A stretch of DNA of 64,000 nt from Oscillospiraceae bacterium (lineage in GTDB: Bacteria > Bacillota > Clostridia > Oscillospirales > CAG-272): the NCBI GenBank assembly GCA_015063845.1, contig SVTJ01000002.1, positions 1 through 64,000 on the forward strand, read 5' to 3'. Positions 1-64,000 of this stretch are shown here, piece after piece. Within the stretch, counting starts at the first letter, position 1, and each line of letters begins with the position of its first letter. A program made the translations under genes and the position numbers. The notes under the pieces were generated by a model that had not been told where the DNA came from, made no database searches, and worked only from the letters and a program-made list of their open reading frames with translations.

Positions 1-321
1 TTTGATTATGTAATCATAAAAACAACGATAGCCAAGATTCGCGAATGTGGGGGTAATATTTATCAAGCAACAAGACGTGCTTGGAAAGTTGGCGAAAGAA
101 TAAAACAATATAAGTATGTTTTGTCAGTTGTAAATAAAGTGGTGCAAGCTGTCTATGTCGTAGATAATTGGCACGTGATTGAAGACGGTGAGGCTAAAGG
201 GCGCTATGAATTTTTTGGTAGCGAAGCAACAGGAACGAGTTTTGATAGTCTTGTTGGAAAAACAATCCCCGCAAAGTACAGAAGCAAGGGAATGGCATCC
301 CCTGTAGTTTATAAAAAGTGA
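1..321 (+). CDS. hypothetical protein, C-terminal fragment
   Basis: The reading frame is open from the first base of the window to the TGA at 319-321, so this is the last 106 residues of a longer protein whose start lies outside. The visible part has a basic helical stretch and then a compact segment with spaced motifs (VQAVYVVDNW, GRYEFFG, VGKTIP, KYR, SPVVY). That pattern recalls the C-terminal domain of some uncharacterised GIY-YIG/LEM-3-like proteins; this is recollection, not a search result. An internal TTG at 121 could be mistaken for a start, but it lacks a ribosome binding site and lies inside the continuous frame. The frame ends about 20 bases before a pair of palindromic repeats. 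Confidence 0.6.
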   Translation, partial: FDYVIIKTTIAKIRECGGNIYQATRRAWKVGERIKQYKYVLSVVNKVVQAVYVVDNWHVIEDGEAKGRYEFFGSEATGTSFDSLVGKTIPAKYRSKGMASPVVYKK

Positions 322-340
322 CGTCAAAGATCACCGCCCG

Positions 341-568
341 TGTCATCCTGAGTGGAGTTCTCCCCCGAGATTCCACCTTCGCTCCGCTCGGTGCTGCTAC
401 GCAGTTCGACTTGCTACGCTCGCTCAGGATGACACCTAAATGCAACCTCGCCCGTGTCATCCTGAGTGGAGCGAAGCGGAATCGAACTTTTTCGTCTGAG
501 ATCCCAAACGCCGCTACGCACCGTTTGATCCTCGCTATGCTCGGATTTCGACTACGCTCAGGATGACA
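341..568. repeat. two tandem REP-like palindromic repeat units
   Basis: Two units are each bounded by the perfect inverted arms TGTCATCCTGAG and CTCAGGATGACA. Unit 1 spans 341-352 to 423-434 and unit 2 spans 455-466 to 557-568. The interiors share sub-motifs (GAGTGGAG, GATTC, TCGACT, TACGCT) but are not identical, so these are members of a dispersed family rather than a fresh duplication. The units fill most of the 304-base gap between the first gene and the GIY-YIG gene. A further related piece (GGGATCTCGGGCGAAA) runs up to that gene's ribosome binding site. Reading frames across the repeats look accidental. Confidence 0.8.
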
Positions 569-625
569 TAGACGAAAAAGCGCCGAGCAACGCGAAGGCG
601 GGATCTCGGGCGAAAAGGAGAACAA

Positions 626-907
626 ATGTATTACGTTTACATACTCACTAACAAAACCGATGCCGTATTGTATATCGGTATAACCAATGATTTGCGACGA
701 CGTTTGTATGAGCATAAAAACGAGCAAATTGAGGGCTTTACAAAGAAATATCACGTTCACAAGCTTGTCTATTTTGAAGAATATTCCGATGTGAATGATG
801 CAATAGCACGTGAGAAGCAATTAAAGCGTTGGGTACGCTCCAAAAAGAATTGGCTTGTGGAGACAAAAAATCCAAACTGGGATGATTGGAGCGAAAGATT
901 TATTTAG
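626..907 (+). CDS. GIY-YIG nuclease domain protein (UPF0213/YhbQ-like)
   Basis: A 93-residue stand-alone GIY-YIG domain. The signature is complete: YYVYILTN at residues 2-9, YIGIT near 17-21, LRRRLYEH (catalytic Arg region) near 24-31, and the family tail with EKQLKRW and a conserved NPNWDDW. The small single-domain GIY-YIG family occurs in many bacteria; members cut or bind branched or single-stranded DNA, but the cellular role is mostly unknown. AAAAGGAG stands 5-6 bases before the ATG. It lies directly behind two palindromic repeats, with no partner gene that would mark it as part of a homing or restriction system. Confidence 0.88.
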   Translation: MYYVYILTNKTDAVLYIGITNDLRRRLYEHKNEQIEGFTKKYHVHKLVYFEEYSDVNDAIAREKQLKRWVRSKKNWLVETKNPNWDDWSERFI

Positions 908-974
908 CCCAAAATAACTCTTTTATCCTCTTGCCCCGTGTCGAAAGTGTCGTGTGTCTCGAAAGGATCCGCAA

Positions 975-1220
975 ATGAAAAAAGATAAAAAGAATCTTAA
1001 AGAAGCGTTTTTGGAAGGACTGCTCGAAATCGTACTGACCTTAGTATTCTTTGGCATAGGCGCTCTTATCGTCAGTGCTTTCGGAATTGAATTGGACTCG
1101 CCAAGCATTGATTTTGATTTGATCGTTTTGCTAGGTATCATCGTTCTTGTTGCTGTTTTTGGACTTGTATGCGTATTGGTTCAATTCCTCAAGAAAACGG
1201 TCAAGGGCAAACAAAAATAA
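975..1220 (+). CDS. small membrane protein, unknown
   Basis: An 81-residue protein with a lysine-rich N-terminus and two hydrophobic segments (about residues 15-37 and 48-70), ending in a basic tail; probably a two-pass inner membrane protein. The ATG at 975 is chosen because GAAAGGA sits at a proper distance before it; a GTG at 954 in the same frame would put that site inside the gene. No family recognised. It lies in a same-strand run of small genes (1265 onward), with about 45 bases to the next. Confidence 0.6.
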   Translation: MKKDKKNLKEAFLEGLLEIVLTLVFFGIGALIVSAFGIELDSPSIDFDLIVLLGIIVLVAVFGLVCVLVQFLKKTVKGKQK

Positions 1221-1264
1221 AACGCTGCATAATTGCCGCGTTACTATATTGAAATGGAGAATAA

Positions 1265-1894
1265 ATGAAAGCATCAAAAGAACAGAATTTTGAAAGAGAA
1301 TTACCGTCGGGCTACAAACAGGCGTTGTACATAAACGCGAAAAACGCCAAGTTCGGTATCATATTTAATTTGATATCCCTTGCGATCACGGTGCTCGTCA
1401 TGTTCCTTGCGTTCACTTCTTTGAAGCTTGGCGGCAAGCTGTCGTCGGATATACTTGACATAGAGTTTCACCGTCTTATCATTGCTTATGCTGTTTTGAT
1501 AGTTGCGATGCTCGGATATATCGTGCTGCACGAATTGGTGCACGGTGTCGCTTACAAGGCGCTCACGAGAGAAAAGCTGACCTTCGGTATGAGCTGGAGC
1601 TGCGCCTTCTGCGGAGTTCCCAAAATATATACCTATCGCAAGACCGCTCTTGTTTCTGTGCTTGCTCCGTTCATCTTTTTCACGCTGATATTACTCCCAA
1701 CAGCAGTCGCGCTTTATTTTATCAGCCCGCTTTATTTTCTTATCACATCACTGATACTTGGTCTGCATCTCGGCGGCTGTAGCGGAGACCTATACGTGAC
1801 CTTTCTCCTTTTGGCAAAGTTCAAGAGCCCCAAGGCGCTTATGCGCGATACAGGCCCCGAACAGTATTTTTATATTCCCGAGGAAACAAAATGA
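1265..1894 (+). CDS. DUF3267-type putative zincin metalloprotease, membrane-bound
   Basis: 209 residues with about four hydrophobic segments and an HExxH motif (HELVH, around residue 88) followed by G and Y, as in the DUF3267 family of putative membrane zincin peptidases. A conserved GGCSGD stretch near residue 180 matches the second half of that family. The substrate is unknown. The strong GGAGA site just upstream supports the ATG. It overlaps the next gene by four bases (ATGA), so the two are probably co-translated. Confidence 0.8.
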   Translation: MKASKEQNFERELPSGYKQALYINAKNAKFGIIFNLISLAITVLVMFLAFTSLKLGGKLSSDILDIEFHRLIIAYAVLIVAMLGYIVLHELVHGVAYKALTREKLTFGMSWSCAFCGVPKIYTYRKTALVSVLAPFIFFTLILLPTAVALYFISPLYFLITSLILGLHLGGCSGDLYVTFLLLAKFKSPKALMRDTGPEQYFYIPEETK

Positions 1895-2661
1895 AAAGCT
1901 TTTTATTCACGGTCGATGACAACATACGTTGCTTTGAAAACCTGACAAACAATAGCTACGGAAGCATTTTTGAGCATCCGTATCTCGGTATGTACAAGCG
2001 TTTACACGAAAAATACGGACTTAAGATACAACTAAATCTGTTTTTTGAGAACGACAGCTTCTGCCTGTCCGATATGACCGACAGATATAAGGACGAATGG
2101 CAGGCAAGCTCCGATTGGCTCAAGCTTTCGTTCCATTCAAAGCTTGAAAACGTAAAGCCGTATGAGTTCTCGGGTTATGATGAGGTATACGGCGATTGCC
2201 AAAGCGTGCACCGTGAGATAGTGCGCTTTGCGTCTGCCTCTGCGCTTGGCAAGACCACTACGCTACACTATTGCCGCACCACGGCGGACGGCATCCGCGC
2301 GCTCAAGGACTGCGGAGTTGAGGGCCTTCTTGGACTTTACGGAAACGCTGACGCTCCCCGCACGTCGTATCAAAGCACCGAGACGGAGTGCGAGGCAATA
2401 CGCCGCGGCGATATAGTTTTTTCGGATGACATCGCCTTTGCGGGAATAGACGTTATACTGAATAGCCATTCGGTAGAAAATATACTTAAAAAGCTTGAGG
2501 CACTCACCTCACGTGAGCTTATCAAGGTAATGATACACGAGCAGTATTTTTACCCCGATTACCCTCGTTATCAAGAAAATTTTGAAGAAAAGCTGGCAAC
2601 AACGTTTGAGTTTTTAACGCAGCTCGGCTATAACAGCACATTTTTTGAGGAGCATATATGA
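1891..2661 (+). CDS. polysaccharide deacetylase-like protein
   Basis: 256 residues with the look of a NodB/CE4-type barrel: FTVDDN at residues 6-11 carries the Asp pair that normally starts the metal site, KIQLNLFFEND is a typical second strand, and LSFHS near residue 78 provides a metal-binding His. The usual H-x3-H is reduced, and the C-terminal HEQYF/PDYPRYQ region resembles a subgroup annotated only as deacetylase or hydrolase. Function on a glycan is inference. It overlaps its neighbours by four bases at both ends, so it belongs to a translationally coupled trio (1265-2987). Confidence 0.6.
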   Translation: MKSFLFTVDDNIRCFENLTNNSYGSIFEHPYLGMYKRLHEKYGLKIQLNLFFENDSFCLSDMTDRYKDEWQASSDWLKLSFHSKLENVKPYEFSGYDEVYGDCQSVHREIVRFASASALGKTTTLHYCRTTADGIRALKDCGVEGLLGLYGNADAPRTSYQSTETECEAIRRGDIVFSDDIAFAGIDVILNSHSVENILKKLEALTSRELIKVMIHEQYFYPDYPRYQENFEEKLATTFEFLTQLGYNSTFFEEHI

Positions 2662-2987
2662 CAGCGTTTTTAATCACCGCCTTTTTGGGACTATTGTTAA
2701 TAGTCATCGGCATCATAAATATGACGGGTAACATTTCTTCCTTGCATTGGTATCACAGACAAAGAGTTGCCAAGGAAGATATAAAACCCCTTGGTAAGCG
2801 TGTGGGCATTGGCACGATACTTTGCGGCGCGGCAATCATATTTTTTGGAGCAATGTCTCTTATTTACGAGCTAACCTCTCTTATGCCGCTTATGTGGATA
2901 GGCTCGACAGTAATGCTTATATGTATCGCAATAGGCATTTTTATAACGCTCAAGGCAATCATCAAGTACAATAAGGGATTATTCTGA
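2658..2987 (+). CDS. small three-pass membrane protein, unknown
   Basis: 109 residues with hydrophobic segments near residues 3-21, 50-70 and 77-98. The loop after the first segment carries a conserved-looking HWYHRQRVAKEDIKPLGKRVG stretch that I have seen in unnamed Firmicutes membrane proteins. The ATG overlaps the stop of the deacetylase-like gene by four bases. No function can be assigned; co-translation suggests it serves the same process as the two genes before it. Confidence 0.65.
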   Translation: MTAFLITAFLGLLLIVIGIINMTGNISSLHWYHRQRVAKEDIKPLGKRVGIGTILCGAAIIFFGAMSLIYELTSLMPLMWIGSTVMLICIAIGIFITLKAIIKYNKGLF

Positions 2988-2996
2988 GGAATGCGT

Positions 2997-3662
2997 ATGA
3001 AGCTGATCTTAAATGCACTTATAAAATTTATAGTCGGTCTTGCGCTGATCGGTGTGCTACTGTTTTTGCCCGCGTGGACATTCAAGTATATGGGTGCGTG
3101 GCTGTTTATCGCGCTGTTATTTATACCTATGCTCATTATGGGCATCGTGCTTCTTATCAAAGCGCCCGACCTACTCAAAAAAAGGTTGAACGGCAAGGAA
3201 AAGCAAAGCGCTCAAAAGGGCGTGCTTGCTCTGTCGGGACTGATGTTTCCCGTGGGATTTGTGCTCTCGGCTCTTGACTTCCGCTTTGGCTGGTCACACG
3301 TGCCTCTTTGGCTCGTCATTGTGGCAAGCGCGTTGTTTCTGACAGGCTATGCGCTTTACGCTGAGGTCATGAGAGAAAACGCATACCTTTCCCGCACCGT
3401 AGAGGTGCAAGCGGGGCAAAAGGTCATAAGCACGGGGCTTTACGGCATAGTACGACATCCTATGTATCTTGCGACTCTCTTTATGTTTTTGCCTCTCCCT
3501 CTCATACTCGGCTCATACTGGGGACTTATCCCATTTGCTCTCTATCCGGTTGTTATCGTCATTCGCATAATCGACGAGGAAAAGGTACTGACAGACGGGC
3601 TTGACGGCTATGCGGAATACAAGCAAAAGGTAAAATATAGACTTATACCGTTTATATGGTAA
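2997..3662 (+). CDS. isoprenylcysteine carboxyl methyltransferase-like membrane protein
   Basis: 221 residues, five or so membrane segments, with the ICMT/PEMT-family C-terminal signature: STGLYGIVRHPMYLA (SAM-binding RHPxY) followed by the DEEKVL...Y..Y....YRLIPFIW end. Bacterial members methylate lipids or small hydrophobic substrates; the substrate here is unknown. Two in-frame ATGs exist, 2991 and 2997. GAGGA ends at 2990, so only 2997 has workable spacing (six bases). It follows the previous gene by nine bases. Confidence 0.82.
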   Translation: MKLILNALIKFIVGLALIGVLLFLPAWTFKYMGAWLFIALLFIPMLIMGIVLLIKAPDLLKKRLNGKEKQSAQKGVLALSGLMFPVGFVLSALDFRFGWSHVPLWLVIVASALFLTGYALYAEVMRENAYLSRTVEVQAGQKVISTGLYGIVRHPMYLATLFMFLPLPLILGSYWGLIPFALYPVVIVIRIIDEEKVLTDGLDGYAEYKQKVKYRLIPFIW

Positions 3663-3684
3663 GCAAGCTGTGAAAGGAATAAAA

Positions 3685-4188
3685 ATGAATAATAAAACCA
3701 CCTACTCGTTCGAGCTGCTGTTAAAACTTAATTTGTTTATTTCAAAAAACAAAAAGCGACGCCTTGCGCTAACGGCAATATTGGAAATACTTCTCGGAAT
3801 TGTCTTTTTGGCTGCTACGTATATTACCCAAGACATAGTTGACCCCGTTTTAGTATTTTTCGGAATTGCCTTTTTGGCTACTGCTTTTATCTGTATTACG
3901 GCACTTGTAAAAAGTCGCAAAAATGCCGTTTCCGCACAAGTGAGCAAGCAACTGCAAGAAAACTCCGCTATCTCCATTGAATATGAATTTGATGATGAGC
4001 ATATCAGCGTGGATTTTCATAGCGAACAAGTACAAACCAACTCAAAAATAAAATACTCTTACGTTTCATCAGTAGAAAAGATAGATAATAAAACCTGTTA
4101 TTTCCTCGCCAAAAACGGAACATATTATTTGATATATGACGAGCAGGGAATAGACGGCTATTTTTCGCACATCGCAGAAAGAATATAA
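3685..4188 (+). CDS. YcxB-like domain membrane protein
   Basis: 167 residues: a short cytoplasmic start, two membrane segments near residues 24-42 and 50-70, then a soluble beta-rich domain (EYEFDDEHISVDF, YSYVSSVEKIDNKTCYFLAKN) that matches the YcxB-like C-terminal domain of many Firmicutes proteins. Function of the family is unknown. The ATG at 3685 is preferred to a GTG at 3670 because AAAGGA lies between the two. Confidence 0.7.
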   Translation: MNNKTTYSFELLLKLNLFISKNKKRRLALTAILEILLGIVFLAATYITQDIVDPVLVFFGIAFLATAFICITALVKSRKNAVSAQVSKQLQENSAISIEYEFDDEHISVDFHSEQVQTNSKIKYSYVSSVEKIDNKTCYFLAKNGTYYLIYDEQGIDGYFSHIAERI

Positions 4189-4192
4189 GAAA

Positions 4193-4609
4193 ATGGTAGA
4201 TATAAAAATATACAGTCAACTGCCGCGCGAGGCAATGGACATTCGTATAAAGGTATTCGTTGACGAGCAAGGATTTGTCGACGACGTTGACGAGATAGAT
4301 GCCGAAGCGACACATTTTGTGGCTTATATCGGCGAAAAAGCAATAGGCACCTGCCGTGCGTACAAGCAAGCAGACGGCGCATATATCGTCGGAAGAATTG
4401 CGGTCTTGCGCGAAAGTCGCGGCCAGGGAATAGGCTCGTGTCTTTTAAACACGGCCGAAACAAACATAAAGAACATCGGGGGAGCTCGAGTATTGATACA
4501 CGCTCAGCTTCACGCAAAAGGCTTTTATGAGTTCTGCGGCTACACCGCCTTTGGCGATATAGAATACGAGCAAGGTCAGCCGCATATATGGTTGGAAAAG
4601 AAGATATAA
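4193..4609 (+). CDS. GNAT family N-acetyltransferase
   Basis: 138 residues of the ElaA/YjcF-like GNAT subgroup: IRIKVFVDEQGFV at residues 16-28, VGRIAVLRESRGQGIGSCLL (acetyl-CoA pyrophosphate loop R-x2-G-x-G) near 66-85, and the FYEFCGYTAFG end with the usual acceptor-site Tyr. It transfers an acetyl group from acetyl-CoA to an amine that cannot be named from sequence. It starts five bases after the YcxB-like gene and has a poor ribosome binding site, so translation may depend on that gene. Confidence 0.85.
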   Translation: MVDIKIYSQLPREAMDIRIKVFVDEQGFVDDVDEIDAEATHFVAYIGEKAIGTCRAYKQADGAYIVGRIAVLRESRGQGIGSCLLNTAETNIKNIGGARVLIHAQLHAKGFYEFCGYTAFGDIEYEQGQPHIWLEKKI

Positions 4610-4625
4610 AATTAAGGAGACATTT

Positions 4626-5798
4626 ATGACAAAAATAGGACTTGTTCTTGAGGGCGGCGGAATGCGCGGTATATACACAGCAGGCGTTCTCGACGTATTT
4701 ATGAAATACGGACTTACGTTTGACGGCATCATAGGCGTGTCGGCAGGCGTTATCCACGGCTGCTCGTTCCTTTCGGGACAAAGGGGAAGAAGCATTCGGT
4801 ATTACAAAAAATACTGCTCCGACCCTCGCTTTATGAGTGTCCGCAGTCTTTTGACAACGGGAAATATGGTAGGCGTTGACTTTTGCTATCACGAGCTCCC
4901 CGACAAGCTTGACGTTTTCGACCACGATACGTTTTTTAAGAATATCGAAAACACCGCGTTCTACGCGACCTGTACGAACGTCGAAACGGGAAGACCCGAA
5001 TATATACGCATCACCGATATGAAAAAGCAGATAGATTACGTCCGCGCGTCGGCTTCTCTGCCGTTTATATCAAAAATAGTCAATATCGACGGCAAAAAAT
5101 ATCTTGACGGCAGCTGCACAGACGCCATTCCCGTATCCGCTTTCAGAAAAATGGGGTATGAAAAGAACGTGCTTATTCTCACTCGCCCTGCTGACTACGT
5201 AAAAAAGCAGAAAAGCAAGTACACGGCAGGTATAATTTACTCAAAATATCCCGAATTTGCAAGAGCCCTGCGCGTTCAGCACAGAAGATACAACAGAACT
5301 ATGGGCAAGATAGCGGAGCTTGAAAAGCAGGGAAGCGTTTTTGTGATACGCCCATCAAAGCCGCTCGAGATCGAAAGGCTCGAAAGCAACCCTGAGGTCA
5401 TTGGACGCGTATACAATATCGGAAAGGCTGACGGAGAGAAGTACGTAAAGCGACTTATAAAATGGCTGGCTTTTCAGAAAAAAGAGGAGCAGGAGCTTAC
5501 ACTCGACCAAAAGGTATATATGTACGTAGCTAAGATACCCAAGGGCAAGGTAGTGACCTACGGACAAATTGCAGAGCATCTCGGAGACAAGCAGCTGGCG
5601 AGAACGGTAGGAAGTATACTGCACCGCAATCCCGACCCGGACAAGATACCTTGCTATAAGGTAGTAAACGCCAAGGGACAGCTTGCGGACAAGTTCGCCT
5701 TCGGCGGCATAGAGCGTCAAAAGAAAAAGCTCATAGCCGAGGGCATAGAGGTCGAAAACTACACCGTCGACCTCAAAAAATACCAGTGGAAAGAATAA
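4626..5798 (+). CDS. patatin-like phospholipase fused to O6-alkylguanine-DNA alkyltransferase (MGMT) domain
   Basis: One uninterrupted 390-residue frame. Residues 1-285 are a YjjU-type patatin-like lipase: oxyanion loop EGGGMRG near 9-15, nucleophile GVSAG near 38-42, and catalytic Asp in LDGS near 160, followed by the family's RPSKPLEIERLE segment. Residues 295-390 are a complete C-terminal MGMT domain: KGKVVTYGQIAEHLG helix-turn-helix, ARTVGS Arg finger, and the PCYKVV motif with the acceptor Cys (usually PCHRV). Both active sites are intact. AAGGAG precedes the ATG. The two activities, membrane lipid hydrolysis and DNA repair, are not usually joined; a stop lost between adjacent genes would explain it. 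Confidence 0.85.
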   Translation: MTKIGLVLEGGGMRGIYTAGVLDVFMKYGLTFDGIIGVSAGVIHGCSFLSGQRGRSIRYYKKYCSDPRFMSVRSLLTTGNMVGVDFCYHELPDKLDVFDHDTFFKNIENTAFYATCTNVETGRPEYIRITDMKKQIDYVRASASLPFISKIVNIDGKKYLDGSCTDAIPVSAFRKMGYEKNVLILTRPADYVKKQKSKYTAGIIYSKYPEFARALRVQHRRYNRTMGKIAELEKQGSVFVIRPSKPLEIERLESNPEVIGRVYNIGKADGEKYVKRLIKWLAFQKKEEQELTLDQKVYMYVAKIPKGKVVTYGQIAEHLGDKQLARTVGSILHRNPDPDKIPCYKVVNAKGQLADKFAFGGIERQKKKLIAEGIEVENYTVDLKKYQWKE

Positions 5799-6583
5799 TG
5801 AAAAGAACACTTATAACAACCGATATCACAAAATATCCCGAGCAGCTCCAAGGGCTTTTGTCAGCTGCTGACATCTACGACAGTAGCTGCTCTCCCGAGG
5901 CGAGGGTGATATTTATCGATAAGGACGGCGGATACTTTCTGAAGTCCGCACCAAAGGGAAGCCTTGAAAAAGAGGCAGCGCTTACAGAGTATTTGTATTC
6001 AAAAAAGCTGTCTCCGCACATCGTCTCCTATATCTCCGACGAGCGCGACTGGCTGCTCACCGAGCGGGCGCGTGGCGAGGACTGCACGCACTCCGTGTAT
6101 CTCAACGACCCACGTCGCCTCTGCGACACGCTCGCCTTGCTGTTGCGCGAGCTTCATGAAACTCACGCTTGTGGCTGTCCTGTGACCGACCGTATGAGCG
6201 CGTATTTTGAGCTTGTCGAACAAAATTACAAGAAAAAAGCATACGACCTCTCTTTTTATACACAAGACTACGGCAGGGCTATGGCAGACGAGGTGTTTGA
6301 CGTAGTACAAAAAAATAAGCACCTATTAAGAAATGAGGTACTGCTTCACGGAGACTACTGTCTGCCAAACATTATGCTTGATGATTGGCGCTTCAGCGCG
6401 TTTATCGACGTTGGCAACGGTGGCGTCGGCAACCGACACGTTGACCTCTATTGGGGTGCGTGGACACTGAGATTTAATCTTAAAACTGACAAATACAGAG
6501 AACGCTTTTTCGACGCGTACGGCAGAGACAAGATAGACGACGAGCTATTGAGGACGGTCGCCGCGTCGGAAGTGTTCGGATAA
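5798..6583 (+). CDS. APH(3')-like aminoglycoside phosphotransferase family protein
   Basis: 261 residues, close to the 264 of APH(3') enzymes. Key positions are present: ATP-binding Lys in YFLKSA near residue 49, the partnered Glu in KEAAL, catalytic Asp186 in HGDYCLPN with its metal-binding Asn, FIDVGN with the second metal Asp, and an ASEVFG terminus like the APH(3') drug-binding tail. These enzymes phosphorylate the 3'-OH of kanamycin-type drugs. The ATG at 5798 overlaps the stop of the fusion gene (TAATG); an upstream ATG at 5786 lacks a site. Drug modification is inferred, since chromosomal homologues may have other substrates. Confidence 0.78.
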   Translation: MKRTLITTDITKYPEQLQGLLSAADIYDSSCSPEARVIFIDKDGGYFLKSAPKGSLEKEAALTEYLYSKKLSPHIVSYISDERDWLLTERARGEDCTHSVYLNDPRRLCDTLALLLRELHETHACGCPVTDRMSAYFELVEQNYKKKAYDLSFYTQDYGRAMADEVFDVVQKNKHLLRNEVLLHGDYCLPNIMLDDWRFSAFIDVGNGGVGNRHVDLYWGAWTLRFNLKTDKYRERFFDAYGRDKIDDELLRTVAASEVFG

Positions 6584-6605
6584 AATTTATAAAGGACGGT
6601 AAAAA

Positions 6606-7565
6606 ATGAGTAAAGAAAAAAAGGTAACGGCAGCGCCTCTTGAGGACTGCCCAATCAAAAAGCACACAACAAAGTCGTGGTTTGCGGCACTTATTCTCGG
6701 TATTTTTTTCGGACTTGCGGTCATAGTTCCCGGTGTAAGTGGCTCAACCATCGCGATCATTTTCGGGTTTTACGCGGGAATGCTATACGGACTTGGGAAT
6801 ATTCTCAATGATTTCAAGCGATGCTTCGCGTTCCTTTTGCCCATCGGTATTGGCGCGATAGTCGGCTTTGGCGCCGGTTTCCTGCTCTTAAAGGAGCTTT
6901 TTGAAGCTTACGTTTTTCAGGTCGTTTGCCTGTTTGTCGGTCTTATGATAGGCGCTATACCCGCTCTGACAAGAGAAATAAAGGGAGAAAAAATAAGCGC
7001 TCTGCGCGGTATCCTGTTTGTGGTCGGATTTGCTATTCCCTTAGCAATAGGCGGACTTTCCATACTACTTATGGGTGGCGAGGAGAACACGGCAACGCTA
7101 ACGTTTTCCGTCCGTACGCTCCTTGCTTACATTCCGCTCGGCTTTGTCGTTGCTATAACGCAGATAGTCCCCGGACTCAGCGCAACGGCGATACTGATGG
7201 CATTCGGTCAGTTCAAGCCCATACTCAACAGCATAGACAAGGACGTTCTTCTTGGAGAACCCTTGATAATCTTAATGCTCGTAGCACTTGTGCTCGGCTT
7301 TGGTGTCGGCATCATTTGCATATCGAAGATATTCTCGGCAATACTCAAAAAGCACAAGGGAACGGCATTTTTTATGGTCATCGGTCTGTCCTTTGGCTCG
7401 ATAGCGTCTATGTTCCTTAACACCGACGTATACACGGTATACGTGGATTGGGCAACAAACGGAATTTCCGTACCCACGCTTATAATCTCCGCCGTGCTTC
7501 TTGCCGTCGGATTTGTCGGATCGTTCCTTCTTACAAAATACGAGCTGTCGCATAACGAATCTTGA
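6606..7565 (+). CDS. DUF368 (PopT-type) polyprenyl-phosphate translocase
   Basis: 319 residues, about nine membrane segments, with the duplicated family signature: VPGVSGSTIAIIFGFYAGM near residue 40 and VPGLSATAILMAFGQF near residue 186. DUF368 proteins were shown to recycle undecaprenyl phosphate across the membrane for cell-wall and surface-glycan synthesis. A charged cytoplasmic N-terminus of about 24 residues precedes the first segment. It lies 22 bases after the APH-like gene, so the two may be co-transcribed. Confidence 0.87.
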   Translation: MSKEKKVTAAPLEDCPIKKHTTKSWFAALILGIFFGLAVIVPGVSGSTIAIIFGFYAGMLYGLGNILNDFKRCFAFLLPIGIGAIVGFGAGFLLLKELFEAYVFQVVCLFVGLMIGAIPALTREIKGEKISALRGILFVVGFAIPLAIGGLSILLMGGEENTATLTFSVRTLLAYIPLGFVVAITQIVPGLSATAILMAFGQFKPILNSIDKDVLLGEPLIILMLVALVLGFGVGIICISKIFSAILKKHKGTAFFMVIGLSFGSIASMFLNTDVYTVYVDWATNGISVPTLIISAVLLAVGFVGSFLLTKYELSHNES

Positions 7566-7614
7566 CAAACAACCATAAATTCGTCAATTCAATAATACTA
7601 TAAGGAGATATATT

Positions 7615-8829
7615 ATGATAAAGGCATGTGTTATTGGTCTTGGACAAAGAGGTTATTTTCTTCTTGAAAGTGTTTTGCTGAAAAATCACGATATAAGCAT
7701 CGTATCAGTTTGTGACCTTTATGAGGACAGAGTTGCCGCGGCGGTAAAAAAGGTACGCGAGGAAGGCGGAGATGCCCGCGGTTTTTCTGATTGGAAAGAA
7801 GCGCTTAACGTGTCGGGAGTTGATGCAGTATTTGTTTTCAGTGATTGGACAACACATACCGAAATAGCAATTTACGCTATGGAGAAGGGAATTGCGGTAG
7901 CAAGTGAGGTTGGCTGTGAGTATTCGATCGACAACTGCCACACTCTCGTCCGCACACAAGAGAAAACAGGAACTCCATATATGTTTATGGAAAACTGCTG
8001 CTACAATCGTGACGAGCTGCTCGCCACGTCAATGGCGCGACACGGTCTTTTCGGAACGCTCATTCATTGCTCGGGAACGTATTCGCATGATCTCAGAAAG
8101 GAGATCGCCTACGGACACGTTAACCGTCATTACCGTTTCGATAATTATCTGCACCGTAATTGCGATAACTACCCCACTCACGAGCTTGGCCCTATATCTA
8201 AGCTTCTTGATATAAACCGCGGAAACAGAATACTTACCGTATCCTCGTTTGCATCAAAATCCGCAGGACTTGAAGAGTATATCGCAACACGTCCCGATGC
8301 TACCGAAGAAATGAGATCGGCAAAATTCAAGCAGGGAGATATCGTTACCACCATACTCACCTGTGCTCGCGGAGAAACTATACAAATTCGTCTTGATACG
8401 ACACTCCCCCGTTCCTATGACCGTGAATTTACGGTGCGCGGAACAAAGGGAATGTATACTCAGACACTCAATGCGGTATTTTTCGACGGAGAAAAAGAAT
8501 ATTGGGAACCCTCGGATTTCGCAAGAAAATATCTTTGCAACGCAAAGAATTATGAGGATAAATACCTGCCTAGCATATGGAAAAATATAACTCCGGAGCA
8601 ACAAAAAGCGGGACACGGCGGAATGGACTGGTTTACATACGAAGCATTCACCGACGCGATAAAGAACGGCACATCTATGCCTATCGACGTATATGACAGC
8701 GCAGTATGGCAAGCCGTATCGGTATTGTCAGAGACATCTATAGCCGCGGGCGGAGCACCCCAAACGATGCCTGACTTTACAGGTGGAAAATGGATCAAAC
8801 GTCCCCGTCTTGACGTTGTCGAAATGTAA
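7615..8829 (+). CDS. Gfo/Idh/MocA-fold protein, GH109 glycosidase-like
   Basis: 404 residues. The N-terminus has a dinucleotide-binding fold (GLGQRGYF at residues 8-15, CDLYEDR). The middle carries motifs of GH109 NAD-dependent alpha-N-acetylgalactosaminidases: MENCCYNRDEL near 124-134, GTLIHCSGTYSHDLR near 145-159, and YPTHELGPISKLLDINRG near 186-203. In GH109, NAD transiently oxidises the sugar and is not consumed. A strong AAGGAGA site precedes the ATG. It converges with the AraC gene and may act with the divergent operon beyond it. A plain sugar dehydrogenase is the alternative, but the CCY and PTHELGP motifs favour GH109. Confidence 0.78.
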   Translation: MIKACVIGLGQRGYFLLESVLLKNHDISIVSVCDLYEDRVAAAVKKVREEGGDARGFSDWKEALNVSGVDAVFVFSDWTTHTEIAIYAMEKGIAVASEVGCEYSIDNCHTLVRTQEKTGTPYMFMENCCYNRDELLATSMARHGLFGTLIHCSGTYSHDLRKEIAYGHVNRHYRFDNYLHRNCDNYPTHELGPISKLLDINRGNRILTVSSFASKSAGLEEYIATRPDATEEMRSAKFKQGDIVTTILTCARGETIQIRLDTTLPRSYDREFTVRGTKGMYTQTLNAVFFDGEKEYWEPSDFARKYLCNAKNYEDKYLPSIWKNITPEQQKAGHGGMDWFTYEAFTDAIKNGTSMPIDVYDSAVWQAVSVLSETSIAAGGAPQTMPDFTGGKWIKRPRLDVVEM

Positions 8830-8840
8830 TTTAAATAAAA

Positions 8841-8877
8841 CAACGGGCAAAGTCGACGACTTTGCCCGTTGTTTTTT
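8841..8877. terminator. bidirectional intrinsic terminator
   Basis: A perfect 14-bp stem (8841-8854 with 8858-8871) and a 3-base loop, followed by six T on the plus strand and preceded by an A-rich tract, so it works both ways. It separates the convergent GH109-like gene and AraC gene. Confidence 0.93.
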
Positions 8878-9715
8878 ATTTATTCTTCTTCTGCTTCTTG
8901 TTCCTGTATTCGCTAGGAGTAAGACCCGTGTATTTGCGAAACGTAGTGGCGAACTGGATACGGTCTGAAAAGCCCGCCTCGCGTGATATTGCTTCCACCG
9001 CGATATCGGTGTTCTGCAAAAGGCGCTTTGCAATAGTCACCCTCTCCCTTATCACAGCCTGGTGGAGCGTCATTCCCGTGTGCTCCTTGAAAACTCTGTT
9101 GAGATAAAATGAATGATAGCCAAATTGTGCGGAGATGGTATCATTTGTTATGCTCTTGTCGTAATTGCTTCTGATATATTCCGCCACCTTTTCAACTATA
9201 TCAGGTATTTTTTTTGATACCGCATCGGTGTTCTGCACAGCGTAGCAGAGCACCTCTTTTATTGTTGCCGAGGTCAGCGCGTCGGACACAGCCGTAGGAA
9301 ATCGAAAGTTCGTTATGCACTCCTGAAGTCTTGCTTCGACCTCAAAGGCTTTTCTTGCGATAATATAGCCTTCAAGCTCCCGAGGAACATCGTTTTCAAG
9401 TATATTCTCAGGCTTGAAGCTGTGCCTCGGCTTTGGTCGCATTGCGTCCTTTTGTGTCTCGCAGTCGCGTGTAAGATCGAAATTAAGCACAAGCACCTTT
9501 ACGTTTCCGTCGAAATAATACGGGGTTCCCGAGCAAAGATAAAGCAAAGTTCCCGCGTCCAGATCGTATTTCCCGTTCTCCAAAATAAGCTTTGCGTTAC
9601 CGTCTATAACGTAAAATATTCGGTGATCGTAGGCATATTTCAGCGGCGCCTTAGATACGACAGACGGCTGAAGCTCAGCAAAACGCATAAAGGGATTGAT
9701 ATCCGATAACTGCAT
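8876..9715 (-). CDS. AraC family transcriptional regulator
   Basis: 279 residues: an N-terminal cupin-type sensor domain (FYVIDGNAKLILENGKYDLDAGTLLYL) and a C-terminal pair of helix-turn-helix units ending in GFSDRIQFATTFRKYTGLTPSEYR, the AraC signature. Members of this layout bind a sugar or similar effector. Start: the frame is open back to 9796, but the ATG at 9715 has GGAG six bases upstream, and the predicted transcription start (about 9761) rules out the longest form. It is transcribed away from the U32/QueG operon and shares a palindromic promoter with it, so it probably controls that operon. Confidence 0.9.
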   Translation of the reverse strand: MQLSDINPFMRFAELQPSVVSKAPLKYAYDHRIFYVIDGNAKLILENGKYDLDAGTLLYLCSGTPYYFDGNVKVLVLNFDLTRDCETQKDAMRPKPRHSFKPENILENDVPRELEGYIIARKAFEVEARLQECITNFRFPTAVSDALTSATIKEVLCYAVQNTDAVSKKIPDIVEKVAEYIRSNYDKSITNDTISAQFGYHSFYLNRVFKEHTGMTLHQAVIRERVTIAKRLLQNTDIAVEAISREAGFSDRIQFATTFRKYTGLTPSEYRNKKQKKNK

Positions 9716-9762
9716 AATATACTCCAAAAGTTTGTTTTTCATACATAAGTGTTTGTATTTTG

Positions 9763-9798
9763 TATTGATTATAACATAAAAATAAGTTATAATCAATA
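9763..9798. promoter_or_regulatory. palindromic divergent promoter of araC-type gene and U32/QueG operon
   Basis: A perfect 13-bp inverted repeat (9763-9775 and 9786-9798) with a 10-base AT spacer. Each arm holds both TTGATT and, on the other strand, TATAAT. Rightward promoter: -35 TTGATT 9765-9770, 17 bases, -10 TATAAT 9788-9793. Leftward promoter: the mirror image, -35 at 9796-9791 and -10 at 9773-9768, also 17 bases. The two polymerases would use the same DNA, so firing is likely exclusive. The symmetric arms could also be the regulator's site. Confidence 0.75.
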
Positions 9799-9856
9799 TG
9801 TATACTTGAATTTATTTTTATTTTGTTTTTCAAACAAGGTACTACGGAGGAAAAAT

Positions 9857-10888
9857 ATGAAATACATAGTGGGATATCCCACGGATGCGAGACCCGATTT
9901 TGCCGACGTTGCGATACGCTATAAGGAGCACATCAGCGAGGTGTACTTTTCCTTTGGGGATTTCCCAAACGGACGAAACACAGTAACGGTAGACGGAGAG
10001 CTACCATTTGAGCGTCAGGCAAGACAGCTCGATGCCCTTGAAAAGATGTCACGCGAGGGTATAAAATTCAATATGCTGTTCAACGGAAACTGTTATGGCA
10101 AGGACAGCCAATCCCGTGCGCTGTTCAACAAGATCGGTGACACGACAGATTTCATTCAGCGCAAGTTCGGTTTGAATTCGGTCACGACCTCGTCTGTACT
10201 TATCGCGAAATTCATTCACGAAAATTTTGGTGGAATTGACGTGCGAGCGTCGGTCAATATGGAGATAGGTACGCCCGAAGGAATGTCGTACGTATCAAAC
10301 GTCTTTGACAGTCTTTATCTCAAGAGGGAATACAACCGAGACCGAAAAGCTCTTATGCGTATGCGAGAGTGGTGCGACGCGAACGGCAAACAAATGTATC
10401 TGCTTGCCAACAGCGGCTGTCTCAATTTCTGCTCTGCTCACACCTTCCACGACAATCTCGTCTCTCACGAGGCAGAGATCGCGGGAATGGACAACGGCTA
10501 TGAGTTCAGAGGTGTTTGTTGGGATTATCTCTCAAGCGATGCGGGACGTGCCGAATGGCTCTCCCGAACAAATTTCATTCGTCCCGAGGATATCGAGCTT
10601 TATGATGGACTTGTTCCTGCCGTCAAGCTTGCGACACGTGTAAATTCCTCACCCGAAAGAGTGATAAGAGCATACGTAGATGCAAAATACCGTGGCTCGG
10701 TCATGGATCTGCTTGAACCTAATCACAGCGGAGCTTTCTATCCGAGCATAGTTGATAATGGCGAGATACCAAACGGCTTTGCAAATACGGTCCTTGATTG
10801 CGACAAGCATTGCGAGACCTGCGGAAAATGCAAAGAAATAATGAAAAAAGCAACAAAGACACTTAATATCGAAACATTTAATATCTGA
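9857..10888 (+). CDS. peptidase U32-like TIM-barrel protein with Cys cluster
   Basis: 343 residues. The fold resembles U32 family proteins: repeated strand-helix units, LLANSGCLNFCSAHTFHDN (the NxGC-x3-C-x-H core) near residue 184, and a C-terminal cluster CDKHCETCGKC within the last 30 residues. U32 proteins such as UbiU/UbiV and TrhP bind a 4Fe-4S cluster and carry out oxygen-independent hydroxylation; others are called collagenases on weak grounds. Which applies here is unknown. GGAGG six bases before 9857 fixes the start; the open frame upstream reaches into the promoter. First gene of the AraC-linked operon. Confidence 0.65.
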   Translation: MKYIVGYPTDARPDFADVAIRYKEHISEVYFSFGDFPNGRNTVTVDGELPFERQARQLDALEKMSREGIKFNMLFNGNCYGKDSQSRALFNKIGDTTDFIQRKFGLNSVTTSSVLIAKFIHENFGGIDVRASVNMEIGTPEGMSYVSNVFDSLYLKREYNRDRKALMRMREWCDANGKQMYLLANSGCLNFCSAHTFHDNLVSHEAEIAGMDNGYEFRGVCWDYLSSDAGRAEWLSRTNFIRPEDIELYDGLVPAVKLATRVNSSPERVIRAYVDAKYRGSVMDLLEPNHSGAFYPSIVDNGEIPNGFANTVLDCDKHCETCGKCKEIMKKATKTLNIETFNI

Positions 10889-10910
10889 AGTACATATAAG
10901 GAGAAATACA

Positions 10911-11990
10911 ATGCTTACAAGCGAGATGATCAAAAAAGTGGCAAAAGAGGCGGGAGCAGATGCCTGCGGTATCGCGCCGATATCAAGGCTCAGCGGTGCA
11001 CCCGACGATATGAACCCCAAGTTCCTTTTCCCCGAGGCGAAGAGCGTTATCGGATTTGTATTTCGCATACCTCGCGGAGTACAGAGAGGAATAGAGGAGG
11101 GCACCCAGTTTTATCAGTACCCCTCTATGGCATACGGCGGTATCAACGAGATATTTGCGCCTGCCGTTCTTTACCAGGTAGGAAAGCTTATTGAGGACGA
11201 GGGATATGAAGCATTCGTTTACAGAAATACGGGTGCGAGAGGAAGCGTCTCGGATATGGACGGAAGCCCCGGAAACACCCTCTCTCCCGAGGAGCAGATA
11301 GAGATAAATGAAAACGCAAAGACGTCTACGGCGCACCATAGAAGCGTGCAGTTTACAAGAGCGACAAGAGACATCAACGTAGCTCCCGACCTTCAGTTCC
11401 AGTTCCGCCTTGTGGCAGTCGCTTGCGGACTTGGCGAAATAGGCTGGAGCAAGATGCTGCTCACACCTGAGTTCGGACCTCTTCAGCGTGTGGCGTTTAT
11501 ATTCACCGACGCGGAGCTTGAATATGACGAGATGTACAACGGAGAGCCGCTTTGCCGCAAGTGCGGAGCGTGTGTCCGCGAGTGCCCGGGTGGCTGTATT
11601 CCCGCGATAAATTCGGGTAAGACGATAACAGTCGACCTTGATGGTAAGATATGCGAATGGGGAGACATAGATATGTGGCGTTGCTACGCGTTCTACACGC
11701 ATGCAGGCAGATACTACAATCCCTTTGTTCCCAAGGAAGTCTGGGATAAGAACGAAAACGGAGACCTTGACCTTATGGAGGGTGTGACCGACGTTGCCGA
11801 CGAAAAAGAGATCATGAAGGTCTACGGCGCGCTTCAGAAGTACTTCCCGAGCTGGGTAGGCTATAACATGGCGAAATGCGGAGGCTGTATAAGAGCTTGC
11901 GTTTCCATGCTCGAAAAGAAGGGCGGCTGTATGGAAGGCAGATTTGAAGAGCCGCTTCGCAGCAAGAAGGCTTGGAGGCTTGACAGATGA
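10911..11990 (+). CDS. QueG-like 4Fe-4S double-cluster protein 1
   Basis: 359 residues. The N-terminal part (GADACGIAPISRL, AKSVIGFVFRIPRG) and the CGLGEIGWSKMLLTPEFGPLQRVAFIFTDAEL core match the epoxyqueuosine reductase/reductive dehalogenase superfamily. The first cluster is CRKCGACVRECPGG (C-x2-C-x2-C-x3-CP) near residue 217. The second is CGGC-x3-C near 323, separated by an insertion that makes this the longest of the three paralogues. True QueG needs cobalamin; whether this one binds a corrinoid cannot be read from the sequence. It overlaps the cupin gene by four bases. Confidence 0.75.
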   Translation: MLTSEMIKKVAKEAGADACGIAPISRLSGAPDDMNPKFLFPEAKSVIGFVFRIPRGVQRGIEEGTQFYQYPSMAYGGINEIFAPAVLYQVGKLIEDEGYEAFVYRNTGARGSVSDMDGSPGNTLSPEEQIEINENAKTSTAHHRSVQFTRATRDINVAPDLQFQFRLVAVACGLGEIGWSKMLLTPEFGPLQRVAFIFTDAELEYDEMYNGEPLCRKCGACVRECPGGCIPAINSGKTITVDLDGKICEWGDIDMWRCYAFYTHAGRYYNPFVPKEVWDKNENGDLDLMEGVTDVADEKEIMKVYGALQKYFPSWVGYNMAKCGGCIRACVSMLEKKGGCMEGRFEEPLRSKKAWRLDR

Positions 11991-12334
11991 TAGAGCAGTA
12001 CTCCTATACGGACGAGGGCTGGAATGTCCTTATGGAAAGCGGCGAATGGAAGATAGGAATGCTTCGCCACAACGAGCGTTTCAGTAAATTTTCCGAGCTG
12101 GAGATACATATGCTCACAGACGAAGCGTTCGTGCTTCTCGCGGGAAGTGCGACACTTAATACGGACAGTGAGCAGGTAGAAATGAAGCCGCTTACGGTCT
12201 ATAATATCCCCGCAGGCGTATGGCATCATATAGTTGTCAGCGAGGATGCGTCCGTGCTTGTAGTAGAAAACAGAAATACGAGCAAAGAAAACACAAAAAA
12301 GAAATATTTAAACACCCAAGGAGGTAGAGTTTGA
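11987..12334 (+). CDS. small cupin-domain protein
   Basis: 115 residues with a single cupin-like beta barrel: EIHMLTDEAFVLLAGSATLNTD (first cupin block; E and one H present) and MKPLTVYNIPAGVWHHIVV (second block with PAGVWH). It may bind a metal and a small substrate, or sense one. It is inserted between two QueG-like genes with overlaps on both sides (ATGA upstream, TGATG downstream), so its product is probably needed in step with them. Enzyme or sensor cannot be decided. Confidence 0.72.
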   Translation: MIEQYSYTDEGWNVLMESGEWKIGMLRHNERFSKFSELEIHMLTDEAFVLLAGSATLNTDSEQVEMKPLTVYNIPAGVWHHIVVSEDASVLVVENRNTSKENTKKKYLNTQGGRV

Positions 12335-13248
12335 TGTTGACCGCACAAATGATAAAGGAAAAGGCTCGTGAGCTTGGCGCGAGCGTTTGCGGTATAGGAA
12401 AGATATATGAGGAAAGCGATCCGCAGAGAGATCCGCTCAGCATTCTCCCCAAGGCAAAGACCATCATAGGCTTTGGCTTTGTTATCCCTCGCACGCTCTT
12501 TACAAATATGGATAAGGGCGTTCAGTATTACACCTATACTACACTTGGCGTAAAATACCCCGACGAGGAGCTTGCCGAGATATTTCTCTTAAAGATAGGC
12601 GGAATGATAGAGGACCACGGCTACGATGCTTGCTTGCAGAAGGCTATACCCAATCTTCGCATCAAGGGGGATAAGACGACCAATCCCGAAGTCGCGGATA
12701 CATATGAGCTTATTCACGCAGAGGCAGTTGAGGCGGGAAAGCCCGCCCCCGACGTTATTATCGACTTTGGAAAGGCGGCAAAGGCGTGCGGAATAGGAAA
12801 TACAGGTATGAGCGGAAAGGTGCTCAGCCCCGTTTACGGTCCGTTTATACGCTACTGCTTTATAATCACGGATGCGCCTCTTGAGACCGACGAGCCGCTT
12901 TGTGACAGCGTTTGCGACAGATGCGGCAAGTGCGCGGAAGCGTGCGTAGGAAACGCTATTTCCGAGGACGGACTTGACACGTGGCAGTGCGCCGTTTACT
13001 ACAAGGGCGCGCACAAGTCAAATCCCTTTATGACAGATGCTTTTCTTGCTGGACACCCCGAAAGAGACGCTATCCTCAACGGAGAAAAGCGTTTTGACGC
13101 CGAGAGCGCAAGAGAGATATACCCCCAGATGAACTTCCTGCCGCATACGCAGTGGGGCTATGCTCCGTGCCTTTGCGGAAGAAAATGTGACGTTGCTTGC
13201 TACAACCACCTGCGCGATGCAGGCAAGCTGACAAGAAAAACAAAGTAA
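12334..13248 (+). CDS. QueG-like 4Fe-4S double-cluster protein 2
   Basis: 304 residues, paralogue of the proteins at 10911 and 13262. It starts LTAQMIKEKARELGASVCGIG, has the CGIGNTGMSGKVLSPVYGPFIRYCFIITDAPL core, the first Fe-S motif CDRCGKCAEAC near residue 192, and the second motif CLCGRKCDVAC near 281. The two clusters would pass electrons to a substrate site in the N-terminal domain. Start at ATG 12334, sharing one base with the cupin stop, behind a full AAGGAGGT site at 12318-12325; a TTG just upstream is ignored. Confidence 0.75.
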   Translation: MLTAQMIKEKARELGASVCGIGKIYEESDPQRDPLSILPKAKTIIGFGFVIPRTLFTNMDKGVQYYTYTTLGVKYPDEELAEIFLLKIGGMIEDHGYDACLQKAIPNLRIKGDKTTNPEVADTYELIHAEAVEAGKPAPDVIIDFGKAAKACGIGNTGMSGKVLSPVYGPFIRYCFIITDAPLETDEPLCDSVCDRCGKCAEACVGNAISEDGLDTWQCAVYYKGAHKSNPFMTDAFLAGHPERDAILNGEKRFDAESAREIYPQMNFLPHTQWGYAPCLCGRKCDVACYNHLRDAGKLTRKTK

Positions 13249-13261
13249 GGAGGGGAACGAT

Positions 13262-14203
13262 ATGAAGAATACTATTACAGAGCTTTGTAAAAAATGGGGC
13301 GCTGACCTTGTCGGCTTTGCTCCAATAGACCGTTTTCCCGCTAACAGTGCAGTAAGAAAGCTTCTCCCCGAGGCAAAGACCGTCATAGGTCTTGGCTTTA
13401 GAGTTCTTCGCGGAGCATACCGCGGTATCGAAGAGGGAAGCACGTACTACCAGTATACGACTATGGCAGTCGAAAACATGGAAGAGACCGTTATGCCCAT
13501 GGTGCAGGTCCGTCTTTCTATGTACCTTGAGGAAGAGGGATATCTCGCGCTTCCTCAGCGCCGTCACCAGCAGATAATGGCAGAGGAAAACTCAACAAAT
13601 CCAGAGGTGGCTTATGACGCGGTATACAGAAGCAGACCGCAGGAAACACAGATGGATTTCTCCGAGGCGGCAGTTCTTTGCGGGCTTGGAGAGATAGGAC
13701 TTCACGGAGCTATACTTACCGATGAGTTCGGTCCTTTCGTACGTGTTTGCTTTGTGCTCACCGACGCAGAGATCGAGCCCACCGAAATAAAGAAACCGCA
13801 CCTGTGCGACAAGTGCGGAGAGTGCGTGAAGGGCTGCCCGGGTAAGGCTATTTCCGAGGACGGAAAGGTAGATCCTTGGCAATGCGCGGTCTACTATAAC
13901 GGAGCAAACGGAACAAAAAATCCGTTTATGCCGCCTGAGGCATTTGCGAGCTTTGACGATAGAATTGAGATAATCGCAGGCGAGGCAAAGGTAACACCGG
14001 AAACTGCACGAAAAATACTTGACAACATATATTTCTATCCCCCCGCACAGCACGCATATCAGTGCTCTATTTGCGGCAGAGCCTGCGATATGAGCTGTTA
14101 TATGCACCTCGAGCAAAAGGGAGTTCTCACAAAGAGCTTTAACACACCCTTCCGCAAGAGAGACGAGTGGAAATTTGACATCAAGGATTTTGATATCGAA
14201 TGA
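13262..14203 (+). CDS. QueG-like 4Fe-4S double-cluster protein 3
   Basis: 313 residues, closest in motif spacing to protein 2. N-terminus CKKWGADLVGFAPIDRFP, core CGLGEIGLHGAILTDEFGPFVRVCFVLTDAEI, Fe-S motif one CDKCGECVKGCPGKAI near residue 182, motif two CSICGRACDMSCYMHL near 263. The DPWQCAVYYNGANG stretch is shared with protein 2 (DTWQCAVYYKGA), which shows descent from one duplication. AAGGAGGGG precedes the ATG by a normal distance. Its last codons overlap or abut the next gene. Confidence 0.77.
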   Translation: MKNTITELCKKWGADLVGFAPIDRFPANSAVRKLLPEAKTVIGLGFRVLRGAYRGIEEGSTYYQYTTMAVENMEETVMPMVQVRLSMYLEEEGYLALPQRRHQQIMAEENSTNPEVAYDAVYRSRPQETQMDFSEAAVLCGLGEIGLHGAILTDEFGPFVRVCFVLTDAEIEPTEIKKPHLCDKCGECVKGCPGKAISEDGKVDPWQCAVYYNGANGTKNPFMPPEAFASFDDRIEIIAGEAKVTPETARKILDNIYFYPPAQHAYQCSICGRACDMSCYMHLEQKGVLTKSFNTPFRKRDEWKFDIKDFDIE

Positions 14204-14211
14204 GGTATTTT

Positions 14212-15930
14212 ATGAAAGATATACGCTTTTATGCTTTTGACGACAAGGGCAACCGATACGATTTTACTACTTGCGTAAAGGACGGCATCGTAAAGCATAC
14301 TCTTTGCCATACTCTTTTTGAGAGTGCTGAATATATCACCGTTCATTGTGACGCGTTTGATGCAAAGGCAGGCGACGAAGGCTATTTTCTATTCCCGCAC
14401 GGAAGAAGAGCAAAGGGCTCTCCCATAGTTTACTTTAAGGAGAGGGAGGATAGCGAGCTGTTCGTTGACGACGCAAGCACCGCCCACTTCTCCGTGGCAA
14501 ATGCAGAAGGTATATTCACGGTCTTGTTTGACAGAGTATACAGATTTTCCTGCGTGGGAGAATGTAAAGATAACAACTACAAGATATATCTCCGTTTTCC
14601 TTTTGATATACAACCGGCGTCAGATGACATAACGCTCAGCATTTATCCTCTTCCCAAGGGAAGCGACTATAACGACGTTGCAAGGCTTATAAGAGAGCTA
14701 AGACTGAAAAACGGCGAGGTACGCCCTCTTGCACAAAAGTGTCGTGAGCGCGAAGCGCTTGATTATATGCGTCAAGCGCCTATGATACGTATACGAATGG
14801 GCTGGAAGCCAATGCCCTCTCCCGTACCCCACCAGACTATCGAAAACGAGCCTCCAATGCACGTTGCTTGCACCTTCAAGCGAGTAAGAGAGATAGCCGA
14901 CGAGTTCAAGGCTCAGGGTGTTGAAAAAGCAAATCTTTGTCTTGTCGGTTGGAATCAAAAGGGGCACGACGGCCGTTGGCCGCAAATATTCCCCGTTGAA
15001 GAAGCTCTTGGCGGTGAGCAAGAATTAAAAAAGACTGTTGCATACGTTCAGTCTCTGGGATATATGATAACGTGTCATACCAATTCAAGCGATTGCTATG
15101 AGATAGCCGACTGCTTTAACAAGGACGAGCTTTCTATGCTAAAGGACGGTATTACGTACACAGGCGGAAAAGGCAGAGGCTGGAGCGGCGGAGTTGCGTA
15201 TCATCAATGTCTGCCTTATCAGCTAAAAACAGCAGAAAAGCTTCTTCCTATGGTAAAAGAGATAGGATTTAAGGGAATACACTATATCGACGTTATTACC
15301 ATTGAAACGCCACGTCCTTGCTTCAATCCCGCGCATCCCTGTTCTATGAAGGAAGCAATGGACTATAATCTTCGTATTATGAGATTTGCAAGCGATCTTT
15401 TCGGCGGATTCTCATCTGAGGGCTGTATGGATTATACGCTTGGTATACTTGACCATTCGCTTTACGGATATTTTGACAAGGACGTGGATACGGCTCTATT
15501 TGACGGAGCTATTCCTATGTGGGAGCTTATCTACCACGGAATAACGCTTTACAATTATAGCAGTAGAACCGTAAACTATACGATAAAAGGAGAAACGGAG
15601 CGTATCGACGCGCTTTTGTTCGGAGGAAATCCCGCGTTCTATTTCTACTCAAAATTCGTTGATACTACGGGAGCTAACTGGATGGGAGAAAACGACCTTC
15701 TGGCTAATGATGACGAGCAGCTGAAGAGCAGCGTTGCCGCAATAAAGCGCGCTTGCGACGAGTTTGACGCTCAGAGACAGCTTGTTTATATGAAGTCGTT
15801 TGAACGGCTTGATAACGGACTGTGCGTCGTAACGTATGAGGACGGAGTAACTTACGTCGGAAATTACAGCGAGAATGATGCTGTATATAACGGAGTTACT
15901 GTTCCCGCGCTTGACGTAAAAATAATATAA
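14212..15930 (+). CDS. glycoside hydrolase-like TIM-barrel protein (DUF5696/GH101-like)
   Basis: About 572 residues with an N-terminal beta-rich region and a central barrel: NLCLVGWNQKGHDGRWPQIFP near 240-260, GYMITCHTNSSD near 285, GIHYIDVITIETPRPC near 358 (candidate catalytic Asp), and FSSEGCMDYTLG near 405. The order of blocks recalls the DUF5696 and endo-alpha-N-acetylgalactosaminidase (GH101) barrels; this is by memory, so the substrate is open. No signal peptide, so cytoplasmic. ATG 14212 is preferred (GAGG six bases upstream); ATG 14200 would overlap the previous stop by four bases. Last gene of the operon. Confidence 0.65.
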   Translation: MKDIRFYAFDDKGNRYDFTTCVKDGIVKHTLCHTLFESAEYITVHCDAFDAKAGDEGYFLFPHGRRAKGSPIVYFKEREDSELFVDDASTAHFSVANAEGIFTVLFDRVYRFSCVGECKDNNYKIYLRFPFDIQPASDDITLSIYPLPKGSDYNDVARLIRELRLKNGEVRPLAQKCREREALDYMRQAPMIRIRMGWKPMPSPVPHQTIENEPPMHVACTFKRVREIADEFKAQGVEKANLCLVGWNQKGHDGRWPQIFPVEEALGGEQELKKTVAYVQSLGYMITCHTNSSDCYEIADCFNKDELSMLKDGITYTGGKGRGWSGGVAYHQCLPYQLKTAEKLLPMVKEIGFKGIHYIDVITIETPRPCFNPAHPCSMKEAMDYNLRIMRFASDLFGGFSSEGCMDYTLGILDHSLYGYFDKDVDTALFDGAIPMWELIYHGITLYNYSSRTVNYTIKGETERIDALLFGGNPAFYFYSKFVDTTGANWMGENDLLANDDEQLKSSVAAIKRACDEFDAQRQLVYMKSFERLDNGLCVVTYEDGVTYVGNYSENDAVYNGVTVPALDVKII

Positions 15931-15937
15931 TAAGATC

Positions 15938-15967
15938 AAAGGGTATTTCTTTGAAGAAATACCCTTT
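15938..15967 (+). terminator. intrinsic terminator of the U32/QueG operon
   Basis: A perfect 13-bp stem (15938-15950 with 15955-15967), loop TTGA, followed by a T-rich tract from 15971. Confidence 0.9.
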
Positions 15968-15991
15968 CAATTTTTTAAAATTACTTTTAAG

Positions 15992-16139
15992 CAAATTAGG
16001 ATTTGTCGAATAGTTAGATCCAACAGATCGTAGGGGCGATTCACGAATCGCCCGTTTATAGCATTATGTTCTCGTGGCGGGCGATTCGTGAATCGCCCCT
16101 ACGGAATTGTAATTCAACACACCGACAAATCCTAATTTG
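15992..16139. repeat. nested inverted-repeat element (MITE-like), copy A
   Basis: Outer arms are a perfect 17-bp inverted pair (15992-16008 and 16123-16139, core AATTAGGATTTGTCG). Inside them is a perfect 26-bp inverted pair (16029-16054 and 16078-16103) built on GTAGGGGCGATTC; each of its arms contains a smaller palindrome (GATTC-AC-GAATC). It sits between the operon terminator and the copA terminator and holds no gene. The outer arms recur at 44832-45147 with a different interior. Confidence 0.85.
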
Positions 16140-16153
16140 TTTGCAAAAAGTTT

Positions 16154-16183
16154 GAGGGGAACTTCTTAAAAGAAGTTCCCCTC
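16154..16183 (-). terminator. copA terminator
   Basis: A perfect 13-bp stem (16154-16166 with 16171-16183), loop TAAA. Reading leftward, it is followed by AAACTTTTT, as an intrinsic terminator for the minus-strand copper ATPase. Confidence 0.88.
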
Positions 16184-16192
16184 ATCTTTTCT

Positions 16193-16405
16193 TTATACCT
16201 TATATCCTGCTTTAATAACAGCGTCCTTAAGAGATTGCTCCGTGACCTTCTCAGAAGCCGTTACAACGACCTTTTTCTCTTCAAGACTTATGTCAACGCT
16301 CTTTACGCCCTTAACGCCTTTAAGAGCGTTTTCAACGTGCTCACGGCACTTATTACACATCATACCCTCAACGGTAAACTCAATAGTCTGCTTTTTTCCA
16401 AACAT
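16193..16405 (-). CDS. copZ: possible separately translated copper chaperone CopZ (internal start in copA)
   Basis: Within the copA frame, AAAGGAG at 16421-16415 is followed nine bases later by an ATG at 16405 in the same frame. Starting there gives a complete 70-residue HMA chaperone (MFGKKQTIEF, MMCNKC, ending AGYKV), the normal size of CopZ. The 45 bases before it look like an intergenic gap read through: AT-rich, with a run of seven A at 16447-16441. Either the chaperone is made both fused and free, or the two genes are really separate and the A-run length is wrong in the assembly. Confidence 0.5.
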   Translation of the reverse strand: MFGKKQTIEFTVEGMMCNKCREHVENALKGVKGVKSVDISLEEKKVVVTASEKVTEQSLKDAVIKAGYKV

Positions 16406-18682
16406 TTCATCATTCTCCTTTGTGTTTTTGTTTATATATATTTTTTTATATCTCAGTCTTAGTGAGTTAAGAACTACAAACACCGACGACATACTCATTG
16501 CCGCCGAGGCAATCATAGGTGAAAGAGCTATGCCAAACAGCGGATAAAGTGCTCCCGCCGCAACAGGAATACATATCGCATTGTAAAACAGTGCCCAAAA
16601 AAGATTTTGCTTTATGGACGTTATAGTAGCGCTCGAAAGGCTTATCGCACTGACCGCATCGCACAGCGAATTTTTGGAAAGAACAACGTCCGCACAGTCA
16701 ATAGCAACGTCCGTTCCCGCACCTATGGCAATTCCGATATCGGCTCTCGCAAGAGCGGGGGCATCATTTATTCCGTCGCCAACCATCGCGCATCTGCCCT
16801 TAGCCGAATATTCAGCAATTATCCTCTCCTTATCAGCAGGGAGCAAACGCGAATAAACTTCATCAATTCCGCACTGCTTCGCAACTGCCTTTGCCGTTCG
16901 CTCGTTGTCACCCGTCAGCATAACGGGCACGATATCCATTCTCTTAAGAGCAGAGATAGCCTCGACACTATCCTCTCTTACCTGATCAGCTATACCTATA
17001 ACACCTAAAAGACGTTTGCCTAAAGATATGCAAATTGCTGTTTTTCCGTCGTTTTCAAGTGCCGTCAGTTTTTCGGTTGCCGAAGCAACTGTACTTGCCT
17101 CTATTCCGTTATCTTCAAGAAACTCAGGACGGCCTACAAGACAAAGCTGTCTATCTATTTTAACTGATATTCCCATACCCGTAACAGAGGTAAAATCACT
17201 CGCCTCAAGTCTCTTTGCACCATTGTTTTGAGCATACGTGCACACAGCTACCGCCAATGGGTGTGTTGACATTGCCTCTGCCGTATATGCCACGGACAAA
17301 AGCTCATCAGCTGTGCCGTCAAGCAAGCAAACATCGGTAACAGAGGGTTTTCCCTCAGTTAAAGTACCCGTCTTATCCGTCATAAAATACTTGACTGAAT
17401 GCAGATTTTCAAGAGCCTCTGCACTCTTTATGAGTATACCCATAGACGCGCCTCTGCCCGTGCCTACCATGACCGCCGTGGGCGTTGCAAGTCCGAGAGC
17501 ACAAGGACAAGATATAACAAGCACTGAAACAGCGCAATCAAGCGCGAGAGAAAGGTCTTTTGTAAATATAAGCCACAGCATAAGAGTTAACAATGATATG
17601 GACATTACTGCCGGAACAAATATTTTACTTACCTTATCAGCCATTCTTGCAATAGGAGCTTTTGAGGATGCGGCATCTTCAAGAAGTCCAATTATTTTTG
17701 CAAGCGAGGTATCTTTTCCAACGCGTACCGTCTTTATCTTTATATAACCGCTGACGAGCGTGCAGACCGCGCTTACCTCATCGCCCTTGTTTTTTTCTAT
17801 CGGGATACTCTCTCCGCTAAGCGCACTTTCATCGACCGCTCCGCTGCCATCTATTATAACTCCGTCCGTCGGTATAGTTTCACCTGCTCTTACTATGAGT
17901 ACGTCACCGACTGCTACCTCAGAAAGAGAAACTAAGTTTTGTTCGCCGTTCTCTTCCTTTAACACCTCGTCCGGAATCATTGAGGCAAGGCGTCCGACAG
18001 CCTTTGCGGCGTTTGCTTTTGCTCTTCCTTCAAGTGTTTTTCCAAGGGAAACAAGGGCAAGTATCATAGCCGCTGACTCAAAATAAAGACCGTGAGCATA
18101 TTCATGCGCCGCAGCCATATCTCCGATCGAGTGCGCTCTGAAAATAAGAGCAAGCATTACAGTTCCGTAAATAAGAGACGCCGATGAACCGATAGCTATA
18201 AGCGAATCCATATTCGGCGAAAGTCTGAAAAGAGCGGCAAATCCATTTTTATAAAACTTGAAATTTATTACTATAACAGGTATCGTCAGCACCAGCTGAG
18301 TTATTGCGGAAATAAGAGGATCATTCAAAACAGCGGGCGATGGAAGACCCATCATATGTCCCATAGCAACGTACATTAAAACTACGGTAAGAGAAAGAGA
18401 AATTATAAGTCTTATAAGAGCATTTCTTTGCTCCTGCTTTTCTATATCTCCTCTTTTCGCTTCATCGGATACAAGTGTATATCCCGCCGATTTAAGAGCT
18501 TTTCCAAGCTCCTTAAAGAGTTTATCTTCATCAGTCCGGTCGTCTGAGGTGACAGTTATGGAATTTGTAAGCAGACTGACACTTATATTTTGTTTTCCGC
18601 ATATTTTTGCTGCCGCCGCTTCAACGTGAGCAACGCAAGCGGCACAGCTCATACCTTTAACACCAAACTTAATTTTTTTCAA
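16193..18682 (-). CDS. copA: copper-exporting P-type ATPase with C-terminal CopZ-like domain
   Basis: 829 residues. Domains in order: HMA domain with CAAC (Cys13, Cys16); P1B ATPase with the copper-binding CPC at 392-394, phosphorylated Asp436 in DKTGT, STHPLA, TGDN, GDGINDAPAL, and the M-x2-S-type last membrane helix of Cu(I) pumps; then a short AT-coded linker and a second HMA domain with MMCNKC (Cys776, Cys779). It exports Cu(I) with ATP. The start is TTG at 18682, nine bases after GGAG; a longer TTG start at 18697 has no site. The second HMA domain carries its own ribosome binding site (see separate entry). Divergent from dnaA. Confidence 0.92.
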   Translation of the reverse strand: MKKIKFGVKGMSCAACVAHVEAAAAKICGKQNISVSLLTNSITVTSDDRTDEDKLFKELGKALKSAGYTLVSDEAKRGDIEKQEQRNALIRLIISLSLTVVLMYVAMGHMMGLPSPAVLNDPLISAITQLVLTIPVIVINFKFYKNGFAALFRLSPNMDSLIAIGSSASLIYGTVMLALIFRAHSIGDMAAAHEYAHGLYFESAAMILALVSLGKTLEGRAKANAAKAVGRLASMIPDEVLKEENGEQNLVSLSEVAVGDVLIVRAGETIPTDGVIIDGSGAVDESALSGESIPIEKNKGDEVSAVCTLVSGYIKIKTVRVGKDTSLAKIIGLLEDAASSKAPIARMADKVSKIFVPAVMSISLLTLMLWLIFTKDLSLALDCAVSVLVISCPCALGLATPTAVMVGTGRGASMGILIKSAEALENLHSVKYFMTDKTGTLTEGKPSVTDVCLLDGTADELLSVAYTAEAMSTHPLAVAVCTYAQNNGAKRLEASDFTSVTGMGISVKIDRQLCLVGRPEFLEDNGIEASTVASATEKLTALENDGKTAICISLGKRLLGVIGIADQVREDSVEAISALKRMDIVPVMLTGDNERTAKAVAKQCGIDEVYSRLLPADKERIIAEYSAKGRCAMVGDGINDAPALARADIGIAIGAGTDVAIDCADVVLSKNSLCDAVSAISLSSATITSIKQNLFWALFYNAICIPVAAGALYPLFGIALSPMIASAAMSMSSVFVVLNSLRLRYKKIYINKNTKENDEMFGKKQTIEFTVEGMMCNKCREHVENALKGVKGVKSVDISLEEKKVVVTASEKVTEQSLKDAVIKAGYKV

Positions 18683-18728
18683 TACTTGATTCTCCAATTT
18701 TTTAAACTGTTTTCTTGAACTTTTTTAT

Positions 18729-18757
18729 ATTATACACCCTATTTTTTCAGTTGTCAA
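18729..18757 (-). promoter_or_regulatory. copA promoter
   Basis: On the minus strand, TTGACA (18757-18752), 17 bases, TATAAT (18734-18729): both hexamers match the SigA consensus exactly. A strong promoter of this kind usually needs a repressor such as CsoR or CopY; no clear operator was recognised. Confidence 0.88.
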
Positions 18758-18810
18758 GAAAGTTGTTTATTAATATATATATATAATTATAAATATTTAT
18801 ATAAAAACAC

Positions 18811-18839
18811 TTGAAAAACAGAGCGTGTTGTGGTATAAT
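18811..18839 (+). promoter_or_regulatory. dnaA promoter
   Basis: TTGAAA (18811-18816), 17 bases, TATAAT (18834-18839) with an extended -10 (TGTGGTATAAT). The start of transcription would fall about 45 bases before the dnaA ATG. Confidence 0.85.
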
Positions 18840-18889
18840 TAACGTGGCACATTTTTAACTTTTTAAAATAAAAAAACAAGGAGAAATAA

Positions 18890-20251
18890 ATGTCTTATCT
18901 TGACGAAATTTTGGAAATTTGGAAGCTCGCTTTCAAGAATATTTCCGCCAATAAAACAAGCTCCTTTGCAAACTTGTGGTTCAAGGATCTGAACATACAT
19001 TCATACGACGGAAAAACGATAGTTTTTTCAACCGACTCTGATTTCAAATACGGAATTATAAAGAATAATCATCTCGAGCTTCTTAAAAATGCTTTGTCGG
19101 AATATCTTCCTTGCGAAGTCGATATTATTTTGCTCGGAGAGCAGAAACAAGAGATCAAACAAACTCAAGAAGTTGTTCCCGAGAATAAAGAAGAAAAGCA
19201 AGCTCACGACGTAAGCTTTGACGAGGGATTTGATCAGATACATAATCCCGAATATACGTTTGAAAACTTTATTGTCGGTAACTCAAATAAATTTGCACAT
19301 GCGGCGTGTACAGCAGTTGCTCAGAAGCCCGCTATGGACTATAATCCTTTGTTTATATACGGTCCGAGCGGACTTGGAAAAACTCACCTTATATGCGCGA
19401 TAGTTAATGAGATAAAGAAAAAGAAGCCCGATACTCAGGTGATATATATAACAGGTGAGGATTTTACAAATCAGCTTGTTGAAAGCATCGCAAAGAAGGA
19501 TACCATTCGCTTCCACAACAGATTTAGAAGCTGTGATATACTTCTCATAGACGATATTCAGTTTATCGCGGGAAGAGTATCAACGCAGGAAGAGTTTTTC
19601 CATACCTTTAATGCGCTTCACCAGGAGCAAAAACAGATAATCCTCACGTCTGACCGTCCGCCTAAGGACATAGCAACGCTTGAGGAAAGATTGAGAACAA
19701 GATTTGAGTGGGGACTTATAGCTGATATCCAGCCACCCGATCTCGAACTCAGACTTGCGATATTTAAGAAAAAGGTCGAGCAGGCAAAGATAAATATTTC
19801 TGACGACGTTCTCCTTTTCCTTGCGGAAAATCTCCGTTCAAACATAAGGCAGATAGAGGGAGCTATTAAAAAGCTTTCCGCGAAGAGCCTTATTATGAAT
19901 CAAACTATAGATATGGAGCTTGCAAAGAGCTGTCTTAATGAGCTTCTCGGCGGCAGTGAGCCTGTGAGCACCACGGTAGATAAGATATTCTCGGCAGTAT
20001 ACGATAAATACGGAGTTTCAAAGGAAGAAATAAAGGGAAAGAACAGAGTTAAGAGAATAGCTTGGGCAAGACAGTTAACTATTTATCTCATTCGTGAGAT
20101 AACCGAGCTTTCCTTCCCGGATATAGGAGATATAGTTGAAAAAGACCATTCAACAGTTATGTACTCTTATGAGCAGGTTGGAAAGAAGATAACTTCAAAT
20201 CCCATGATCGAGCTTGAGATTGGAGAGCTTCAAAAAGACATTTTGGGTTGA
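18890..20251 (+). CDS. dnaA: chromosomal replication initiator protein DnaA
   Basis: 453 residues. Domain I spans about 1-85, a short acidic/Gln-rich linker follows (to 115), then the AAA+ domain with Walker A GPSGLGKT from residue 158, Walker B LLIDDIQF near 218-225 and the EERLRTRFEWG box. Domain IV at the C-terminus ends in EKDHSTVMYSYEQVGKK, the DNA-reading helix; the usual sequence is DHTTVxHA, so T-T is S-T and H-A is Y-S here. It opens oriC by binding DnaA boxes. AAGGAG precedes the ATG. The following 428-base gap carries likely binding sites. Confidence 0.98.
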   Translation: MSYLDEILEIWKLAFKNISANKTSSFANLWFKDLNIHSYDGKTIVFSTDSDFKYGIIKNNHLELLKNALSEYLPCEVDIILLGEQKQEIKQTQEVVPENKEEKQAHDVSFDEGFDQIHNPEYTFENFIVGNSNKFAHAACTAVAQKPAMDYNPLFIYGPSGLGKTHLICAIVNEIKKKKPDTQVIYITGEDFTNQLVESIAKKDTIRFHNRFRSCDILLIDDIQFIAGRVSTQEEFFHTFNALHQEQKQIILTSDRPPKDIATLEERLRTRFEWGLIADIQPPDLELRLAIFKKKVEQAKINISDDVLLFLAENLRSNIRQIEGAIKKLSAKSLIMNQTIDMELAKSCLNELLGGSEPVSTTVDKIFSAVYDKYGVSKEEIKGKNRVKRIAWARQLTIYLIREITELSFPDIGDIVEKDHSTVMYSYEQVGKKITSNPMIELEIGELQKDILG

Positions 20252-20679
20252 TATCAACAGCTTTTCAACATTTCAAAATAACATAACATATACTTAGTAT
20301 TGCTTTTTCCACAATAATTAAAAAACATTAAATGTTGAAAAAAAACATAAAAAATCAACTTTTTAAAAAAACTGCTTAAAAGTTGTTTGATTTCGGTTCA
20401 ATTTTTTTAAAGATGCGTTTTTCTTGCTTTTTTAAGTATTGAAAACTCAGTTTTTTTCAACATCCAATCAACTGTTAATCACCATCTTTTGAATTTTTTA
20501 ACAAGTCAAAAACTCGCATTTTTCAATGCGTCTTTGGACTTTTAAACAGTTTCAACAGCCCCTAATAATACTATTACTATTTTATATTATATTTATATTT
20601 TTTATAGGCGTCGCGGACGGAAAAAATGTCGGTTAAAAAAAAGTGAAAAAACGCCTGTGGAAAAAAGAAAGGAAGAATT
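20252..20679. other. probable oriC: AT-rich dnaA-dnaN spacer with DnaA-box-like sites
   Basis: A 428-base gap without a gene, strongly AT-rich. Nonamers like the DnaA box TTATCCACA occur repeatedly but with T at the third base: TTTTCCACA at 20305-20313 and, inverted, 20656-20664; TTTTCAACA at 20262-20270, inverted 20333-20341, and 20454-20462; GTTTCAACA at 20549-20557; ATATCAACA at 20251-20259. The stretch 20571-20605 is almost pure A/T and could be the unwinding element. Position between dnaA and dnaN is the usual place of oriC in Firmicutes. Confidence 0.7.
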
Positions 20680-21837
20680 ATGAAAATAATATTCAACAGA
20701 AACGCAGTCAGCGCAGCAGTAGCTCCCCTTATGTGTGCAGTTTCGGGTAAATCCACACTTTCTACCATTGAGGGTATACTTATAGAGGCAAGATTTCCCG
20801 ACGTATGTACAATGACGACCTATGACCTTGAAAAGGGTGTAAGAATAACTATCGAAGCAAAGGTAATTGAAGAGGGAAGCTTTATAATCAATGCTCAAAA
20901 ATTTAATCAAACACTCAGAGTTATGGACGGTGAGGAGATAACACTCACAGTTGATGACAGACTTACGGCAACTATAGTAAGCGGACGCTCGTCCCATAAA
21001 ATGAACGCTCTTCGCGGAGAGGACTTTCCTATGGTCCCCGATCTTAAGAGTGACAGAAGCTTTATTATAGGTCAGTCGGTTCTTAAGGATATGCTTTCAA
21101 AGGTAGACTTTGCTATGGGTATAAACGACCAGAGAGCAGTTCTTAACGGTACTTATATGAAGATAAGCGACGATACCGTAATGGTAGTGTCCTGCGATAG
21201 CTTCAAGCTTGCAAAGTGCGCAAAGAAAACAGAGCTTGTAAATAAGAATACAAACGGTAAGGATCACCTTGAATATGCGTTTATAATTCCCGTAAAGACG
21301 GTAAACGAGCTTTCAAGACTTCTTTCCGATGACAATGATGCTCTTACTCAAATATATGTTACAAGAAAGCACATAGTTTTGCTTATAGGCGAGCTTACGT
21401 TCTTCTCCAGACTTATAGAGGGAGAGTATATCGATTACGATAGAATAATCGTAAAGACACATAAGATAGAAGTTAAGGTAGATAAGAGAGAAATACTCGG
21501 CGCGCTTGACAGAGCAGCTCTTGTTACCGAGGAAAAGATAGCCGGAAGCATGCGCTCGCACGTAAAGCTTGAGGCTTCTGGCGACGTACTTAAGATATCC
21601 GCTGTATCAACTGCGGGAAGCACGTATGAAGAGCTGTTTATTGAGCACGAGGGCGACGATATCGTTATCGCGTTTAATAATAAGTATCTTATAGACAGTA
21701 TAAAGGCGTGTGATAGCGAAAAGATACTTCTCAATCTTTCTTCTCCTCTCACGAGCATGAATATTCAGCCTGCAGATGAGGGTGAAGATGTTAACGATGA
21801 GATCTTTATGCTTCTGCCCGTAAGAACAAAGGACTGA
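20680..21837 (+). CDS. dnaN: DNA polymerase III beta sliding clamp
   Basis: 385 residues, slightly longer than the usual 366-380, with the three repeated clamp domains. Recognisable segments include the start MKIIFNRNAVSAAVAPLMCAVSGKSTLSTIEGILI, the AQKFNQTLRVMDGEE stretch, VLNGTYMKISDD and the ending FMLLPVRT, the expected clamp C-terminus where client peptides dock. It forms a ring around DNA that holds the polymerase. AAGGAAG precedes the ATG. It is four bases from recF; the small yaaA (S4) gene often found between them is absent. Confidence 0.97.
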   Translation: MKIIFNRNAVSAAVAPLMCAVSGKSTLSTIEGILIEARFPDVCTMTTYDLEKGVRITIEAKVIEEGSFIINAQKFNQTLRVMDGEEITLTVDDRLTATIVSGRSSHKMNALRGEDFPMVPDLKSDRSFIIGQSVLKDMLSKVDFAMGINDQRAVLNGTYMKISDDTVMVVSCDSFKLAKCAKKTELVNKNTNGKDHLEYAFIIPVKTVNELSRLLSDDNDALTQIYVTRKHIVLLIGELTFFSRLIEGEYIDYDRIIVKTHKIEVKVDKREILGALDRAALVTEEKIAGSMRSHVKLEASGDVLKISAVSTAGSTYEELFIEHEGDDIVIAFNNKYLIDSIKACDSEKILLNLSSPLTSMNIQPADEGEDVNDEIFMLLPVRTKD

Positions 21838-21841
21838 TAAA

Positions 21842-22957
21842 TTGTACTGTAAGAGTATTTCAGTAAGAGATTTCCGCAATATTGAGAACGCTGAGGTCAC
21901 GTTTTGTGAGGGTGTGAACGTACTTGCGGGTGAGAATGCGCAGGGAAAGACAAACCTGCTTGAAGCGATTTTTTATGCTTCAGTGGGAAGAAGCTTTCGT
22001 TCGGCATATACCTCTCAAATGATACGCTTCGGCTGTGAGAGCGCGGATATATCTCTTAATTTCAGGGATAGTAAGAGAGACCAGAATATTCACGTCCGTA
22101 TTTTTCACGACAAGCAAAGACTTGTTGAAAAAAACGGAGTTAGAGCTGAAAAGCTTTCGGATATAATGGGAAGCTTCAGAAGCGTTTTATTTTGTCCCGA
22201 GCATTTGTCGCTTATAAAGGACGGTCCGTCGGAGAGACGCGCTTACCTTGATATGGCGATAAGCAGAATGTATCCTATGTATATACATTCGTTGCAAAAA
22301 TATAATCATATTCTCAAGCAGAGAAACGCTCTTATAAAAAATGCGGTAGCCGATAGAGAGACATTTAACTCAACCGTTGAGCTTTGGAGCATGCAGCTCG
22401 CTCACGAGGCGGCTGTTATATCGGATATGAGACTTAGGTTTATAAGACGTGCTGAGGTATATATATCGAGATTTTTCAGTGAGATGACTGACGGCGGAGA
22501 ACAGCCAAAGGTAATATATCACGGAAATGCGGGTCTTTGTGAGGATGATTATCTTGACAGAAAAAAGACAGAAGAGAGATATTTGGAGCTTTTGATGAGC
22601 TCTCACGAGCGTGAGATCTACACAGGAGCAACGCTTTTTGGAACTCATAAAGATGATCTTGATATAAGCTTAAACGGCAAGAGCGCAAGAATTTACGCCT
22701 CTCAGGGGCAGCAAAGGTCTTTGGCTCTTTCTATGAAGCTTGCAGAGGGAGAGATATGTCGCGAAGAATTTGGTGATTATCCCGTGTTTTTGTTTGATGA
22801 CGTGCTCTCTGAGCTTGACGTCAGACGAAGAGATTATCTTATAAACCGAATGAAGGATAAGCAGGTCATAATCACGACCTGCGAGCCCGATGCTTTATCA
22901 GCTTTGATAGACGGTGTAAAGATAAAAGTAAGCGGCGGAAAATATCAAAGCATTTAA
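21842..22957 (+). CDS. recF: DNA replication and repair protein RecF
   Basis: 371 residues. YCKSISVRDFRNIENAEVTFCEGVNVLAGENAQGKTNLLEAIF carries the RecF Walker A (GENAQGKTN, about 30-38); the C-terminus has SQGQQRSLALSMKLAEGEI (ABC signature) and FLFDDVLSELD (Walker B). It loads RecA at gaps. The start is TTG at 21842, eight bases after AAAGGA; no ATG is available without losing the conserved first strand. Co-transcribed with dnaN. Confidence 0.96.
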   Translation: MYCKSISVRDFRNIENAEVTFCEGVNVLAGENAQGKTNLLEAIFYASVGRSFRSAYTSQMIRFGCESADISLNFRDSKRDQNIHVRIFHDKQRLVEKNGVRAEKLSDIMGSFRSVLFCPEHLSLIKDGPSERRAYLDMAISRMYPMYIHSLQKYNHILKQRNALIKNAVADRETFNSTVELWSMQLAHEAAVISDMRLRFIRRAEVYISRFFSEMTDGGEQPKVIYHGNAGLCEDDYLDRKKTEERYLELLMSSHEREIYTGATLFGTHKDDLDISLNGKSARIYASQGQQRSLALSMKLAEGEICREEFGDYPVFLFDDVLSELDVRRRDYLINRMKDKQVIITTCEPDALSALIDGVKIKVSGGKYQSI

Positions 22958-22987
22958 TACCCTTGAAAAGCTTAAAAGGGGGAACTT

Positions 22988-23245
22988 ATGTACTTACATA
23001 TAGGTAACAACAGAATAATAAGGACCGGCAGTATAGTCGGAATATTCGAAATGGATAATGCGACTGTATCAATGGTAACAAGAAACTTTTTAAGTAATAT
23101 GCAAAAGGATTATCTTGTTGAGGCGGCTTCTTATGAAATACCAAAATCCTTTATTCTCTATGAGGAGCACGGAGAATGTAAGGTATGCTTTTCTCCTTTG
23201 TCGGTATCGGCTCTTAAGGGAAGAATAGCGGAAAAAAAGATATAA
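22988..23245 (+). CDS. remB: RemB/YaaB-like DUF370 regulator
   Basis: 85 residues: MYLHIGNNRIIRTGSIVGIFEMDNATVSMVTRNFL, the DUF370 signature of RemB (B. subtilis YaaB), which sits at the same place between recF and gyrB in Bacillus. RemB and its paralogue RemA act in control of extracellular matrix genes; RemA is a DNA-binding ring-former, while RemB's role is less clear. An AAAGGGGGA site precedes the ATG. Confidence 0.88.
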   Translation: MYLHIGNNRIIRTGSIVGIFEMDNATVSMVTRNFLSNMQKDYLVEAASYEIPKSFILYEEHGECKVCFSPLSVSALKGRIAEKKI

Positions 23246-25216
<1,971 letters not shown>

Positions 25217-25221
25217 TAAAG

Positions 25222-25242
25222 TTTTCCACAGGCTGTGGAAAA
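25222..25242. other. inverted pair of DnaA-box-like sites between gyrB and gyrA
   Basis: TTTTCCACA (25222-25230) and its exact inverse TGTGGAAAA (25234-25242) are separated by three bases. The same nonamer occurs twice in the dnaA-dnaN spacer. No T-run follows on the plus strand, so a terminator is unlikely. The 166-base gyrB-gyrA gap is otherwise without obvious features. Confidence 0.55.
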
Positions 25243-25382
25243 AAATGTGTAAAACTTGATATAAAACTGCCGAGAAGGCAATGGATACAACAAAAGAATA
25301 GGTATTTGGAAAAGCTATACAGCTTGAGCAAAAGCTGTTGAAACAGAGTGAAAACCTATTTGCGAAAGGTAGGAACATCGAA

Positions 25383-27944
25383 TTGGAAAATGAAAATATA
25401 GCGTTTGAAAATCAAAAAATAGTCGAAGTGGATATGGAAAAAGAGGTAAAGAGATCCTTTATCGAATATTCTATGTCTGTTATCGCGGCACGTGCGCTTC
25501 CCGACGTAAGAGACGGTATGAAGCCAGGTCAGAGAAGGATCATGTATGCTATGTACGAGGACCATCTGACAAGTGATAAGCCGTTCAGAAAGTCGGCAAC
25601 CACAGTCGGTAACGTGCTCGGTAGATATCACCCTCACGGAGACAGCGCGGTATACGGCACAATGGTAAGAATGGCTCAGGACTTCTCATACCGTTATCCG
25701 CTCGTTGAGGGTCACGGAAACTTCGGCTCGGTCGACGGAGACGGAGCTGCTGCATACCGTTATACCGAGGCAAGAATGGCAAAGATAGCGGACGAGCTTA
25801 TGAGAGATCTCGAAAAAGAGGTCGTTGACTTCGTGCCGAACTTCGATAACCGTTTGCGCGAGCCCAAGGTATTGCCCTCGCGTTTTCCCAATCTGCTTGT
25901 AAATGGAGCTGTCGGTATAGCTGTCGGTATGGCTACGAATATCCCGCCTCATAATCTTGGCGAGGTAATTGACGCTACTATATACCGTATGGACAATCCC
26001 GAGTGTGAGGTCCTCGACCTTATGGAATACGTAAAGGGTCCCGATTTCCCCACGAGCGCAACGGTTTACGGCGTTAACGGAATCGTCCAGGCGTATACGA
26101 CGGGACGTGGCCGTGTAATGGTCAGAGCAAAGGCTGAGGTCGATGAGGATAATCACCGTATTATCGTTACGGAGATTCCTTACGGTGTAAATAAGAGCAC
26201 ACTTGTTGAGGTCATAGCAGGTCTTGGCAAGGATAAGAGAATAGACGGACTTACCGAGATAAGAGACGAATCTGGCAGAGACGGTATGCGTATCGTTATC
26301 GAGCACCGCAGAGACGCAAACGGTCAGGTAATTCTCAATCAGCTTTATAAGTATTCCGAGATGCAGAGCACCTGCGCTATAAATATGCTTGCGCTTGTAA
26401 ATAACGAGCCTAAGATACTCTCGCTTCCTCAGATACTCGATCTTTATATTGAGCATCAGAAGTCAGTCATATATCGTAGAACGCAGTTTGAGCTTGAAAA
26501 GGCAAAGGCAAGAGCGCATATATATGAGGGATATCATATAGCTATCGATAATATCGACAGAATTATCGAGATAATGAAGAGCTCTATGTCTATTCCCGAG
26601 GCAAAGCAGAGACTTATGGAGGAGTTCTTTACCGTAACTTATAAGGACGGCTATGAGAACGAGCTTGGAAATATCCGCCAGCTCTCCGATGCTCAGGCTC
26701 AGGCGATAGTCGAGATGACGCTCGGTAAGCTCACGGGAATGGAAAGAGACAAGATAGAGGAAGAGCTTGCAAGACTTCACGGTATAATTCTTGAGCTCGA
26801 AGGCATTCTTGCAGATCCCGCAAAGGTAGTTCAGATCATTAAGGATGAGATGCTTGAGATAAAGAGAAAATATTCCGACGCAAGACGCACCGAGATAATC
26901 GCTGCGACCGATGATATCGACCTTGAGGACCTTATAGAGAAGCATGAGTGTGTTATCACTATGTCTCACGCAGGCTATATCAAGCGTCAGCCCGCAGATA
27001 CTTATTCCGCGCAGAGAAGAGGCGGAAAGGGTATTATCGGAATGACAACAAAGGAAGACGACTTTATCGAAAAGGTAATAGGTGTTCACAGTCATTCCTA
27101 CCTTATGCTCTTTACAAGCAAGGGAAGAGTGCATACGCGTAAGGCATATCAGATACCCGAGGCTTCAAGAACGGCAAAGGGAACTAATATCGTAAATATC
27201 CTTGAGCTGTTCCCCGAGGAAAAGATAACCTCTATGATAAGTGTAGATGGCTTTAATGAGGGCGAATACCTTACAATGGTAACAAATAAGGGCGTTATCA
27301 AGAGAACGCTGCTCTCCGAGTATGAATATCAGAGAAAGAGCGGAAAGATAGCTCTCAAACTTGACGAGGACGACGAGCTGGTATTCGTAATGCATACAAC
27401 CGGTGAAAAGGAGATAGTTCTCGCAACCAGAAACGGAAACGCGGTCAAGTACGCCGAGCAGAATGTTCGCGCTATGGGCAGAACCGCGCGAGGAGTACGC
27501 GGTATCAGCCTCAGAGGAGACGACTACGTAACGGGTGTTGCTATCGTTGAAGAGGGCAAGAAGCTTATAACCGTAACAGAGAACGGCTTTGGAAAGCGCA
27601 CCGACTTCGATGACTTCAGAGTAATGAAGAACAGAGGCGGCTTTGGCGTTATATGTCATAACATATCCGAAAAGACAGGAGAGCTGTGCGGAATAGCTAC
27701 CGTTGGCGACGAGGACGACCTTATGATGATAACCGACAGCGGAACTATCATCCGTACTCCCGTTGCGGATATCCCCACGTATTCAAGAAGCGCAGGCGGT
27801 GTCATTGTTATGAGACTTAACGAGGGACAAAAGCTTGTAAACTTTACGCGCGTGCCTCACGAGGACGCAGAGGAGACCGAGGCAGAGGAGCAAAGCTCCG
27901 AGACACAGGTAGTAACCGAAGCTGTCGAGACCAGCGAGGAATAA
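25383..27944 (+). CDS. gyrA: DNA gyrase subunit A
   Basis: About 853 residues. The breakage-reunion domain has [34 protein letters not shown] and the catalytic Tyr127 in RYTEAR; the C-terminal beta-pinwheel has the GyrA box QRRGGKG (marks gyrase, not topoisomerase IV) and ends in an acidic tail. In the quinolone region, position 83 (E. coli numbering) is Ser as usual, but position 87 is Gly (Gly92 here), not Asp or Glu. Start: TTG 25383 with AGGA eight bases upstream is preferred; TTG 25338 has no clear site and ATG 25434 would cut conserved sequence close. Confidence 0.96.
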
Positions 27945-27955
27945 GACGTAAAAAC

Positions 27956-27987
27956 AAGGGGAAGGCAAAATATCGCTTTCCCCTTGA
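27956..27987 (+). terminator. weak hairpin after gyrA
   Basis: A 12-bp stem with one G-T pair (27956-27967 with 27976-27987), loop AAAATATC. It lacks a good T-run, so it may only reduce read-through into the lipoprotein gene, whose own AAGGAG follows closely. Confidence 0.5.
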
Positions 27988-28003
27988 AATATAAGGAGTT
28001 TAT

Positions 28004-28885
28004 ATGAAAAAAAGGATTGTCAGCATAATACTTTGCATGATTTTGCTTTGCTTGACGGTGACGTCCGTGAGCTCATGCTCAAAGCCCCCCGAGTATGCGG
28101 AGGTAGAAGCCCGTTTTAAGGAGCTTGTAGAAGCATCTTATGACGTAAATAAGCTGCTCTTCGGAGAGGGCCTTCCCACGTATGAAAGAATATACGAGGC
28201 GGTCGACGAGGTCTATAAATCCGAGGGTGAAGGCGGAAAGATGACCTATATCTACTATCATTATCTTGAGGACGCATCTCTTGGCAAGATACTGTCATAT
28301 AAAAAGGGAACGATAGGAAGCAAGAGACTGTATTTACAGGTGCTTTCCGCGGCTGACTCGAGCAAGGGAGAGGCTGTTTACGTTGATACGCAGACGGGAG
28401 AGCATTATTATGCTTTAGAAAATTACAGTGAGCCCGAATACGAATTCTACTATTCGGCAAATGACCCCGACAATTACGATTTTGTAAGATACGACAGCGG
28501 ATATCTTACGGTTGACGATATCAAGATAGCGGCGGAGAAGGTGTATTCGAAGGACTATCTTGAAACGTCGGTATACGTTGCTTTGTTTACGGGTGCGGTC
28601 ATAAACCAGAATCTCAGCGGATTTTCGGCGAGATATATCGAATACAGCGACGCGGTCGAGGGAGATGTACGTCTTATGATGTCGAACGAGTACGAGCCCC
28701 TTATCACTGAGACCAGAAAGTTCGATTTCTCCACCGCAAGGGTCGTTAAACCGGGAAGTAAGGATCTCGTTAATATTGAGGTTGAGACCTATCTTGAATC
28801 AAAGCCCGACGAGAGAGTGACCGTTCGTGTCACAATGGTAAAGCAAGACGACGGACAATGGTATCTCGACAGCGGAACTTATTAA
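28004..28885 (+). CDS. lipoprotein of unknown function
   Basis: 293 residues with a lipoprotein signal: KKR, a hydrophobic stretch, and the lipobox VSSC with Cys25 as the lipid-modified residue. The rest is soluble, rich in Tyr and acidic residues, with a SNEYEPLITETRKF and a C-terminal VTVRVTMVKQDDGQWYLDS strand pattern. That ending resembles small extracytoplasmic alpha+beta domains such as NTF2-like or DUF4878, but no family could be fixed. Strong AAGGAG site. Same strand as gyrA, 59 bases downstream. Confidence 0.75.
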   Translation: MKKRIVSIILCMILLCLTVTSVSSCSKPPEYAEVEARFKELVEASYDVNKLLFGEGLPTYERIYEAVDEVYKSEGEGGKMTYIYYHYLEDASLGKILSYKKGTIGSKRLYLQVLSAADSSKGEAVYVDTQTGEHYYALENYSEPEYEFYYSANDPDNYDFVRYDSGYLTVDDIKIAAEKVYSKDYLETSVYVALFTGAVINQNLSGFSARYIEYSDAVEGDVRLMMSNEYEPLITETRKFDFSTARVVKPGSKDLVNIEVETYLESKPDERVTVRVTMVKQDDGQWYLDSGTY

Positions 28886-28890
28886 AATAA

Positions 28891-28916
28891 AAAAAGAGGC
28901 AAAAGCCTCTTTTTTT
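28891..28916. terminator. bidirectional terminator between lipoprotein gene and mnmE
   Basis: A 10-bp stem (28891-28900 with 28905-28914), loop AAAA, with A-run on the left and T-run on the right. Its T-run overlaps the mnmE stop codon, so it also ends mnmE transcription. Confidence 0.9.
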
Positions 28917-30306
28917 ATTTTCCAACGCAGAATTTTGAGAATATTTCGGCGACGACGTCCTCGCCGATCTCTCTGCCGTCGACCTGTCCTATCTGTGACA
29001 TTGCCGTCTCTATGCCGATACAGCAAAGGTCAAGTGCAGTGCCCGCACGGAGCTCCGCAAGGGAAGCGGAAAGCGCAACTGCCGCTTGCTCGAGCGCCGC
29101 ATATTGGCGCGCGCCAGTGATAACTGCGTCGTTATCTATATCGATACTTCCGTCGATGAACATTTCATCGACCGTTCTCGCAAGCTCGTCAAATCCCGCT
29201 CCCGTGGCGGTGCTTATCACGATATATCGCTCAAAGCTATTCGCGATCTTTTCCTGCGTTTTTGCATTGCTCTCAAGATCGGCTTTGTTTATCAGCGCGA
29301 TACAGCGTTGTTTTATAACGCTCAATCTTTCAATAAGCTCAAGGTCGTCTGCGGAGAGTTCGGACGAGCCGTCGAAAACCGCAAGAATAAGCTCGGCAGT
29401 GCTTATCTCGTCAAGCGCGCGGTCAATGCCGATGCTTTCGACCTTATCGTCGGTGCTTCGTATTCCCGCCGTGTCGCAGAGCAAAAGCGTGGTGTTCCCA
29501 AGAGTTGCCTGTTCACGAAGGATATCTCTTGTCGTGCCCTCAATGTCGGTGACTATTGCGGCATCGTAACCGAGAATTTTATTGTATACCGAGCTTTTTC
29601 CCGCATTTGTGCGTCCGCATATGACCGTTTGTATTCCCTCGGTCACGGCGCGGCCCGTGCGATAAGTAGACGAAAGTGCTTTGATCTGTGCGAGCGTACT
29701 GTCAAGCATAGCTATCATTTGCTCACGCGATAGCTCCGAAAGGTCCTCGTCGGGAAAGTCGATAGCCGCGAAGATGCTGGTCATAACGTCGCGAAGACTT
29801 TTGTATATGCTCTCGGTCTTAGCGTCGAGATTTCCTCTCATTCCGCTTCTCGCGAGGCGCAGCTGACTGTCGGTGTTAGCTTCCAGCAGATTTCCGAGTG
29901 CCTCAGCGCTACCAAGGCTCATTTTTCCCGATACAAATGCTCTGCGAGTAAATTCTCCCGCCTCAGCGGCTCTCGCGCCCGCCGCAAGAGCGGCACTGAG
30001 CACTTTTCTTGTTACGAGAGTGCCGCCGTGGCAATATATCTCGACGGTATTCTCTCCCGTAAATGAGCGAGGAGCTTTGAATACCACAGCCATTCCGTCG
30101 TCAATGCTTATGCTGTTATCAAAAGGAGAAAAGATCTCTCCGTACGTCATTTTTGCGTGCTCGAGGGAGAGGACGGATGCTCCGTTTGCGGGACGGAATA
30201 TTTTGCTTGCTATATCAAAAGCCTCATATCCCGATATTCTTATCATAGCGACGCCGCCCTTTCCAAAGGGGGTGGATATAGCGGCGATAGTGTCAATAAG
30301 CTTCAT
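28915..30306 (-). CDS. mnmE: tRNA uridine-5-carboxymethylaminomethyl modification GTPase MnmE
   Basis: 463 residues, typical length. The N-terminal formyl-THF-binding domain begins DTIAAISTPFGKGGVAMIRISG; the G domain has GRTNAGKSS (G1), GTTRDI (G2), DTAG (G3) and INKAD (G4); the C-terminus is FCVGK, the usual FCIGK with the catalytic Cys. With MnmG it modifies U34 of several tRNAs. Start ATG 30306 has GGAG six bases before; a TTG at 30318 would overlap that site. MnmE normally lies left of dnaA with mnmG and rnpA; here it is right of gyrA and alone. Confidence 0.96.
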   Translation of the reverse strand: MKLIDTIAAISTPFGKGGVAMIRISGYEAFDIASKIFRPANGASVLSLEHAKMTYGEIFSPFDNSISIDDGMAVVFKAPRSFTGENTVEIYCHGGTLVTRKVLSAALAAGARAAEAGEFTRRAFVSGKMSLGSAEALGNLLEANTDSQLRLARSGMRGNLDAKTESIYKSLRDVMTSIFAAIDFPDEDLSELSREQMIAMLDSTLAQIKALSSTYRTGRAVTEGIQTVICGRTNAGKSSVYNKILGYDAAIVTDIEGTTRDILREQATLGNTTLLLCDTAGIRSTDDKVESIGIDRALDEISTAELILAVFDGSSELSADDLELIERLSVIKQRCIALINKADLESNAKTQEKIANSFERYIVISTATGAGFDELARTVDEMFIDGSIDIDNDAVITGARQYAALEQAAVALSASLAELRAGTALDLCCIGIETAMSQIGQVDGREIGEDVVAEIFSKFCVGK

Positions 30307-30327
30307 TTTATACTCCAAAAAATCAAA

Positions 30328-30354
30328 GGGAGCATTGCTCGCGGCAATGCTCCC
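30328..30354 (-). terminator. terminator between the 69-residue gene and mnmE
   Basis: A perfect 11-bp stem (30328-30338 with 30344-30354), five-base loop. Read leftward it is followed by TTTGATTTTTT. It lies just upstream of the mnmE start and may limit mnmE expression. Confidence 0.85.
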
Positions 30355-30371
30355 CGTGTTTTGATGATCAA

Positions 30372-30581
30372 TTACTCAGCAGCCTCGATAGCCTCGATAT
30401 CATCGTCTTCGCAATCGCAATCGAAGTCGCAATCCTCAAGAAGGTCGTCATAAACTGTCTCTTCCTTGTACTTCTTTACGAGCTTGTAGATAACAACAGC
30501 AATAACGGAAGCCGCAGCTACAGCCGCAATAGAGATAACTATGATCTTTGTGTAGTTGGTTTTCTTTTTGAAAAGATTCAT
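30372..30581 (-). CDS. small single-pass membrane protein with acidic Cys tail
   Basis: 69 residues: a basic start (KKKTNYTK), one hydrophobic helix (about 12-33), a basic membrane edge (KLVKKYKEE), then a strongly acidic tail with three Cys in a DCDFDCDCEDDD pattern. An exact AAGGAGG site precedes the ATG at the usual distance, and promoter and terminator bracket it, so it is a real independent gene despite its size. Family unknown; the tail could bind a metal or a basic partner. Confidence 0.75.
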   Translation of the reverse strand: MNLFKKKTNYTKIIVISIAAVAAASVIAVVIYKLVKKYKEETVYDDLLEDCDFDCDCEDDDIEAIEAAE

Positions 30582-30625
30582 TATTTTATCCTCCTTATAT
30601 GAAATATAAATAATTTCTTAATTAT

Positions 30626-30653
30626 AGTATATCACATTTTTTGAAAATTGCAA
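30626..30653 (-). promoter_or_regulatory. promoter of the 69-residue gene
   Basis: On the minus strand TTGCAA (30653-30648), 16 bases, TATACT (30631-30626), with TGTGA just before the -10. Confidence 0.55.
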
Positions 30654-30688
30654 TAGCAAATAAATAATTTTTTTAAAAAAATTGATGC

Positions 30689-31486
30689 TTATCCAAGTAT
30701 TACGTCAAGGCACATCATCAAGAGAAAACCCAAAGCGAAGCTGAGAATGGTAGTGCTTTTTCTGTTTTGCAAGTCGATGTCGGGCGTGCAAAAGCCGTCG
30801 ATGACGGCATATATCATAGCTCCTGCCGCAAAGCCCAAAAGGTAGGGAAGCAGAGGTACGGCGATACCCGCCGCGAGAACGGTAATAAACGCGCCAAGCG
30901 GTTCAACAGCTCCCGAAAGTGCTCCGAGCGCAAACGCCTTGACTCTTTTTGTGCCGCTTGAGTAAAGAGGCATAGATACTATCGCACCCTCGGGAAGGTT
31001 TTGCACGGCGATGCCAATCGACAAAGCCATTGCCGCCGATAGGTGAGTGGCGTTGCCGTCGCTCAGCACCTCAGCAAATACCGCTCCTACCGCCATTCCT
31101 TCCGGAAGGTTGTGAAGGGCTATTGCAAAGCAGGTAAGAAACACCTTTGGTGTTTGCTTTCCGTTTTGTTTTATGAGCTTTTGCTCGCGTATATCTATAA
31201 GACGGTCGCACAGCAGAAAAAAGAGGACACCGAGCGCAAAGCCAAGCGCGGCGGGAAACGCGGGTATAATGCCTCTCTCTTCAGCGAGCTCCATCGACGG
31301 TATCAAAAGGCTCCAGACACACGCCGCCACCATAACTCCCGCCGAAAAGCCCGATATTGCCGCGCGCACGCCCTCTCCCGTATGTTTTCGCACGAAAAAA
31401 ACGAGAGACGCGCCAAGCACCGTTCCCCAAAAGGGAATAAGCATTCCGTTTATCGCATATATTAGAATTTTTCCCCCTCCTCTCAT
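30689..31486 (-). CDS. ZIP family metal transporter (GufA/ZupT-like)
   Basis: 265 residues, about eight membrane segments. Metal site motifs HNLPEGMAVG near residue 127 and QNLPEGAIVS near 160 match the GufA-type ZIP carriers, which move zinc or related divalent ions into the cytoplasm. A Gly-rich GALSGAVEPLGAF helix follows, as in the family. The start is uncertain: ATG 31486 has no site before it, while a GAGGAGGGGG run overlaps codons 2-5, so translation may begin a few codons later (a non-ATG codon near 31468, or Met15). Confidence 0.85.
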   Translation of the reverse strand: MRGGGKILIYAINGMLIPFWGTVLGASLVFFVRKHTGEGVRAAISGFSAGVMVAACVWSLLIPSMELAEERGIIPAFPAALGFALGVLFFLLCDRLIDIREQKLIKQNGKQTPKVFLTCFAIALHNLPEGMAVGAVFAEVLSDGNATHLSAAMALSIGIAVQNLPEGAIVSMPLYSSGTKRVKAFALGALSGAVEPLGAFITVLAAGIAVPLLPYLLGFAAGAMIYAVIDGFCTPDIDLQNRKSTTILSFALGFLLMMCLDVILG

Positions 31487-31536
31487 ATTACGCTATTATT
31501 CATAATATGCGGCGAGAGCAAAGGGGTGCAAACACA

Positions 31537-31574
31537 AATATAGCGTGATACCCTTGTGAGTATCACGCTATATT
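31537..31574 (-). terminator. hairpin after the SGNH hydrolase gene
   Basis: A perfect 15-bp stem (31537-31551 with 31560-31574), eight-base loop, just beyond the stop of the minus-strand hydrolase gene. No clean T-run, so termination may be Rho-dependent or the hairpin may protect the message end. Confidence 0.65.
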
Positions 31575-31581
31575 AAATGGT

Positions 31582-32574
31582 TTAGAATATCTTTTTAAGT
31601 CCTTCAATTACACCGTTTGCGTAGTAAGTGAAGCCCTCGTTATTGGGATGTATTTTGAGGTCTTCGAATACGTCAGGAGTATGGGGGAGAAAATCGAAGC
31701 ACTCTATAACTGTCATATTGGGTATCTTTTTCTCTAACTCGTGGAACTTATCCGCTATATAAGTGAAGGGGCCGACCTTAGTAGGCTTTTGGAAATCTAC
31801 GCGGTAGATAGGGGCAAGAGAAATTATCTTTGCGGCGGGATAGAGCTTTGAGAGTGTCATATAGAACTCCTCGCTGTTTTTGTCAAAGGTCTCCTTATCT
31901 GTCTGAGACCAGTCGTTGGTGCCGTACGCAACGCTGATCACGTCGGGAGTGAAATTCTCAGCCATCTTGCAAAGCTCGGGGCGGAACACCTCTCCGCCGA
32001 TGCCCTTGTTGACTGCGTCCGCATCAAGAAAATCTGCGATAAGAGAAGAGTATGCCTTAGAGGGGCCCTTAGCGTCGTAGCCGTGTGTTATGGAGTCACC
32101 GAAGACAAGCATCTTGCGGCTGTATGTATAGGGAACGAGCGTTGCGCCGTCATCGAGCTCGAGTGAGCATATGCGAAGGTCAACAGACCAAGGCAAATAG
32201 AGGCATACCTCCTTGTCTCCCTCTCCGAGGTCGTAAGTGCCGTTTGCGTATTTGTTGGATATCTCCTCTCCGTCCTTGAGGTTGCCCGAGAGAGTGTATT
32301 TGAGCTCACCGTTAACAAAGATATCTACGTCAAAAAAATATCTCGACGAAGAGGGCTTTGCGAATACGTTAAGCGCGAGTGTTTTGGAATTGGTTTTGAA
32401 CTTGAGCTTTATTCCCGCAGTGGAGTAGGTCTTGTTGTAAAAGTCCTTGCGAACGGTCTTGTAAAGCTCGGTCTGCTCCTCGCTGAAACGGAAGAGGCGA
32501 ATTGCTCCGTCTTCTTCGGTGATTCTTACGGCACCTGCCGTAATGCTTTTGATCTGTTCAAGATTAAGCTTCAT
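31582..32574 (-). CDS. SGNH/GDSL hydrolase (carbohydrate esterase type)
   Basis: 330 residues: an N-terminal beta-sandwich of about 145 residues and a C-terminal SGNH domain with MLVFGDSITHGYD (nucleophile Ser), the NKGIGGEVF Gly block, YGTNDW (Asn) and DLKIHPNNEGF (catalytic Asp-x-x-His). The two-domain layout fits CE2/CE3-like acetyl esterases acting on glycans. No signal peptide is visible, so the enzyme seems cytoplasmic. Last gene of a long minus-strand run; 29 bases after ddl. Confidence 0.85.
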   Translation of the reverse strand: MKLNLEQIKSITAGAVRITEEDGAIRLFRFSEEQTELYKTVRKDFYNKTYSTAGIKLKFKTNSKTLALNVFAKPSSSRYFFDVDIFVNGELKYTLSGNLKDGEEISNKYANGTYDLGEGDKEVCLYLPWSVDLRICSLELDDGATLVPYTYSRKMLVFGDSITHGYDAKGPSKAYSSLIADFLDADAVNKGIGGEVFRPELCKMAENFTPDVISVAYGTNDWSQTDKETFDKNSEEFYMTLSKLYPAAKIISLAPIYRVDFQKPTKVGPFTYIADKFHELEKKIPNMTVIECFDFLPHTPDVFEDLKIHPNNEGFTYYANGVIEGLKKIF

Positions 32575-32603
32575 TTTTTTATCTCCTTTTTATTGATTGA
32601 CAT

Positions 32604-33635
32604 TTATTTTTTAACAGCCGAGAGGGCTATTCTTTCACATAATTCGTCGTAATCCATTCCTACCGCTGCCGCTTCCTGAGGGAAAAGGCTGGTGGGAGTC
32701 ATACCGGGAAGAGTATTCGCTTCAAGACACCAAGCGCGTCCGTCAGCGTCGAGGATATAGTCAAATCTCGCGTATGAGCGAAGTCTTAGCGCGGCAAACC
32801 CTCTCTTGGTCGCCTTGTAGACTGCCTCCGTTGCCTCTTTGCCTATGGGCGCGGGGCATATCTCGACGGTTGCATTCGCCTGATATTTGTTGACGTAATC
32901 GTAAAATCCGTTTTTGGGGATTATCTCAACGGGTGGCAGTGCCTCACCGTCAAGATATGCGCACGTCAGCTCTCTGCCGTCTATCTTCTTCTCGACCATA
33001 ACGTATTGCTCGTGCTTGCCCGCCTCGCGTATTGCTTTTTCAAGCCCATCTGCGGTATCAACTATACAAACGCCAACGCTTGAGCCGCAAGAGCAGGGCT
33101 TTACCACAACGGGAAGACCAAGCTCGTTTATGATGTCCTCGGTATTCGGCGGAGTTTTAGCATCGATACGCAGCCAATCAGGGGTGAGAAGTCCCTCACT
33201 GCGAAGCATTCTTTTCGCGATGTCCTTATCCATTGCGAGCATACTTCCGAGATATCCCGAGCCCGTATACGGAATGCCGTGAATATCGAGCATAGCCTGG
33301 AGCTGACCGTTTTCTCCGATATCTCCGTGTAGCGCAAGAAATACCGCGTCTGCCGCAAGGCAAGCTTCTATAACTCCCTCGCCTACGGGCAGCTCTCTTC
33401 CGCCGTTTTGCCTTATAAGCTCATCTCGGTCGGGAATGCTTTCGGATACTGTATGACAGCTCTCTTCGTTTGTTGTGAAAAGGCTGTCTATTTTTGTTTT
33501 GTCAACACCGAGATAAAGGTCAAGAGCGAGAACGCGGTGTCCTTTTCTGCGAAGTGCCGCGGCTATCAGAGAGCCTGATGACAGTGAAACGTTTCTTTCG
33601 GGCGAAAGACCGCCCATAAGTACGGTGATTTTCAA
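32604..33635 (-). CDS. ddl: D-alanine--D-alanine ligase
   Basis: 343 residues. Family start KITVLMGGLSPERNVSLSSG, LHGDIGENGQLQAMLDIHGIPYTGSG, ATP-grasp core VVKPCSCGSSVGV, VEKKIDGRELTCAYL and the metal site LEANTLPGMTPTSLFP. The loop YDYVNKYQAN has Tyr where D-Ala-D-Lac ligases have Phe, which points to ordinary D-Ala-D-Ala product and vancomycin sensitivity from this step. It supplies the dipeptide for peptidoglycan. Confidence 0.94.
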   Translation of the reverse strand: MKITVLMGGLSPERNVSLSSGSLIAAALRRKGHRVLALDLYLGVDKTKIDSLFTTNEESCHTVSESIPDRDELIRQNGGRELPVGEGVIEACLAADAVFLALHGDIGENGQLQAMLDIHGIPYTGSGYLGSMLAMDKDIAKRMLRSEGLLTPDWLRIDAKTPPNTEDIINELGLPVVVKPCSCGSSVGVCIVDTADGLEKAIREAGKHEQYVMVEKKIDGRELTCAYLDGEALPPVEIIPKNGFYDYVNKYQANATVEICPAPIGKEATEAVYKATKRGFAALRLRSYARFDYILDADGRAWCLEANTLPGMTPTSLFPQEAAAVGMDYDELCERIALSAVKK

Positions 33636-33694
33636 AATATATCTCCTTGTTAGTTCGTGTCGGTAGAATTATCTTATGACGGGACAAGCCTCAC

Positions 33695-34525
33695 TTATGT
33701 CTGAGAGTGCTTTGTCAGATACGCAACACGGTCGTTGCTTGAATAGTCCTTGTATACCTCGCAGCCAAATCCATTATTTGCGGCAATAGTCGCCACGGCT
33801 TTTGCTTGGTCGCAGCCTATCTCAAAGAGCATAGTGCCGCCGTCCTTGAGGTATTTTCCGTAATTACCGATGATGGCACGGTAGAAATCAAGTCCGTCGT
33901 CACCTCCGTCGAGGGCGGCTTCGGGCTCGAACGAAAGCTCTTCGTCAAGTAGCTCGATATGTTTTGTCTCTATATACGGCGGATTGGATATTATACAGTC
34001 AAACTTTCCAAGCTCCTCCATAAATTCGGGGGCAAGAACGTCGCGAGCGATAAAGCCGAGTCTTTCTCCAACTCCGTTTTGTTCAGCGTTTTCACGTGCT
34101 ATCTCCAAGGTCTTTTCAAAAAGGTCGACTGCCACTGCCCTGCAATCGGGGCGTGCGGCAAGCGTGGATATCGCCACACATCCGCTACCCGTGCACAGAT
34201 CGATAAATCTTGCTCCCTGGGGAAGCAGTCTTACCGCAAGCTCGACAAGCTTTTCTGTGTCGGAGCGGGGAATGAGTGTGTCCTCGGTGACTCTGTAAGT
34301 TTCCTTGCAGAACTGCCAATAACCAAGTATATATTGTAAGGGGTAGTGACGGCAGCGTCGTTGTACTGCCGCGCGAAGCTCCTCACTGTCAAAATCTTCG
34401 TCTCTGCGCATCAAGAGCTCTGCCTGATTAAGTCCGCAGAAGTGGCAGATGAGCATAGAAGCCTCACCTCTGTTATTTTCGATCTCGGCGTTTGCGAGTG
34501 CTATGCAGATCTCGTTATATGTCAT
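33695..34525 (-). CDS. prmC: peptide chain release factor N5-glutamine methyltransferase
   Basis: 276 residues. The N-terminal helical domain contains the conserved LQYILGYWQF segment; the methyltransferase domain has FIDLCTGSGCVAISTLA (SAM loop), the NPPY motif in ISNPPYIE, and an RxDTEKLVE stretch (IPRSDTEKLVELA). It methylates the GGQ Gln of RF1/RF2. In many Firmicutes it follows prfA; here it lies between the CDF transporter and ddl, 18 bases after the former. Confidence 0.93.
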   Translation of the reverse strand: MTYNEICIALANAEIENNRGEASMLICHFCGLNQAELLMRRDEDFDSEELRAAVQRRCRHYPLQYILGYWQFCKETYRVTEDTLIPRSDTEKLVELAVRLLPQGARFIDLCTGSGCVAISTLAARPDCRAVAVDLFEKTLEIARENAEQNGVGERLGFIARDVLAPEFMEELGKFDCIISNPPYIETKHIELLDEELSFEPEAALDGGDDGLDFYRAIIGNYGKYLKDGGTMLFEIGCDQAKAVATIAANNGFGCEVYKDYSSNDRVAYLTKHSQT

Positions 34526-34543
34526 GATACCTCCGTGGTTAAT

Positions 34544-35704
34544 TTATTCTCGGTCTACCGTGATAACGGCAAAGAAATCGGGATTTATCTTGCTTATTTT
34601 TTGTTGTGTAAGCTCGATAATATTTGCGTTTGAGAGCTTGACCTCAAACGGTGCGGTCACGTCAAATATAAGGTTTGAATGTGTCGGACCCTGAACAAAG
34701 CGAAAGTCGTGAATATTCAGGCGGCTGTCTATTTGCTTGACTGCCTCAAGTGTGAGCGCGCGAAGCTCGTTCACTCGCTCGTCTCCCGTGACGATAGGGT
34801 CCATATGTATAGTAGCGCGCACGCCGAGCTGCTCGTATAGCTTCTTTTCGGCGTTGTCGATCACGTCGTGGATAAGATAAACGTCCTCTTTTCCGTCGAC
34901 CTCAGCGTGGAGAGAGGCAATGGTGTTTCCGGGGCCGTAGTTGTGGACGACGAGGTCGTGTATGCCGAGTATCTCGGGATATTCGGCGGTTATAGAGCGT
35001 ATTGCTTCGATTATCTCGGGGTCGGGGGGAGAACCGAGAATGGAGTTCTTGGTGTCATTGAGTATTTTGATGCCCGCTATCATAATTACGACGGAAACGG
35101 CGGCACCCATATATGCGTCCGTTTGGAAGCCCGTGAAGCGAGATATAAGCGCGGAGACGAGCACCGCAGAGGTCGCGATGGCATCGGAAAGGCTGTCAGC
35201 GGACGTTGCGCGGATAACGGACGAGCCTATTCTTTTTGCAACTCTTTTGCCCGAGAAACCGAGCCACAGCTTTCCCGCGATTGAGATGCACAAAACTATA
35301 ATGACGGCATTGCTGAAATCCGCCTTTACGGGCTCGATTATTTTTGCTATGGATTCGCTCATAAGCTCCCAGCCGACAAGAAGAACGAGAAACGACACTA
35401 TCATAGACGCGACGTATTCGATCCTCGCATGACCGAACGGGTGGTCACGGTCTGCGGGTTTTGAGGAGATCTTAAAGCTTATAAGCGATATTATCTGAGA
35501 GCCTGCGTCGGAAAGATTGTTGAGCGCGTCCGCAGTGACGGCAATAGAGCCGCACAGGGTTCCGAAAACCAGCTTTAGCATAGAAAGAACAAGGTTTGTG
35601 ACTATACCCACAATGCTCATGAGCATACCGTATGCATGTCTTACCTTGGGGTCTTTGATATTATCTTTATCTTTGATAAATAACTTAGCGAGTAGGTTTA
35701 TCAT
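34544..35704 (-). CDS. cation diffusion facilitator family transporter
   Basis: 386 residues: six membrane segments with the CDF metal site (TADALNNLSDAGSQ and the later ATSADSLSDAIATS pair of Asp-rich helices) and DHPFGHARIEY between them, then a cytoplasmic C-terminal domain (HDLVVHNYGPGNTIASLHAEVD, IHDVIDNAEKKL) and an extra 80-residue end (LNIHDFRFVQGPTHSNLIFDV) seen in the MMT1-like long subgroup. It exports zinc, iron or manganese in exchange for protons. Nine bases from the MBOAT gene. Confidence 0.92.
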   Translation of the reverse strand: MINLLAKLFIKDKDNIKDPKVRHAYGMLMSIVGIVTNLVLSMLKLVFGTLCGSIAVTADALNNLSDAGSQIISLISFKISSKPADRDHPFGHARIEYVASMIVSFLVLLVGWELMSESIAKIIEPVKADFSNAVIIVLCISIAGKLWLGFSGKRVAKRIGSSVIRATSADSLSDAIATSAVLVSALISRFTGFQTDAYMGAAVSVVIMIAGIKILNDTKNSILGSPPDPEIIEAIRSITAEYPEILGIHDLVVHNYGPGNTIASLHAEVDGKEDVYLIHDVIDNAEKKLYEQLGVRATIHMDPIVTGDERVNELRALTLEAVKQIDSRLNIHDFRFVQGPTHSNLIFDVTAPFEVKLSNANIIELTQQKISKINPDFFAVITVDRE

Positions 35705-35713
35705 CTTTACCTC

Positions 35714-37105
35714 TTAAAATCTGAAATATAGAAAGGGATTATATCCCGAAGCTGCAACGTAACAGGTCGAAATGACCAAGGATAAAACGGCGAGTGCGCT
35801 CGAAGCGACACGTGCCGCGAGAGGTGCTTTTGCGAAAAAGCGTTCGAAAGTTCTTTTGGGCAGGGGAGTACACCCTACTGCCAGAATAATAAGAAAGGGA
35901 ATATTTCGAACAAGCTCAAAAAGCGTGTCGTTGTTCCAAGGTGTAGCTCCTATACCGAAAAGCTGACCGGCATAAGCGATACCGCCGACAGTGCCGTCTG
36001 ATGCGAATATCAGCCATCCCACAAGAATAAAGAATATGGCGTATGCGTGTGTCGCGATAGACGGCGCGCGCGACAGCCACTTGAGCAAAAATGCTTTTTC
36101 GAGCGAGAGCAAAACAAAAAAGTAAAGCCCCCATAAAAGAAAGTTGGGTGTTGCTCCGTGCCAAAGACCCGTGAGCGACCAAACGATAAGAAGATTTACG
36201 TACATTCTTGCCCGTCCCCGTCTGTTTCCGCCTAACGGGATATATACGTATTCTCTGAACCACAGCGAGAGGGTGATGTGCCAGCGCCGCCAAAAATCGG
36301 TAATGCTTTTTGCGGCGTACGGATAACGGAAGTTCTCGGGAAAATCAAATCCGAATATCTTGCCAAGCCCACGTGCCATATCCGAGTATCCCGAAAAATC
36401 AAAGTATATCTGGAACGCGAAAAATACCACGCCCAGCCACGCGCCAAGCACCGTACCGTCAGTCTTTGAGTAAGCCGCGAGACGTTCCCATTCCTCTCCC
36501 GCGCTGTTTGCGAGTATCAGCTTTTTGGCAAGACCTACGCAAAAAAGCTTTATGCCGTCGCAGGCAAGAGAGATAGAATGCTTCCTTTTTGAGAGGGCCT
36601 TATCAATATCGCAATAGCGTACGATAGGACCTGCTATCAGCTGCGGAAAAAGAGAGACGTAGGTCAAGAACAAAAGCGGATCTTTTTGTGCGCGCGAGGC
36701 TCGTCTGTAAACATCGCAGACATACGACATCGCTTGAAAGGTGTAGAACGATATTCCAACGGGGAGAGTGATACCGAGCGTATGCGCTCCAAAAAGAGAG
36801 AGTAGGGGATCGAGATACTTAAAAAAGAACAGTATCCCTACGTTTGAGATCATCGCAACGGCAACAAGAGCCTTTGCGCGTTTTTCCTTTTGCGAAAAAA
36901 GGCTTTTTTCCACCGCAAGTCCAAGCGCAAAGTCGGCAAGGCATACCGCAAGCAAGAGCGGTAACAAAGACGGCTCTGCAATTCCGTAAAAAACAAGGCT
37001 TGCGAAAAGAAGGATATAATTTTTTGCGCCGTTCGGCGAAAGAAAATAAAGAAGCACCGTCAGCGGCAGAAACAGATACAAAAACTCAAGAGAGGAAAAC
37101 AGCAT
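35714..37105 (-). CDS. MBOAT family O-acyltransferase (AlgI/DltB-like)
   Basis: 463 residues, about 11 membrane segments. MBOAT signatures: LPVGISFYTFQAMSYVCDVYRR, FPQLIAGPIVRY, FDFSGYSDMARG, FWRRWHITLSLWFREYVYIPLGG and the catalytic His in SLTGLWHGAT. Such enzymes pass acyl groups across the membrane for acetylation of alginate-like polymers, peptidoglycan or teichoic acid. The usual partner, an AlgJ/DHHW-type SGNH protein, is not next to it. GAGG precedes the ATG. Confidence 0.92.
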   Translation of the reverse strand: MLFSSLEFLYLFLPLTVLLYFLSPNGAKNYILLFASLVFYGIAEPSLLPLLLAVCLADFALGLAVEKSLFSQKEKRAKALVAVAMISNVGILFFFKYLDPLLSLFGAHTLGITLPVGISFYTFQAMSYVCDVYRRASRAQKDPLLFLTYVSLFPQLIAGPIVRYCDIDKALSKRKHSISLACDGIKLFCVGLAKKLILANSAGEEWERLAAYSKTDGTVLGAWLGVVFFAFQIYFDFSGYSDMARGLGKIFGFDFPENFRYPYAAKSITDFWRRWHITLSLWFREYVYIPLGGNRRGRARMYVNLLIVWSLTGLWHGATPNFLLWGLYFFVLLSLEKAFLLKWLSRAPSIATHAYAIFFILVGWLIFASDGTVGGIAYAGQLFGIGATPWNNDTLFELVRNIPFLIILAVGCTPLPKRTFERFFAKAPLAARVASSALAVLSLVISTCYVAASGYNPFLYFRF

Positions 37106-37157
37106 ATGCGCCTCACTAAAAATATTTTATGTATCTGTTTTTGCGCGCTACCGATTT

Positions 37158-38003
37158 TTATTTAATGATAATATCCGAGTAAACGGGGGAGTGGTCGGAA
37201 ATAGGAAGATAATACTCGGGAGAGTGTCTGATAAAATTCAACACGTCGATACCCTCCGAGACAAGGATATGGTCGATAGCCATTTTGAAGCCGCCCTCAT
37301 AATATGAGTCACCGTATCCTGTGTGGGTACAGCGGTGAGTTCCTCTGGTATGGTCGACCTCTCCCGTAGCTATCTCGTGTGCGTGGAGCATACCGTTGTT
37401 TATGAGGTGATTAAGCGCATAGGAATTCCAAGCGGCGTTGAAGTCGCCGACGATAATATAAGGGCAGGAATGCTTTGCGGCGATCTCCTTGAGCTTTGCG
37501 AGAGCGAGGGATATCTGATACTCTCTTGCCTCGTCGGAGAACGGGTGATAGCTCTTGGACTCGGGATTGTTGCTCATCCACCAGATATGCGTGGACATAA
37601 AAGCAAAGACCTTGCCCGTTTGCTTGTTGCGGAAAACGCCAATACACCACGACTTTGTCCTGCCATTGTTGAATACTCCCTCGTGTCCGGGGAACTCCTC
37701 GGGATAGAGAAAATAGTCGTAATCTATAACGTCAAACTTGTCCTGGCGGTAGAGAATGGGAGTGTCCTTGCCCCAAAGCACGCCATAACGGATGTCGCTC
37801 TGCGCGAGCCCGCCTAAAATATAGTCGAGCATAACGTCCGAGCTCTCCTGCATTCCGATGATATCGGGCTGTATCTCTGAGTAGACGCGGATAAATCCGG
37901 GTGCTCTTGCTCTTGCCGAGCAGTTGAGCCCCAGCGCTTCCCAATCGGGGCTGTTCTTATCGTTTTTCCAAAGGTTGTTGCTCATTATACGAATAGTTTC
38001 CAT
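37158..38003 (-). CDS. endonuclease/exonuclease/phosphatase family protein
   Basis: 281 residues with all EEP landmarks: RIMSNNLWKND (first Asn), IIGMQES (metal Glu), MSTHIWW (His), IVGDFNAAWNS (Asp/Asn) and ISDHSPV (catalytic Asp-His). The family hydrolyses phosphodiesters in DNA, RNA, phosphoinositides or sphingomyelin; this compact cytoplasmic form without a signal peptide could act on any. One base separates it from the PLP-enzyme gene upstream. Confidence 0.85.
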   Translation of the reverse strand: METIRIMSNNLWKNDKNSPDWEALGLNCSARARAPGFIRVYSEIQPDIIGMQESSDVMLDYILGGLAQSDIRYGVLWGKDTPILYRQDKFDVIDYDYFLYPEEFPGHEGVFNNGRTKSWCIGVFRNKQTGKVFAFMSTHIWWMSNNPESKSYHPFSDEAREYQISLALAKLKEIAAKHSCPYIIVGDFNAAWNSYALNHLINNGMLHAHEIATGEVDHTRGTHRCTHTGYGDSYYEGGFKMAIDHILVSEGIDVLNFIRHSPEYYLPISDHSPVYSDIIIK

Positions 38004-38004
38004 T

Positions 38005-39285
38005 TTAATTCTCCCCTTTAGTAGGTATTGAATTCAGCACTTCCTGTACTGATGACATTATTCCTATCTTTCCGCTTTCATAAGTAAGTCCACCCTGAAG
38101 ATATGCGGTATACGGCTCGCGCAGAGGTCCGTCGGCGGAAAGCTCTATGGACGAGCCCTGCGTAAACGCGCCTGCCGCCATTATTACCTTGTCGGTATAT
38201 CCCGGCATCTCCCAAGGCTCGGGGGTCACGTAAGAGTCTATGGGCGAGCCCGCCTGTATTCCTCTGCATATAGCGCAAAGTCCCTCGGGAGAATGCGTAA
38301 TTACTGCCTGTATTATGTCGTATCTCTTGTCGTTCCATTCGGGCTCAACGTCAAAGCCAAGTCCGCGACTGCCAAACATATACGCGGCGAGGTGCGCGGT
38401 CTTAAGCGCTTGCGCCGTGGTGTGCGGCGCATAGAACAGCCCCTTGTAAAGGCTCTTGTTCTGACCGAGCGTAGCTCCGACTTCGAGGCCGCAACCGACC
38501 GAGGTCAAGCGATAAGACGCAAGCTCGACTGCCTTTGCGCTTCCCGCTATGTAGCCGCCGCTCTCCGCCATTCCGCCGCCGGGGTTTTTTATGAGCGAGC
38601 CAATGACCATATCCGCGCCTACCGCGCAAGGCTCACGCGTCTCGGTGAATTCGCCGTAACAGTTGTCAACCACAACATAGCAGTCCTTCTTTATCGAGCG
38701 AACGAACTCGATCACCTTACCTATCTCGTCAACGCTGAGAGTTTTTCTGTTAAGATATCCCTTGGAGCGCTGAATGAATACGACCTTTACTCGGTCTCCC
38801 TCGTTTGTAAGCACCTCTTTGATGCGCGAAAGGTCAAATGAGCCGTCCTCGCCAAGGTCTGCCTGACGGTATTCAACACCGAAGTCACGCAGAGAGCCGT
38901 TGCCTGCCTCTCCGACGTTTCCGATGACCTCGTCAAGCGTGTCATAAGGCTTCCCTGCGATAGAGAAAAGTATATCGCCCGGGCGCAAAAGACCGAAAAG
39001 ACCGATGGTCAGCGCCTGTGTTCCGTTGACTATGCTGTGGCGAACGAATGCCGCCTCAGCGCCGAAAACGTCTGCCCAGACCTCGTCGAGCACCTCTCGT
39101 CCGCGGTCGTTATAGCCATATCCGCTTGTGCCGTTGAACACCATATCGCTGACGCGGTGCTCATGGAAAGCGTCCATTATCTTCTGAGTGTTTTCAAACG
39201 ACACCCTGTCGATCTCGGCAAAGATGTCAGTCAGCTCTTTCTCCGCTTCTGCGGCAAGAGAAATAACTTTTTGTGAAAATTCCAT
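38005..39285 (-). CDS. methionine gamma-lyase/aluminium-resistance family PLP enzyme (YnbB-like)
   Basis: 426 residues, fold type I. FNGTSGYGYNDRGREVLDEVWADVFGAEAAFVRHSIVNGTQAL carries the phosphate-binding region, DNCYGEF the PLP-ring Asp, and SLIKNPGGGMAESGGYIAG the PLP Lys. This family is named aluminium resistance protein after an Arthrobacter gene and resembles Cys/Met lyases; the in vivo reaction is not settled. In Bacillus the gene often precedes glnR. Here it lies between M42 and EEP genes. Confidence 0.9.
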   Translation of the reverse strand: MEFSQKVISLAAEAEKELTDIFAEIDRVSFENTQKIMDAFHEHRVSDMVFNGTSGYGYNDRGREVLDEVWADVFGAEAAFVRHSIVNGTQALTIGLFGLLRPGDILFSIAGKPYDTLDEVIGNVGEAGNGSLRDFGVEYRQADLGEDGSFDLSRIKEVLTNEGDRVKVVFIQRSKGYLNRKTLSVDEIGKVIEFVRSIKKDCYVVVDNCYGEFTETREPCAVGADMVIGSLIKNPGGGMAESGGYIAGSAKAVELASYRLTSVGCGLEVGATLGQNKSLYKGLFYAPHTTAQALKTAHLAAYMFGSRGLGFDVEPEWNDKRYDIIQAVITHSPEGLCAICRGIQAGSPIDSYVTPEPWEMPGYTDKVIMAAGAFTQGSSIELSADGPLREPYTAYLQGGLTYESGKIGIMSSVQEVLNSIPTKGEN

Positions 39286-39300
39286 TTTTTATCTCCGTTC

Positions 39301-40305
39301 TTATGCGCGTTTGATATATTCTGCCGCGAGCTTGATGCAGCACTCTGCGTCCGCAAGGTCGCATATCTCGACACCCGAGTGTATCGATCTTGTGGGTATG
39401 GATATCGCGCCGACAGCCGCGCCTGCTCCCGCCATTTGCAAAGAGCTTGTGTCTGTTCCGCCCTTTAAGAGAACTTCTCTTTGATGCTTTATATTACATT
39501 CCTTTGCAACGTCGCAAATAGCGCGCACTACGTTTTCGTCGCATATTACAGATGCATCTCTTACCTTTATTGCCGCTCCGTCACCGAGTCTGCATGCCAT
39601 AGGCACAGCTCCCGGGGTGTCCCCCGTACCCGTAACGTCAAAGCACAGCGCGATGTCGGGCTGTATCGCAAACGCAGAAGTCAAAGCGCCCTTGCGCCCG
39701 AATTCCTCCTGAACCGAGAAAACGTAGTAAACGTCGTTCTCCAGCTTTTCGTCTGCGAGCATCTCTGCAACGCCGAGCACTACGGCGCAGCCTATTCTGT
39801 CGTCAAGCGGACGGCCGCACACGCGCGTACCGATCAGCTTGTCAAGCACGGGTGTGCCTACAAAGAAGTCACCGATAGCGACCTTTGCCTCAGCCTGCTT
39901 TCTGTTCTTCGCGCCGATATCGATATAAAAGAATTCCGACTTGGGAAAGTCCTCGGGCTTTGTTCTCGTATCGGGCACGAGAGCTCCGTGAACTCCTCTC
40001 TCGGAGACAACACGGGTAAACGCCGACGCTTCAAAAGAGAACCAGCCGATGGGAGCAACGCGCAGCATGCCGTTGTCCTCTATATAGTTTACGATAAGAC
40101 CTATCTCGTCCATATGCGCGGCGAGCATTATCTTTTTGCCGCCTCCGTTGCCTTTTTTTACGGCGATAAGACTGCCGAGAGCGTCGGTGCGAAGCTCGTC
40201 GCAAAAGGGAGCGACCATTGCCGAAAGCTTTTCTCTTATCTTTTGCTCTCTGCCCGAAACTGACGGACAAAGGCAAAGCTCTTTAAGTGTATTGTAAAGC
40301 GTCAT
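39301..40305 (-). CDS. M42 family metallopeptidase, copy 1
   Basis: 334 residues. Metal-site motifs: AAHMDEIGLIV, the DDRIGCAVVLGV bridging Asp, VQEEFGRKGA with the catalytic Glu pair, LCFDVTGTGDTPGA, and TRSIHSGVEICD with the last His ligand. M42 enzymes are large-shell (TET-like) aminopeptidases or endoglucanase-like peptidases that trim short peptides. The ATG at 40305 is chosen for its AAGGAGG site; the longer frame to 40341 has none. Its first codons overlap the end of copy 2 by four bases. Confidence 0.93.
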   Translation of the reverse strand: MTLYNTLKELCLCPSVSGREQKIREKLSAMVAPFCDELRTDALGSLIAVKKGNGGGKKIMLAAHMDEIGLIVNYIEDNGMLRVAPIGWFSFEASAFTRVVSERGVHGALVPDTRTKPEDFPKSEFFYIDIGAKNRKQAEAKVAIGDFFVGTPVLDKLIGTRVCGRPLDDRIGCAVVLGVAEMLADEKLENDVYYVFSVQEEFGRKGALTSAFAIQPDIALCFDVTGTGDTPGAVPMACRLGDGAAIKVRDASVICDENVVRAICDVAKECNIKHQREVLLKGGTDTSSLQMAGAGAAVGAISIPTRSIHSGVEICDLADAECCIKLAAEYIKRA

Positions 40306-41366
40306 ATTTCCTCCTTGAACTCTCTTATCAGTTGCTCGCAAAGCATTGATACAGTCTCATAGTCGTCAAGCTTTGCAACGCAAGCGGGAGAGTGAAGATA
40401 TCTTGTGGGAACGGATATAGCCAGAGTTTTTATGCCCTCTGCGGTCTTATGGATAGGACCTGCGTCGTTTCCGCCGGATACGTATCTCTTGAGCTGAGCT
40501 TTTATGCCGTTGTTGTTTGCCGTTTCTATCGCCTTGTTTACCAGTGTACGGTCGTACATTGTTGACTTGTCCATAACGGAGATGACCGCTCCGCTTCCTG
40601 TGTCTGCAACTCTCTTTGCCGCGGGCGTGTCCGCGATGTCCGCAACGGCTGTCGTTTCGAGAACTATCGCAAGGTCGGGGCGAATACGGAACGCGACTGC
40701 ATGTGCGCCCGAAAGACCTATCTCCTCGCGCACTGTAAAGCAGAAATAAACGTCCACATCATTCTCGGCAGGCTGAGCGTGAAGTCTGTGCATCATTTCT
40801 ATCATTGCCGCACAGCCCATTCTGTCGTCAAGCGCCTTGCCCTTTACGTATCCGTCGCCAAACGCATAAAACTCGCTCTCAAACGTAGCGAAATCACCGA
40901 CGCCAACGTATTCCTTTGCCTGGTCGCCGTCACGTGCGCCGATGTCGATATAAAGCTTGTCTATGGGGGTGGTCTTTTTTCTATCTTTTCTAGGCTTGTG
41001 ATGAATTGCCTTTGACGCGATAACTCCGTTTATAAGTCCTTTTTTGGAGAGCACGCTCACGCGTCTGCCGGCAAGCACACTGTCGGAAATCCCGCCAACT
41101 GTGGCTATACCGAGATATCCGTTTGACTTTATCTCGTTTATCATAAAGCCGACCTCGTCCATATGGGCGCAAACCATTATCTTTTTTCTTTTAACGGCAT
41201 TTAGGTCTCCAAAGCGCATAGTCGCTATGAGATTGCCCATTCTGTCGGTAGATACGTTTTGACAATCGTCCGAAATTTCTCTTTTGATAAGCTCTGCCAC
41301 GGCATCCTCACAGCCCGTAGGGCCGAAGGTGTTACACAAACGTTTTATAAGCTCGAATGAATTCAT
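40302..41366 (-). CDS. M42 family metallopeptidase, copy 2
   Basis: 354 residues. Motifs: CAHMDEVGFMI, KALDDRMGCAAMIEMM, VREEIGLSGAH, VLETTAVADIADTP, and TRYLHSPACVAKLDDYE, so every metal ligand is present. It is the most typical of the three copies. It shares four bases with the genes on both sides (ATGA), so the three peptidases are probably translated in step and could assemble together. Confidence 0.93.
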   Translation of the reverse strand: MNSFELIKRLCNTFGPTGCEDAVAELIKREISDDCQNVSTDRMGNLIATMRFGDLNAVKRKKIMVCAHMDEVGFMINEIKSNGYLGIATVGGISDSVLAGRRVSVLSKKGLINGVIASKAIHHKPRKDRKKTTPIDKLYIDIGARDGDQAKEYVGVGDFATFESEFYAFGDGYVKGKALDDRMGCAAMIEMMHRLHAQPAENDVDVYFCFTVREEIGLSGAHAVAFRIRPDLAIVLETTAVADIADTPAAKRVADTGSGAVISVMDKSTMYDRTLVNKAIETANNNGIKAQLKRYVSGGNDAGPIHKTAEGIKTLAISVPTRYLHSPACVAKLDDYETVSMLCEQLIREFKEEI

Positions 41367-42439
41367 ATAAGCTCCTCCTCGCGTTTGTATTTTGCCGCGA
41401 TCTCCTTGTCGCAGATAAATTCAGCAACAAGAGAAGTAAGCGTTTCCGCGTCTTTCAGGGAGATCACCTCGTTATAGGTATGCATAGACGCGAGCGGAAG
41501 TCCTACGTCCACCACGGGAACTCCAAGCCCCACAAGATTTATCGAGGTGGCGTTCGTACCCGTAGAGTCGGGCGCGGCAACAAGCACGTGATCAAGCTCT
41601 TTTTGCTTGCAAAGTTCTGCCGTGTCAAGTGTCAGACGGCGATGGGTAGCCGCACACATAGATATAGATACTCCCTCGTCCATATTGACAGTTTCAAACG
41701 ACTTTGTATCGGGAACTCTTGCGAGGTTTACGTCAATTACCATAGCGTAATCGGGGTCAGCTGCAAAGACAGCCGATGCCGCGCCTCCGATGGCGTTCGT
41801 CTCCTCGACCGCGGAGAGCTGTACGTAAACGTCACCGCAAATCGCCTCGCGAGGTGTGTTTGCAACAGCCCATATAGCGCAAGCGGCGCACGCCTTATCG
41901 TCAAAGCTCTTTCCCATGATCTTGTCGTTCAAAAGCTCGGAATAAACGGGAGCAAAGCCAACAGGCGTACCTACTTCTATAAGCTCTTTTGCTTGCTTTT
42001 CGCTAAGGCCCGTGTCGATAATGACCTCAAACGGCTCGGGGAGCTCGTCGTCTTTTTTGAGATGCGGGGGAGTGGAGCAAATAACTCCGCGAAGTGTTTG
42101 CTTGCCGTATATGATAACGTCCGATGCCTGCATTATTGAGACGTCTATCCCGCCCAAGGGAAGAACACGCAAGAATCCGCCCTCGCACACCTCTCGGACA
42201 AGAAGACCTATCTCGTCAAGATGCGTGTCGATAAGTATACGGGGCGCGTTCTCCTTGCCGCATCGCTTAATAAGCGTGAGGTTTCCTACGCCGTCTTTGC
42301 GTATCTCGTCGAAATCTTTCCCAACGAGAGCGCATATATCATTGTGTGCGCGCTTTTCAAAGCCCGATACTGACGGTATTGCGCACAGTGAAAATATAAA
42401 GCTCTTTAGCTGTTGTCTGTCAATATTTAACCTTTTCAC
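41363..42439 (-). CDS. M42 family metallopeptidase, copy 3 (divergent)
   Basis: 358 residues. The metal-site positions are kept but flanks differ: DTHLDEIGLLV, KSFDDKACAACAIWAV (Lys for Arg after DD), VEETNAIGGAA (Thr-Asn after the Glu pair in place of Gly-Leu), VIDVNLARVPD, and SMHTYNEVISLKD. These changes near the active site suggest another substrate preference or a partner role. First of the three to be translated, 21 bases after comM. Confidence 0.88.
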   Translation of the reverse strand: MKRLNIDRQQLKSFIFSLCAIPSVSGFEKRAHNDICALVGKDFDEIRKDGVGNLTLIKRCGKENAPRILIDTHLDEIGLLVREVCEGGFLRVLPLGGIDVSIMQASDVIIYGKQTLRGVICSTPPHLKKDDELPEPFEVIIDTGLSEKQAKELIEVGTPVGFAPVYSELLNDKIMGKSFDDKACAACAIWAVANTPREAICGDVYVQLSAVEETNAIGGAASAVFAADPDYAMVIDVNLARVPDTKSFETVNMDEGVSISMCAATHRRLTLDTAELCKQKELDHVLVAAPDSTGTNATSINLVGLGVPVVDVGLPLASMHTYNEVISLKDAETLTSLVAEFICDKEIAAKYKREEELI

Positions 42440-42460
42440 TTTTCACTATTACCTTTTACT

Positions 42461-44008
42461 TTAGTTTTGTCCCCAATATTTTTTATCGAGACTTCTATAC
42501 TGTATTGCTTCCGCTATGTGCTTAGCTCCTATGGTTTCGCTTCTGTCAAGGTCTGCTATGGTACGTGCCACACGCAATATTCTGTCGTATCCGCGAGCGG
42601 ACATACCGAGACGCTCGTATGCGGATTTTAAAAGCGCGGTGGCGCTTGCGTCGAGCACACAGTATTTGCGTATTTGCGCCGAGCCAAGCTGAGCGTTGCA
42701 GTAGATACCTTTTTCGTCAGCCATTCTTGCGGCGGCGAATTCACGGGCGGAGACTACTCTTTCTCTCACTGACGCCGAGCTCTCTCCGGGCTCGCTGCGT
42801 GCCGACAGCTCGTCGTACGAGAGAGAGGGGAGCTCGATCTGTATGTCTATTCTGTCAAGCATAGGGCCGCTTATTTTTGACACGTATCTCTTGACGTCGT
42901 TTGGTGAGCAGGTGCACTTTTGTGTCGGGTGACCGAAATAACCGCAACGGCAGGGATTCATAGCGCCCACCAGCATAAAGGAGCAGGGATATGTAACGCG
43001 TCCGTTAGCTCTGGTTATGGTAACTCTTCTGTCCTCTAGCGGCTGTCGCAGAGAATCAGTTACTACTTTGGGAAATTCGGGGAGCTCGTCGAGAAACAGC
43101 ACTCCGTTATGCGCGAGCGATACCTCTCCGGGCAGTGGGTTGATACCGCCACCGACAAGGCTGACAGCGCTCATGGTGTGGTGAGGCGAGCGGAAGGCTC
43201 TCTTCGTTATCAAGGAAACTCCCTCGGGAAGAGTGCCCGAAACGGAGTGGATCTTAGTAGTTTCTATTGCCTCGTCGAAGTTCATTGGAGGCAGAATAGT
43301 GGGAAGTCTTTTTGCGAGCATAGACTTTCCCGTGCCGGGAGGGCCGATGAGAAGTATGTTGTGTCCGCCCGCAGCGGCGATCTCCATAGCTCGCTTTGCC
43401 ATAGCCTGTCCCTTGACGTCCGAGAAATCAACATCAGTCATAGCGGTCGAGGTCTCAAACGCGGAGATGTCACGTTCGACGGGGGAGAGCGGTTCATTAC
43501 CGTTCAGATGCAATATGAGTTCGCGCATATTCTTTACGGAATATACCTTTATTCCCTCAACAGCTGCCGCTTCTCCGGCGTTGTCCGCGGGAACGTAAAA
43601 CTCACGAAAGCCTGCCGCTCTTGCCGCCGCGCACATGCAAAGCGCGCCTCTCACGGGGCGAAGCTCGCCCGAAAGGGAAAGCTCACCGACAAAGCACTTG
43701 TCGGAAAAATCAACGCCATAGCCTATAACACCTGCGCAGTGAAGAATAACGAGAAGCATTGCCGTATCAAATGCCGAGCCCTCTTTTCTTCTGTCTGCGG
43801 GGGCAAGATTAAGAGTTAGCTCAAGTGCGGGAAAACGATAACCGCTGTTCTCACACGCTGTACGAACTCGCTCCTTTGCCTCTTTGACGGCAAGGTCGGG
43901 AAGACCGACAAGCTCAAATGCGGGTATTCTGTTTTGTGCGTTACATTCCACCGTAACGATATATCCGTCTATGCCGAAAAGTCCTGCGCTGAATACCGTT
44001 GAAAGCAT
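42461..44008 (-). CDS. comM: YifB/ComM family Mg chelatase-like AAA+ ATPase
   Basis: 515 residues. An N-terminal Lon-like ribosomal S5 fold domain ([19 protein letters not shown]...[26 protein letters not shown]), then the AAA+ core with [16 protein letters not shown] (Walker A near 221) and FLDELPEF (Walker B), four Cys in [18 protein letters not shown] that may bind zinc, and the Mg-chelatase C-domain ending RSLDKKYWG. ComM drives branch migration during natural transformation; the role outside transformable species is less sure. First gene after the promoter at 44059-44087. Confidence 0.93.
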
Positions 44009-44058
44009 AAAGATCCCCCTTAAAGCAGATGTATAGTTAAAAATGTATATACACTATT

Positions 44059-44087
44059 ATTTTACCACAAATTGTTTTTTTTTACAA
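44059..44087 (-). promoter_or_regulatory. promoter of the comM-to-SGNH-hydrolase gene run
   Basis: On the minus strand TTGTAA (44087-44082), 17 bases, TAAAAT (44064-44059), with TGTGG just before the -10. Gaps between the eleven genes downstream are short or negative (largest 59 bases), with no terminator until the hairpin at 31537-31574. Confidence 0.6.
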
Positions 44088-44120
44088 TAGAATTAAATAA
44101 TATATAATAAGTTTTTCTTG

Positions 44121-44149
44121 TTGAAAAAGCAAGAAATATGTGGTATACT
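44121..44149 (+). promoter_or_regulatory. promoter of the RluA-type gene
   Basis: TTGAAA (44121-44126), 17 bases, TATACT (44144-44149), extended -10 TGTGGTATACT, nearly the same as the dnaA promoter. Confidence 0.8.
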
Positions 44150-44177
44150 CATAATATATCTCACGATAGAGGTGCTT

Positions 44178-44837
44178 ATGAAAATACTTTATGAGGATAA
44201 ATATATCGTTGTTTGCGAAAAGGCAGCGGGGGAGCTCTCCGAGGGTGAAGGAAGTAATGCTCTGCCGTCTTTGCTTTGCGCTTATTTTAAAGAAAAGGGC
44301 GTGGATAATACCACGGTATTTACCGTTCACAGGCTTGATCGAGAAACAACTGGTATTATGGTTTTCGCGCGTGACGCGAAGAGCGCGGCGCTGCTTTCGG
44401 AGAGTTTTAGGCAGAGAGACACGCAAAAGACATATCTTGCCGTGTGTCACGGAGAACTCGGGCAAAAAAGCGGAGAGCTTTGCGACCTGTTGTTTTATGA
44501 CAGACGCGCGGGCAAAAGCTACGTAACGGATAAAAAAAGAAACGGCGTCAAAGAGGCGTCTCTCGAATATGAGGTGCTTGACGAGAAAGAGGGACTGTCG
44601 CTGTTGCGAGTAAAGCTTCACACAGGAAGAACGCACCAAATAAGAGTGCAATTTGCTTCACGCAAGCATCCGCTTGTAGGTGACAGACGCTACGGCGCAC
44701 CAAAGAGTGAGTATGTTGGTGTGGCGCTCGTGGCGCATAGGCTTATTTTTGAGCACCCCGTAAGTAAAGAACAAATGACCTTTGAGAGTGATGTGCCAAA
44801 CACACCGCTGTGGAATGCGTTTAAAAAAACGAATTAG
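44178..44837 (+). CDS. RluA family pseudouridine synthase
   Basis: 219 residues. YEDKYIVVCEKAAGEL at the start, the catalytic Asp in VHRLDRETTGIMVFA near residue 61, LPSLLCAYFKEK before it, and LHTGRTHQIRVQFASRKHPLVGDRRYG near the end are RluA-family blocks. No S4 domain, so it is of the short class that acts on rRNA or tRNA uridines; the exact target is unknown. The ATG at 44178 has GAGGTG before it and the promoter lies upstream; the longer frame from 44118 overlaps the promoter. Confidence 0.92.
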   Translation: MKILYEDKYIVVCEKAAGELSEGEGSNALPSLLCAYFKEKGVDNTTVFTVHRLDRETTGIMVFARDAKSAALLSESFRQRDTQKTYLAVCHGELGQKSGELCDLLFYDRRAGKSYVTDKKRNGVKEASLEYEVLDEKEGLSLLRVKLHTGRTHQIRVQFASRKHPLVGDRRYGAPKSEYVGVALVAHRLIFEHPVSKEQMTFESDVPNTPLWNAFKKTN

Positions 44838-45147
44838 GATTTGTCGGGGACGCGTTTTTTGAGGGAAACTTCTTGAAAGAAGTTTCCCTCAAACTCCCTT
44901 CAAGAACTTTAAAACAAAATAGTTATTGTTACAGCCATAGGAAATATATAACTTTATTGTTTTTCTCTGAGGTAAAAACTCGTCGGACCCTACGTACCGA
45001 CGAGTTTTATGGGTATTTGAACGTTCTGCACGGCAATGAGTTTTTCAGCCCAATTAAAAAATAATAATTTCTTTGTGTTAAAGTTCTTAGAGAGGAACAC
45101 TCGCAAGCGTCGGCAAGCCTGTGCTAACCCACCGATAAATCCTAATT
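44832..45147. repeat. inverted-repeat element with hairpins, copy B
   Basis: The 16-base arms at 44832-44847 and 45132-45147 (core AATTAGGATTTGTCG) are inverted, with one mismatch, and match the outer arms of the element at 15992-16139. The interior holds the rluA-side terminator (44858-44893), a second hairpin (44975-44986 with 44997-45008) and about 120 bases with nothing recognisable. This and the next terminator fill the 377-base gap between 44838 and 45214; no gene is credible here. Confidence 0.7.
44858..44893 (+). terminator. terminator after the RluA-type gene
   Basis: A perfect 16-bp stem (44858-44873 with 44878-44893), loop TGAA. Its core (GAGGGAAACTTCT) is close to the copA terminator at 16154 and to the hairpin at 53288. 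Confidence 0.8.
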
Positions 45148-45177
45148 TATCTTTCTATTGCCACTGTAAAAAACAAA

Positions 45178-45214
45178 AGGAGCAACTCCAAAGAATGGGT
45201 TGCTCCTCGTTTTT
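45178..45214. terminator. bidirectional terminator before the 187-residue gene's end
   Basis: A 9-bp stem (45178-45186 with 45199-45207) extended by partial pairing, with A-rich sequence on the left and CGTTTTTTT on the right; it serves the minus-strand gene ending at 45215. Confidence 0.8.
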
Positions 45215-45778
45215 TTATTTATATTCAAAAAATTTAGTATTATACGCGACGCATATCTCCTGCGTTTCATTCAGGATAATAAGATAGAACTCATCTCCGA
45301 TGACCGAGGTGTTGCAGATGCCGTCTCCGCTCATGTTGTAAAGAGAGCTCCATTCATAGCAGCGTCTTGGGATACACCAATGTCTTGATGAAAAATAAAG
45401 AGCTTCCACCTCATCGACAGAATAGCGGTTATTGTTTGGATAAAGAGGGCTTATCCTACGTTTTCTGACGACGGTTTCGTGAGCGATATTAACAAGCTTA
45501 TCCTTGATGACCGTGTACTCTCCGCAAGTTACGGTGTTCTCAGATATATGCGCTGCGCGTATACGCGGTATAAAGATGATAGCGACTATTACGGGCAAAG
45601 CGAGAGAAAGCGTACCTGCTATCCAATGAAACTTAAACGCAACGGCTATAACGATGATCGACAATATCAAAAATGCGATAAGATATTCTATGATGTTCAA
45701 AAATTTTCGAGGATGTCTTTTCTTGAACGCTATTATATCTTGAGATATATTATTGTCCGTTAATACTTCTTTTCTCAT
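45215..45778 (-). CDS. membrane protein of unknown function
   Basis: 187 residues: about 30 cytoplasmic residues, two close membrane helices (about 32-52 and 55-73), then a soluble domain of 110 residues with CGEYTVIKDKLVNIAHETVVRKRR and several Cys (RHWCIPRRCYEW, GDGICN). The shape is that of small Firmicutes PH-like or YcxB-like membrane proteins, but no family is certain. It is 15 bases downstream of ddh, on the same strand. Confidence 0.65.
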   Translation of the reverse strand: MRKEVLTDNNISQDIIAFKKRHPRKFLNIIEYLIAFLILSIIVIAVAFKFHWIAGTLSLALPVIVAIIFIPRIRAAHISENTVTCGEYTVIKDKLVNIAHETVVRKRRISPLYPNNNRYSVDEVEALYFSSRHWCIPRRCYEWSSLYNMSGDGICNTSVIGDEFYLIILNETQEICVAYNTKFFEYK

Positions 45779-45793
45779 GCGCTTTTCCTTGTC

Positions 45794-46780
45794 TTATAAA
45801 AGAGTTTTTCTCAGCTCTTCTGCCGAGAGAGGGGAGAGAAGTGCGGGGGCAACGTCAAATACGGTCTTACAGCCGCTTTCGCCTCTTTGATTCATTCTGA
45901 CGGCAGCTCTCGCGTATGCAACTATGACAGACGCCGTAAACTCGGGATTGGAGTCGAGCTTGAGGCTATACTCGATAACGTGACTGTGCTCCTTGTTAAA
46001 GCCTGTTTTGCCCGTGCGGATAACAAAACCACCGTGAGGAATGCCGCTGTGGTCGCGTTCAAGCTCCTCTTTCGATATAAAATGAACGGTGGTGTCGTAG
46101 TCGGCAAAATAGTTGGGCATAGTTTTTATCTCGTTTTCGATGCGCGCAAGATCAGCGCCCTCTTTTGCAACCACGAAGCACTCGCGGATATGCTTTTGTC
46201 TCGTTGTTAGCTCAGGGCAGCTTCCGCTTCTCACCGCTTCAAGAGCGGCTTCTACGGGAATGGTGTACTGCTTTGCATCGGCAACTCCGTCTATACGGCG
46301 GATCGCATCCGAATGTCCCTGGCTTACTCCCTTGCCCCAGAAGGTGTAGTCCTTGCCCTCGGGAAGCACTGCGCCTGCATACATTCTGTTGAGTGAGAAC
46401 ATACCGGGGTCCCAACCGACGGAAATTATCGCGACCTTTCCTGCCGCTGCCGCTGCCTTGTTTACGTTCTCAAAGTGCTCGGGGATCTTCGCGTGGGTAT
46501 CAAAGCTGTCAACAACATTGAAAAGCTTAGCGAGCGTAGGGGTCTGCACAGGCAGGTCTGTCGCGCTTCCACCGCAAAGTATCATAACGTCTATATCGTT
46601 TTTATGGTCGGAAACCGTGTCGGCGTGATAAACGGGGACGCCAACGGTGTTTATTTTCACTGTCTCGGGAGCTCTGCGCGTAAAGACTGCCGCAAGCTCC
46701 ATATCGGGGTTTTGACGTATTGCTGCTTCTATACCGCGTCCGAGGTTTCCGTATCCGAAAATACCAACTCTTATGCTCAT
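45794..46780 (-). CDS. ddh: meso-diaminopimelate dehydrogenase
   Basis: 328 residues. NADP-binding GIFGYGNLGRGIE at residues 7-19, CGGSATDLP, VDSFDTHAKIPEHF, SVGWDPGMFSLNR and the KGVSQGHSDAIRRIDGV block, all typical of Ddh. It makes meso-DAP from tetrahydrodipicolinate in a single step with NADPH and ammonia, bypassing the acyl pathways, and so supports peptidoglycan and lysine synthesis. A clear promoter lies upstream (46821-46849). Confidence 0.95.
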   Translation of the reverse strand: MSIRVGIFGYGNLGRGIEAAIRQNPDMELAAVFTRRAPETVKINTVGVPVYHADTVSDHKNDIDVMILCGGSATDLPVQTPTLAKLFNVVDSFDTHAKIPEHFENVNKAAAAAGKVAIISVGWDPGMFSLNRMYAGAVLPEGKDYTFWGKGVSQGHSDAIRRIDGVADAKQYTIPVEAALEAVRSGSCPELTTRQKHIRECFVVAKEGADLARIENEIKTMPNYFADYDTTVHFISKEELERDHSGIPHGGFVIRTGKTGFNKEHSHVIEYSLKLDSNPEFTASVIVAYARAAVRMNQRGESGCKTVFDVAPALLSPLSAEELRKTLL

Positions 46781-46820
46781 AATTCTACCTCCGTGGGGAT
46801 AATCAAAAAATCACAAAAAA

Positions 46821-46849
46821 ATTATAGCACAAAAGAGACGCGGTTTCAA
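46821..46849 (-). promoter_or_regulatory. ddh promoter
   Basis: On the minus strand TTGAAA (46849-46844), 17 bases, TATAAT (46826-46821), with TGTGC before the -10. Confidence 0.82.
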
Positions 46850-46876
46850 TAGAAAGCGAGAAGTTTTTGTAAATTT

Positions 46877-47470
46877 TTACGCGAGAACGTTCTCGGAAAC
46901 ACCTACGATTGATTGTATACCGACGCCGTCCGCAAGAGCTGAAAACGCCTGTTCGTAGGGAAGCTCTATCATAGAGCCAAGAACGTGAAGAATACGCATC
47001 GTGGTAAATCCGTAGGTTGAAAGGCGACGGTCGAGCGCATCGTTGCTGTGAGCGCAAACGAGGATATCTCCGTCGGTAAAGCCCGATATTATGAGCGTGT
47101 GATAAAAGTCACCCGTGCTGTTGGCAAGTTGCACCACGTCGCCGACGGCAACGTCAGCCGCTCCTCTCGCGACAGTTGCGTACGGACCTTGGCTCATCTG
47201 ACCCACAAAGTCATTACTTTTGGTGAGAAAATCATAAAGAGCTTCAACGCTCGACCAAGCGGGAGCGCGGTCGTTTACCGTTCGGTAATACCAGCCGAAC
47301 GTGGGGGTGAAATCCATAACGGGAGCACCCGCAAGTAGCGATTGAGACACAAAATTCGTGCAGTTTCCACCACCGCCTGTGAAGTCTACGAAAAGCGGAT
47401 TGCGAGACAGTGCCCACTTCCTCGCATATTCTACCGCTTTATCTCTGTTATATGGGATTTGTACAAGCAT
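46877..47470 (-). CDS. amidase-domain (Amidase_6) protein
   Basis: 197 residues. YNRDKAVEYARKWALSRNPLFVDFTGGGGNCTNFVSQSLLAGA at the start is the PF12671-type putative amidase signature, with the NCTNFVSQ Cys as likely nucleophile; WSSVEALYDFL and GDVVQLANSTGDFYHTLIISG (His) complete a papain-like NlpC-type core. The family occurs in sporulation and cell-wall contexts. No signal peptide, so either cytoplasmic or secreted by another route. GGAGG precedes the ATG. Divergent from the SbcD-like gene. Confidence 0.82.
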   Translation of the reverse strand: MLVQIPYNRDKAVEYARKWALSRNPLFVDFTGGGGNCTNFVSQSLLAGAPVMDFTPTFGWYYRTVNDRAPAWSSVEALYDFLTKSNDFVGQMSQGPYATVARGAADVAVGDVVQLANSTGDFYHTLIISGFTDGDILVCAHSNDALDRRLSTYGFTTMRILHVLGSMIELPYEQAFSALADGVGIQSIVGVSENVLA

Positions 47471-47522
47471 AAATACCTCCGAAAAAATATTCTTTACAGT
47501 ATATGCAATCGCAATAATCCCC

Positions 47523-47551
47523 TTGAAGAATTTGTTGCGGTATGTTATAAT
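47523..47551 (+). promoter_or_regulatory. promoter of the SbcD/SbcC-like pair
   Basis: TTGAAG (47523-47528), 17 bases, TATAAT (47546-47551) with extended -10 (TGTTATAAT), 35 bases before the first start codon. Confidence 0.82.
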
Positions 47552-47585
47552 AGTAAGTGATATTAAAGATAAGGGAGGAAGAGGA

Positions 47586-48731
47586 ATGAGATTTCTCCAT
47601 ACGGGTGACTTTCACCTTGACAGTGCGTTTGGCGCGAGAGGAGCTGTGGCATCGCAGCTATGCCGCCAAAGACAAAGAGAACTGCTGAAAAGAGTATTTC
47701 GGCTTGCAAAGAGTGAGGAGTGCGATATGGTCCTTATCGCGGGAGACCTGCTTGACACTCTGTTTGTGTCTCCCGATACGCAAAAGGCTTGTATCTCGGT
47801 GTTTGCCGATTTTGAAAAACCTATAATAATTGCCCCGGGCAATCACGATTACTATACGGACGGCGGTTTTTACGCAAGTAAGGATATGCCGAAAAACGTT
47901 TACGTGTTCAATTCTCCCGAGCTTCAGTACTTTGATTTTCCAACGTTAAAGGTCACCGTGGCGGGATATGCTTTCACGTCCCCCGCGCTGTTGCGTTCGC
48001 CTCTTTGCGAGGTGGGAAGGCAGAGAGAGCAGTCGGCGGATATTTTGCTGCTTTGTGCTCACGCGGACGTGAATTCTCCAACGTCAAGATATGCTCCCGT
48101 GACAGAGGGAGACCTCTCGCGTCACGGCTTTGATTACATAGCTCTCGGACACGTTCATAACCCCAATGCAGAGTATCTTGGCGGCAGGGCGATATACTGC
48201 GGCTTCCCTGAGGGAAGGGCGTTTGACGAGCTCGGAGAGGGCGGTGTTTACGTCGTTGATATAGGAAGCGACCGAAAGGCAAGCGTTACACGTCATAAGA
48301 CATCTCGCGTAAGATACGTCAGCGAGAATTTGACACTTGAGGGGGTATCGGACGCTGAGCAAATAAATGAACTTATTAAAGAGAAGCTCGATGAGCTCGG
48401 TGCAGATGCGTATACGCATGTAAGACTTGAGCTTGAGGGCGTTATAAATCTTGATACCGAGATAGACACGGCACAGATTGAAAAGAGCTTTGCGGAGTGT
48501 CTTGCGTCAATAGAGATAACCGATGCCACGCTTTGTTTGCCCGACGGAGATTATCTTGACAAGGACGTAACTCTAAAGGGTGAATTCTACCGCACGCTCA
48601 GACCTTTGCTTTACAGCGACGATGCGGCAGAGCGAGCAAAAGCGCTGAGAGCGTTGAAGATAGGACTTGCGGCTATCGAGGGCAAAGATTTTACCGACAG
48701 GAGGGCAGAGAATGAAGATAACAGGGATTAA
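47586..48731 (+). CDS. SbcD/YhaO-like metallophosphoesterase (DNA repair exonuclease)
   Basis: 381 residues. MRFLHTGDFHLDSAFG (D-x-H), AGDLLDTLF, PGNHDYY, LLCAHADVN and ALGHVHNPN give all five metallophosphoesterase blocks. The protein is shorter than Mre11/SbcD and resembles B. subtilis YhaO. It likely forms a nuclease with the ATPase encoded next. The ATG at 47586 follows a GGAGGAAGAGG site and lies downstream of the promoter; the open frame back to 47358 is not used. It overlaps the next gene by 20 bases. Confidence 0.9.
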   Translation: MRFLHTGDFHLDSAFGARGAVASQLCRQRQRELLKRVFRLAKSEECDMVLIAGDLLDTLFVSPDTQKACISVFADFEKPIIIAPGNHDYYTDGGFYASKDMPKNVYVFNSPELQYFDFPTLKVTVAGYAFTSPALLRSPLCEVGRQREQSADILLLCAHADVNSPTSRYAPVTEGDLSRHGFDYIALGHVHNPNAEYLGGRAIYCGFPEGRAFDELGEGGVYVVDIGSDRKASVTRHKTSRVRYVSENLTLEGVSDAEQINELIKEKLDELGADAYTHVRLELEGVINLDTEIDTAQIEKSFAECLASIEITDATLCLPDGDYLDKDVTLKGEFYRTLRPLLYSDDAAERAKALRALKIGLAAIEGKDFTDRRAENEDNRD

Positions 48732-50982
48732 TATCGTTGAATTCGGCTGCCTTAAGGACACGGTGATATCCGTCAGCGACGGAATGAACATTCTTTCGGG
48801 AAAAAACGAGAGCGGAAAGAGCACGGTGATGTTGTTTATCCGCTTTATGCTGTACGGTCTGCCGAAAAGGTCGAGCAAGAATTACGACAGAGAAAGATGC
48901 CTGAGCTTCGACGGTCACCGCGCTGCGGGAAGTATGACACTTGTGCACGGTGGGAAAAACTATAAGATCGAAAGAAGCGCGGTTGGTACAAGCAAGATAA
49001 GCGAAACGCTCACGGTCGTTTGTACCGATACGGGAGAAAAGATACCGGGAGAGCCGCACGAGCTGTTTCTTGGAGTGCCGGGAGAGGTGTTCGAGAGCAG
49101 CTGCTCGGTAGGACAGATGAGAGCGGCAGACATAAGCCGCGCGCAGGCGGCGAGTGCTGTTGAAAATCTTATGGTCAGCGCGGACGAGAGCATTGACGTT
49201 AAAAAGGTGCTCGATAAGCTCGATAAGGTGAGAAGAGAGTACAAGCTCAACAAGGGCGAGGGCGGTTTGCTTTATAAGACGCAGGAGGAGATCTCCGAGC
49301 TTACCGCAAAGAAAAGAGCGGCAACCGAAAGATACGTAAGGTTTAACGAGCAAAAGGCACGCCTTGAAAGAAAGGAAAAGGACCTTGCGCTCACCCAGGC
49401 AGAGCTTTCTGACGGTGAGAGCAGGCTTGAAAAAATAAGAGCCGCACAAACTCTTGAGAGATTTGAGCGACTCGAAGCGTCGAGAAAAACACTGCTTATA
49501 AATAAAGAAGAGCTGAACTCGCTTGAAAACAGCTTTAGTGAGACGGGATTCGTGCCCGATGAGACGCACGTATTTTCGTTGCGCTCAGCTCTCGGAGAGC
49601 TTGGTGAAGCGGGTGGCGCGCTTAATCGTGCACAGAAGGAATACGAATGTGCCTCGGCAACAGGAGCGGACGCAGCTCTTGCCGAGATCGGCCGCAAGGC
49701 AGAGGCGGGCGGCGGAGTGGCGGCTATTATGGAGACGGCGGACAACGCCGATAGAAAGAGCCGTTCTGCGGTGGTTATTGGTGCGATATGTGCTTGTATC
49801 GGTGTTGTGCTTGCGGTAGTCGCGGCGCTTATGCTGTCATTGGCAGTCACCGTGGCTTGTGCGGCGATAGCGGTTATACTTGCAGTGGTTGCTGTATTGG
49901 AATTTATATCTTCTTCGAGCTTGAAAAAGCGTCGTGATGCGATCTGCTCGGAATACGGCAAGGAATATGCGGAGCTTGAGGGATATCTTTCGGAGTGTGT
50001 CGGACAGCTTGCGAGAAAAAGACAGGAAGAAGCCCAAATGGTCGCCGCAAGAGTTAAGAGAGACGCGGCAGTCGAGAGCGCGGAGAGAGCGAGACAAAGA
50101 CTTGCTTCGCTGGTTGCCTTGTCGAGAGCTCAAAAATGCGAGACGGTGATGGCACTTTGTGAGGCGGCGAATGCCGAGATACAAAGAAGTGAGCTGTTTT
50201 GTGCGCGACGAGACGAAATAAATAAGCAGATATACGCGCTTCGCGCGCTTTGCGAAAGTGATGCGGCGGCGCTTTCGGATTATGACGAGGAAGCGCTTCG
50301 CGCGTTTGTAGGCGATGATGTCCCCGCCACCGATGCGGCAAGTGTTGCGGCGGTTGAAAAGATAGTGAGATTTAACAAGGCGAAGCTTGCGGCGTTGTCT
50401 CTCGAGGTATCAAATCTTCGTGAATCCCAAGCGGCGCTTGGCGCGGGACTTTACGAAGACCCCGTTGAGCTCGGAGACCGAATTTTGGCTCTTGATAAAA
50501 AGCTTGAGCGTGATACGGAGTGCTTTGAGGCGCTTATGCTCGCAAAGGAGAGTATAGAGCAAGCAAGTACGTCCATGAGCGGAAACTTCACTCCCGAGAT
50601 CAGCAGACGGGCGGGGGAGATGCTCGCGCAGATAAGCGAAGGAAAGCATGCGTCCGCTCAGACCAATAAGAGTCTCGACCTCAATGTAGAGCAGGACGGA
50701 TTCACCTTCTCGGCGGATATGCTCAGCGGAGGAACTCGCGACGCGGCATACGTTTGCCTGAGGATAGCGCTGATGATAAAGCTTTTCGGGGCAGAGCTGC
50801 CGCCGTTGATGCTTGATGAGGCGATGTGTCAGTTTGATGACGGAAGAACAAAGACGATGCTTTCGCTTTTGTCAAGGCTTTATGAGGAGCTCGGTCTGCA
50901 GACATTGATATTCACTTGTCACAACCGCGAAGCGGAGATGTGTGAACAGCTCGGAATAAAAGCAAACAGTATAAAAATGTAA
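48712..50982 (+). CDS. YhaN/SbcC-like AAA ATPase with coiled coils
   Basis: 756 residues. Walker A GKNESGKST at 30-38, a Q-loop region (SCSVGQMR), then a coiled-coil arm (about 165-290), two membrane-like helices near 353-395 (IGAICACIGVVLAVVAALML and a second), another helical arm, and the ABC C-motif LSGGTRDAAYVCLR with Walker B PLMLDEAMCQFDD. The central hydrophobic pair is a known oddity of the YhaN group and suggests a membrane-anchored SMC-like DNA repair complex with the YhaO-like nuclease. GGAGGG precedes the ATG at 48712. Confidence 0.9.
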   Translation: MKITGINIVEFGCLKDTVISVSDGMNILSGKNESGKSTVMLFIRFMLYGLPKRSSKNYDRERCLSFDGHRAAGSMTLVHGGKNYKIERSAVGTSKISETLTVVCTDTGEKIPGEPHELFLGVPGEVFESSCSVGQMRAADISRAQAASAVENLMVSADESIDVKKVLDKLDKVRREYKLNKGEGGLLYKTQEEISELTAKKRAATERYVRFNEQKARLERKEKDLALTQAELSDGESRLEKIRAAQTLERFERLEASRKTLLINKEELNSLENSFSETGFVPDETHVFSLRSALGELGEAGGALNRAQKEYECASATGADAALAEIGRKAEAGGGVAAIMETADNADRKSRSAVVIGAICACIGVVLAVVAALMLSLAVTVACAAIAVILAVVAVLEFISSSSLKKRRDAICSEYGKEYAELEGYLSECVGQLARKRQEEAQMVAARVKRDAAVESAERARQRLASLVALSRAQKCETVMALCEAANAEIQRSELFCARRDEINKQIYALRALCESDAAALSDYDEEALRAFVGDDVPATDAASVAAVEKIVRFNKAKLAALSLEVSNLRESQAALGAGLYEDPVELGDRILALDKKLERDTECFEALMLAKESIEQASTSMSGNFTPEISRRAGEMLAQISEGKHASAQTNKSLDLNVEQDGFTFSADMLSGGTRDAAYVCLRIALMIKLFGAELPPLMLDEAMCQFDDGRTKTMLSLLSRLYEELGLQTLIFTCHNREAEMCEQLGIKANSIKM

Positions 50983-50985
50983 TAA

Positions 50986-51015
50986 AAAAAGGCAGAAGCA
51001 CGCTTCTGCCTTTTT
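50986..51015. terminator. bidirectional terminator between the SbcC-like gene and truB
   Basis: A 14-bp stem (50986-50999 with 51002-51015) with a two-base centre, A-run at left and T-run at right, between convergent genes. Confidence 0.92.
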
Positions 51016-51018
51016 GAT

Positions 51019-51939
51019 TTATAAAAATTTAATTGCTTTTATTGCTGAGCCGTCGGGATAGTCGCGGACTTCGCCGAGCGCGAAAAACTCTCCGCTTTCC
51101 GAGCACAGTCGCACACGCGTGCCAAGTTCAAAAGATGTGTGTATTTTCTTTTGATATATTTCGCAACCGTTTGTGCACAGCTTGTGATAAAAAGCGGGTA
51201 AGCGTACAGCGGCGAGGTCCTCGAAAAGACTTTGTGTGGGCAACAGCAGCTTAAGTCTTTCCTCTTCCGTTATGTCGGCGAGCTGTTCAAGAGTTACCGC
51301 GTTGCCGATGGAAAATCCGCCTGCCATAGTTCTGCAAAGTGTCGCCATCGTACCGCCACAGCCGAGCGCCGCGCCTATATCCGCGCAAAGGGTGCGTATG
51401 TACGTGCCCGATGAGCAGGTGACGTCAAGCAAATAGTCGCCTTCCGTATCGCAAGGCTCGGAGCTGATAGAGAAAACAGTGATCTTTCTCGGCTGTCGCT
51501 CTACGACAACGCCCGCTCTCGCAAGGTCACAAAGCTTTTTTCCGTCTACCTTCAGCGCACTGTACATAGGTGGTATCTGTTCTGTCTCCCCCAAAAATGA
51601 GCAGACCGCGTTTTTTACTTCCTCGTCAGAGGGGAGAACGCCCTCAAAACGGGTAAGCACAGTTCCTGTTATATCCTCAGTGTCGGTGGTCATGCCGAGG
51701 CGTAGTGTTGCTTTGTAAGCTTTTTTGTCGCTCACAAGATACTCCGCAGCCTTAGCGGCGCGACCGATGAGCATAACCAAAACTCCTTCCGCAAGCGGGT
51801 CGAGAGTGCCCGTGTGACCGACACGCTTTGTGCCGTAAAGCTTGCGTATCTTATATACCGCATCGTGAGAGGTAATACCGATGGGCTTATGAAGTACGAG
51901 TATTCCTGACGGTTCTGTCATTACTGCGTTTTCTGCCAT
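51019..51939 (-). CDS. truB: tRNA pseudouridine(55) synthase TruB
   Basis: 306 residues. LHKPIGITSHDAVYKIRKLYGTKRVGHTGTLDPLAEGVL with catalytic Asp47, then KAYKATLRLGMTTDTEDITG, QIPPMYSALKVDGKKLCDLARAG and TCSSGTYIRTLCADIGAALG. It makes pseudouridine 55 in the T-loop of tRNAs. The usual neighbours rbfA and ribF are absent. AAGGAGG precedes the ATG. The PUA-like C-terminal end (FALGEVRDYPDGSAIKAIKFL) is present. Confidence 0.96.
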   Translation of the reverse strand: MAENAVMTEPSGILVLHKPIGITSHDAVYKIRKLYGTKRVGHTGTLDPLAEGVLVMLIGRAAKAAEYLVSDKKAYKATLRLGMTTDTEDITGTVLTRFEGVLPSDEEVKNAVCSFLGETEQIPPMYSALKVDGKKLCDLARAGVVVERQPRKITVFSISSEPCDTEGDYLLDVTCSSGTYIRTLCADIGAALGCGGTMATLCRTMAGGFSIGNAVTLEQLADITEEERLKLLLPTQSLFEDLAAVRLPAFYHKLCTNGCEIYQKKIHTSFELGTRVRLCSESGEFFALGEVRDYPDGSAIKAIKFL

Positions 51940-51960
51940 ATATTACCTCCTTTTTGTTTT

Positions 51961-52533
51961 TTACTTAATGATTATTTGATCAAGCTCTCTTTTGGGCACA
52001 TAATGGACGTTATTTTCGTCTCTGTAATACTTTGTATCTCCGTCTTTCGCGGTGGTAAGAACCACCTCGTCTTCAGGCACGCCTATGCCAAGCAACAAAA
52101 CGGGTGTCAGCTCATCGGAGAGCGAGAGTGCATCTTGTATGACCTTAGCGGTTGCAGACCCTATCATACATCCGCCATATCCGTCTTCGGTGGCGGCGAG
52201 CATAACGGTCTGCGCGCATATGCCGACGTCTATCATAAATATAGGCTTGATAGGGGCGATAGACGTATCGTGGCACATTACCACAAATGCCGTGGGGCCG
52301 TGTCCCTCAGGTGGAAGCTTTTTTGAGAGAGATGCCGCCCAGCGAGTAAGAGGAAGAAGCTTTGCTACCTCTTTGGAGTTGGTGACTATCTTATACTTTA
52401 ACGCCTGTAGGTTCATAGCGGCGGGGCAGTGATTTGCCATTGCTATCCAGCGGCGTATGCTTTGCTCGGGAACAGCCGCGCCACTCACAAATTCTCTGTG
52501 GCTTCTGTTTTTGTCAACAAGCTCTTTTAACAT
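51961..52533 (-). CDS. nitroreductase family protein
   Basis: 190 residues. NRSHREF at the start (FMN-phosphate contact), the PAAMNLQALKYKIVTN block, DVGICAQTVMLAATEDGYGGCMIG (dimer and flavin contact) and VLLLGIGVPEDE. Compact nitroreductase-fold flavoprotein of the type common in anaerobes; the physiological electron acceptor is unknown. It lies 21 bases after truB and 12 before trmB in the direction of transcription trmB, nitroreductase, truB. Confidence 0.88.
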   Translation of the reverse strand: MLKELVDKNRSHREFVSGAAVPEQSIRRWIAMANHCPAAMNLQALKYKIVTNSKEVAKLLPLTRWAASLSKKLPPEGHGPTAFVVMCHDTSIAPIKPIFMIDVGICAQTVMLAATEDGYGGCMIGSATAKVIQDALSLSDELTPVLLLGIGVPEDEVVLTTAKDGDTKYYRDENNVHYVPKRELDQIIIK

Positions 52534-52545
52534 ATTTTTCTCCGT

Positions 52546-53199
52546 TTAGTTGAATTTTGCCCAGACAGAGCAGATGCTCTGACCCTTGTCCGAAAAATTC
52601 TTTTCGTATTCTGTCATAACGTTGTCTGCATTTTGAGGCTCCGAGTGAAGGTCGCGCGTTTGCCACACTATCTGCATACCAAACGCTTCGAATTCTTCAA
52701 GCGAAAAGTCGAAAAGACCTACGTTGTCGGTCTTGAATTTTAATATTCCGTCGTCCTTGAGGAGATTTTTGTATATCTCAAGAAACGTACGGTAGGTAAG
52801 GCGACGCTTTGCGTGCCCCGACTTTGGCCACGGATCGCTGAAGTTGAGATAAATGCAGTCAAGTGACTTCGCGCGAACGTTCTCGGCAAGCGTTTTTGCA
52901 TCACCGATAATAAATCTAAGATTGTCGTTCGGTCTTTCATCTGCGCGTGACTTGGCTTTTTCAAGCGCGATGCAGCATACGTCGGGCACTTTTTCCATTG
53001 CCACAAAGTTGACGTCGGGATATTTTTGCGCCATACCGCAGGCAAAATTGCCCTTTCCGCAACCGATCTCCATATGAACGGGATGTTTATCGGCAAATAC
53101 TCCGTCAAAGCCGTCCTTTAATACCTCAATATTTTCTATCAATAGCTCGGAGCAAGCGGCGATCCTCTCCGCTCCGTGCTTTTTCTTTCTCATTCTCAT
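52546..53199 (-). CDS. trmB: tRNA (guanine-N7-)-methyltransferase
   Basis: 217 residues. HMEIGCGKGNFACGMA (SAM loop), VAMEKVPDVCCIALEKA, IYLNFSDPWPKSGHAKRRLTYRTFLE (the TrmB hallmark) and a C-terminal TEYEKNFSDKGQSI. It methylates G46 of tRNA. The ATG at 53199 has a GGAG six bases upstream; the frame open to 53244 has no such site before its start. First gene of a minus-strand trio with the nitroreductase and truB. Confidence 0.95.
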   Translation of the reverse strand: MRMRKKKHGAERIAACSELLIENIEVLKDGFDGVFADKHPVHMEIGCGKGNFACGMAQKYPDVNFVAMEKVPDVCCIALEKAKSRADERPNDNLRFIIGDAKTLAENVRAKSLDCIYLNFSDPWPKSGHAKRRLTYRTFLEIYKNLLKDDGILKFKTDNVGLFDFSLEEFEAFGMQIVWQTRDLHSEPQNADNVMTEYEKNFSDKGQSICSVWAKFN

Positions 53200-53287
53200 T
53201 TTTTCTCCTGCTTTTGAGAAAGAAAAGCGGCAAAAAATCACCACTCAACTATCCAAAAGAATTTTAAAAAGTTATTGAAAGGGATTT

Positions 53288-53318
53288 GGGGGAAGCTTCC
53301 TTCAAGAAGCTTTCCCCC
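53288..53318 (-). terminator. imperfect hairpin after ychF
   Basis: GGGGGAAGCTT pairs with AAGCTTTCCCCC with one bulged base, 11 bp. It lies beyond the ychF stop on the minus strand and resembles the hairpins at 16154 and 44858. Confidence 0.6.
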
Positions 53319-53328
53319 ATCGCGTCCC

Positions 53329-54423
53329 TTATACGTTAAATCTGAAGAGGACGATATCTCCGTCCTTCATAACGTAGTCCTTGCCTTCGCTGCGGTAGAG
53401 GCCGGCTTCTTTTACAGCGTTCATACTGCCGTATTTTTTAAGGTCGTCGAAGGAGACGATCTCCGCTCTGATAAATCCGCGTTCAAAGTCGCTGTGTATC
53501 TTTCCGGCAGCTCCGGGGGCTTTTGTTCCGCGAGTGATCGTCCAAGCGCGGACCTCCTGAGGTCCTGCCGTAAGATAGCTGATAAGACCGAGCAGAGAAT
53601 AGCTTGCCTTGATAAGTCTGTCAAGACCGCTTTCGGCAATGCCAAGGTCCTCGAGGAACATCTGCTTTTCCTCTCCGTCAAGCTCGGCGATCTCCGCCTC
53701 AAGCTGAGCGCATACCGCGATGATCTGCGAGTGCTCTCTCTCCGCCTGCTCTTTGAGCGCAACGTAGTCCGCATTGTCAAGCGGCTCGCCGCCAACCTCG
53801 TCCTCTCCCACGTTCGCAACGTATATAACGGGCTTCATAGAGAGCAGAGGCGTGTCGTAAAGGCAAGCCTTTTCGTCGTCATCAAGCTCTACCTCGCGTG
53901 CGCATTTTCCGTCAGAGAGAGCGGCGTGAAGCTTTTCGAACACCGCAAGCTCGCTTGCGAGCGTCTTGTCTCCCTTCATAGCCTTCTTTGTGCGGTCGAT
54001 CCTTCTCTCAACCATTTCGATGTCGGAGAAGATAAGCTCAAGATTTATAGTTTCGAGATCACGAAGGGAATTTATGTTTCCGTCAACGTGAATGATGTTG
54101 TCGTTTTTGAAGCAACGGACAACGTGAACTATCGCGTCAACCTCTCTGATGTGTGAGAGAAATTTATTACCGAGACCTTCTCCCTGAGAAGCACCCTTCA
54201 CGAGTCCCGCGATGTCAACGAATTCGATGACGGCAGGCGTATATTTTTCGGGCTTGTGCATCTCTGCAAGATAATCGAGACGCGAGTCGGGAACGGCAAC
54301 TACGCCGACGTTCGGCTCGATCGTGCAGAACGGATAGTTTGCAGACTCTGCGCCCGCACCCGTAAGAGCATTAAAAAGCGTACTTTTTCCAACGTTGGGA
54401 AGTCCCACGATACCAAGTTTCAT
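53329..54423 (-). CDS. ychF: redox-regulated ATPase YchF (Obg family)
   Basis: 364 residues, normal length. GLPNVGKSTLFNALTGA (G1), ANYPFCTIEPNVG (G2), VDIAGLVKGASQGEGLGNKFLSHIREVDAI (G3), a helical arm, YVANVGEDE in the place of NKxD (the change that gives ATP preference), and a C-terminal TGS domain (WTITRGTKAPGAAGKIHSDFERGFIRAEI). It binds ribosomes and takes part in stress responses. The plus-strand frame over the same DNA is a shadow. Confidence 0.97.
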   Translation of the reverse strand: MKLGIVGLPNVGKSTLFNALTGAGAESANYPFCTIEPNVGVVAVPDSRLDYLAEMHKPEKYTPAVIEFVDIAGLVKGASQGEGLGNKFLSHIREVDAIVHVVRCFKNDNIIHVDGNINSLRDLETINLELIFSDIEMVERRIDRTKKAMKGDKTLASELAVFEKLHAALSDGKCAREVELDDDEKACLYDTPLLSMKPVIYVANVGEDEVGGEPLDNADYVALKEQAEREHSQIIAVCAQLEAEIAELDGEEKQMFLEDLGIAESGLDRLIKASYSLLGLISYLTAGPQEVRAWTITRGTKAPGAAGKIHSDFERGFIRAEIVSFDDLKKYGSMNAVKEAGLYRSEGKDYVMKDGDIVLFRFNV

Positions 54424-54524
54424 ATCTTATTTTTCCTTTTTAATAGTTTTATTTCTAACAATTTATTATACTACAAAATTGAAGACAAATCAAGGTCTTT
54501 AGCGAATTTTATATTTGCCTTGCA

Positions 54525-54556
54525 AAAAAACACCCCGCATAAGCGAGGTGTTTTTT
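54525..54556 (-). terminator. terminator of the surface-glycan operon
   Basis: A 14-bp stem with one mismatch (54525-54538 with 54543-54556), T-rich on both sides; lies just beyond the rfbB stop and before ychF. Confidence 0.88.
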
Positions 54557-54582
54557 GCTTTGTGTATTGTTGAACGGAAGAT

Positions 54583-55602
54583 CTACTTATTTCCGTACAT
54601 CTTTTTGTAGTAATTCTGATACTCTCCGCTGATAATGGTCTCCCACCAAGAGCGATTATCCAGATACCACTTAATGGTCTGCTTGATGCCGTCAGCAAAT
54701 TTTGTTTCGGGAAGCCAACCGAGCTCGTTGTGGATCTTTGTGGGGTCGATAGCATAGCGCATATCGTGTCCCTTTCTGTCCGTAACGTAAGTAATAAGTG
54801 TTTCCGGCTTGCCAAGCTCTTTGCATATAAGCTTGACTATGTCGATGTTCTTCATCTCGTTGTGACCGCCGATGTTGTATACCTCGCCCACACGTCCCTT
54901 GTGGATAACAAGATCTATTGCCTTGCAATGGTCTTCAACGTACAGCCAGTCGCGAACGTTCAAGCCCTCTCCGTATACGGGTAACGGCTTGTCAGCAAGA
55001 CAGTTTGCTATCATTAACGGGATAAGCTTTTCGGGGAAATGATACGGGCCGTAGTTATTAGAGCAACGGCTGATAGATATAGGAAGACCGTATGTTCTGT
55101 GGTATGCCTGGACCAAAAGGTCTGCAGATGCCTTTGATGCTGAATAGGGGCTGCTGGTATGGATAGGTGTTTGCTCGGTGAAGAATAGGTCGGGGCGGTC
55201 CAAGGGCAGATCGCCGTATACCTCGTCCGTTGAAACCTGATGATAACGCTTAATGCCGTACTTGCAACATGCGTCCAAAAGAACCGAAGTGCCCATAATA
55301 TTGGTTCTTAGGAAAATGTCGGGATTTTCGATCGAACGGTCAACGTGGCTTTCTGCCGCAAAGTTGACTATCATATCGGGATGCTCTTCCTCAAAGAGCT
55401 TATATACCGCATCGCGATCGCAGATATCTGCTTTTACAAAGCGGAAGTTTGGGTCATCCATCACCGAAGCAAGCGTGGAAAGATTGCCTGCGTAGGTCAG
55501 CTTATCCAAGCAAACAATACGGTATTCGGGGTATTTCTTGAGCATATGGAAAATAAAATTTGATCCAATAAATCCGGCTCCACCGGTCACGATAATAGTC
55601 AT
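54583..55602 (-). CDS. rfbB: dTDP-glucose 4,6-dehydratase
   Basis: 339 residues. NAD-binding VTGGAGFIGSNF, FAAESHVDRSIENP, STDEVYGDLP with the catalytic Asp-Glu, YSASKASAD (YxxxK), SNNYGPYHFPEKLIPLMI and RDWLYVEDHCKAID. It turns dTDP-glucose into dTDP-4-keto-6-deoxyglucose. No rfbA, rfbC or rfbD is nearby, so the precursor comes from elsewhere and the keto sugar probably goes to the aminotransferase next door. The ATG at 55602 follows AAAGGAGG; the frame open to 55665 does not start earlier. Confidence 0.96.
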   Translation of the reverse strand: MTIIVTGGAGFIGSNFIFHMLKKYPEYRIVCLDKLTYAGNLSTLASVMDDPNFRFVKADICDRDAVYKLFEEEHPDMIVNFAAESHVDRSIENPDIFLRTNIMGTSVLLDACCKYGIKRYHQVSTDEVYGDLPLDRPDLFFTEQTPIHTSSPYSASKASADLLVQAYHRTYGLPISISRCSNNYGPYHFPEKLIPLMIANCLADKPLPVYGEGLNVRDWLYVEDHCKAIDLVIHKGRVGEVYNIGGHNEMKNIDIVKLICKELGKPETLITYVTDRKGHDMRYAIDPTKIHNELGWLPETKFADGIKQTIKWYLDNRSWWETIISGEYQNYYKKMYGNK

Positions 55603-55669
55603 TTGTTTTCCTCCTTTAGGATCCTTCCGCAAAACCTGATCCGCTTGCGGGGATGTTAACCTCAATATA

Positions 55670-56767
55670 TTAGTTTAAAATAATGTCACAGATAGTATCA
55701 ACTTCTTCTGTTGAAAGGTCCGCATAGAGCGGCAATGTCAAAACGCATTCTGCAATGTGAGCCGCAACGGGTGTTTTTTCCGCGCCTGCGGTGGGAAGGG
55801 AAGTATAACACTTAAACGTATTGGTCAATGGGAAGAAGTACTTTCTTGCAATAACATTGTTTTCCGCAAGCAATGCGAACACCTGATCTCTATCGTACTT
55901 GTAGCCGTCGAAGACTACGGGGAAGTATGCGTAGTTTGATTTTACATCGGGGAGCTCAGCGCAAAGCTTTATGCCCGAAACGTTTGAAAGGCGCTTGCGA
56001 TATTGCTCGGCGGCTATTCTTCGCTTTTCTATCTCTTCTTCGAGATGACGGAGATTGCATATCCCCATTGCTGCCTGAAACTCGTTCATTTTGGCATTTC
56101 CGCCTATGTAAACTACGCCTTCTCCGCTCAATCCAAAGTTACGGCGTCTTGAATATACGGTTACCATATCGTCATCTGCGAAGCACAGTGCTCCGCCCTC
56201 GATGGTGTTGAAGACCTTGGTGGCGTGGAAGCTGAACATTGATACGTCACCGAGAGATGCCACACTCTTGCCGTTTTTTGTTACGCCAAATGCGTGAGCC
56301 GCATCATAAATGACTTTCAATCCGTGCTTTTTAGCAATTTCTGCGATCGCATCGGAGTCGCAGAGATTTCCGTATACGTGAACGGGCATTATCGCTACGG
56401 TCTTGTCTGTGATGAGCGCCTCGATCTTGGAAACGTCAATGGTATAGTCTTCGGGGTTGATATCGCAGAACACGGGAACCAGCCCGCTTCTTGCGATCGA
56501 GTGTGTTGTGGAAGCAAAGGTGAACGGGGTGGTTATTACTTCGCTTCCGGGCTGAAAGTCAAATGCTTCGAAGGCATTTTCCAGTGCCAGGTGTCCGTTT
56601 GTATAAAGTGCAACGTGCGGTACGTTCAGATATTTTTCCAATTCTGCTTGGAGCTGAACGTGCTTTGCTCCCATATTAGTCAACCAATGGCTTTCCCAAA
56701 GCTCCTTGATCTCCTCGCAATATTCCTCAAAGGGAGGCATTGAAGAGCGTGTAACATTAATAGACAT
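55670..56767 (-). CDS. DegT/DnrJ/EryC1/StrS aminotransferase, probably sugar 4- or 3-aminotransferase
   Basis: 365 residues. VALYTNGHLALENAFEAF, EVITTPFTFASTTHSIARSGLVPVFCDI, YDAAHAFGV with the PLP Asp, and SMFSFHATKVFNTIEGGAL with the PLP-binding Lys. The acceptor is likely dTDP-4-keto-6-deoxyglucose made by the adjacent rfbB product; close relatives include VioA/QdtB-type enzymes, but the amination position cannot be told by eye. Confidence 0.9.
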   Translation of the reverse strand: MSINVTRSSMPPFEEYCEEIKELWESHWLTNMGAKHVQLQAELEKYLNVPHVALYTNGHLALENAFEAFDFQPGSEVITTPFTFASTTHSIARSGLVPVFCDINPEDYTIDVSKIEALITDKTVAIMPVHVYGNLCDSDAIAEIAKKHGLKVIYDAAHAFGVTKNGKSVASLGDVSMFSFHATKVFNTIEGGALCFADDDMVTVYSRRRNFGLSGEGVVYIGGNAKMNEFQAAMGICNLRHLEEEIEKRRIAAEQYRKRLSNVSGIKLCAELPDVKSNYAYFPVVFDGYKYDRDQVFALLAENNVIARKYFFPLTNTFKCYTSLPTAGAEKTPVAAHIAECVLTLPLYADLSTEEVDTICDIILN

Positions 56768-56806
56768 AACTTACCTCATATTTATTTAGTTGCTTTTGAA
56801 TGTATT

Positions 56807-58036
56807 TCAAAAGATCGTTAGCAGATCTTTGCGCATCATATCGTTACCGCAGTCATCCAATACTCTCATATTATCGACTGCCCTTACGTGCTTTTGGTAC
56901 AACTCCTCGGTGGTATCTGCTTGAACGGTAAAGCCCGCAATACGGTCTCCGCTGTTTTCGATAGTGTCAAATTCGGCGCCCTTCCATTTGAACAGATAGT
57001 AGTCCGAGATAGTACCCTCAGACTTTAGTTCTTCAAAGCCTTCCAAACGGTCAAAGCGACCCGGCTTGCAATAAATGAACTCATTTACGATGTGCTTGTT
57101 TTCGGGAGTGACTTTTTGAACGTGCGGTCTCTTGCCGAGAGTAAGGTCGACAACTGCCGAGATCACGTCGAAGCCGGACGCCTTTTTGATGAGCAGATAT
57201 TTGACTCCGCCACCTGTTCTAGCACTGAATTCCAACACGAAAGCACGTTCTCCGTCACTGATCATTTGGATAAGCATGGGGGAGTTTTTAAGCTTGAAGG
57301 CATCGGCGATCTGTTGGGCGATACCGCGCACAAGCTCGTGTACGCGCTCCAGCTTTTCCGAGGAATAGCGTCCTCTGAAAATAACGAATTTATCGTTGTC
57401 GGCGATCTTGTCGAGTATTGATACGGACAAAACGTGTGCTACGCCTTCTTCCACGTAAATATCAACACTCAACTCCTCTCCGTCAATAAATTCTTCTACA
57501 AGAGCCGTGTCAGTCCTGCTGAGCTTGATGGCAGTATCAAACGCCACTTTTAATTCTTCATCGTTTTCTACGCGCTTGACACCCTTAGAGCTATTACAGT
57601 CAACGGGTTTTACGATCAAAGGATATCTCATTCCGTCAAGCCGAGCCATATCGAGCTCTGCCATGATAACGTGCTTAGCAGTTGAGATATTGTACTGGTT
57701 GAACACCTTTTTCATATACTGCTTGTTAGTGACGTTTAACGCAGTCTGGTAGTCTATATAGCAGGGAAGCCCCAAGGCTTCCGAAACACGCGCAACCGTC
57801 AAAAGTGCCTGGTCGGTACACGCCGTGATCAAAAAATCCACCTTTTCTTTTTTAGCTATATCTGTGATAGCCTCAACATCAAGGGTCGAGGCGCGGTAGA
57901 AAAGATCCGCGTACGGCTTTGCGACGGGGTTTTCATAATAATCGGCAAGGACGGTAAAAATGCCTCTTTTGCGCAATTCCTCAAGCAGTGCGATCTGAGG
58001 AAAACCGCCCGCAAGAACCAAAGCTTTTTTTGCCAT
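56807..58036 (-). CDS. ATP-grasp domain ligase
   Basis: 409 residues. KKALVLAGGFPQIALLEELRKRGIFTVLAD (pre-ATP-grasp fold), YPLIVKPVDCNSSKGVKRV (ATP lid), ALVEEFIDGEELSVDIYV, and FVLEFSARTGGGVKYLLIKKASG with the metal Glu/Asn-equivalent positions. It is like CarB- or biotin-carboxylase-type ATP-grasp ligases that form an acyl phosphate and then a C-N bond. In this operon it probably attaches an amino acid or small acid to the amino sugar made by its neighbours; that is inference. Confidence 0.8.
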   Translation of the reverse strand: MAKKALVLAGGFPQIALLEELRKRGIFTVLADYYENPVAKPYADLFYRASTLDVEAITDIAKKEKVDFLITACTDQALLTVARVSEALGLPCYIDYQTALNVTNKQYMKKVFNQYNISTAKHVIMAELDMARLDGMRYPLIVKPVDCNSSKGVKRVENDEELKVAFDTAIKLSRTDTALVEEFIDGEELSVDIYVEEGVAHVLSVSILDKIADNDKFVIFRGRYSSEKLERVHELVRGIAQQIADAFKLKNSPMLIQMISDGERAFVLEFSARTGGGVKYLLIKKASGFDVISAVVDLTLGKRPHVQKVTPENKHIVNEFIYCKPGRFDRLEGFEELKSEGTISDYYLFKWKGAEFDTIENSGDRIAGFTVQADTTEELYQKHVRAVDNMRVLDDCGNDMMRKDLLTIF

Positions 58037-58074
58037 TGGTGTTCTCCTTGTTTTTATTTTGTTATTCGATAAAG

Positions 58075-59529
58075 TTATTCTTTCGCCTTATTGCTCTTTT
58101 TGCGCAAATAACTCTTCGCCGTAGAAAGTACGTATGAAAAGCTTTCCAAGCGGAAAAGCTTAGATCCCAATATGTAGATAAGAGCACCGAGAGGTATCTG
58201 GATCAAAAGCATCAGATACTCATGGATCGGCAAAAATGTAACGCAGTATACGATAGCGCCCATACCGATCGAAAGTGCGATCTGCGGGAGCATATCCTTC
58301 ACCTGCTGCAAATAGCTGTAGCCCAAGAGTTTTTTATTTGGAGCTGCATTTACTATCTGCGAGATGAGAGCAGTGAAAAGCAGACTGTATGCCATCGCCT
58401 CTACACTTATCCACATGGTCGCGAGAAGTACGGTAATACCTATACCTTTTTTAATTATTTCAAGCTTTAAAAATATATCGCTTCGCCCCATTGCCTTCAT
58501 GGCGTTGAGGTTTGCCGTATGAATGGGATAGAACGCCATCGTGATACAGAAAATGCGCATAAAGAATACGCACGGAAGCCATTTTTCGGTTAAAAGAAGC
58601 TTAATGAAGGGCTCGGCGCATACCGCGAGACCGATCATAATAGGCATCATAAGATAGGTGCTTGTCTTGATGGCTCTGCGTGTCATTGCCTTGACTCGCT
58701 CACGCTCGTCCTGCGCAGATGCCATGGCAGGGAAAAGAACGCTGTCGATAGATGTATTGATGTTAGTGACGACAAGCTGGGGGAACTGATGTCCTTTGTT
58801 ATAAAAGGCGAGGTCTTCGGAAGTATAAAGCTTACCGATGATCAGTTGTCGGATATCGTTATAAACGGTATTTATGAGGTTGGAGACCAGTAGCTTCCAG
58901 CCAAATGAAAACAGTCCCTTGAGCCTTTTGAATGAAAACATCCATTTTGGACGCCATTTTACCGTGAACCAAAGAATAACGGTTCCGACCAAGGAATTGA
59001 ACAAGCTCTGAGCAACCAATGCCCAGACGCCAAATCCTGCGATAGCCATTCCTATACCGACGGCTGCAGCTCCGATAGTACCGCCGATGGTTGAATAAAA
59101 GAAGCGTTTGAACAGCATATTCTTTGAAACGTATGCCTGCTGAATGTTTTTTACGCCCGATATGACGAGAGTCAAGCTCAAAACACGAACAATGGGTGTA
59201 AGCTCAGGTCTTTCGTAAAATGAGGCGATGAGAGGGGCGCAAAAGAACATTATTGCGTACAGTACGGTACACGCTACGATGTTAAAATAGAACACCGTGG
59301 AGAAATCAAGATCGTCCGCGTCCTTTTTTTGTATCAGCGCATTGCCCAAGCCGCTGTCCACAAACACCTGCATAATGGTGGTAAATACGGTAACCAGTGC
59401 GATCGTGCCGTAGATCGTGGGATCCAACAAGCGTGCGAGTACGATAGAGACCACAAAGGTGACACCTTGTGCTCCTATGCGCTCGAGCAATCGCCAAAAG
59501 AAATTGTTGAGAACTTTTTTGTTTTCCAT
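58075..59529 (-). CDS. lipopolysaccharide/oligosaccharide flippase (MOP family, WzxC/TuaB-like)
   Basis: 484 residues with about 12-14 membrane helices. The N-terminal VLNNFFWRLLERIGAQGVTFVVSIVLARLLDPTIYGTIALVTVFTTIMQVFVDSGLGNALIQKKD is the hallmark of the WzxC/TuaB branch of the MOP superfamily, and SFGWKLLVSNLINTVYNDIRQLIIGKLY recurs in that branch. It moves lipid-linked repeat units to the outside. Two bases separate its start from the glycosyltransferase stop, so the two are coupled. Confidence 0.94.
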   Translation of the reverse strand: MENKKVLNNFFWRLLERIGAQGVTFVVSIVLARLLDPTIYGTIALVTVFTTIMQVFVDSGLGNALIQKKDADDLDFSTVFYFNIVACTVLYAIMFFCAPLIASFYERPELTPIVRVLSLTLVISGVKNIQQAYVSKNMLFKRFFYSTIGGTIGAAAVGIGMAIAGFGVWALVAQSLFNSLVGTVILWFTVKWRPKWMFSFKRLKGLFSFGWKLLVSNLINTVYNDIRQLIIGKLYTSEDLAFYNKGHQFPQLVVTNINTSIDSVLFPAMASAQDERERVKAMTRRAIKTSTYLMMPIMIGLAVCAEPFIKLLLTEKWLPCVFFMRIFCITMAFYPIHTANLNAMKAMGRSDIFLKLEIIKKGIGITVLLATMWISVEAMAYSLLFTALISQIVNAAPNKKLLGYSYLQQVKDMLPQIALSIGMGAIVYCVTFLPIHEYLMLLIQIPLGALIYILGSKLFRLESFSYVLSTAKSYLRKKSNKAKE

Positions 59530-59531
59530 AA

Positions 59532-60491
59532 CTACTTTCTTATTTTCCTTACAAATTTGATCAAGAATGGAAACGTTGCCTTGATACGGATCTTGATCCT
59601 GCTCTTGAATGGAAGATTGCGGAATATGTCTTTGTATTCCTTATTGAGCATCTTTTTCCAGTTTTCGCGCATGGAGAGAAGCTCGAATTCGATCTCTCGA
59701 AGCTTCTTATGAATGACAAGATCGTATTTTTTCTCGGTATCTTCGTTTAATGCCAATAATGATTCGCGCAGCTTTGCATAGTGCTTTTCGCGCTTTTCGA
59801 CGTTGAGTGCCACACGTGCAGTCCAAGAACCTGCCACCATCGCACGATAGACAGTTGTTATATCGCAAAGATACAGCAGACCGCCTCGTAATGATCCCTG
59901 AATCTGGCAAGTGTAGTCGTAGCGAAGGATTTGGCGGAATCTGGGCAGTTCGTAAAGCAGATACGCTCGATAAAAGAGAGAGGCTGTAGCAACGAATCCA
60001 CCACCACCTGCGATCACGTCGGTTACTGGAATAATGGTATCGTGGTCCGAGGGGCAGATACGGGAAAGCTCTCTTCCGCTTTCGGCGTCAATGCGTACAG
60101 CTCCCGTGGCGCACATATCTACTTCTGGATGCGCTTCCAAAGCGTCAAATTGTTTTTGTAGCTTTAGTGGGTCTGTCCAACAATCGTCCCCTTCGCAAAG
60201 AGCAACATAGTCTCCTTTGATACGCGGAAGCTGAAAGGTATGGAGTATGCCAATACCCTTGGAATACTGATTTTCTGTTTGATATATCGGCTTGATAAGA
60301 TCGGGATATTTTGCCTCGAACTCTCTTATGATTTCCGCTGTGTTGTCCGTGGAGGCATCGTCGTGAATAAGTACTTCAAATGCAAAATCTGTCTTTTGCA
60401 TAACAAAGCCGTCCAACGCTTCCCGTATGTATTTTCCGTGATTGTATGCATTGCACACAACGCTGACTCTTATTTTTTTGGTGGCTTCCAT
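59532..60491 (-). CDS. glycosyltransferase family 2
   Basis: 319 residues. VSVVCNAYNHGKYIREALDGFVMQKTDFAFEVLIHDDASTDNTAEIIREF is the GT2 N-terminus, CEGDDCWTDP supplies the DxD-type metal site near residue 105, and CSDHDTIIP-like linkers follow. The donor and acceptor are unknown. The C-terminal 60 residues are basic and helical and could bind the membrane face. First gene of the glycan operon, behind a consensus promoter. Confidence 0.93.
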   Translation of the reverse strand: MEATKKIRVSVVCNAYNHGKYIREALDGFVMQKTDFAFEVLIHDDASTDNTAEIIREFEAKYPDLIKPIYQTENQYSKGIGILHTFQLPRIKGDYVALCEGDDCWTDPLKLQKQFDALEAHPEVDMCATGAVRIDAESGRELSRICPSDHDTIIPVTDVIAGGGGFVATASLFYRAYLLYELPRFRQILRYDYTCQIQGSLRGGLLYLCDITTVYRAMVAGSWTARVALNVEKREKHYAKLRESLLALNEDTEKKYDLVIHKKLREIEFELLSMRENWKKMLNKEYKDIFRNLPFKSRIKIRIKATFPFLIKFVRKIRK

Positions 60492-60541
60492 ATTTAACTC
60501 CTTGTATCAGCAGATATTTTTTAACATACAGTTACAAATTT

Positions 60542-60570
60542 ATTATATCACAGCACCATAAAAATGTCAA
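60542..60570 (-). promoter_or_regulatory. surface-glycan operon promoter
   Basis: On the minus strand TTGACA (60570-60565), 17 bases, TATAAT (60547-60542); both hexamers match consensus and TGTGA lies before the -10. Confidence 0.88.
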
Positions 60571-60700
60571 CTGCAAACATTGATTTTGGAAAACGGCGAA
60601 CGTTGCAGGGCTTCGGACAAACCAAAACGGCAAAAAAGTGAAGAAAAGGTGACAGATAAAAGTTTTTTTAAAGAAATTTAAGAAAATTTTAAAAAAGTGT

Positions 60701-60729
60701 TTGCAATTTGGGAAAATGTATGGTATAAT
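60701..60729 (+). promoter_or_regulatory. two-component system promoter
   Basis: TTGCAA (60701-60706), 17 bases, TATAAT (60724-60729) with an extended -10 (TATGGTATAAT). Confidence 0.8.
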
Positions 60730-60814
60730 GTTATGTGTTAACATAGGTAATTATGCTCGGTTGCAGGAACTGCTTGCTTCTGTGGCGAAAATAAAGAATT
60801 TTGGAGGTGCTTAA

Positions 60815-61507
60815 ATGCTGGATACGAAAATTCTTGTCGTAGACGACGACGAAAATATATGCGAGCTGCTTAAGCTTTATTTTGAAAGCGAGGGCTATGG
60901 CGTAAAGCTTGCGCGTGATGGTGCTGAGGGTATTAACTTTTTTAAGATCTACGAGCCCGATCTTGTGCTTCTTGACATTATGCTTCCCAAGAAAGACGGT
61001 TGGCAGGTATGCCGCGAGATAAGAGAGATGTCCTCAAAGCCCATTATCATGATAACTGCTAAGGGAGAGGTTTTTGACAAGGTTCTCGGTCTTGAGCTTG
61101 GAGCTGACGATTTTGTGGTCAAGCCCTTCGATATGAAGGAACTCAGCGCAAGAGTAAAATCCGTGCTTCGCCGCTATCAGGCACACACAAACCAGAACGA
61201 TGAAGAGGTCATAAAGTTTGACAACATAGAGATAAGCCATCAGAAGTATGAGCTCAAGCTCAAGGGCAAGCCGATAGACGTGCCTCCGAAGGAGCTCGAG
61301 CTGCTCTACTTCCTCGCTTCCAACTACAATAGAGTTTTTACGCGCGACCAGCTTCTTGACAAGGTCTGGGGATTTGATTATCTCGGAGACTCCAGAACGG
61401 TAGACGTTCACGTAAAGCGCTTGCGCGAGAAGCTTGAGGGCGTATCCGACAAATGGACGCTTAAGACCGTTTGGGGCGTTGGATACAAGTTTGAGCTGTT
61501 AGGCTGA
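60815..61507 (+). CDS. OmpR/PhoB-type response regulator (WalR/PhoP-like)
   Basis: 230 residues. The receiver domain has the acidic pocket VVDDDEN, phosphoacceptor Asp54 in LLDIMLP, Thr in MITAKG and Lys in VKPFD. The C-terminal winged helix has PPKELELLYFLASNYNRVFTRDQLLDKVWG and DSRTVDVHVKRLREKL. The WalR/PhoP/ResD subgroups look alike here. GGAGGTG precedes the ATG. It is paired with the histidine kinase 86 bases downstream, past a hairpin. Confidence 0.95.
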   Translation: MLDTKILVVDDDENICELLKLYFESEGYGVKLARDGAEGINFFKIYEPDLVLLDIMLPKKDGWQVCREIREMSSKPIIMITAKGEVFDKVLGLELGADDFVVKPFDMKELSARVKSVLRRYQAHTNQNDEEVIKFDNIEISHQKYELKLKGKPIDVPPKELELLYFLASNYNRVFTRDQLLDKVWGFDYLGDSRTVDVHVKRLREKLEGVSDKWTLKTVWGVGYKFELLG

Positions 61508-61515
61508 TAACGAAT

Positions 61516-61573
61516 TAAAAAAAGCGGCAGGAGCGCCCGTCCCGCACGGTCGTTCCTGCTTTTTGATTTTTTG
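61516..61573 (+). terminator. imperfect terminator-like hairpin between response regulator and kinase
   Basis: AAAAAGCGGCAGGAGCG faces CGTTCCTGCTTTTT with mismatches, and an inner CCCGT/ACGG pair lies between; T-runs follow to 61573. It probably stops part of the transcripts before the kinase, lowering kinase relative to regulator. Confidence 0.6.
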
Positions 61574-61593
61574 ACGCAGAAAGGAGAAAGAAT

Positions 61594-63039
61594 ATGTTCA
61601 AGAGTATATTTGCAAAATATGTATCAGCATTTATGCTTATAATACTTTCAAGCTTTCTGGTCATTATTTTTATAATCTCATCAATAATAAGCAACTATTC
61701 AACCGATGCAAAATCCGAGATAATGGCAAACAGCGCAAAGTCGGCGGCCACCTACGTTGAAGGACTTTTCGATCACTCTGACAAGGATAGTGTAGCGGAC
61801 GTGGTTGATGAGTCTCGACAGTCTGTGGCGGATATGCTTGGGGCTATCGCGCAGAACTCGGACGATATAACGCTGCTCATATCGGATAACGAGGGAGCTA
61901 TCGTGATGTCGGTCGGAGCTGAGCGAACAAAGGATGGCGCGCGTATCCCCAAGGCTTTTATGGCTGAGGTGAACAGCGGAAACGCGCTGACGGGCGACGA
62001 AAAGCTTGTGGGTGTATTTGAAAGCTCAAAATACGTTTACGCAATGCCCATTTACAACAACGACAATGCCGTTTGCGGAACGGTCTTTGCTTGCGCGGAG
62101 TCGGTCATGCTCACCGAGCTGCTTGAGGTCATTATCAAAACGATAGTTGTGTCCATTCTTTGGGTGCTTCTTGCGGCGCTGATAGCGGTGTATTTTATAA
62201 CCGAAAAAATAACTGGACCGCTTAAGGAAATAAGCAGAGCGGCAAAGCAATTTGCAAACGGAAAGTTCGATGTTCGCGTTCCCGTAAGAGGAAACGACGA
62301 GGTCTCCGAGCTTGCTTTGGCTGTCAACAATATGGCGCAATCTCTCGATAGGTACGATGATATGAGAAATACCTTTATGTCAAACGTATCGCACGACCTG
62401 CGCTCGCCGATGACGTCCATATCCGGATTTATTGACGGAATACTTGACGGTGTCATTCCACCCGAAAAGCACGAGTATTATCTGAGGATCGTGTCTACCG
62501 AGATAAAGAGGCTGTCAAGACTTGTCGCGACGCTGCTGGATCTTTCGAGAATTCAGGCGGGAGAACGAAAGTTCACTATGGCGCCGTTCGATATTTGCGA
62601 GATGAGCAGAGAGATAATAATCTCCTTTGAGCAGAAGTTTAACGACAAGAAGCTTGAGGTCGAATTTGATTGTCCCGATGAATCTCTCAGTGTTGTCGCT
62701 GACAGAGATGCTATATATCAAATAGCGTATAACTTGTGCGATAACGCCATAAAATTCGCGGGAGAGGGCGCACTCATACGCGTCAGCATCAAGAAGCTTA
62801 AGAATAAGAAGGCACTTGTTACCGTATATAACGAGGGGCAGGGAATATCCGAGGCGGATCTGCCATACGTGTTTGAGAGGTTTTATAAGAGCGACAAGAG
62901 CCGAGGCATAAACAAGACGGGTGTCGGACTTGGATTGTTTATTTCAAAGACGATAATCGAGGCACACGGTGAGACCATCTGGGTAGAGAGCGAATTTGAA
63001 AAGAATTGCAGTTTCAGCTTCACCTTGCCGCTTGAATAA
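61594..63039 (+). CDS. sensor histidine kinase
   Basis: 481 residues: a membrane helix near 13-33, an external sensor domain of about 145 residues, a second helix near 180-203, HAMP (about 204-255), the dimer domain with His267 in SNVSHDLRSPMTSISGFIDG (H-box) and the ATPase with NLCDNAIKFAGEG, GQGISEADLPYVFERFYK and GVGLGLFISKTIIEAHGE. It phosphorylates the adjacent response regulator. AAAGGAG precedes the ATG. The ligand is unknown; the sensor region looks like the PAS-like double-helix type of WalK/ResE relatives. Confidence 0.95.
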   Translation: MFKSIFAKYVSAFMLIILSSFLVIIFIISSIISNYSTDAKSEIMANSAKSAATYVEGLFDHSDKDSVADVVDESRQSVADMLGAIAQNSDDITLLISDNEGAIVMSVGAERTKDGARIPKAFMAEVNSGNALTGDEKLVGVFESSKYVYAMPIYNNDNAVCGTVFACAESVMLTELLEVIIKTIVVSILWVLLAALIAVYFITEKITGPLKEISRAAKQFANGKFDVRVPVRGNDEVSELALAVNNMAQSLDRYDDMRNTFMSNVSHDLRSPMTSISGFIDGILDGVIPPEKHEYYLRIVSTEIKRLSRLVATLLDLSRIQAGERKFTMAPFDICEMSREIIISFEQKFNDKKLEVEFDCPDESLSVVADRDAIYQIAYNLCDNAIKFAGEGALIRVSIKKLKNKKALVTVYNEGQGISEADLPYVFERFYKSDKSRGINKTGVGLGLFISKTIIEAHGETIWVESEFEKNCSFSFTLPLE

Positions 63040-63047
63040 TAAAAACA

Positions 63048-63079
63048 AAAAAAGAGAACTGAAATCAGTTCTCTTTTTT
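63048..63079. terminator. bidirectional terminator after the kinase gene
   Basis: A 15-bp stem (63048-63062 with 63065-63079) around AA, ending in a T-run that overlaps the stop codon of the minus-strand gene at 63078. Confidence 0.88.
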
Positions 63080-63680
63080 AATTGGCAGGCATACATTCTA
63101 CGTGAAATTCTCTGTAGAAATTATAGAACGTGTGATTATACATAGATAAACCAACCATATCGGAACGTTCGATGGCATCAAATAAAACGTAATACATTAT
63201 TGAATTATCCTTGTCACAACAAGACACAACGTAATACATATAGTCGCCATTGTGGATCTGTTTTTTCTCAATAAGCCTATGGTAACGGGTCTCTGTTTCT
63301 CCTATAAAACCGTCTACTCCAAAGTCACTTCCCGTTTTCAAGATCTCATCTCGCTTGGAAATATACGTTTGCGCATCATATTTAGCGGCTACTACGGTAA
63401 AAACCGTTTTTGAGTATATTCCGTCGCCGCAATATACAAATTCAACATCCGTGGCATTTTTTGAAACATCCTCGTATTTAGGAAGATACTTCGAGGCGAT
63501 CTTGCCGTATCTTGTAAACCCGAAGCCGAATTTTGAGTATGAGCCGTCGGAATAGTATTCAACGCCTCTGCGATAGGGCTGCATATGTTTTATAAAATCG
63601 CCAAACACACCCCAAAATACAGCAAAAAGAACAACAATAACCGATAGTACGATTATCAGTACCTTTACACGCTTTTTCAT
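63078..63680 (-). CDS. single-pass membrane-anchored protein, unknown
   Basis: 200 residues: KKR start, one hydrophobic helix (about 5-27), then an external domain with SDGSYSKFGFGFTRYGKIASKYLPKYEDV, VEFVYCGDGIYSKTVFTVVAAKYD and a pair of Cys in YYVVSCCDKDN. Probably exported and membrane-tethered; no family recognised. Met at 63680 follows GGAG by 12 bases, rather far; the frame continues upstream to 63758 without a better site. Confidence 0.65.
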   Translation of the reverse strand: MKKRVKVLIIVLSVIVVLFAVFWGVFGDFIKHMQPYRRGVEYYSDGSYSKFGFGFTRYGKIASKYLPKYEDVSKNATDVEFVYCGDGIYSKTVFTVVAAKYDAQTYISKRDEILKTGSDFGVDGFIGETETRYHRLIEKKQIHNGDYMYYVVSCCDKDNSIMYYVLFDAIERSDMVGLSMYNHTFYNFYREFHVECMPAN

Positions 63681-63833
63681 CTTTAATATACTCTCCGTTT
63701 TCAATGTGCTGTGGAATATACCCACCACAATTATACGATAAAACGCCAATGTTGTCAAGGAAATATATTTTTATAGAATAAAACAATGAATGTCTGCGCA
63801 TTACTAATATTAACAGTTAGGTACAGGAGATGT

Positions 63834-64000
63834 ATGTCAATGAGGGAAATACGCAGAAGAAATCCGCACATAAAAAATACGGACATAGGAGCGCTTGACG
63901 ACGTAAACGAGCAGGAGCTTGCCAAGGACGGCGCGAACGACGGAGTGCTTGAGCAACAGCAAGAGACAAAAAAGGTGTCGTTGACGGACAAGGCGGCAGA
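63834..64000 (+). CDS. hypothetical protein, N-terminal fragment
   Basis: A frame that opens at ATG 63834 (or 63840) and runs off the window end, giving 55 residues so far: a basic start (REIRRRNPHIKN) and then a charged, Gln/Glu-rich, low-complexity stretch. AGGAG at 63825-63829 is four bases before the first ATG and ten before the second, so 63840 may be the real start. Nothing can be said about function from this part. Confidence 0.55.
   Translation, partial: MSMREIRRRNPHIKNTDIGALDDVNEQELAKDGANDGVLEQQQETKKVSLTDKAA

Follow-up and report, generated by a model that had tools for sequence, protein, structure and literature searches.

What three genes for proteins resembling corrinoid-dependent reductases might do beside a protein of predicted U32 fold is the question raised by an operon at positions 9857-15930 of a 64,000-nucleotide stretch (the window) from an Oscillospiraceae bacterium. 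The sequence of the window holds six genes here, all on the + strand, which encode the U32-fold protein (gene 1; 343 aa, 9857..10888), three related proteins of the 2x[4Fe-4S] type termed Q1 (359 aa, 10911..11990), Q2 (304 aa, 12334..13248, with an alternative TTG start at 12331) and Q3 (313 aa, 13262..14203), a small cupin (11987..12334) and a DUF5696 protein (gene 6; 14200..15930). Gaps of 22 and 13 bases and overlaps of 1-4 bases join these genes, in agreement with the tight packing noted in a first-pass annotation of the locus. The operon probably ends at a hairpin with a T-rich tail 3' of the last stop (15938..15967), which is notable for where it lies and for a stem of 13 pairs; the statistics are weak, the region having 12 terminator-like sites where shuffles average 7.9 (sd 3.0). 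On the other side, a bidirectional hairpin (8837-8875) sits between the operon side and a neighbouring gene outside the operon, whose product is a GH109-type Gfo/Idh/MocA protein (404 aa, 7615..8829, + strand; Pfam Glyco_hydro_109_C, 7.7e-54). Scanning the window with Rfam at gathering cut-offs gave no match, and no tRNA genes were found in it. A role in anti-phage defence was rejected, as none of the six proteins had a PADLOC match at E <= 0.01.

Comparison with the 80 most similar loci indicates which of these genes belong together. The core U32-Q1-Q2-Q3 is complete in 63 loci and co-linear in 61, while 14 of the 17 loci with an incomplete core end at a contig edge; the ORF table of the loci undercounts, with, for example, Q1 in L041 and a Q gene in L033 masked by overlapping longer ORFs. 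The first-pass annotation had proposed a neighbourhood search as a check on its six-gene set, and the core does recur in conserved order instead of appearing as scattered single genes. Its view of all six genes as one set survives for the core, whereas the cupin and the DUF5696 gene prove optional: the latter is found in 13 of the 80 loci, and the cupin cluster in at least 20 (between Q1 and Q2 in 19 of those 20), a lower bound since gene clustering left out ORFs shorter than 90 aa and longer overlapping ORFs hid others. Neighbours vary among cassettes, and the glycosidase is missing from most. The U32 gene can exist without Q genes, because in three of the 80 loci (L084, L098 and L121) none is adjacent although the contig continues. 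Across 394 genomes of the same order, 21 have a strong U32 match, 29 a strong Q match and 20 both, leaving nine genomes with a strong Q but no strong U32 match; the U32 gene is present in every one of the 14 that encode an orthologue of Q1. The cassette is distributed over Clostridia, Lentisphaerota, Opitutales and Planctomycetia, and no description of it appears among the matches listed in the open-licence PMC literature.

The operon also appears to have a regulator. A divergent gene on the - strand (8876..9742) encodes an AraC-type protein of 288 aa (Pfam HTH_18, 1.6e-20; the N-terminal part shows weak cupin-like similarity), its start being placed at the ATG at 9742 within a longest ORF that extends to 9796. 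In 50 of the 80 loci, the gene immediately upstream is a related AraC gene in the opposite orientation, which supports the idea of a conserved operon with a regulator. At E <= 1e-3, the AraC protein of the window matches all 50 of these neighbours, 71/72 of the AraC cluster as a whole and 9/9 in the two-Q loci described below. The region separating AraC from gene 1 contains an inverted repeat, TTGATTATA-N14-TATAATCAA (9763..9798), a putative bidirectional promoter palindrome comprising two overlapping, face-to-face promoter-like sites. Allowing up to 3 mismatches, this pattern is present in 26 of 53 AraC/U32 intergenic regions (the window counted), compared with an average of 0.32, and at most 2, across 50 mononucleotide shuffles.

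Conservation within the set is strongest in Q1, which shares 61-94% identity with 39 relatives and has a mean column identity of 83%. Its PDB profile matches comprise reductive dehalogenase (RDase), QueG and weak ferredoxin-type chains. For the three Q proteins, PDB profile matches at E <= 0.01 that start far ahead of the first Cys are limited to RDases (8q4h, 4uqu, 4ras/6zxu) and QueG. When the Q family was compared with a profile of nine Tat-bearing RDase-family proteins used as controls, each scoring > 250 bits to TIGR02486, residues 3-264 of Q1 covered both the cobalamin and the ferredoxin regions (probability 99.7, E 1.7e-26). A sample of 205 Q proteins (70 Q1, 65 Q2, 63 Q3 and 7 of a group termed Qs) was examined for active-site residues. 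All eight RDase-type Fe-S cysteines are present in every Q1, Q2 and Q3, in line with the two cysteine clusters reported for each protein in the first-pass annotation, while one ligand is replaced by Glu in 4/7 of the Qs group. A Tyr that is invariant in the controls (9/9) is kept in 202/205 proteins (70/70 Q1, where it is Y70, 65/65 Q2, 60/63 Q3 and 7/7 Qs), Phe taking its place in three Q3 proteins; its presumed match to PceA Y246 is based on position, PceA lying outside this alignment. The equivalent of PceA R305 (R193 in Q1) is found in 204/205 (70/70, 65/65, 62/63 and 7/7, respectively) and in 8/9 controls, and is hence not invariant among RDases. The loop of the third PceA active-site residue (Asn272 type) aligned poorly between Q proteins and controls. 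Roles of Y246 and R305 in PceA are treated in excerpts of PMC5500849, PMC11921367 and PMC6737245, and the Tyr above the corrin is described as conserved in characterised class III members in an excerpt of PMC4646009.

Such resemblance, together with TIGR02486 being the best NCBIfam match of all three Q proteins, could indicate genuine reductive dehalogenation of a halogenated gut compound, with the U32 protein and the glycosidase as side activities. This seems quite improbable, given that the three scores (37.5, 52.6 and 52.1 bits) fall far under the RDase cut-off of 160.35, that a Tat signal is absent from the first 40 aa of all 205 Q proteins but present in the first 70 aa of 9/9 controls (stop-to-stop ORFs), and that several recurrent neighbours are sugar enzymes. 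Unlike RDases (RdhA, e.g., PceA), with which they share the two aligned regions, the eight cysteines and the Tyr and Arg, Q1-Q3 are only 295-362 aa long (462-474 in the nine control ORFs), separate the fifth Cys from the sixth by 59-65 residues (11 in control L147), and occur as three paralogues in a row with a U32 partner and sugar-enzyme neighbours.

With QueG (TIGR00276), the Q proteins have in common the class III architecture, the conserved Tyr and the lack of an export signal, so that a canonical QueG acting in tRNA queuosine synthesis and triplicated by chance would be conceivable from this weak similarity. However, their QueG profile scores are 28-45 bits (best 45.4) against a curated cut-off of 200, and the only QueG matches in the organism's own genome are these same three proteins, all below that cut-off. 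The QueG-specific DYH motif is absent from 205/205, the chains end 3-57 residues beyond the final cluster Cys and have no C-terminal repeat domain (both QueG features as given in an excerpt of PMC4646009), the Arg is of the RDase type, and the distribution is patchy and linked to AraC. Canonical QueG, the identification that would have undone the earlier interpretation, is thus rejected for these proteins, its probability being close to negligible even though traces of the motif occur in relatives: in sister two-Q operons, Asp precedes Tyr in 8/8 first-type proteins seen, and the two-Q operon protein L208:8425-9273, which falls outside the Q1-Q3/Qs set, reads DYH.

These two-Q operons, which occur without an adjacent U32 gene, appear to belong to a larger Q family that also includes pairs of one Q and one U32 gene and fused double-Q proteins. 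Its signature, RG-x2-RG[IV]EEG[TS]-x4-Y, is lost in Q2. In the tree, Q1, Q2 and Q3 form separate lineages and are therefore not recent copies, with the side of the root unsure owing to a long-branch warning on QueG and one RDase. For Q1, AF2 gave a low-quality model (pLDDT 60.9), probably reflecting too little alignment diversity. In the favoured but tentative explanation, Q1, Q2 and Q3 constitute a previously unnamed family within the class III B12-type enzymes (the RDase/QueG superfamily).

Gene 1 is harder to place. Searches of Pfam and NCBIfam gave it no family at E <= 0.1, PF01136 included, and a PF01136 search of its own genome matched two other genes but not this one; hhalign comparison with single E. 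coli UbiU, UbiV and TrhP sequences gave nothing significant, and its PDB profile match to 5D88 reached E 2 only. Only the predicted structure, whose barrel is closest to 5D88, assigns it to the U32 fold. Both alignments of its relatives show four cysteines without variation (C79, C188, C192 and C221), whereas the C-terminal CxxxCxxCxxC tail (residues 315-325), previously taken as the mark of an Fe-S U32 protein, is variable, being present in only 48/79 relatives, and does not characterise U32 proteins. U32 oxidases 'typically' carry a CX6CX15CX3C motif and act without O2, according to an excerpt of PMC11574389. For UbiU/UbiV and the RNA-modifying members, prephenate has been proposed to donate the oxygen. 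Gene 1 resembles these proteins (5D88; UbiU/UbiV, TrhP, RlhA) in its barrel, its four invariant cysteines and its anaerobic setting, and differs in lacking a Pfam U32 match, in a cysteine arrangement (C79, C188-x3-C192, C221) that does not fit the motif, and in its coupling to B12-type proteins. One might envisage that it hydroxylates a substrate with prephenate and that the Q proteins afterwards remove a different oxygen, giving a net oxygen shift. The predicted fold and the O2 independence of U32 oxidases accord with this scheme, but the missing sequence-level match to UbiU, UbiV or TrhP and the deviating cysteine spacing make it improbable.

The host genome contains one B12-dependent methionine synthase-like gene, and corrinoid is therefore probably available; the absence of a cobalamin riboswitch and of CobA/BtuR from the same genome is neutral, because class III B12 enzymes are not known to need adenosylation. 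That this gene is the sole sign of B12 found in the host would also suit Q proteins without a working corrinoid, serving as Fe-S electron-transfer or activating proteins that supply the U32 protein with low-potential electrons; the U32 protein would then perform the chemistry (activases of the RamA type serve corrinoid enzymes). The smallest version of the system, one Q beside one U32, and the Fe-S ligands as the best-kept part of the Q proteins point the same way. Nevertheless, the RDase Tyr and Arg are kept more strictly than a carrier seems to require, Q1 outranks the other genes in conservation, and two-Q operons exist apart from U32, which together render this alternative rather unlikely.

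The remaining genes bear on the substrate. The cupin (Pfam Cupin_2, 2.7e-6) has H41, E46 and H80 invariant across 6 aligned sequences. Gene 6 (Pfam DUF5696, 9.9e-31) resembles GH129 glycosidases in sequence and is related to GH101: its profile matches the alpha-N-acetylgalactosaminidase 5wzn across the barrel (E 9.4e-36), and D364 and E407, invariant in 14 sequences, align with D435 and E478 of 5wzn, which we take to be the catalytic Asp and Glu of NagBb. Unlike those glycosidases, it is an optional part of a cassette in which a Gfo/Idh/MocA-type gene elsewhere holds the same position: a gene of cluster c3, consisting of distant relatives of the 7615-8829 protein whose scanned members are Gfo/Idh/MocA proteins, is the next gene after Q3, in the same orientation, in 14 of the 63 complete loci. 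The glycoside link suggested in the first-pass annotation is thus upheld at the level of gene association, through GH129-like, GH109-like, Gfo/Idh/MocA, isomerase-like and glycyl-radical neighbours, and goes no further than association. Halosugars, inositols and mucin O-glycans may be offered as guesses at the substrate.

Taken together, these features are tentatively explained, with something short of real confidence, by an inducible, cytoplasmic set of corrinoid/Fe-S reductases that, together with a U32 protein, act on a substrate linked to sugar; we infer the corrinoid binding, the type of bond, the partner role of the U32 protein and the substrate. AraC would switch on a cytoplasmic, anaerobic redox module in which the two [4Fe-4S] clusters of Q1-Q3 take in low-potential electrons and bring a base-off corrinoid to Co(I). 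The Co(I) corrinoid could then reductively break a polar bond of the C-O type or similar, the proton coming from the conserved Tyr/Arg pair; C-O bonds present poorer leaving groups than halides, which counts against cleavage of this kind. The U32-fold and probably Fe-S protein would be a regular partner that takes electrons from the Q proteins or works on their substrate, for example, in an oxygen shift or insertion without O2. The substrate would be a sugar or sugar conjugate, which in the present genome the GH129-like enzyme would release. The three Q proteins may form one complex, a view preferred here to successive steps. A fixed complex fits the Q1/Q2/Q3 tree as well as a chain does.

Class III B12 enzymes comprise two kinds, reductive dehalogenases and epoxyqueuosine reductases, as summarised in an excerpt of PMC7585037, and further families may exist that are hard to find without a distinct cobalamin-binding motif (PMC4646009, in excerpt). 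The cassette provides a concrete, strongly conserved candidate for such a family, complete with a partner, a regulator, an operator-like site and a sugar-catabolic setting. That it represents a new class III branch for sugar chemistry, in which a fixed trio of corrinoid/Fe-S reductases and a U32-fold protein of gut anaerobes remove or relocate oxygen on a glycan-derived substrate, is possible but doubtful. It also brings to light an uncharacterised U32 lineage tied to B12-type proteins, with a bearing on O2-free oxygen chemistry in the gut and, if the sugar link is true, a cofactor-dependent route of glycan use would be added in herbivore gut communities. Many relatives of the cassette are recorded as coming from herbivore gut communities.

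The six genes reported as tightly packed in the first-pass annotation all lie on the + strand at 9857-15930, no gap between them exceeding 22 bases, and the operon ends in a 3' hairpin with a 13-pair stem. An AraC-type gene faces the operon across a 114-base gap (9743-9856). The host genome measures 1.88 Mb and is 96.7% complete; translations read by eye place dnaA, dnaN, recF, gyrB, and gyrA in that order at 18890-27944, and, given this gene order nearby, the cassette formed by the U32 gene and Q1-Q3 is probably close to the replication origin.

A U32-like profile search of genome contigs returned 441 pattern matches, 420 of them relatives, and the locus figures describe close relatives, namely the best 80 of 420 ranked by similarity to the window's U32 protein. 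All four core genes were found in 63 of these 80 loci, and 61 of the 63 keep the window's order U32-Q1-Q2-Q3, with Q1-Q3 on the opposite strand in the other two (L071 and L072), so that the gene-neighborhood check proposed earlier did recover a conserved order. In 14 of the 17 incomplete loci of the same 80 the contig runs out within some 2 kb, and three (L084, L098, and L121) lack Q genes though the contig continues. The cassette is real and conserved, and it is built from known superfamilies; no description of it was found among the papers listed by searches of open-licence PMC literature. The locus L121 (9929-19962), with its U32 gene but no Q gene, carries DUF5696 and AXE1 esterase genes together with four Gfo/Idh/MocA-cluster genes and one radical-SAM-cluster gene. 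Two other loci have an extra gene between the cupin gene and Q2 (L129:12434-13345 and L130:12427-13338); the one scanned, from L129, encodes an EamA-type transporter, a possible clue to uptake. By hand count among the best 80 of 420, the Cys tail of the U32 protein (window 10799-10831) is absent in 15/20 cupin loci versus 16/59 others, a contrast that is blurred by hidden cupins and cut contigs and may be due to descent.

The best NCBIfam matches of the Q proteins are reductive dehalogenases (RDases) and the epoxyqueuosine reductase QueG, both far under cut-off. At E <= 0.01, PDB profile matches are to RDases and QueG, with ferredoxin-type chains matched solely over the cluster motif. The Q family aligns with nine Tat-bearing RDase-family controls across both the cobalamin and the ferredoxin regions. 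In 205 Q proteins from the best 80 of 420 loci, the Tyr invariant in the nine controls is kept in 202, and the equivalent of PceA R305 (residue 305 of 4uqu by the numbering of the PDB profile alignment) in 204, compared with 8/9 controls. PceA Y246 and R305 are reported to be catalytic on the evidence of mutagenesis (PMC11921367), and Y246, R305, and N272 are named as conserved (PMC6737245). A signature ending at the Tyr position, RG-x2-RG[IV]EEG[TS]-x4-[YF], occurs in 69/70 Q1, 52/63 Q3, and 7/7 Qs proteins but in 0/65 Q2. The two cysteine clusters ascribed to each copy stand, all eight cysteines being kept in Q1-Q3. The DYH motif and the C-terminal domain of QueG are both absent from the Q proteins, and the annotation's own counter-case of canonical QueG did not come true. 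Given the alignment with RDases, the retained Tyr, Arg, and Cys residues, and the missing QueG features, we place the Q proteins by homology in the class III superfamily, with putative corrinoid binding, and accept neither RDase, whose cut-off they miss by far, nor QueG as their identity. We tentatively suggest, at somewhat short of even chances, that the Q proteins would perform corrinoid/Fe-S reductive chemistry on a sugar-derived substrate, with the U32 protein as their partner. For RDases, anaerobic production in E. coli strains able to take up cobalamin has been reported (PMC7585037, PMC13101508). The main rival is that the Q proteins serve as electron donors without a corrinoid, which we consider unlikely.

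In a tree of 15 Q1, 13 Q2, 13 Q3, seven Qs, nine RDases, and E. coli QueG, Q1, Q2, and Q3 each formed a single clade (bootstrap 100%), with Q2 as the sister of Q3; the branches of QueG and of one RDase were flagged as long. The triplication is therefore older than the spread of the cassette. Q1 is the most constrained gene of the set, with mean column identity of 83% versus 57% for U32, 68% for Q2, and 66% for Q3 (slightly different subsets), and a Planctomycetia Q1 (locus L126) is 74% identical to that of the window. The 70 rows of the Q1 tree, from the best 80 of 420, comprise 59 Bacillota, five Lentisphaerota, one Verrucomicrobiota (Opitutales), one Planctomycetota, and four without a group by record label, including the window. 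Loci L123, L132, and L136, labeled Lachnospiraceae or Tyzzerella, may point to a cultured carrier. A supported branch of this tree keeps the Bacillota rows together on one side, and recent between-phylum transfer is therefore not shown.

Across 394 genomes of the order, U32-like matches (E <= 1e-3) occurred in 23 and Q-like matches (E <= 1e-10) in 40. At stricter, post-hoc thresholds, U32 was present in 21, Q in 29, and both in 20 (Fisher p 1.0e-25, ignoring kinship among the genomes), and the U32 gene was present in each of the 14 genomes that have a Q1 orthologue. Within this sample, the cassette was not found in the one other genome of the window's genus, and only one other genome of its family carries it; owing to this patchy presence, the cassette is an accessory set.

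A sugar substrate is suggested by neighboring genes, which are associations within genomes rich in sugar genes. The gene 6 profile matched the GH129 enzyme 5wzn (E 9.4e-36), with its Asp/Glu pair aligned, and GH101 enzymes more weakly. Directly after Q3 in the 63 complete loci (best 80 of 420) lies a DUF5696 gene in nine and a Gfo/Idh/MocA-type gene (cluster c3) in 14. Single scanned neighbors elsewhere include sugar isomerase-like, LacI, MFS, aldose epimerase, GH3, AXE1 esterase, and glycyl radical enzyme (with activase) genes, as well as a VWA protein and a methyltransferase, which are not sugar-like. The glycyl radical cluster was found in 4/80 loci (L070, L090, L093, and L096; best 80 of 420), accompanied by DUF5696 in all four and by the activase cluster in three; the three members scanned fell under every NCBIfam cut-off. 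Upstream of the cassette at L070 lie an uncharacterized glycyl radical enzyme (6759-8975) with activase and three Gfo/Idh/MocA-type genes. The usual thiyl region of glycyl radical enzymes is GC-x-E, unlike the presumed region of this protein, VGCNWMC. In the window, a GH109-type gene (7615-8829) lies outside the operon, beyond a bidirectional hairpin, and together with GH129-like gene 6 brings two unrelated alpha-N-acetylgalactosaminidase-like protein types close by.

The gap between the AraC and U32 genes contains TTGATTATA-N14-TATAATCAA, two overlapping promoter-like sites on opposite strands. This arrangement occurs in 26/53 gaps, including the window (from the best 80 of 420), whereas mononucleotide shuffles gave 0.32 on average; the 53 gaps are related by descent. 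It fits a switch in which AraC transcription and operon transcription would exclude each other. AraC-type genes also accompany tandem two-Q operons at other loci (L207-L214, e.g., L208:8425-10407), adjoining the operon in 7/8 stretches read, none of which has an adjoining U32 gene; nine of nine AraC-type genes at such loci are matched by the window's AraC. The first Q of these operons has Asp directly before the Tyr, reading DYH in L208. In L213 the gene next downstream of the operon is alpha-N-acetylglucosaminidase-like, and L214 (11845-14166) encodes a 774-aa protein that by eye looks like two fused Q-like domains, with AraC-type genes on either side.
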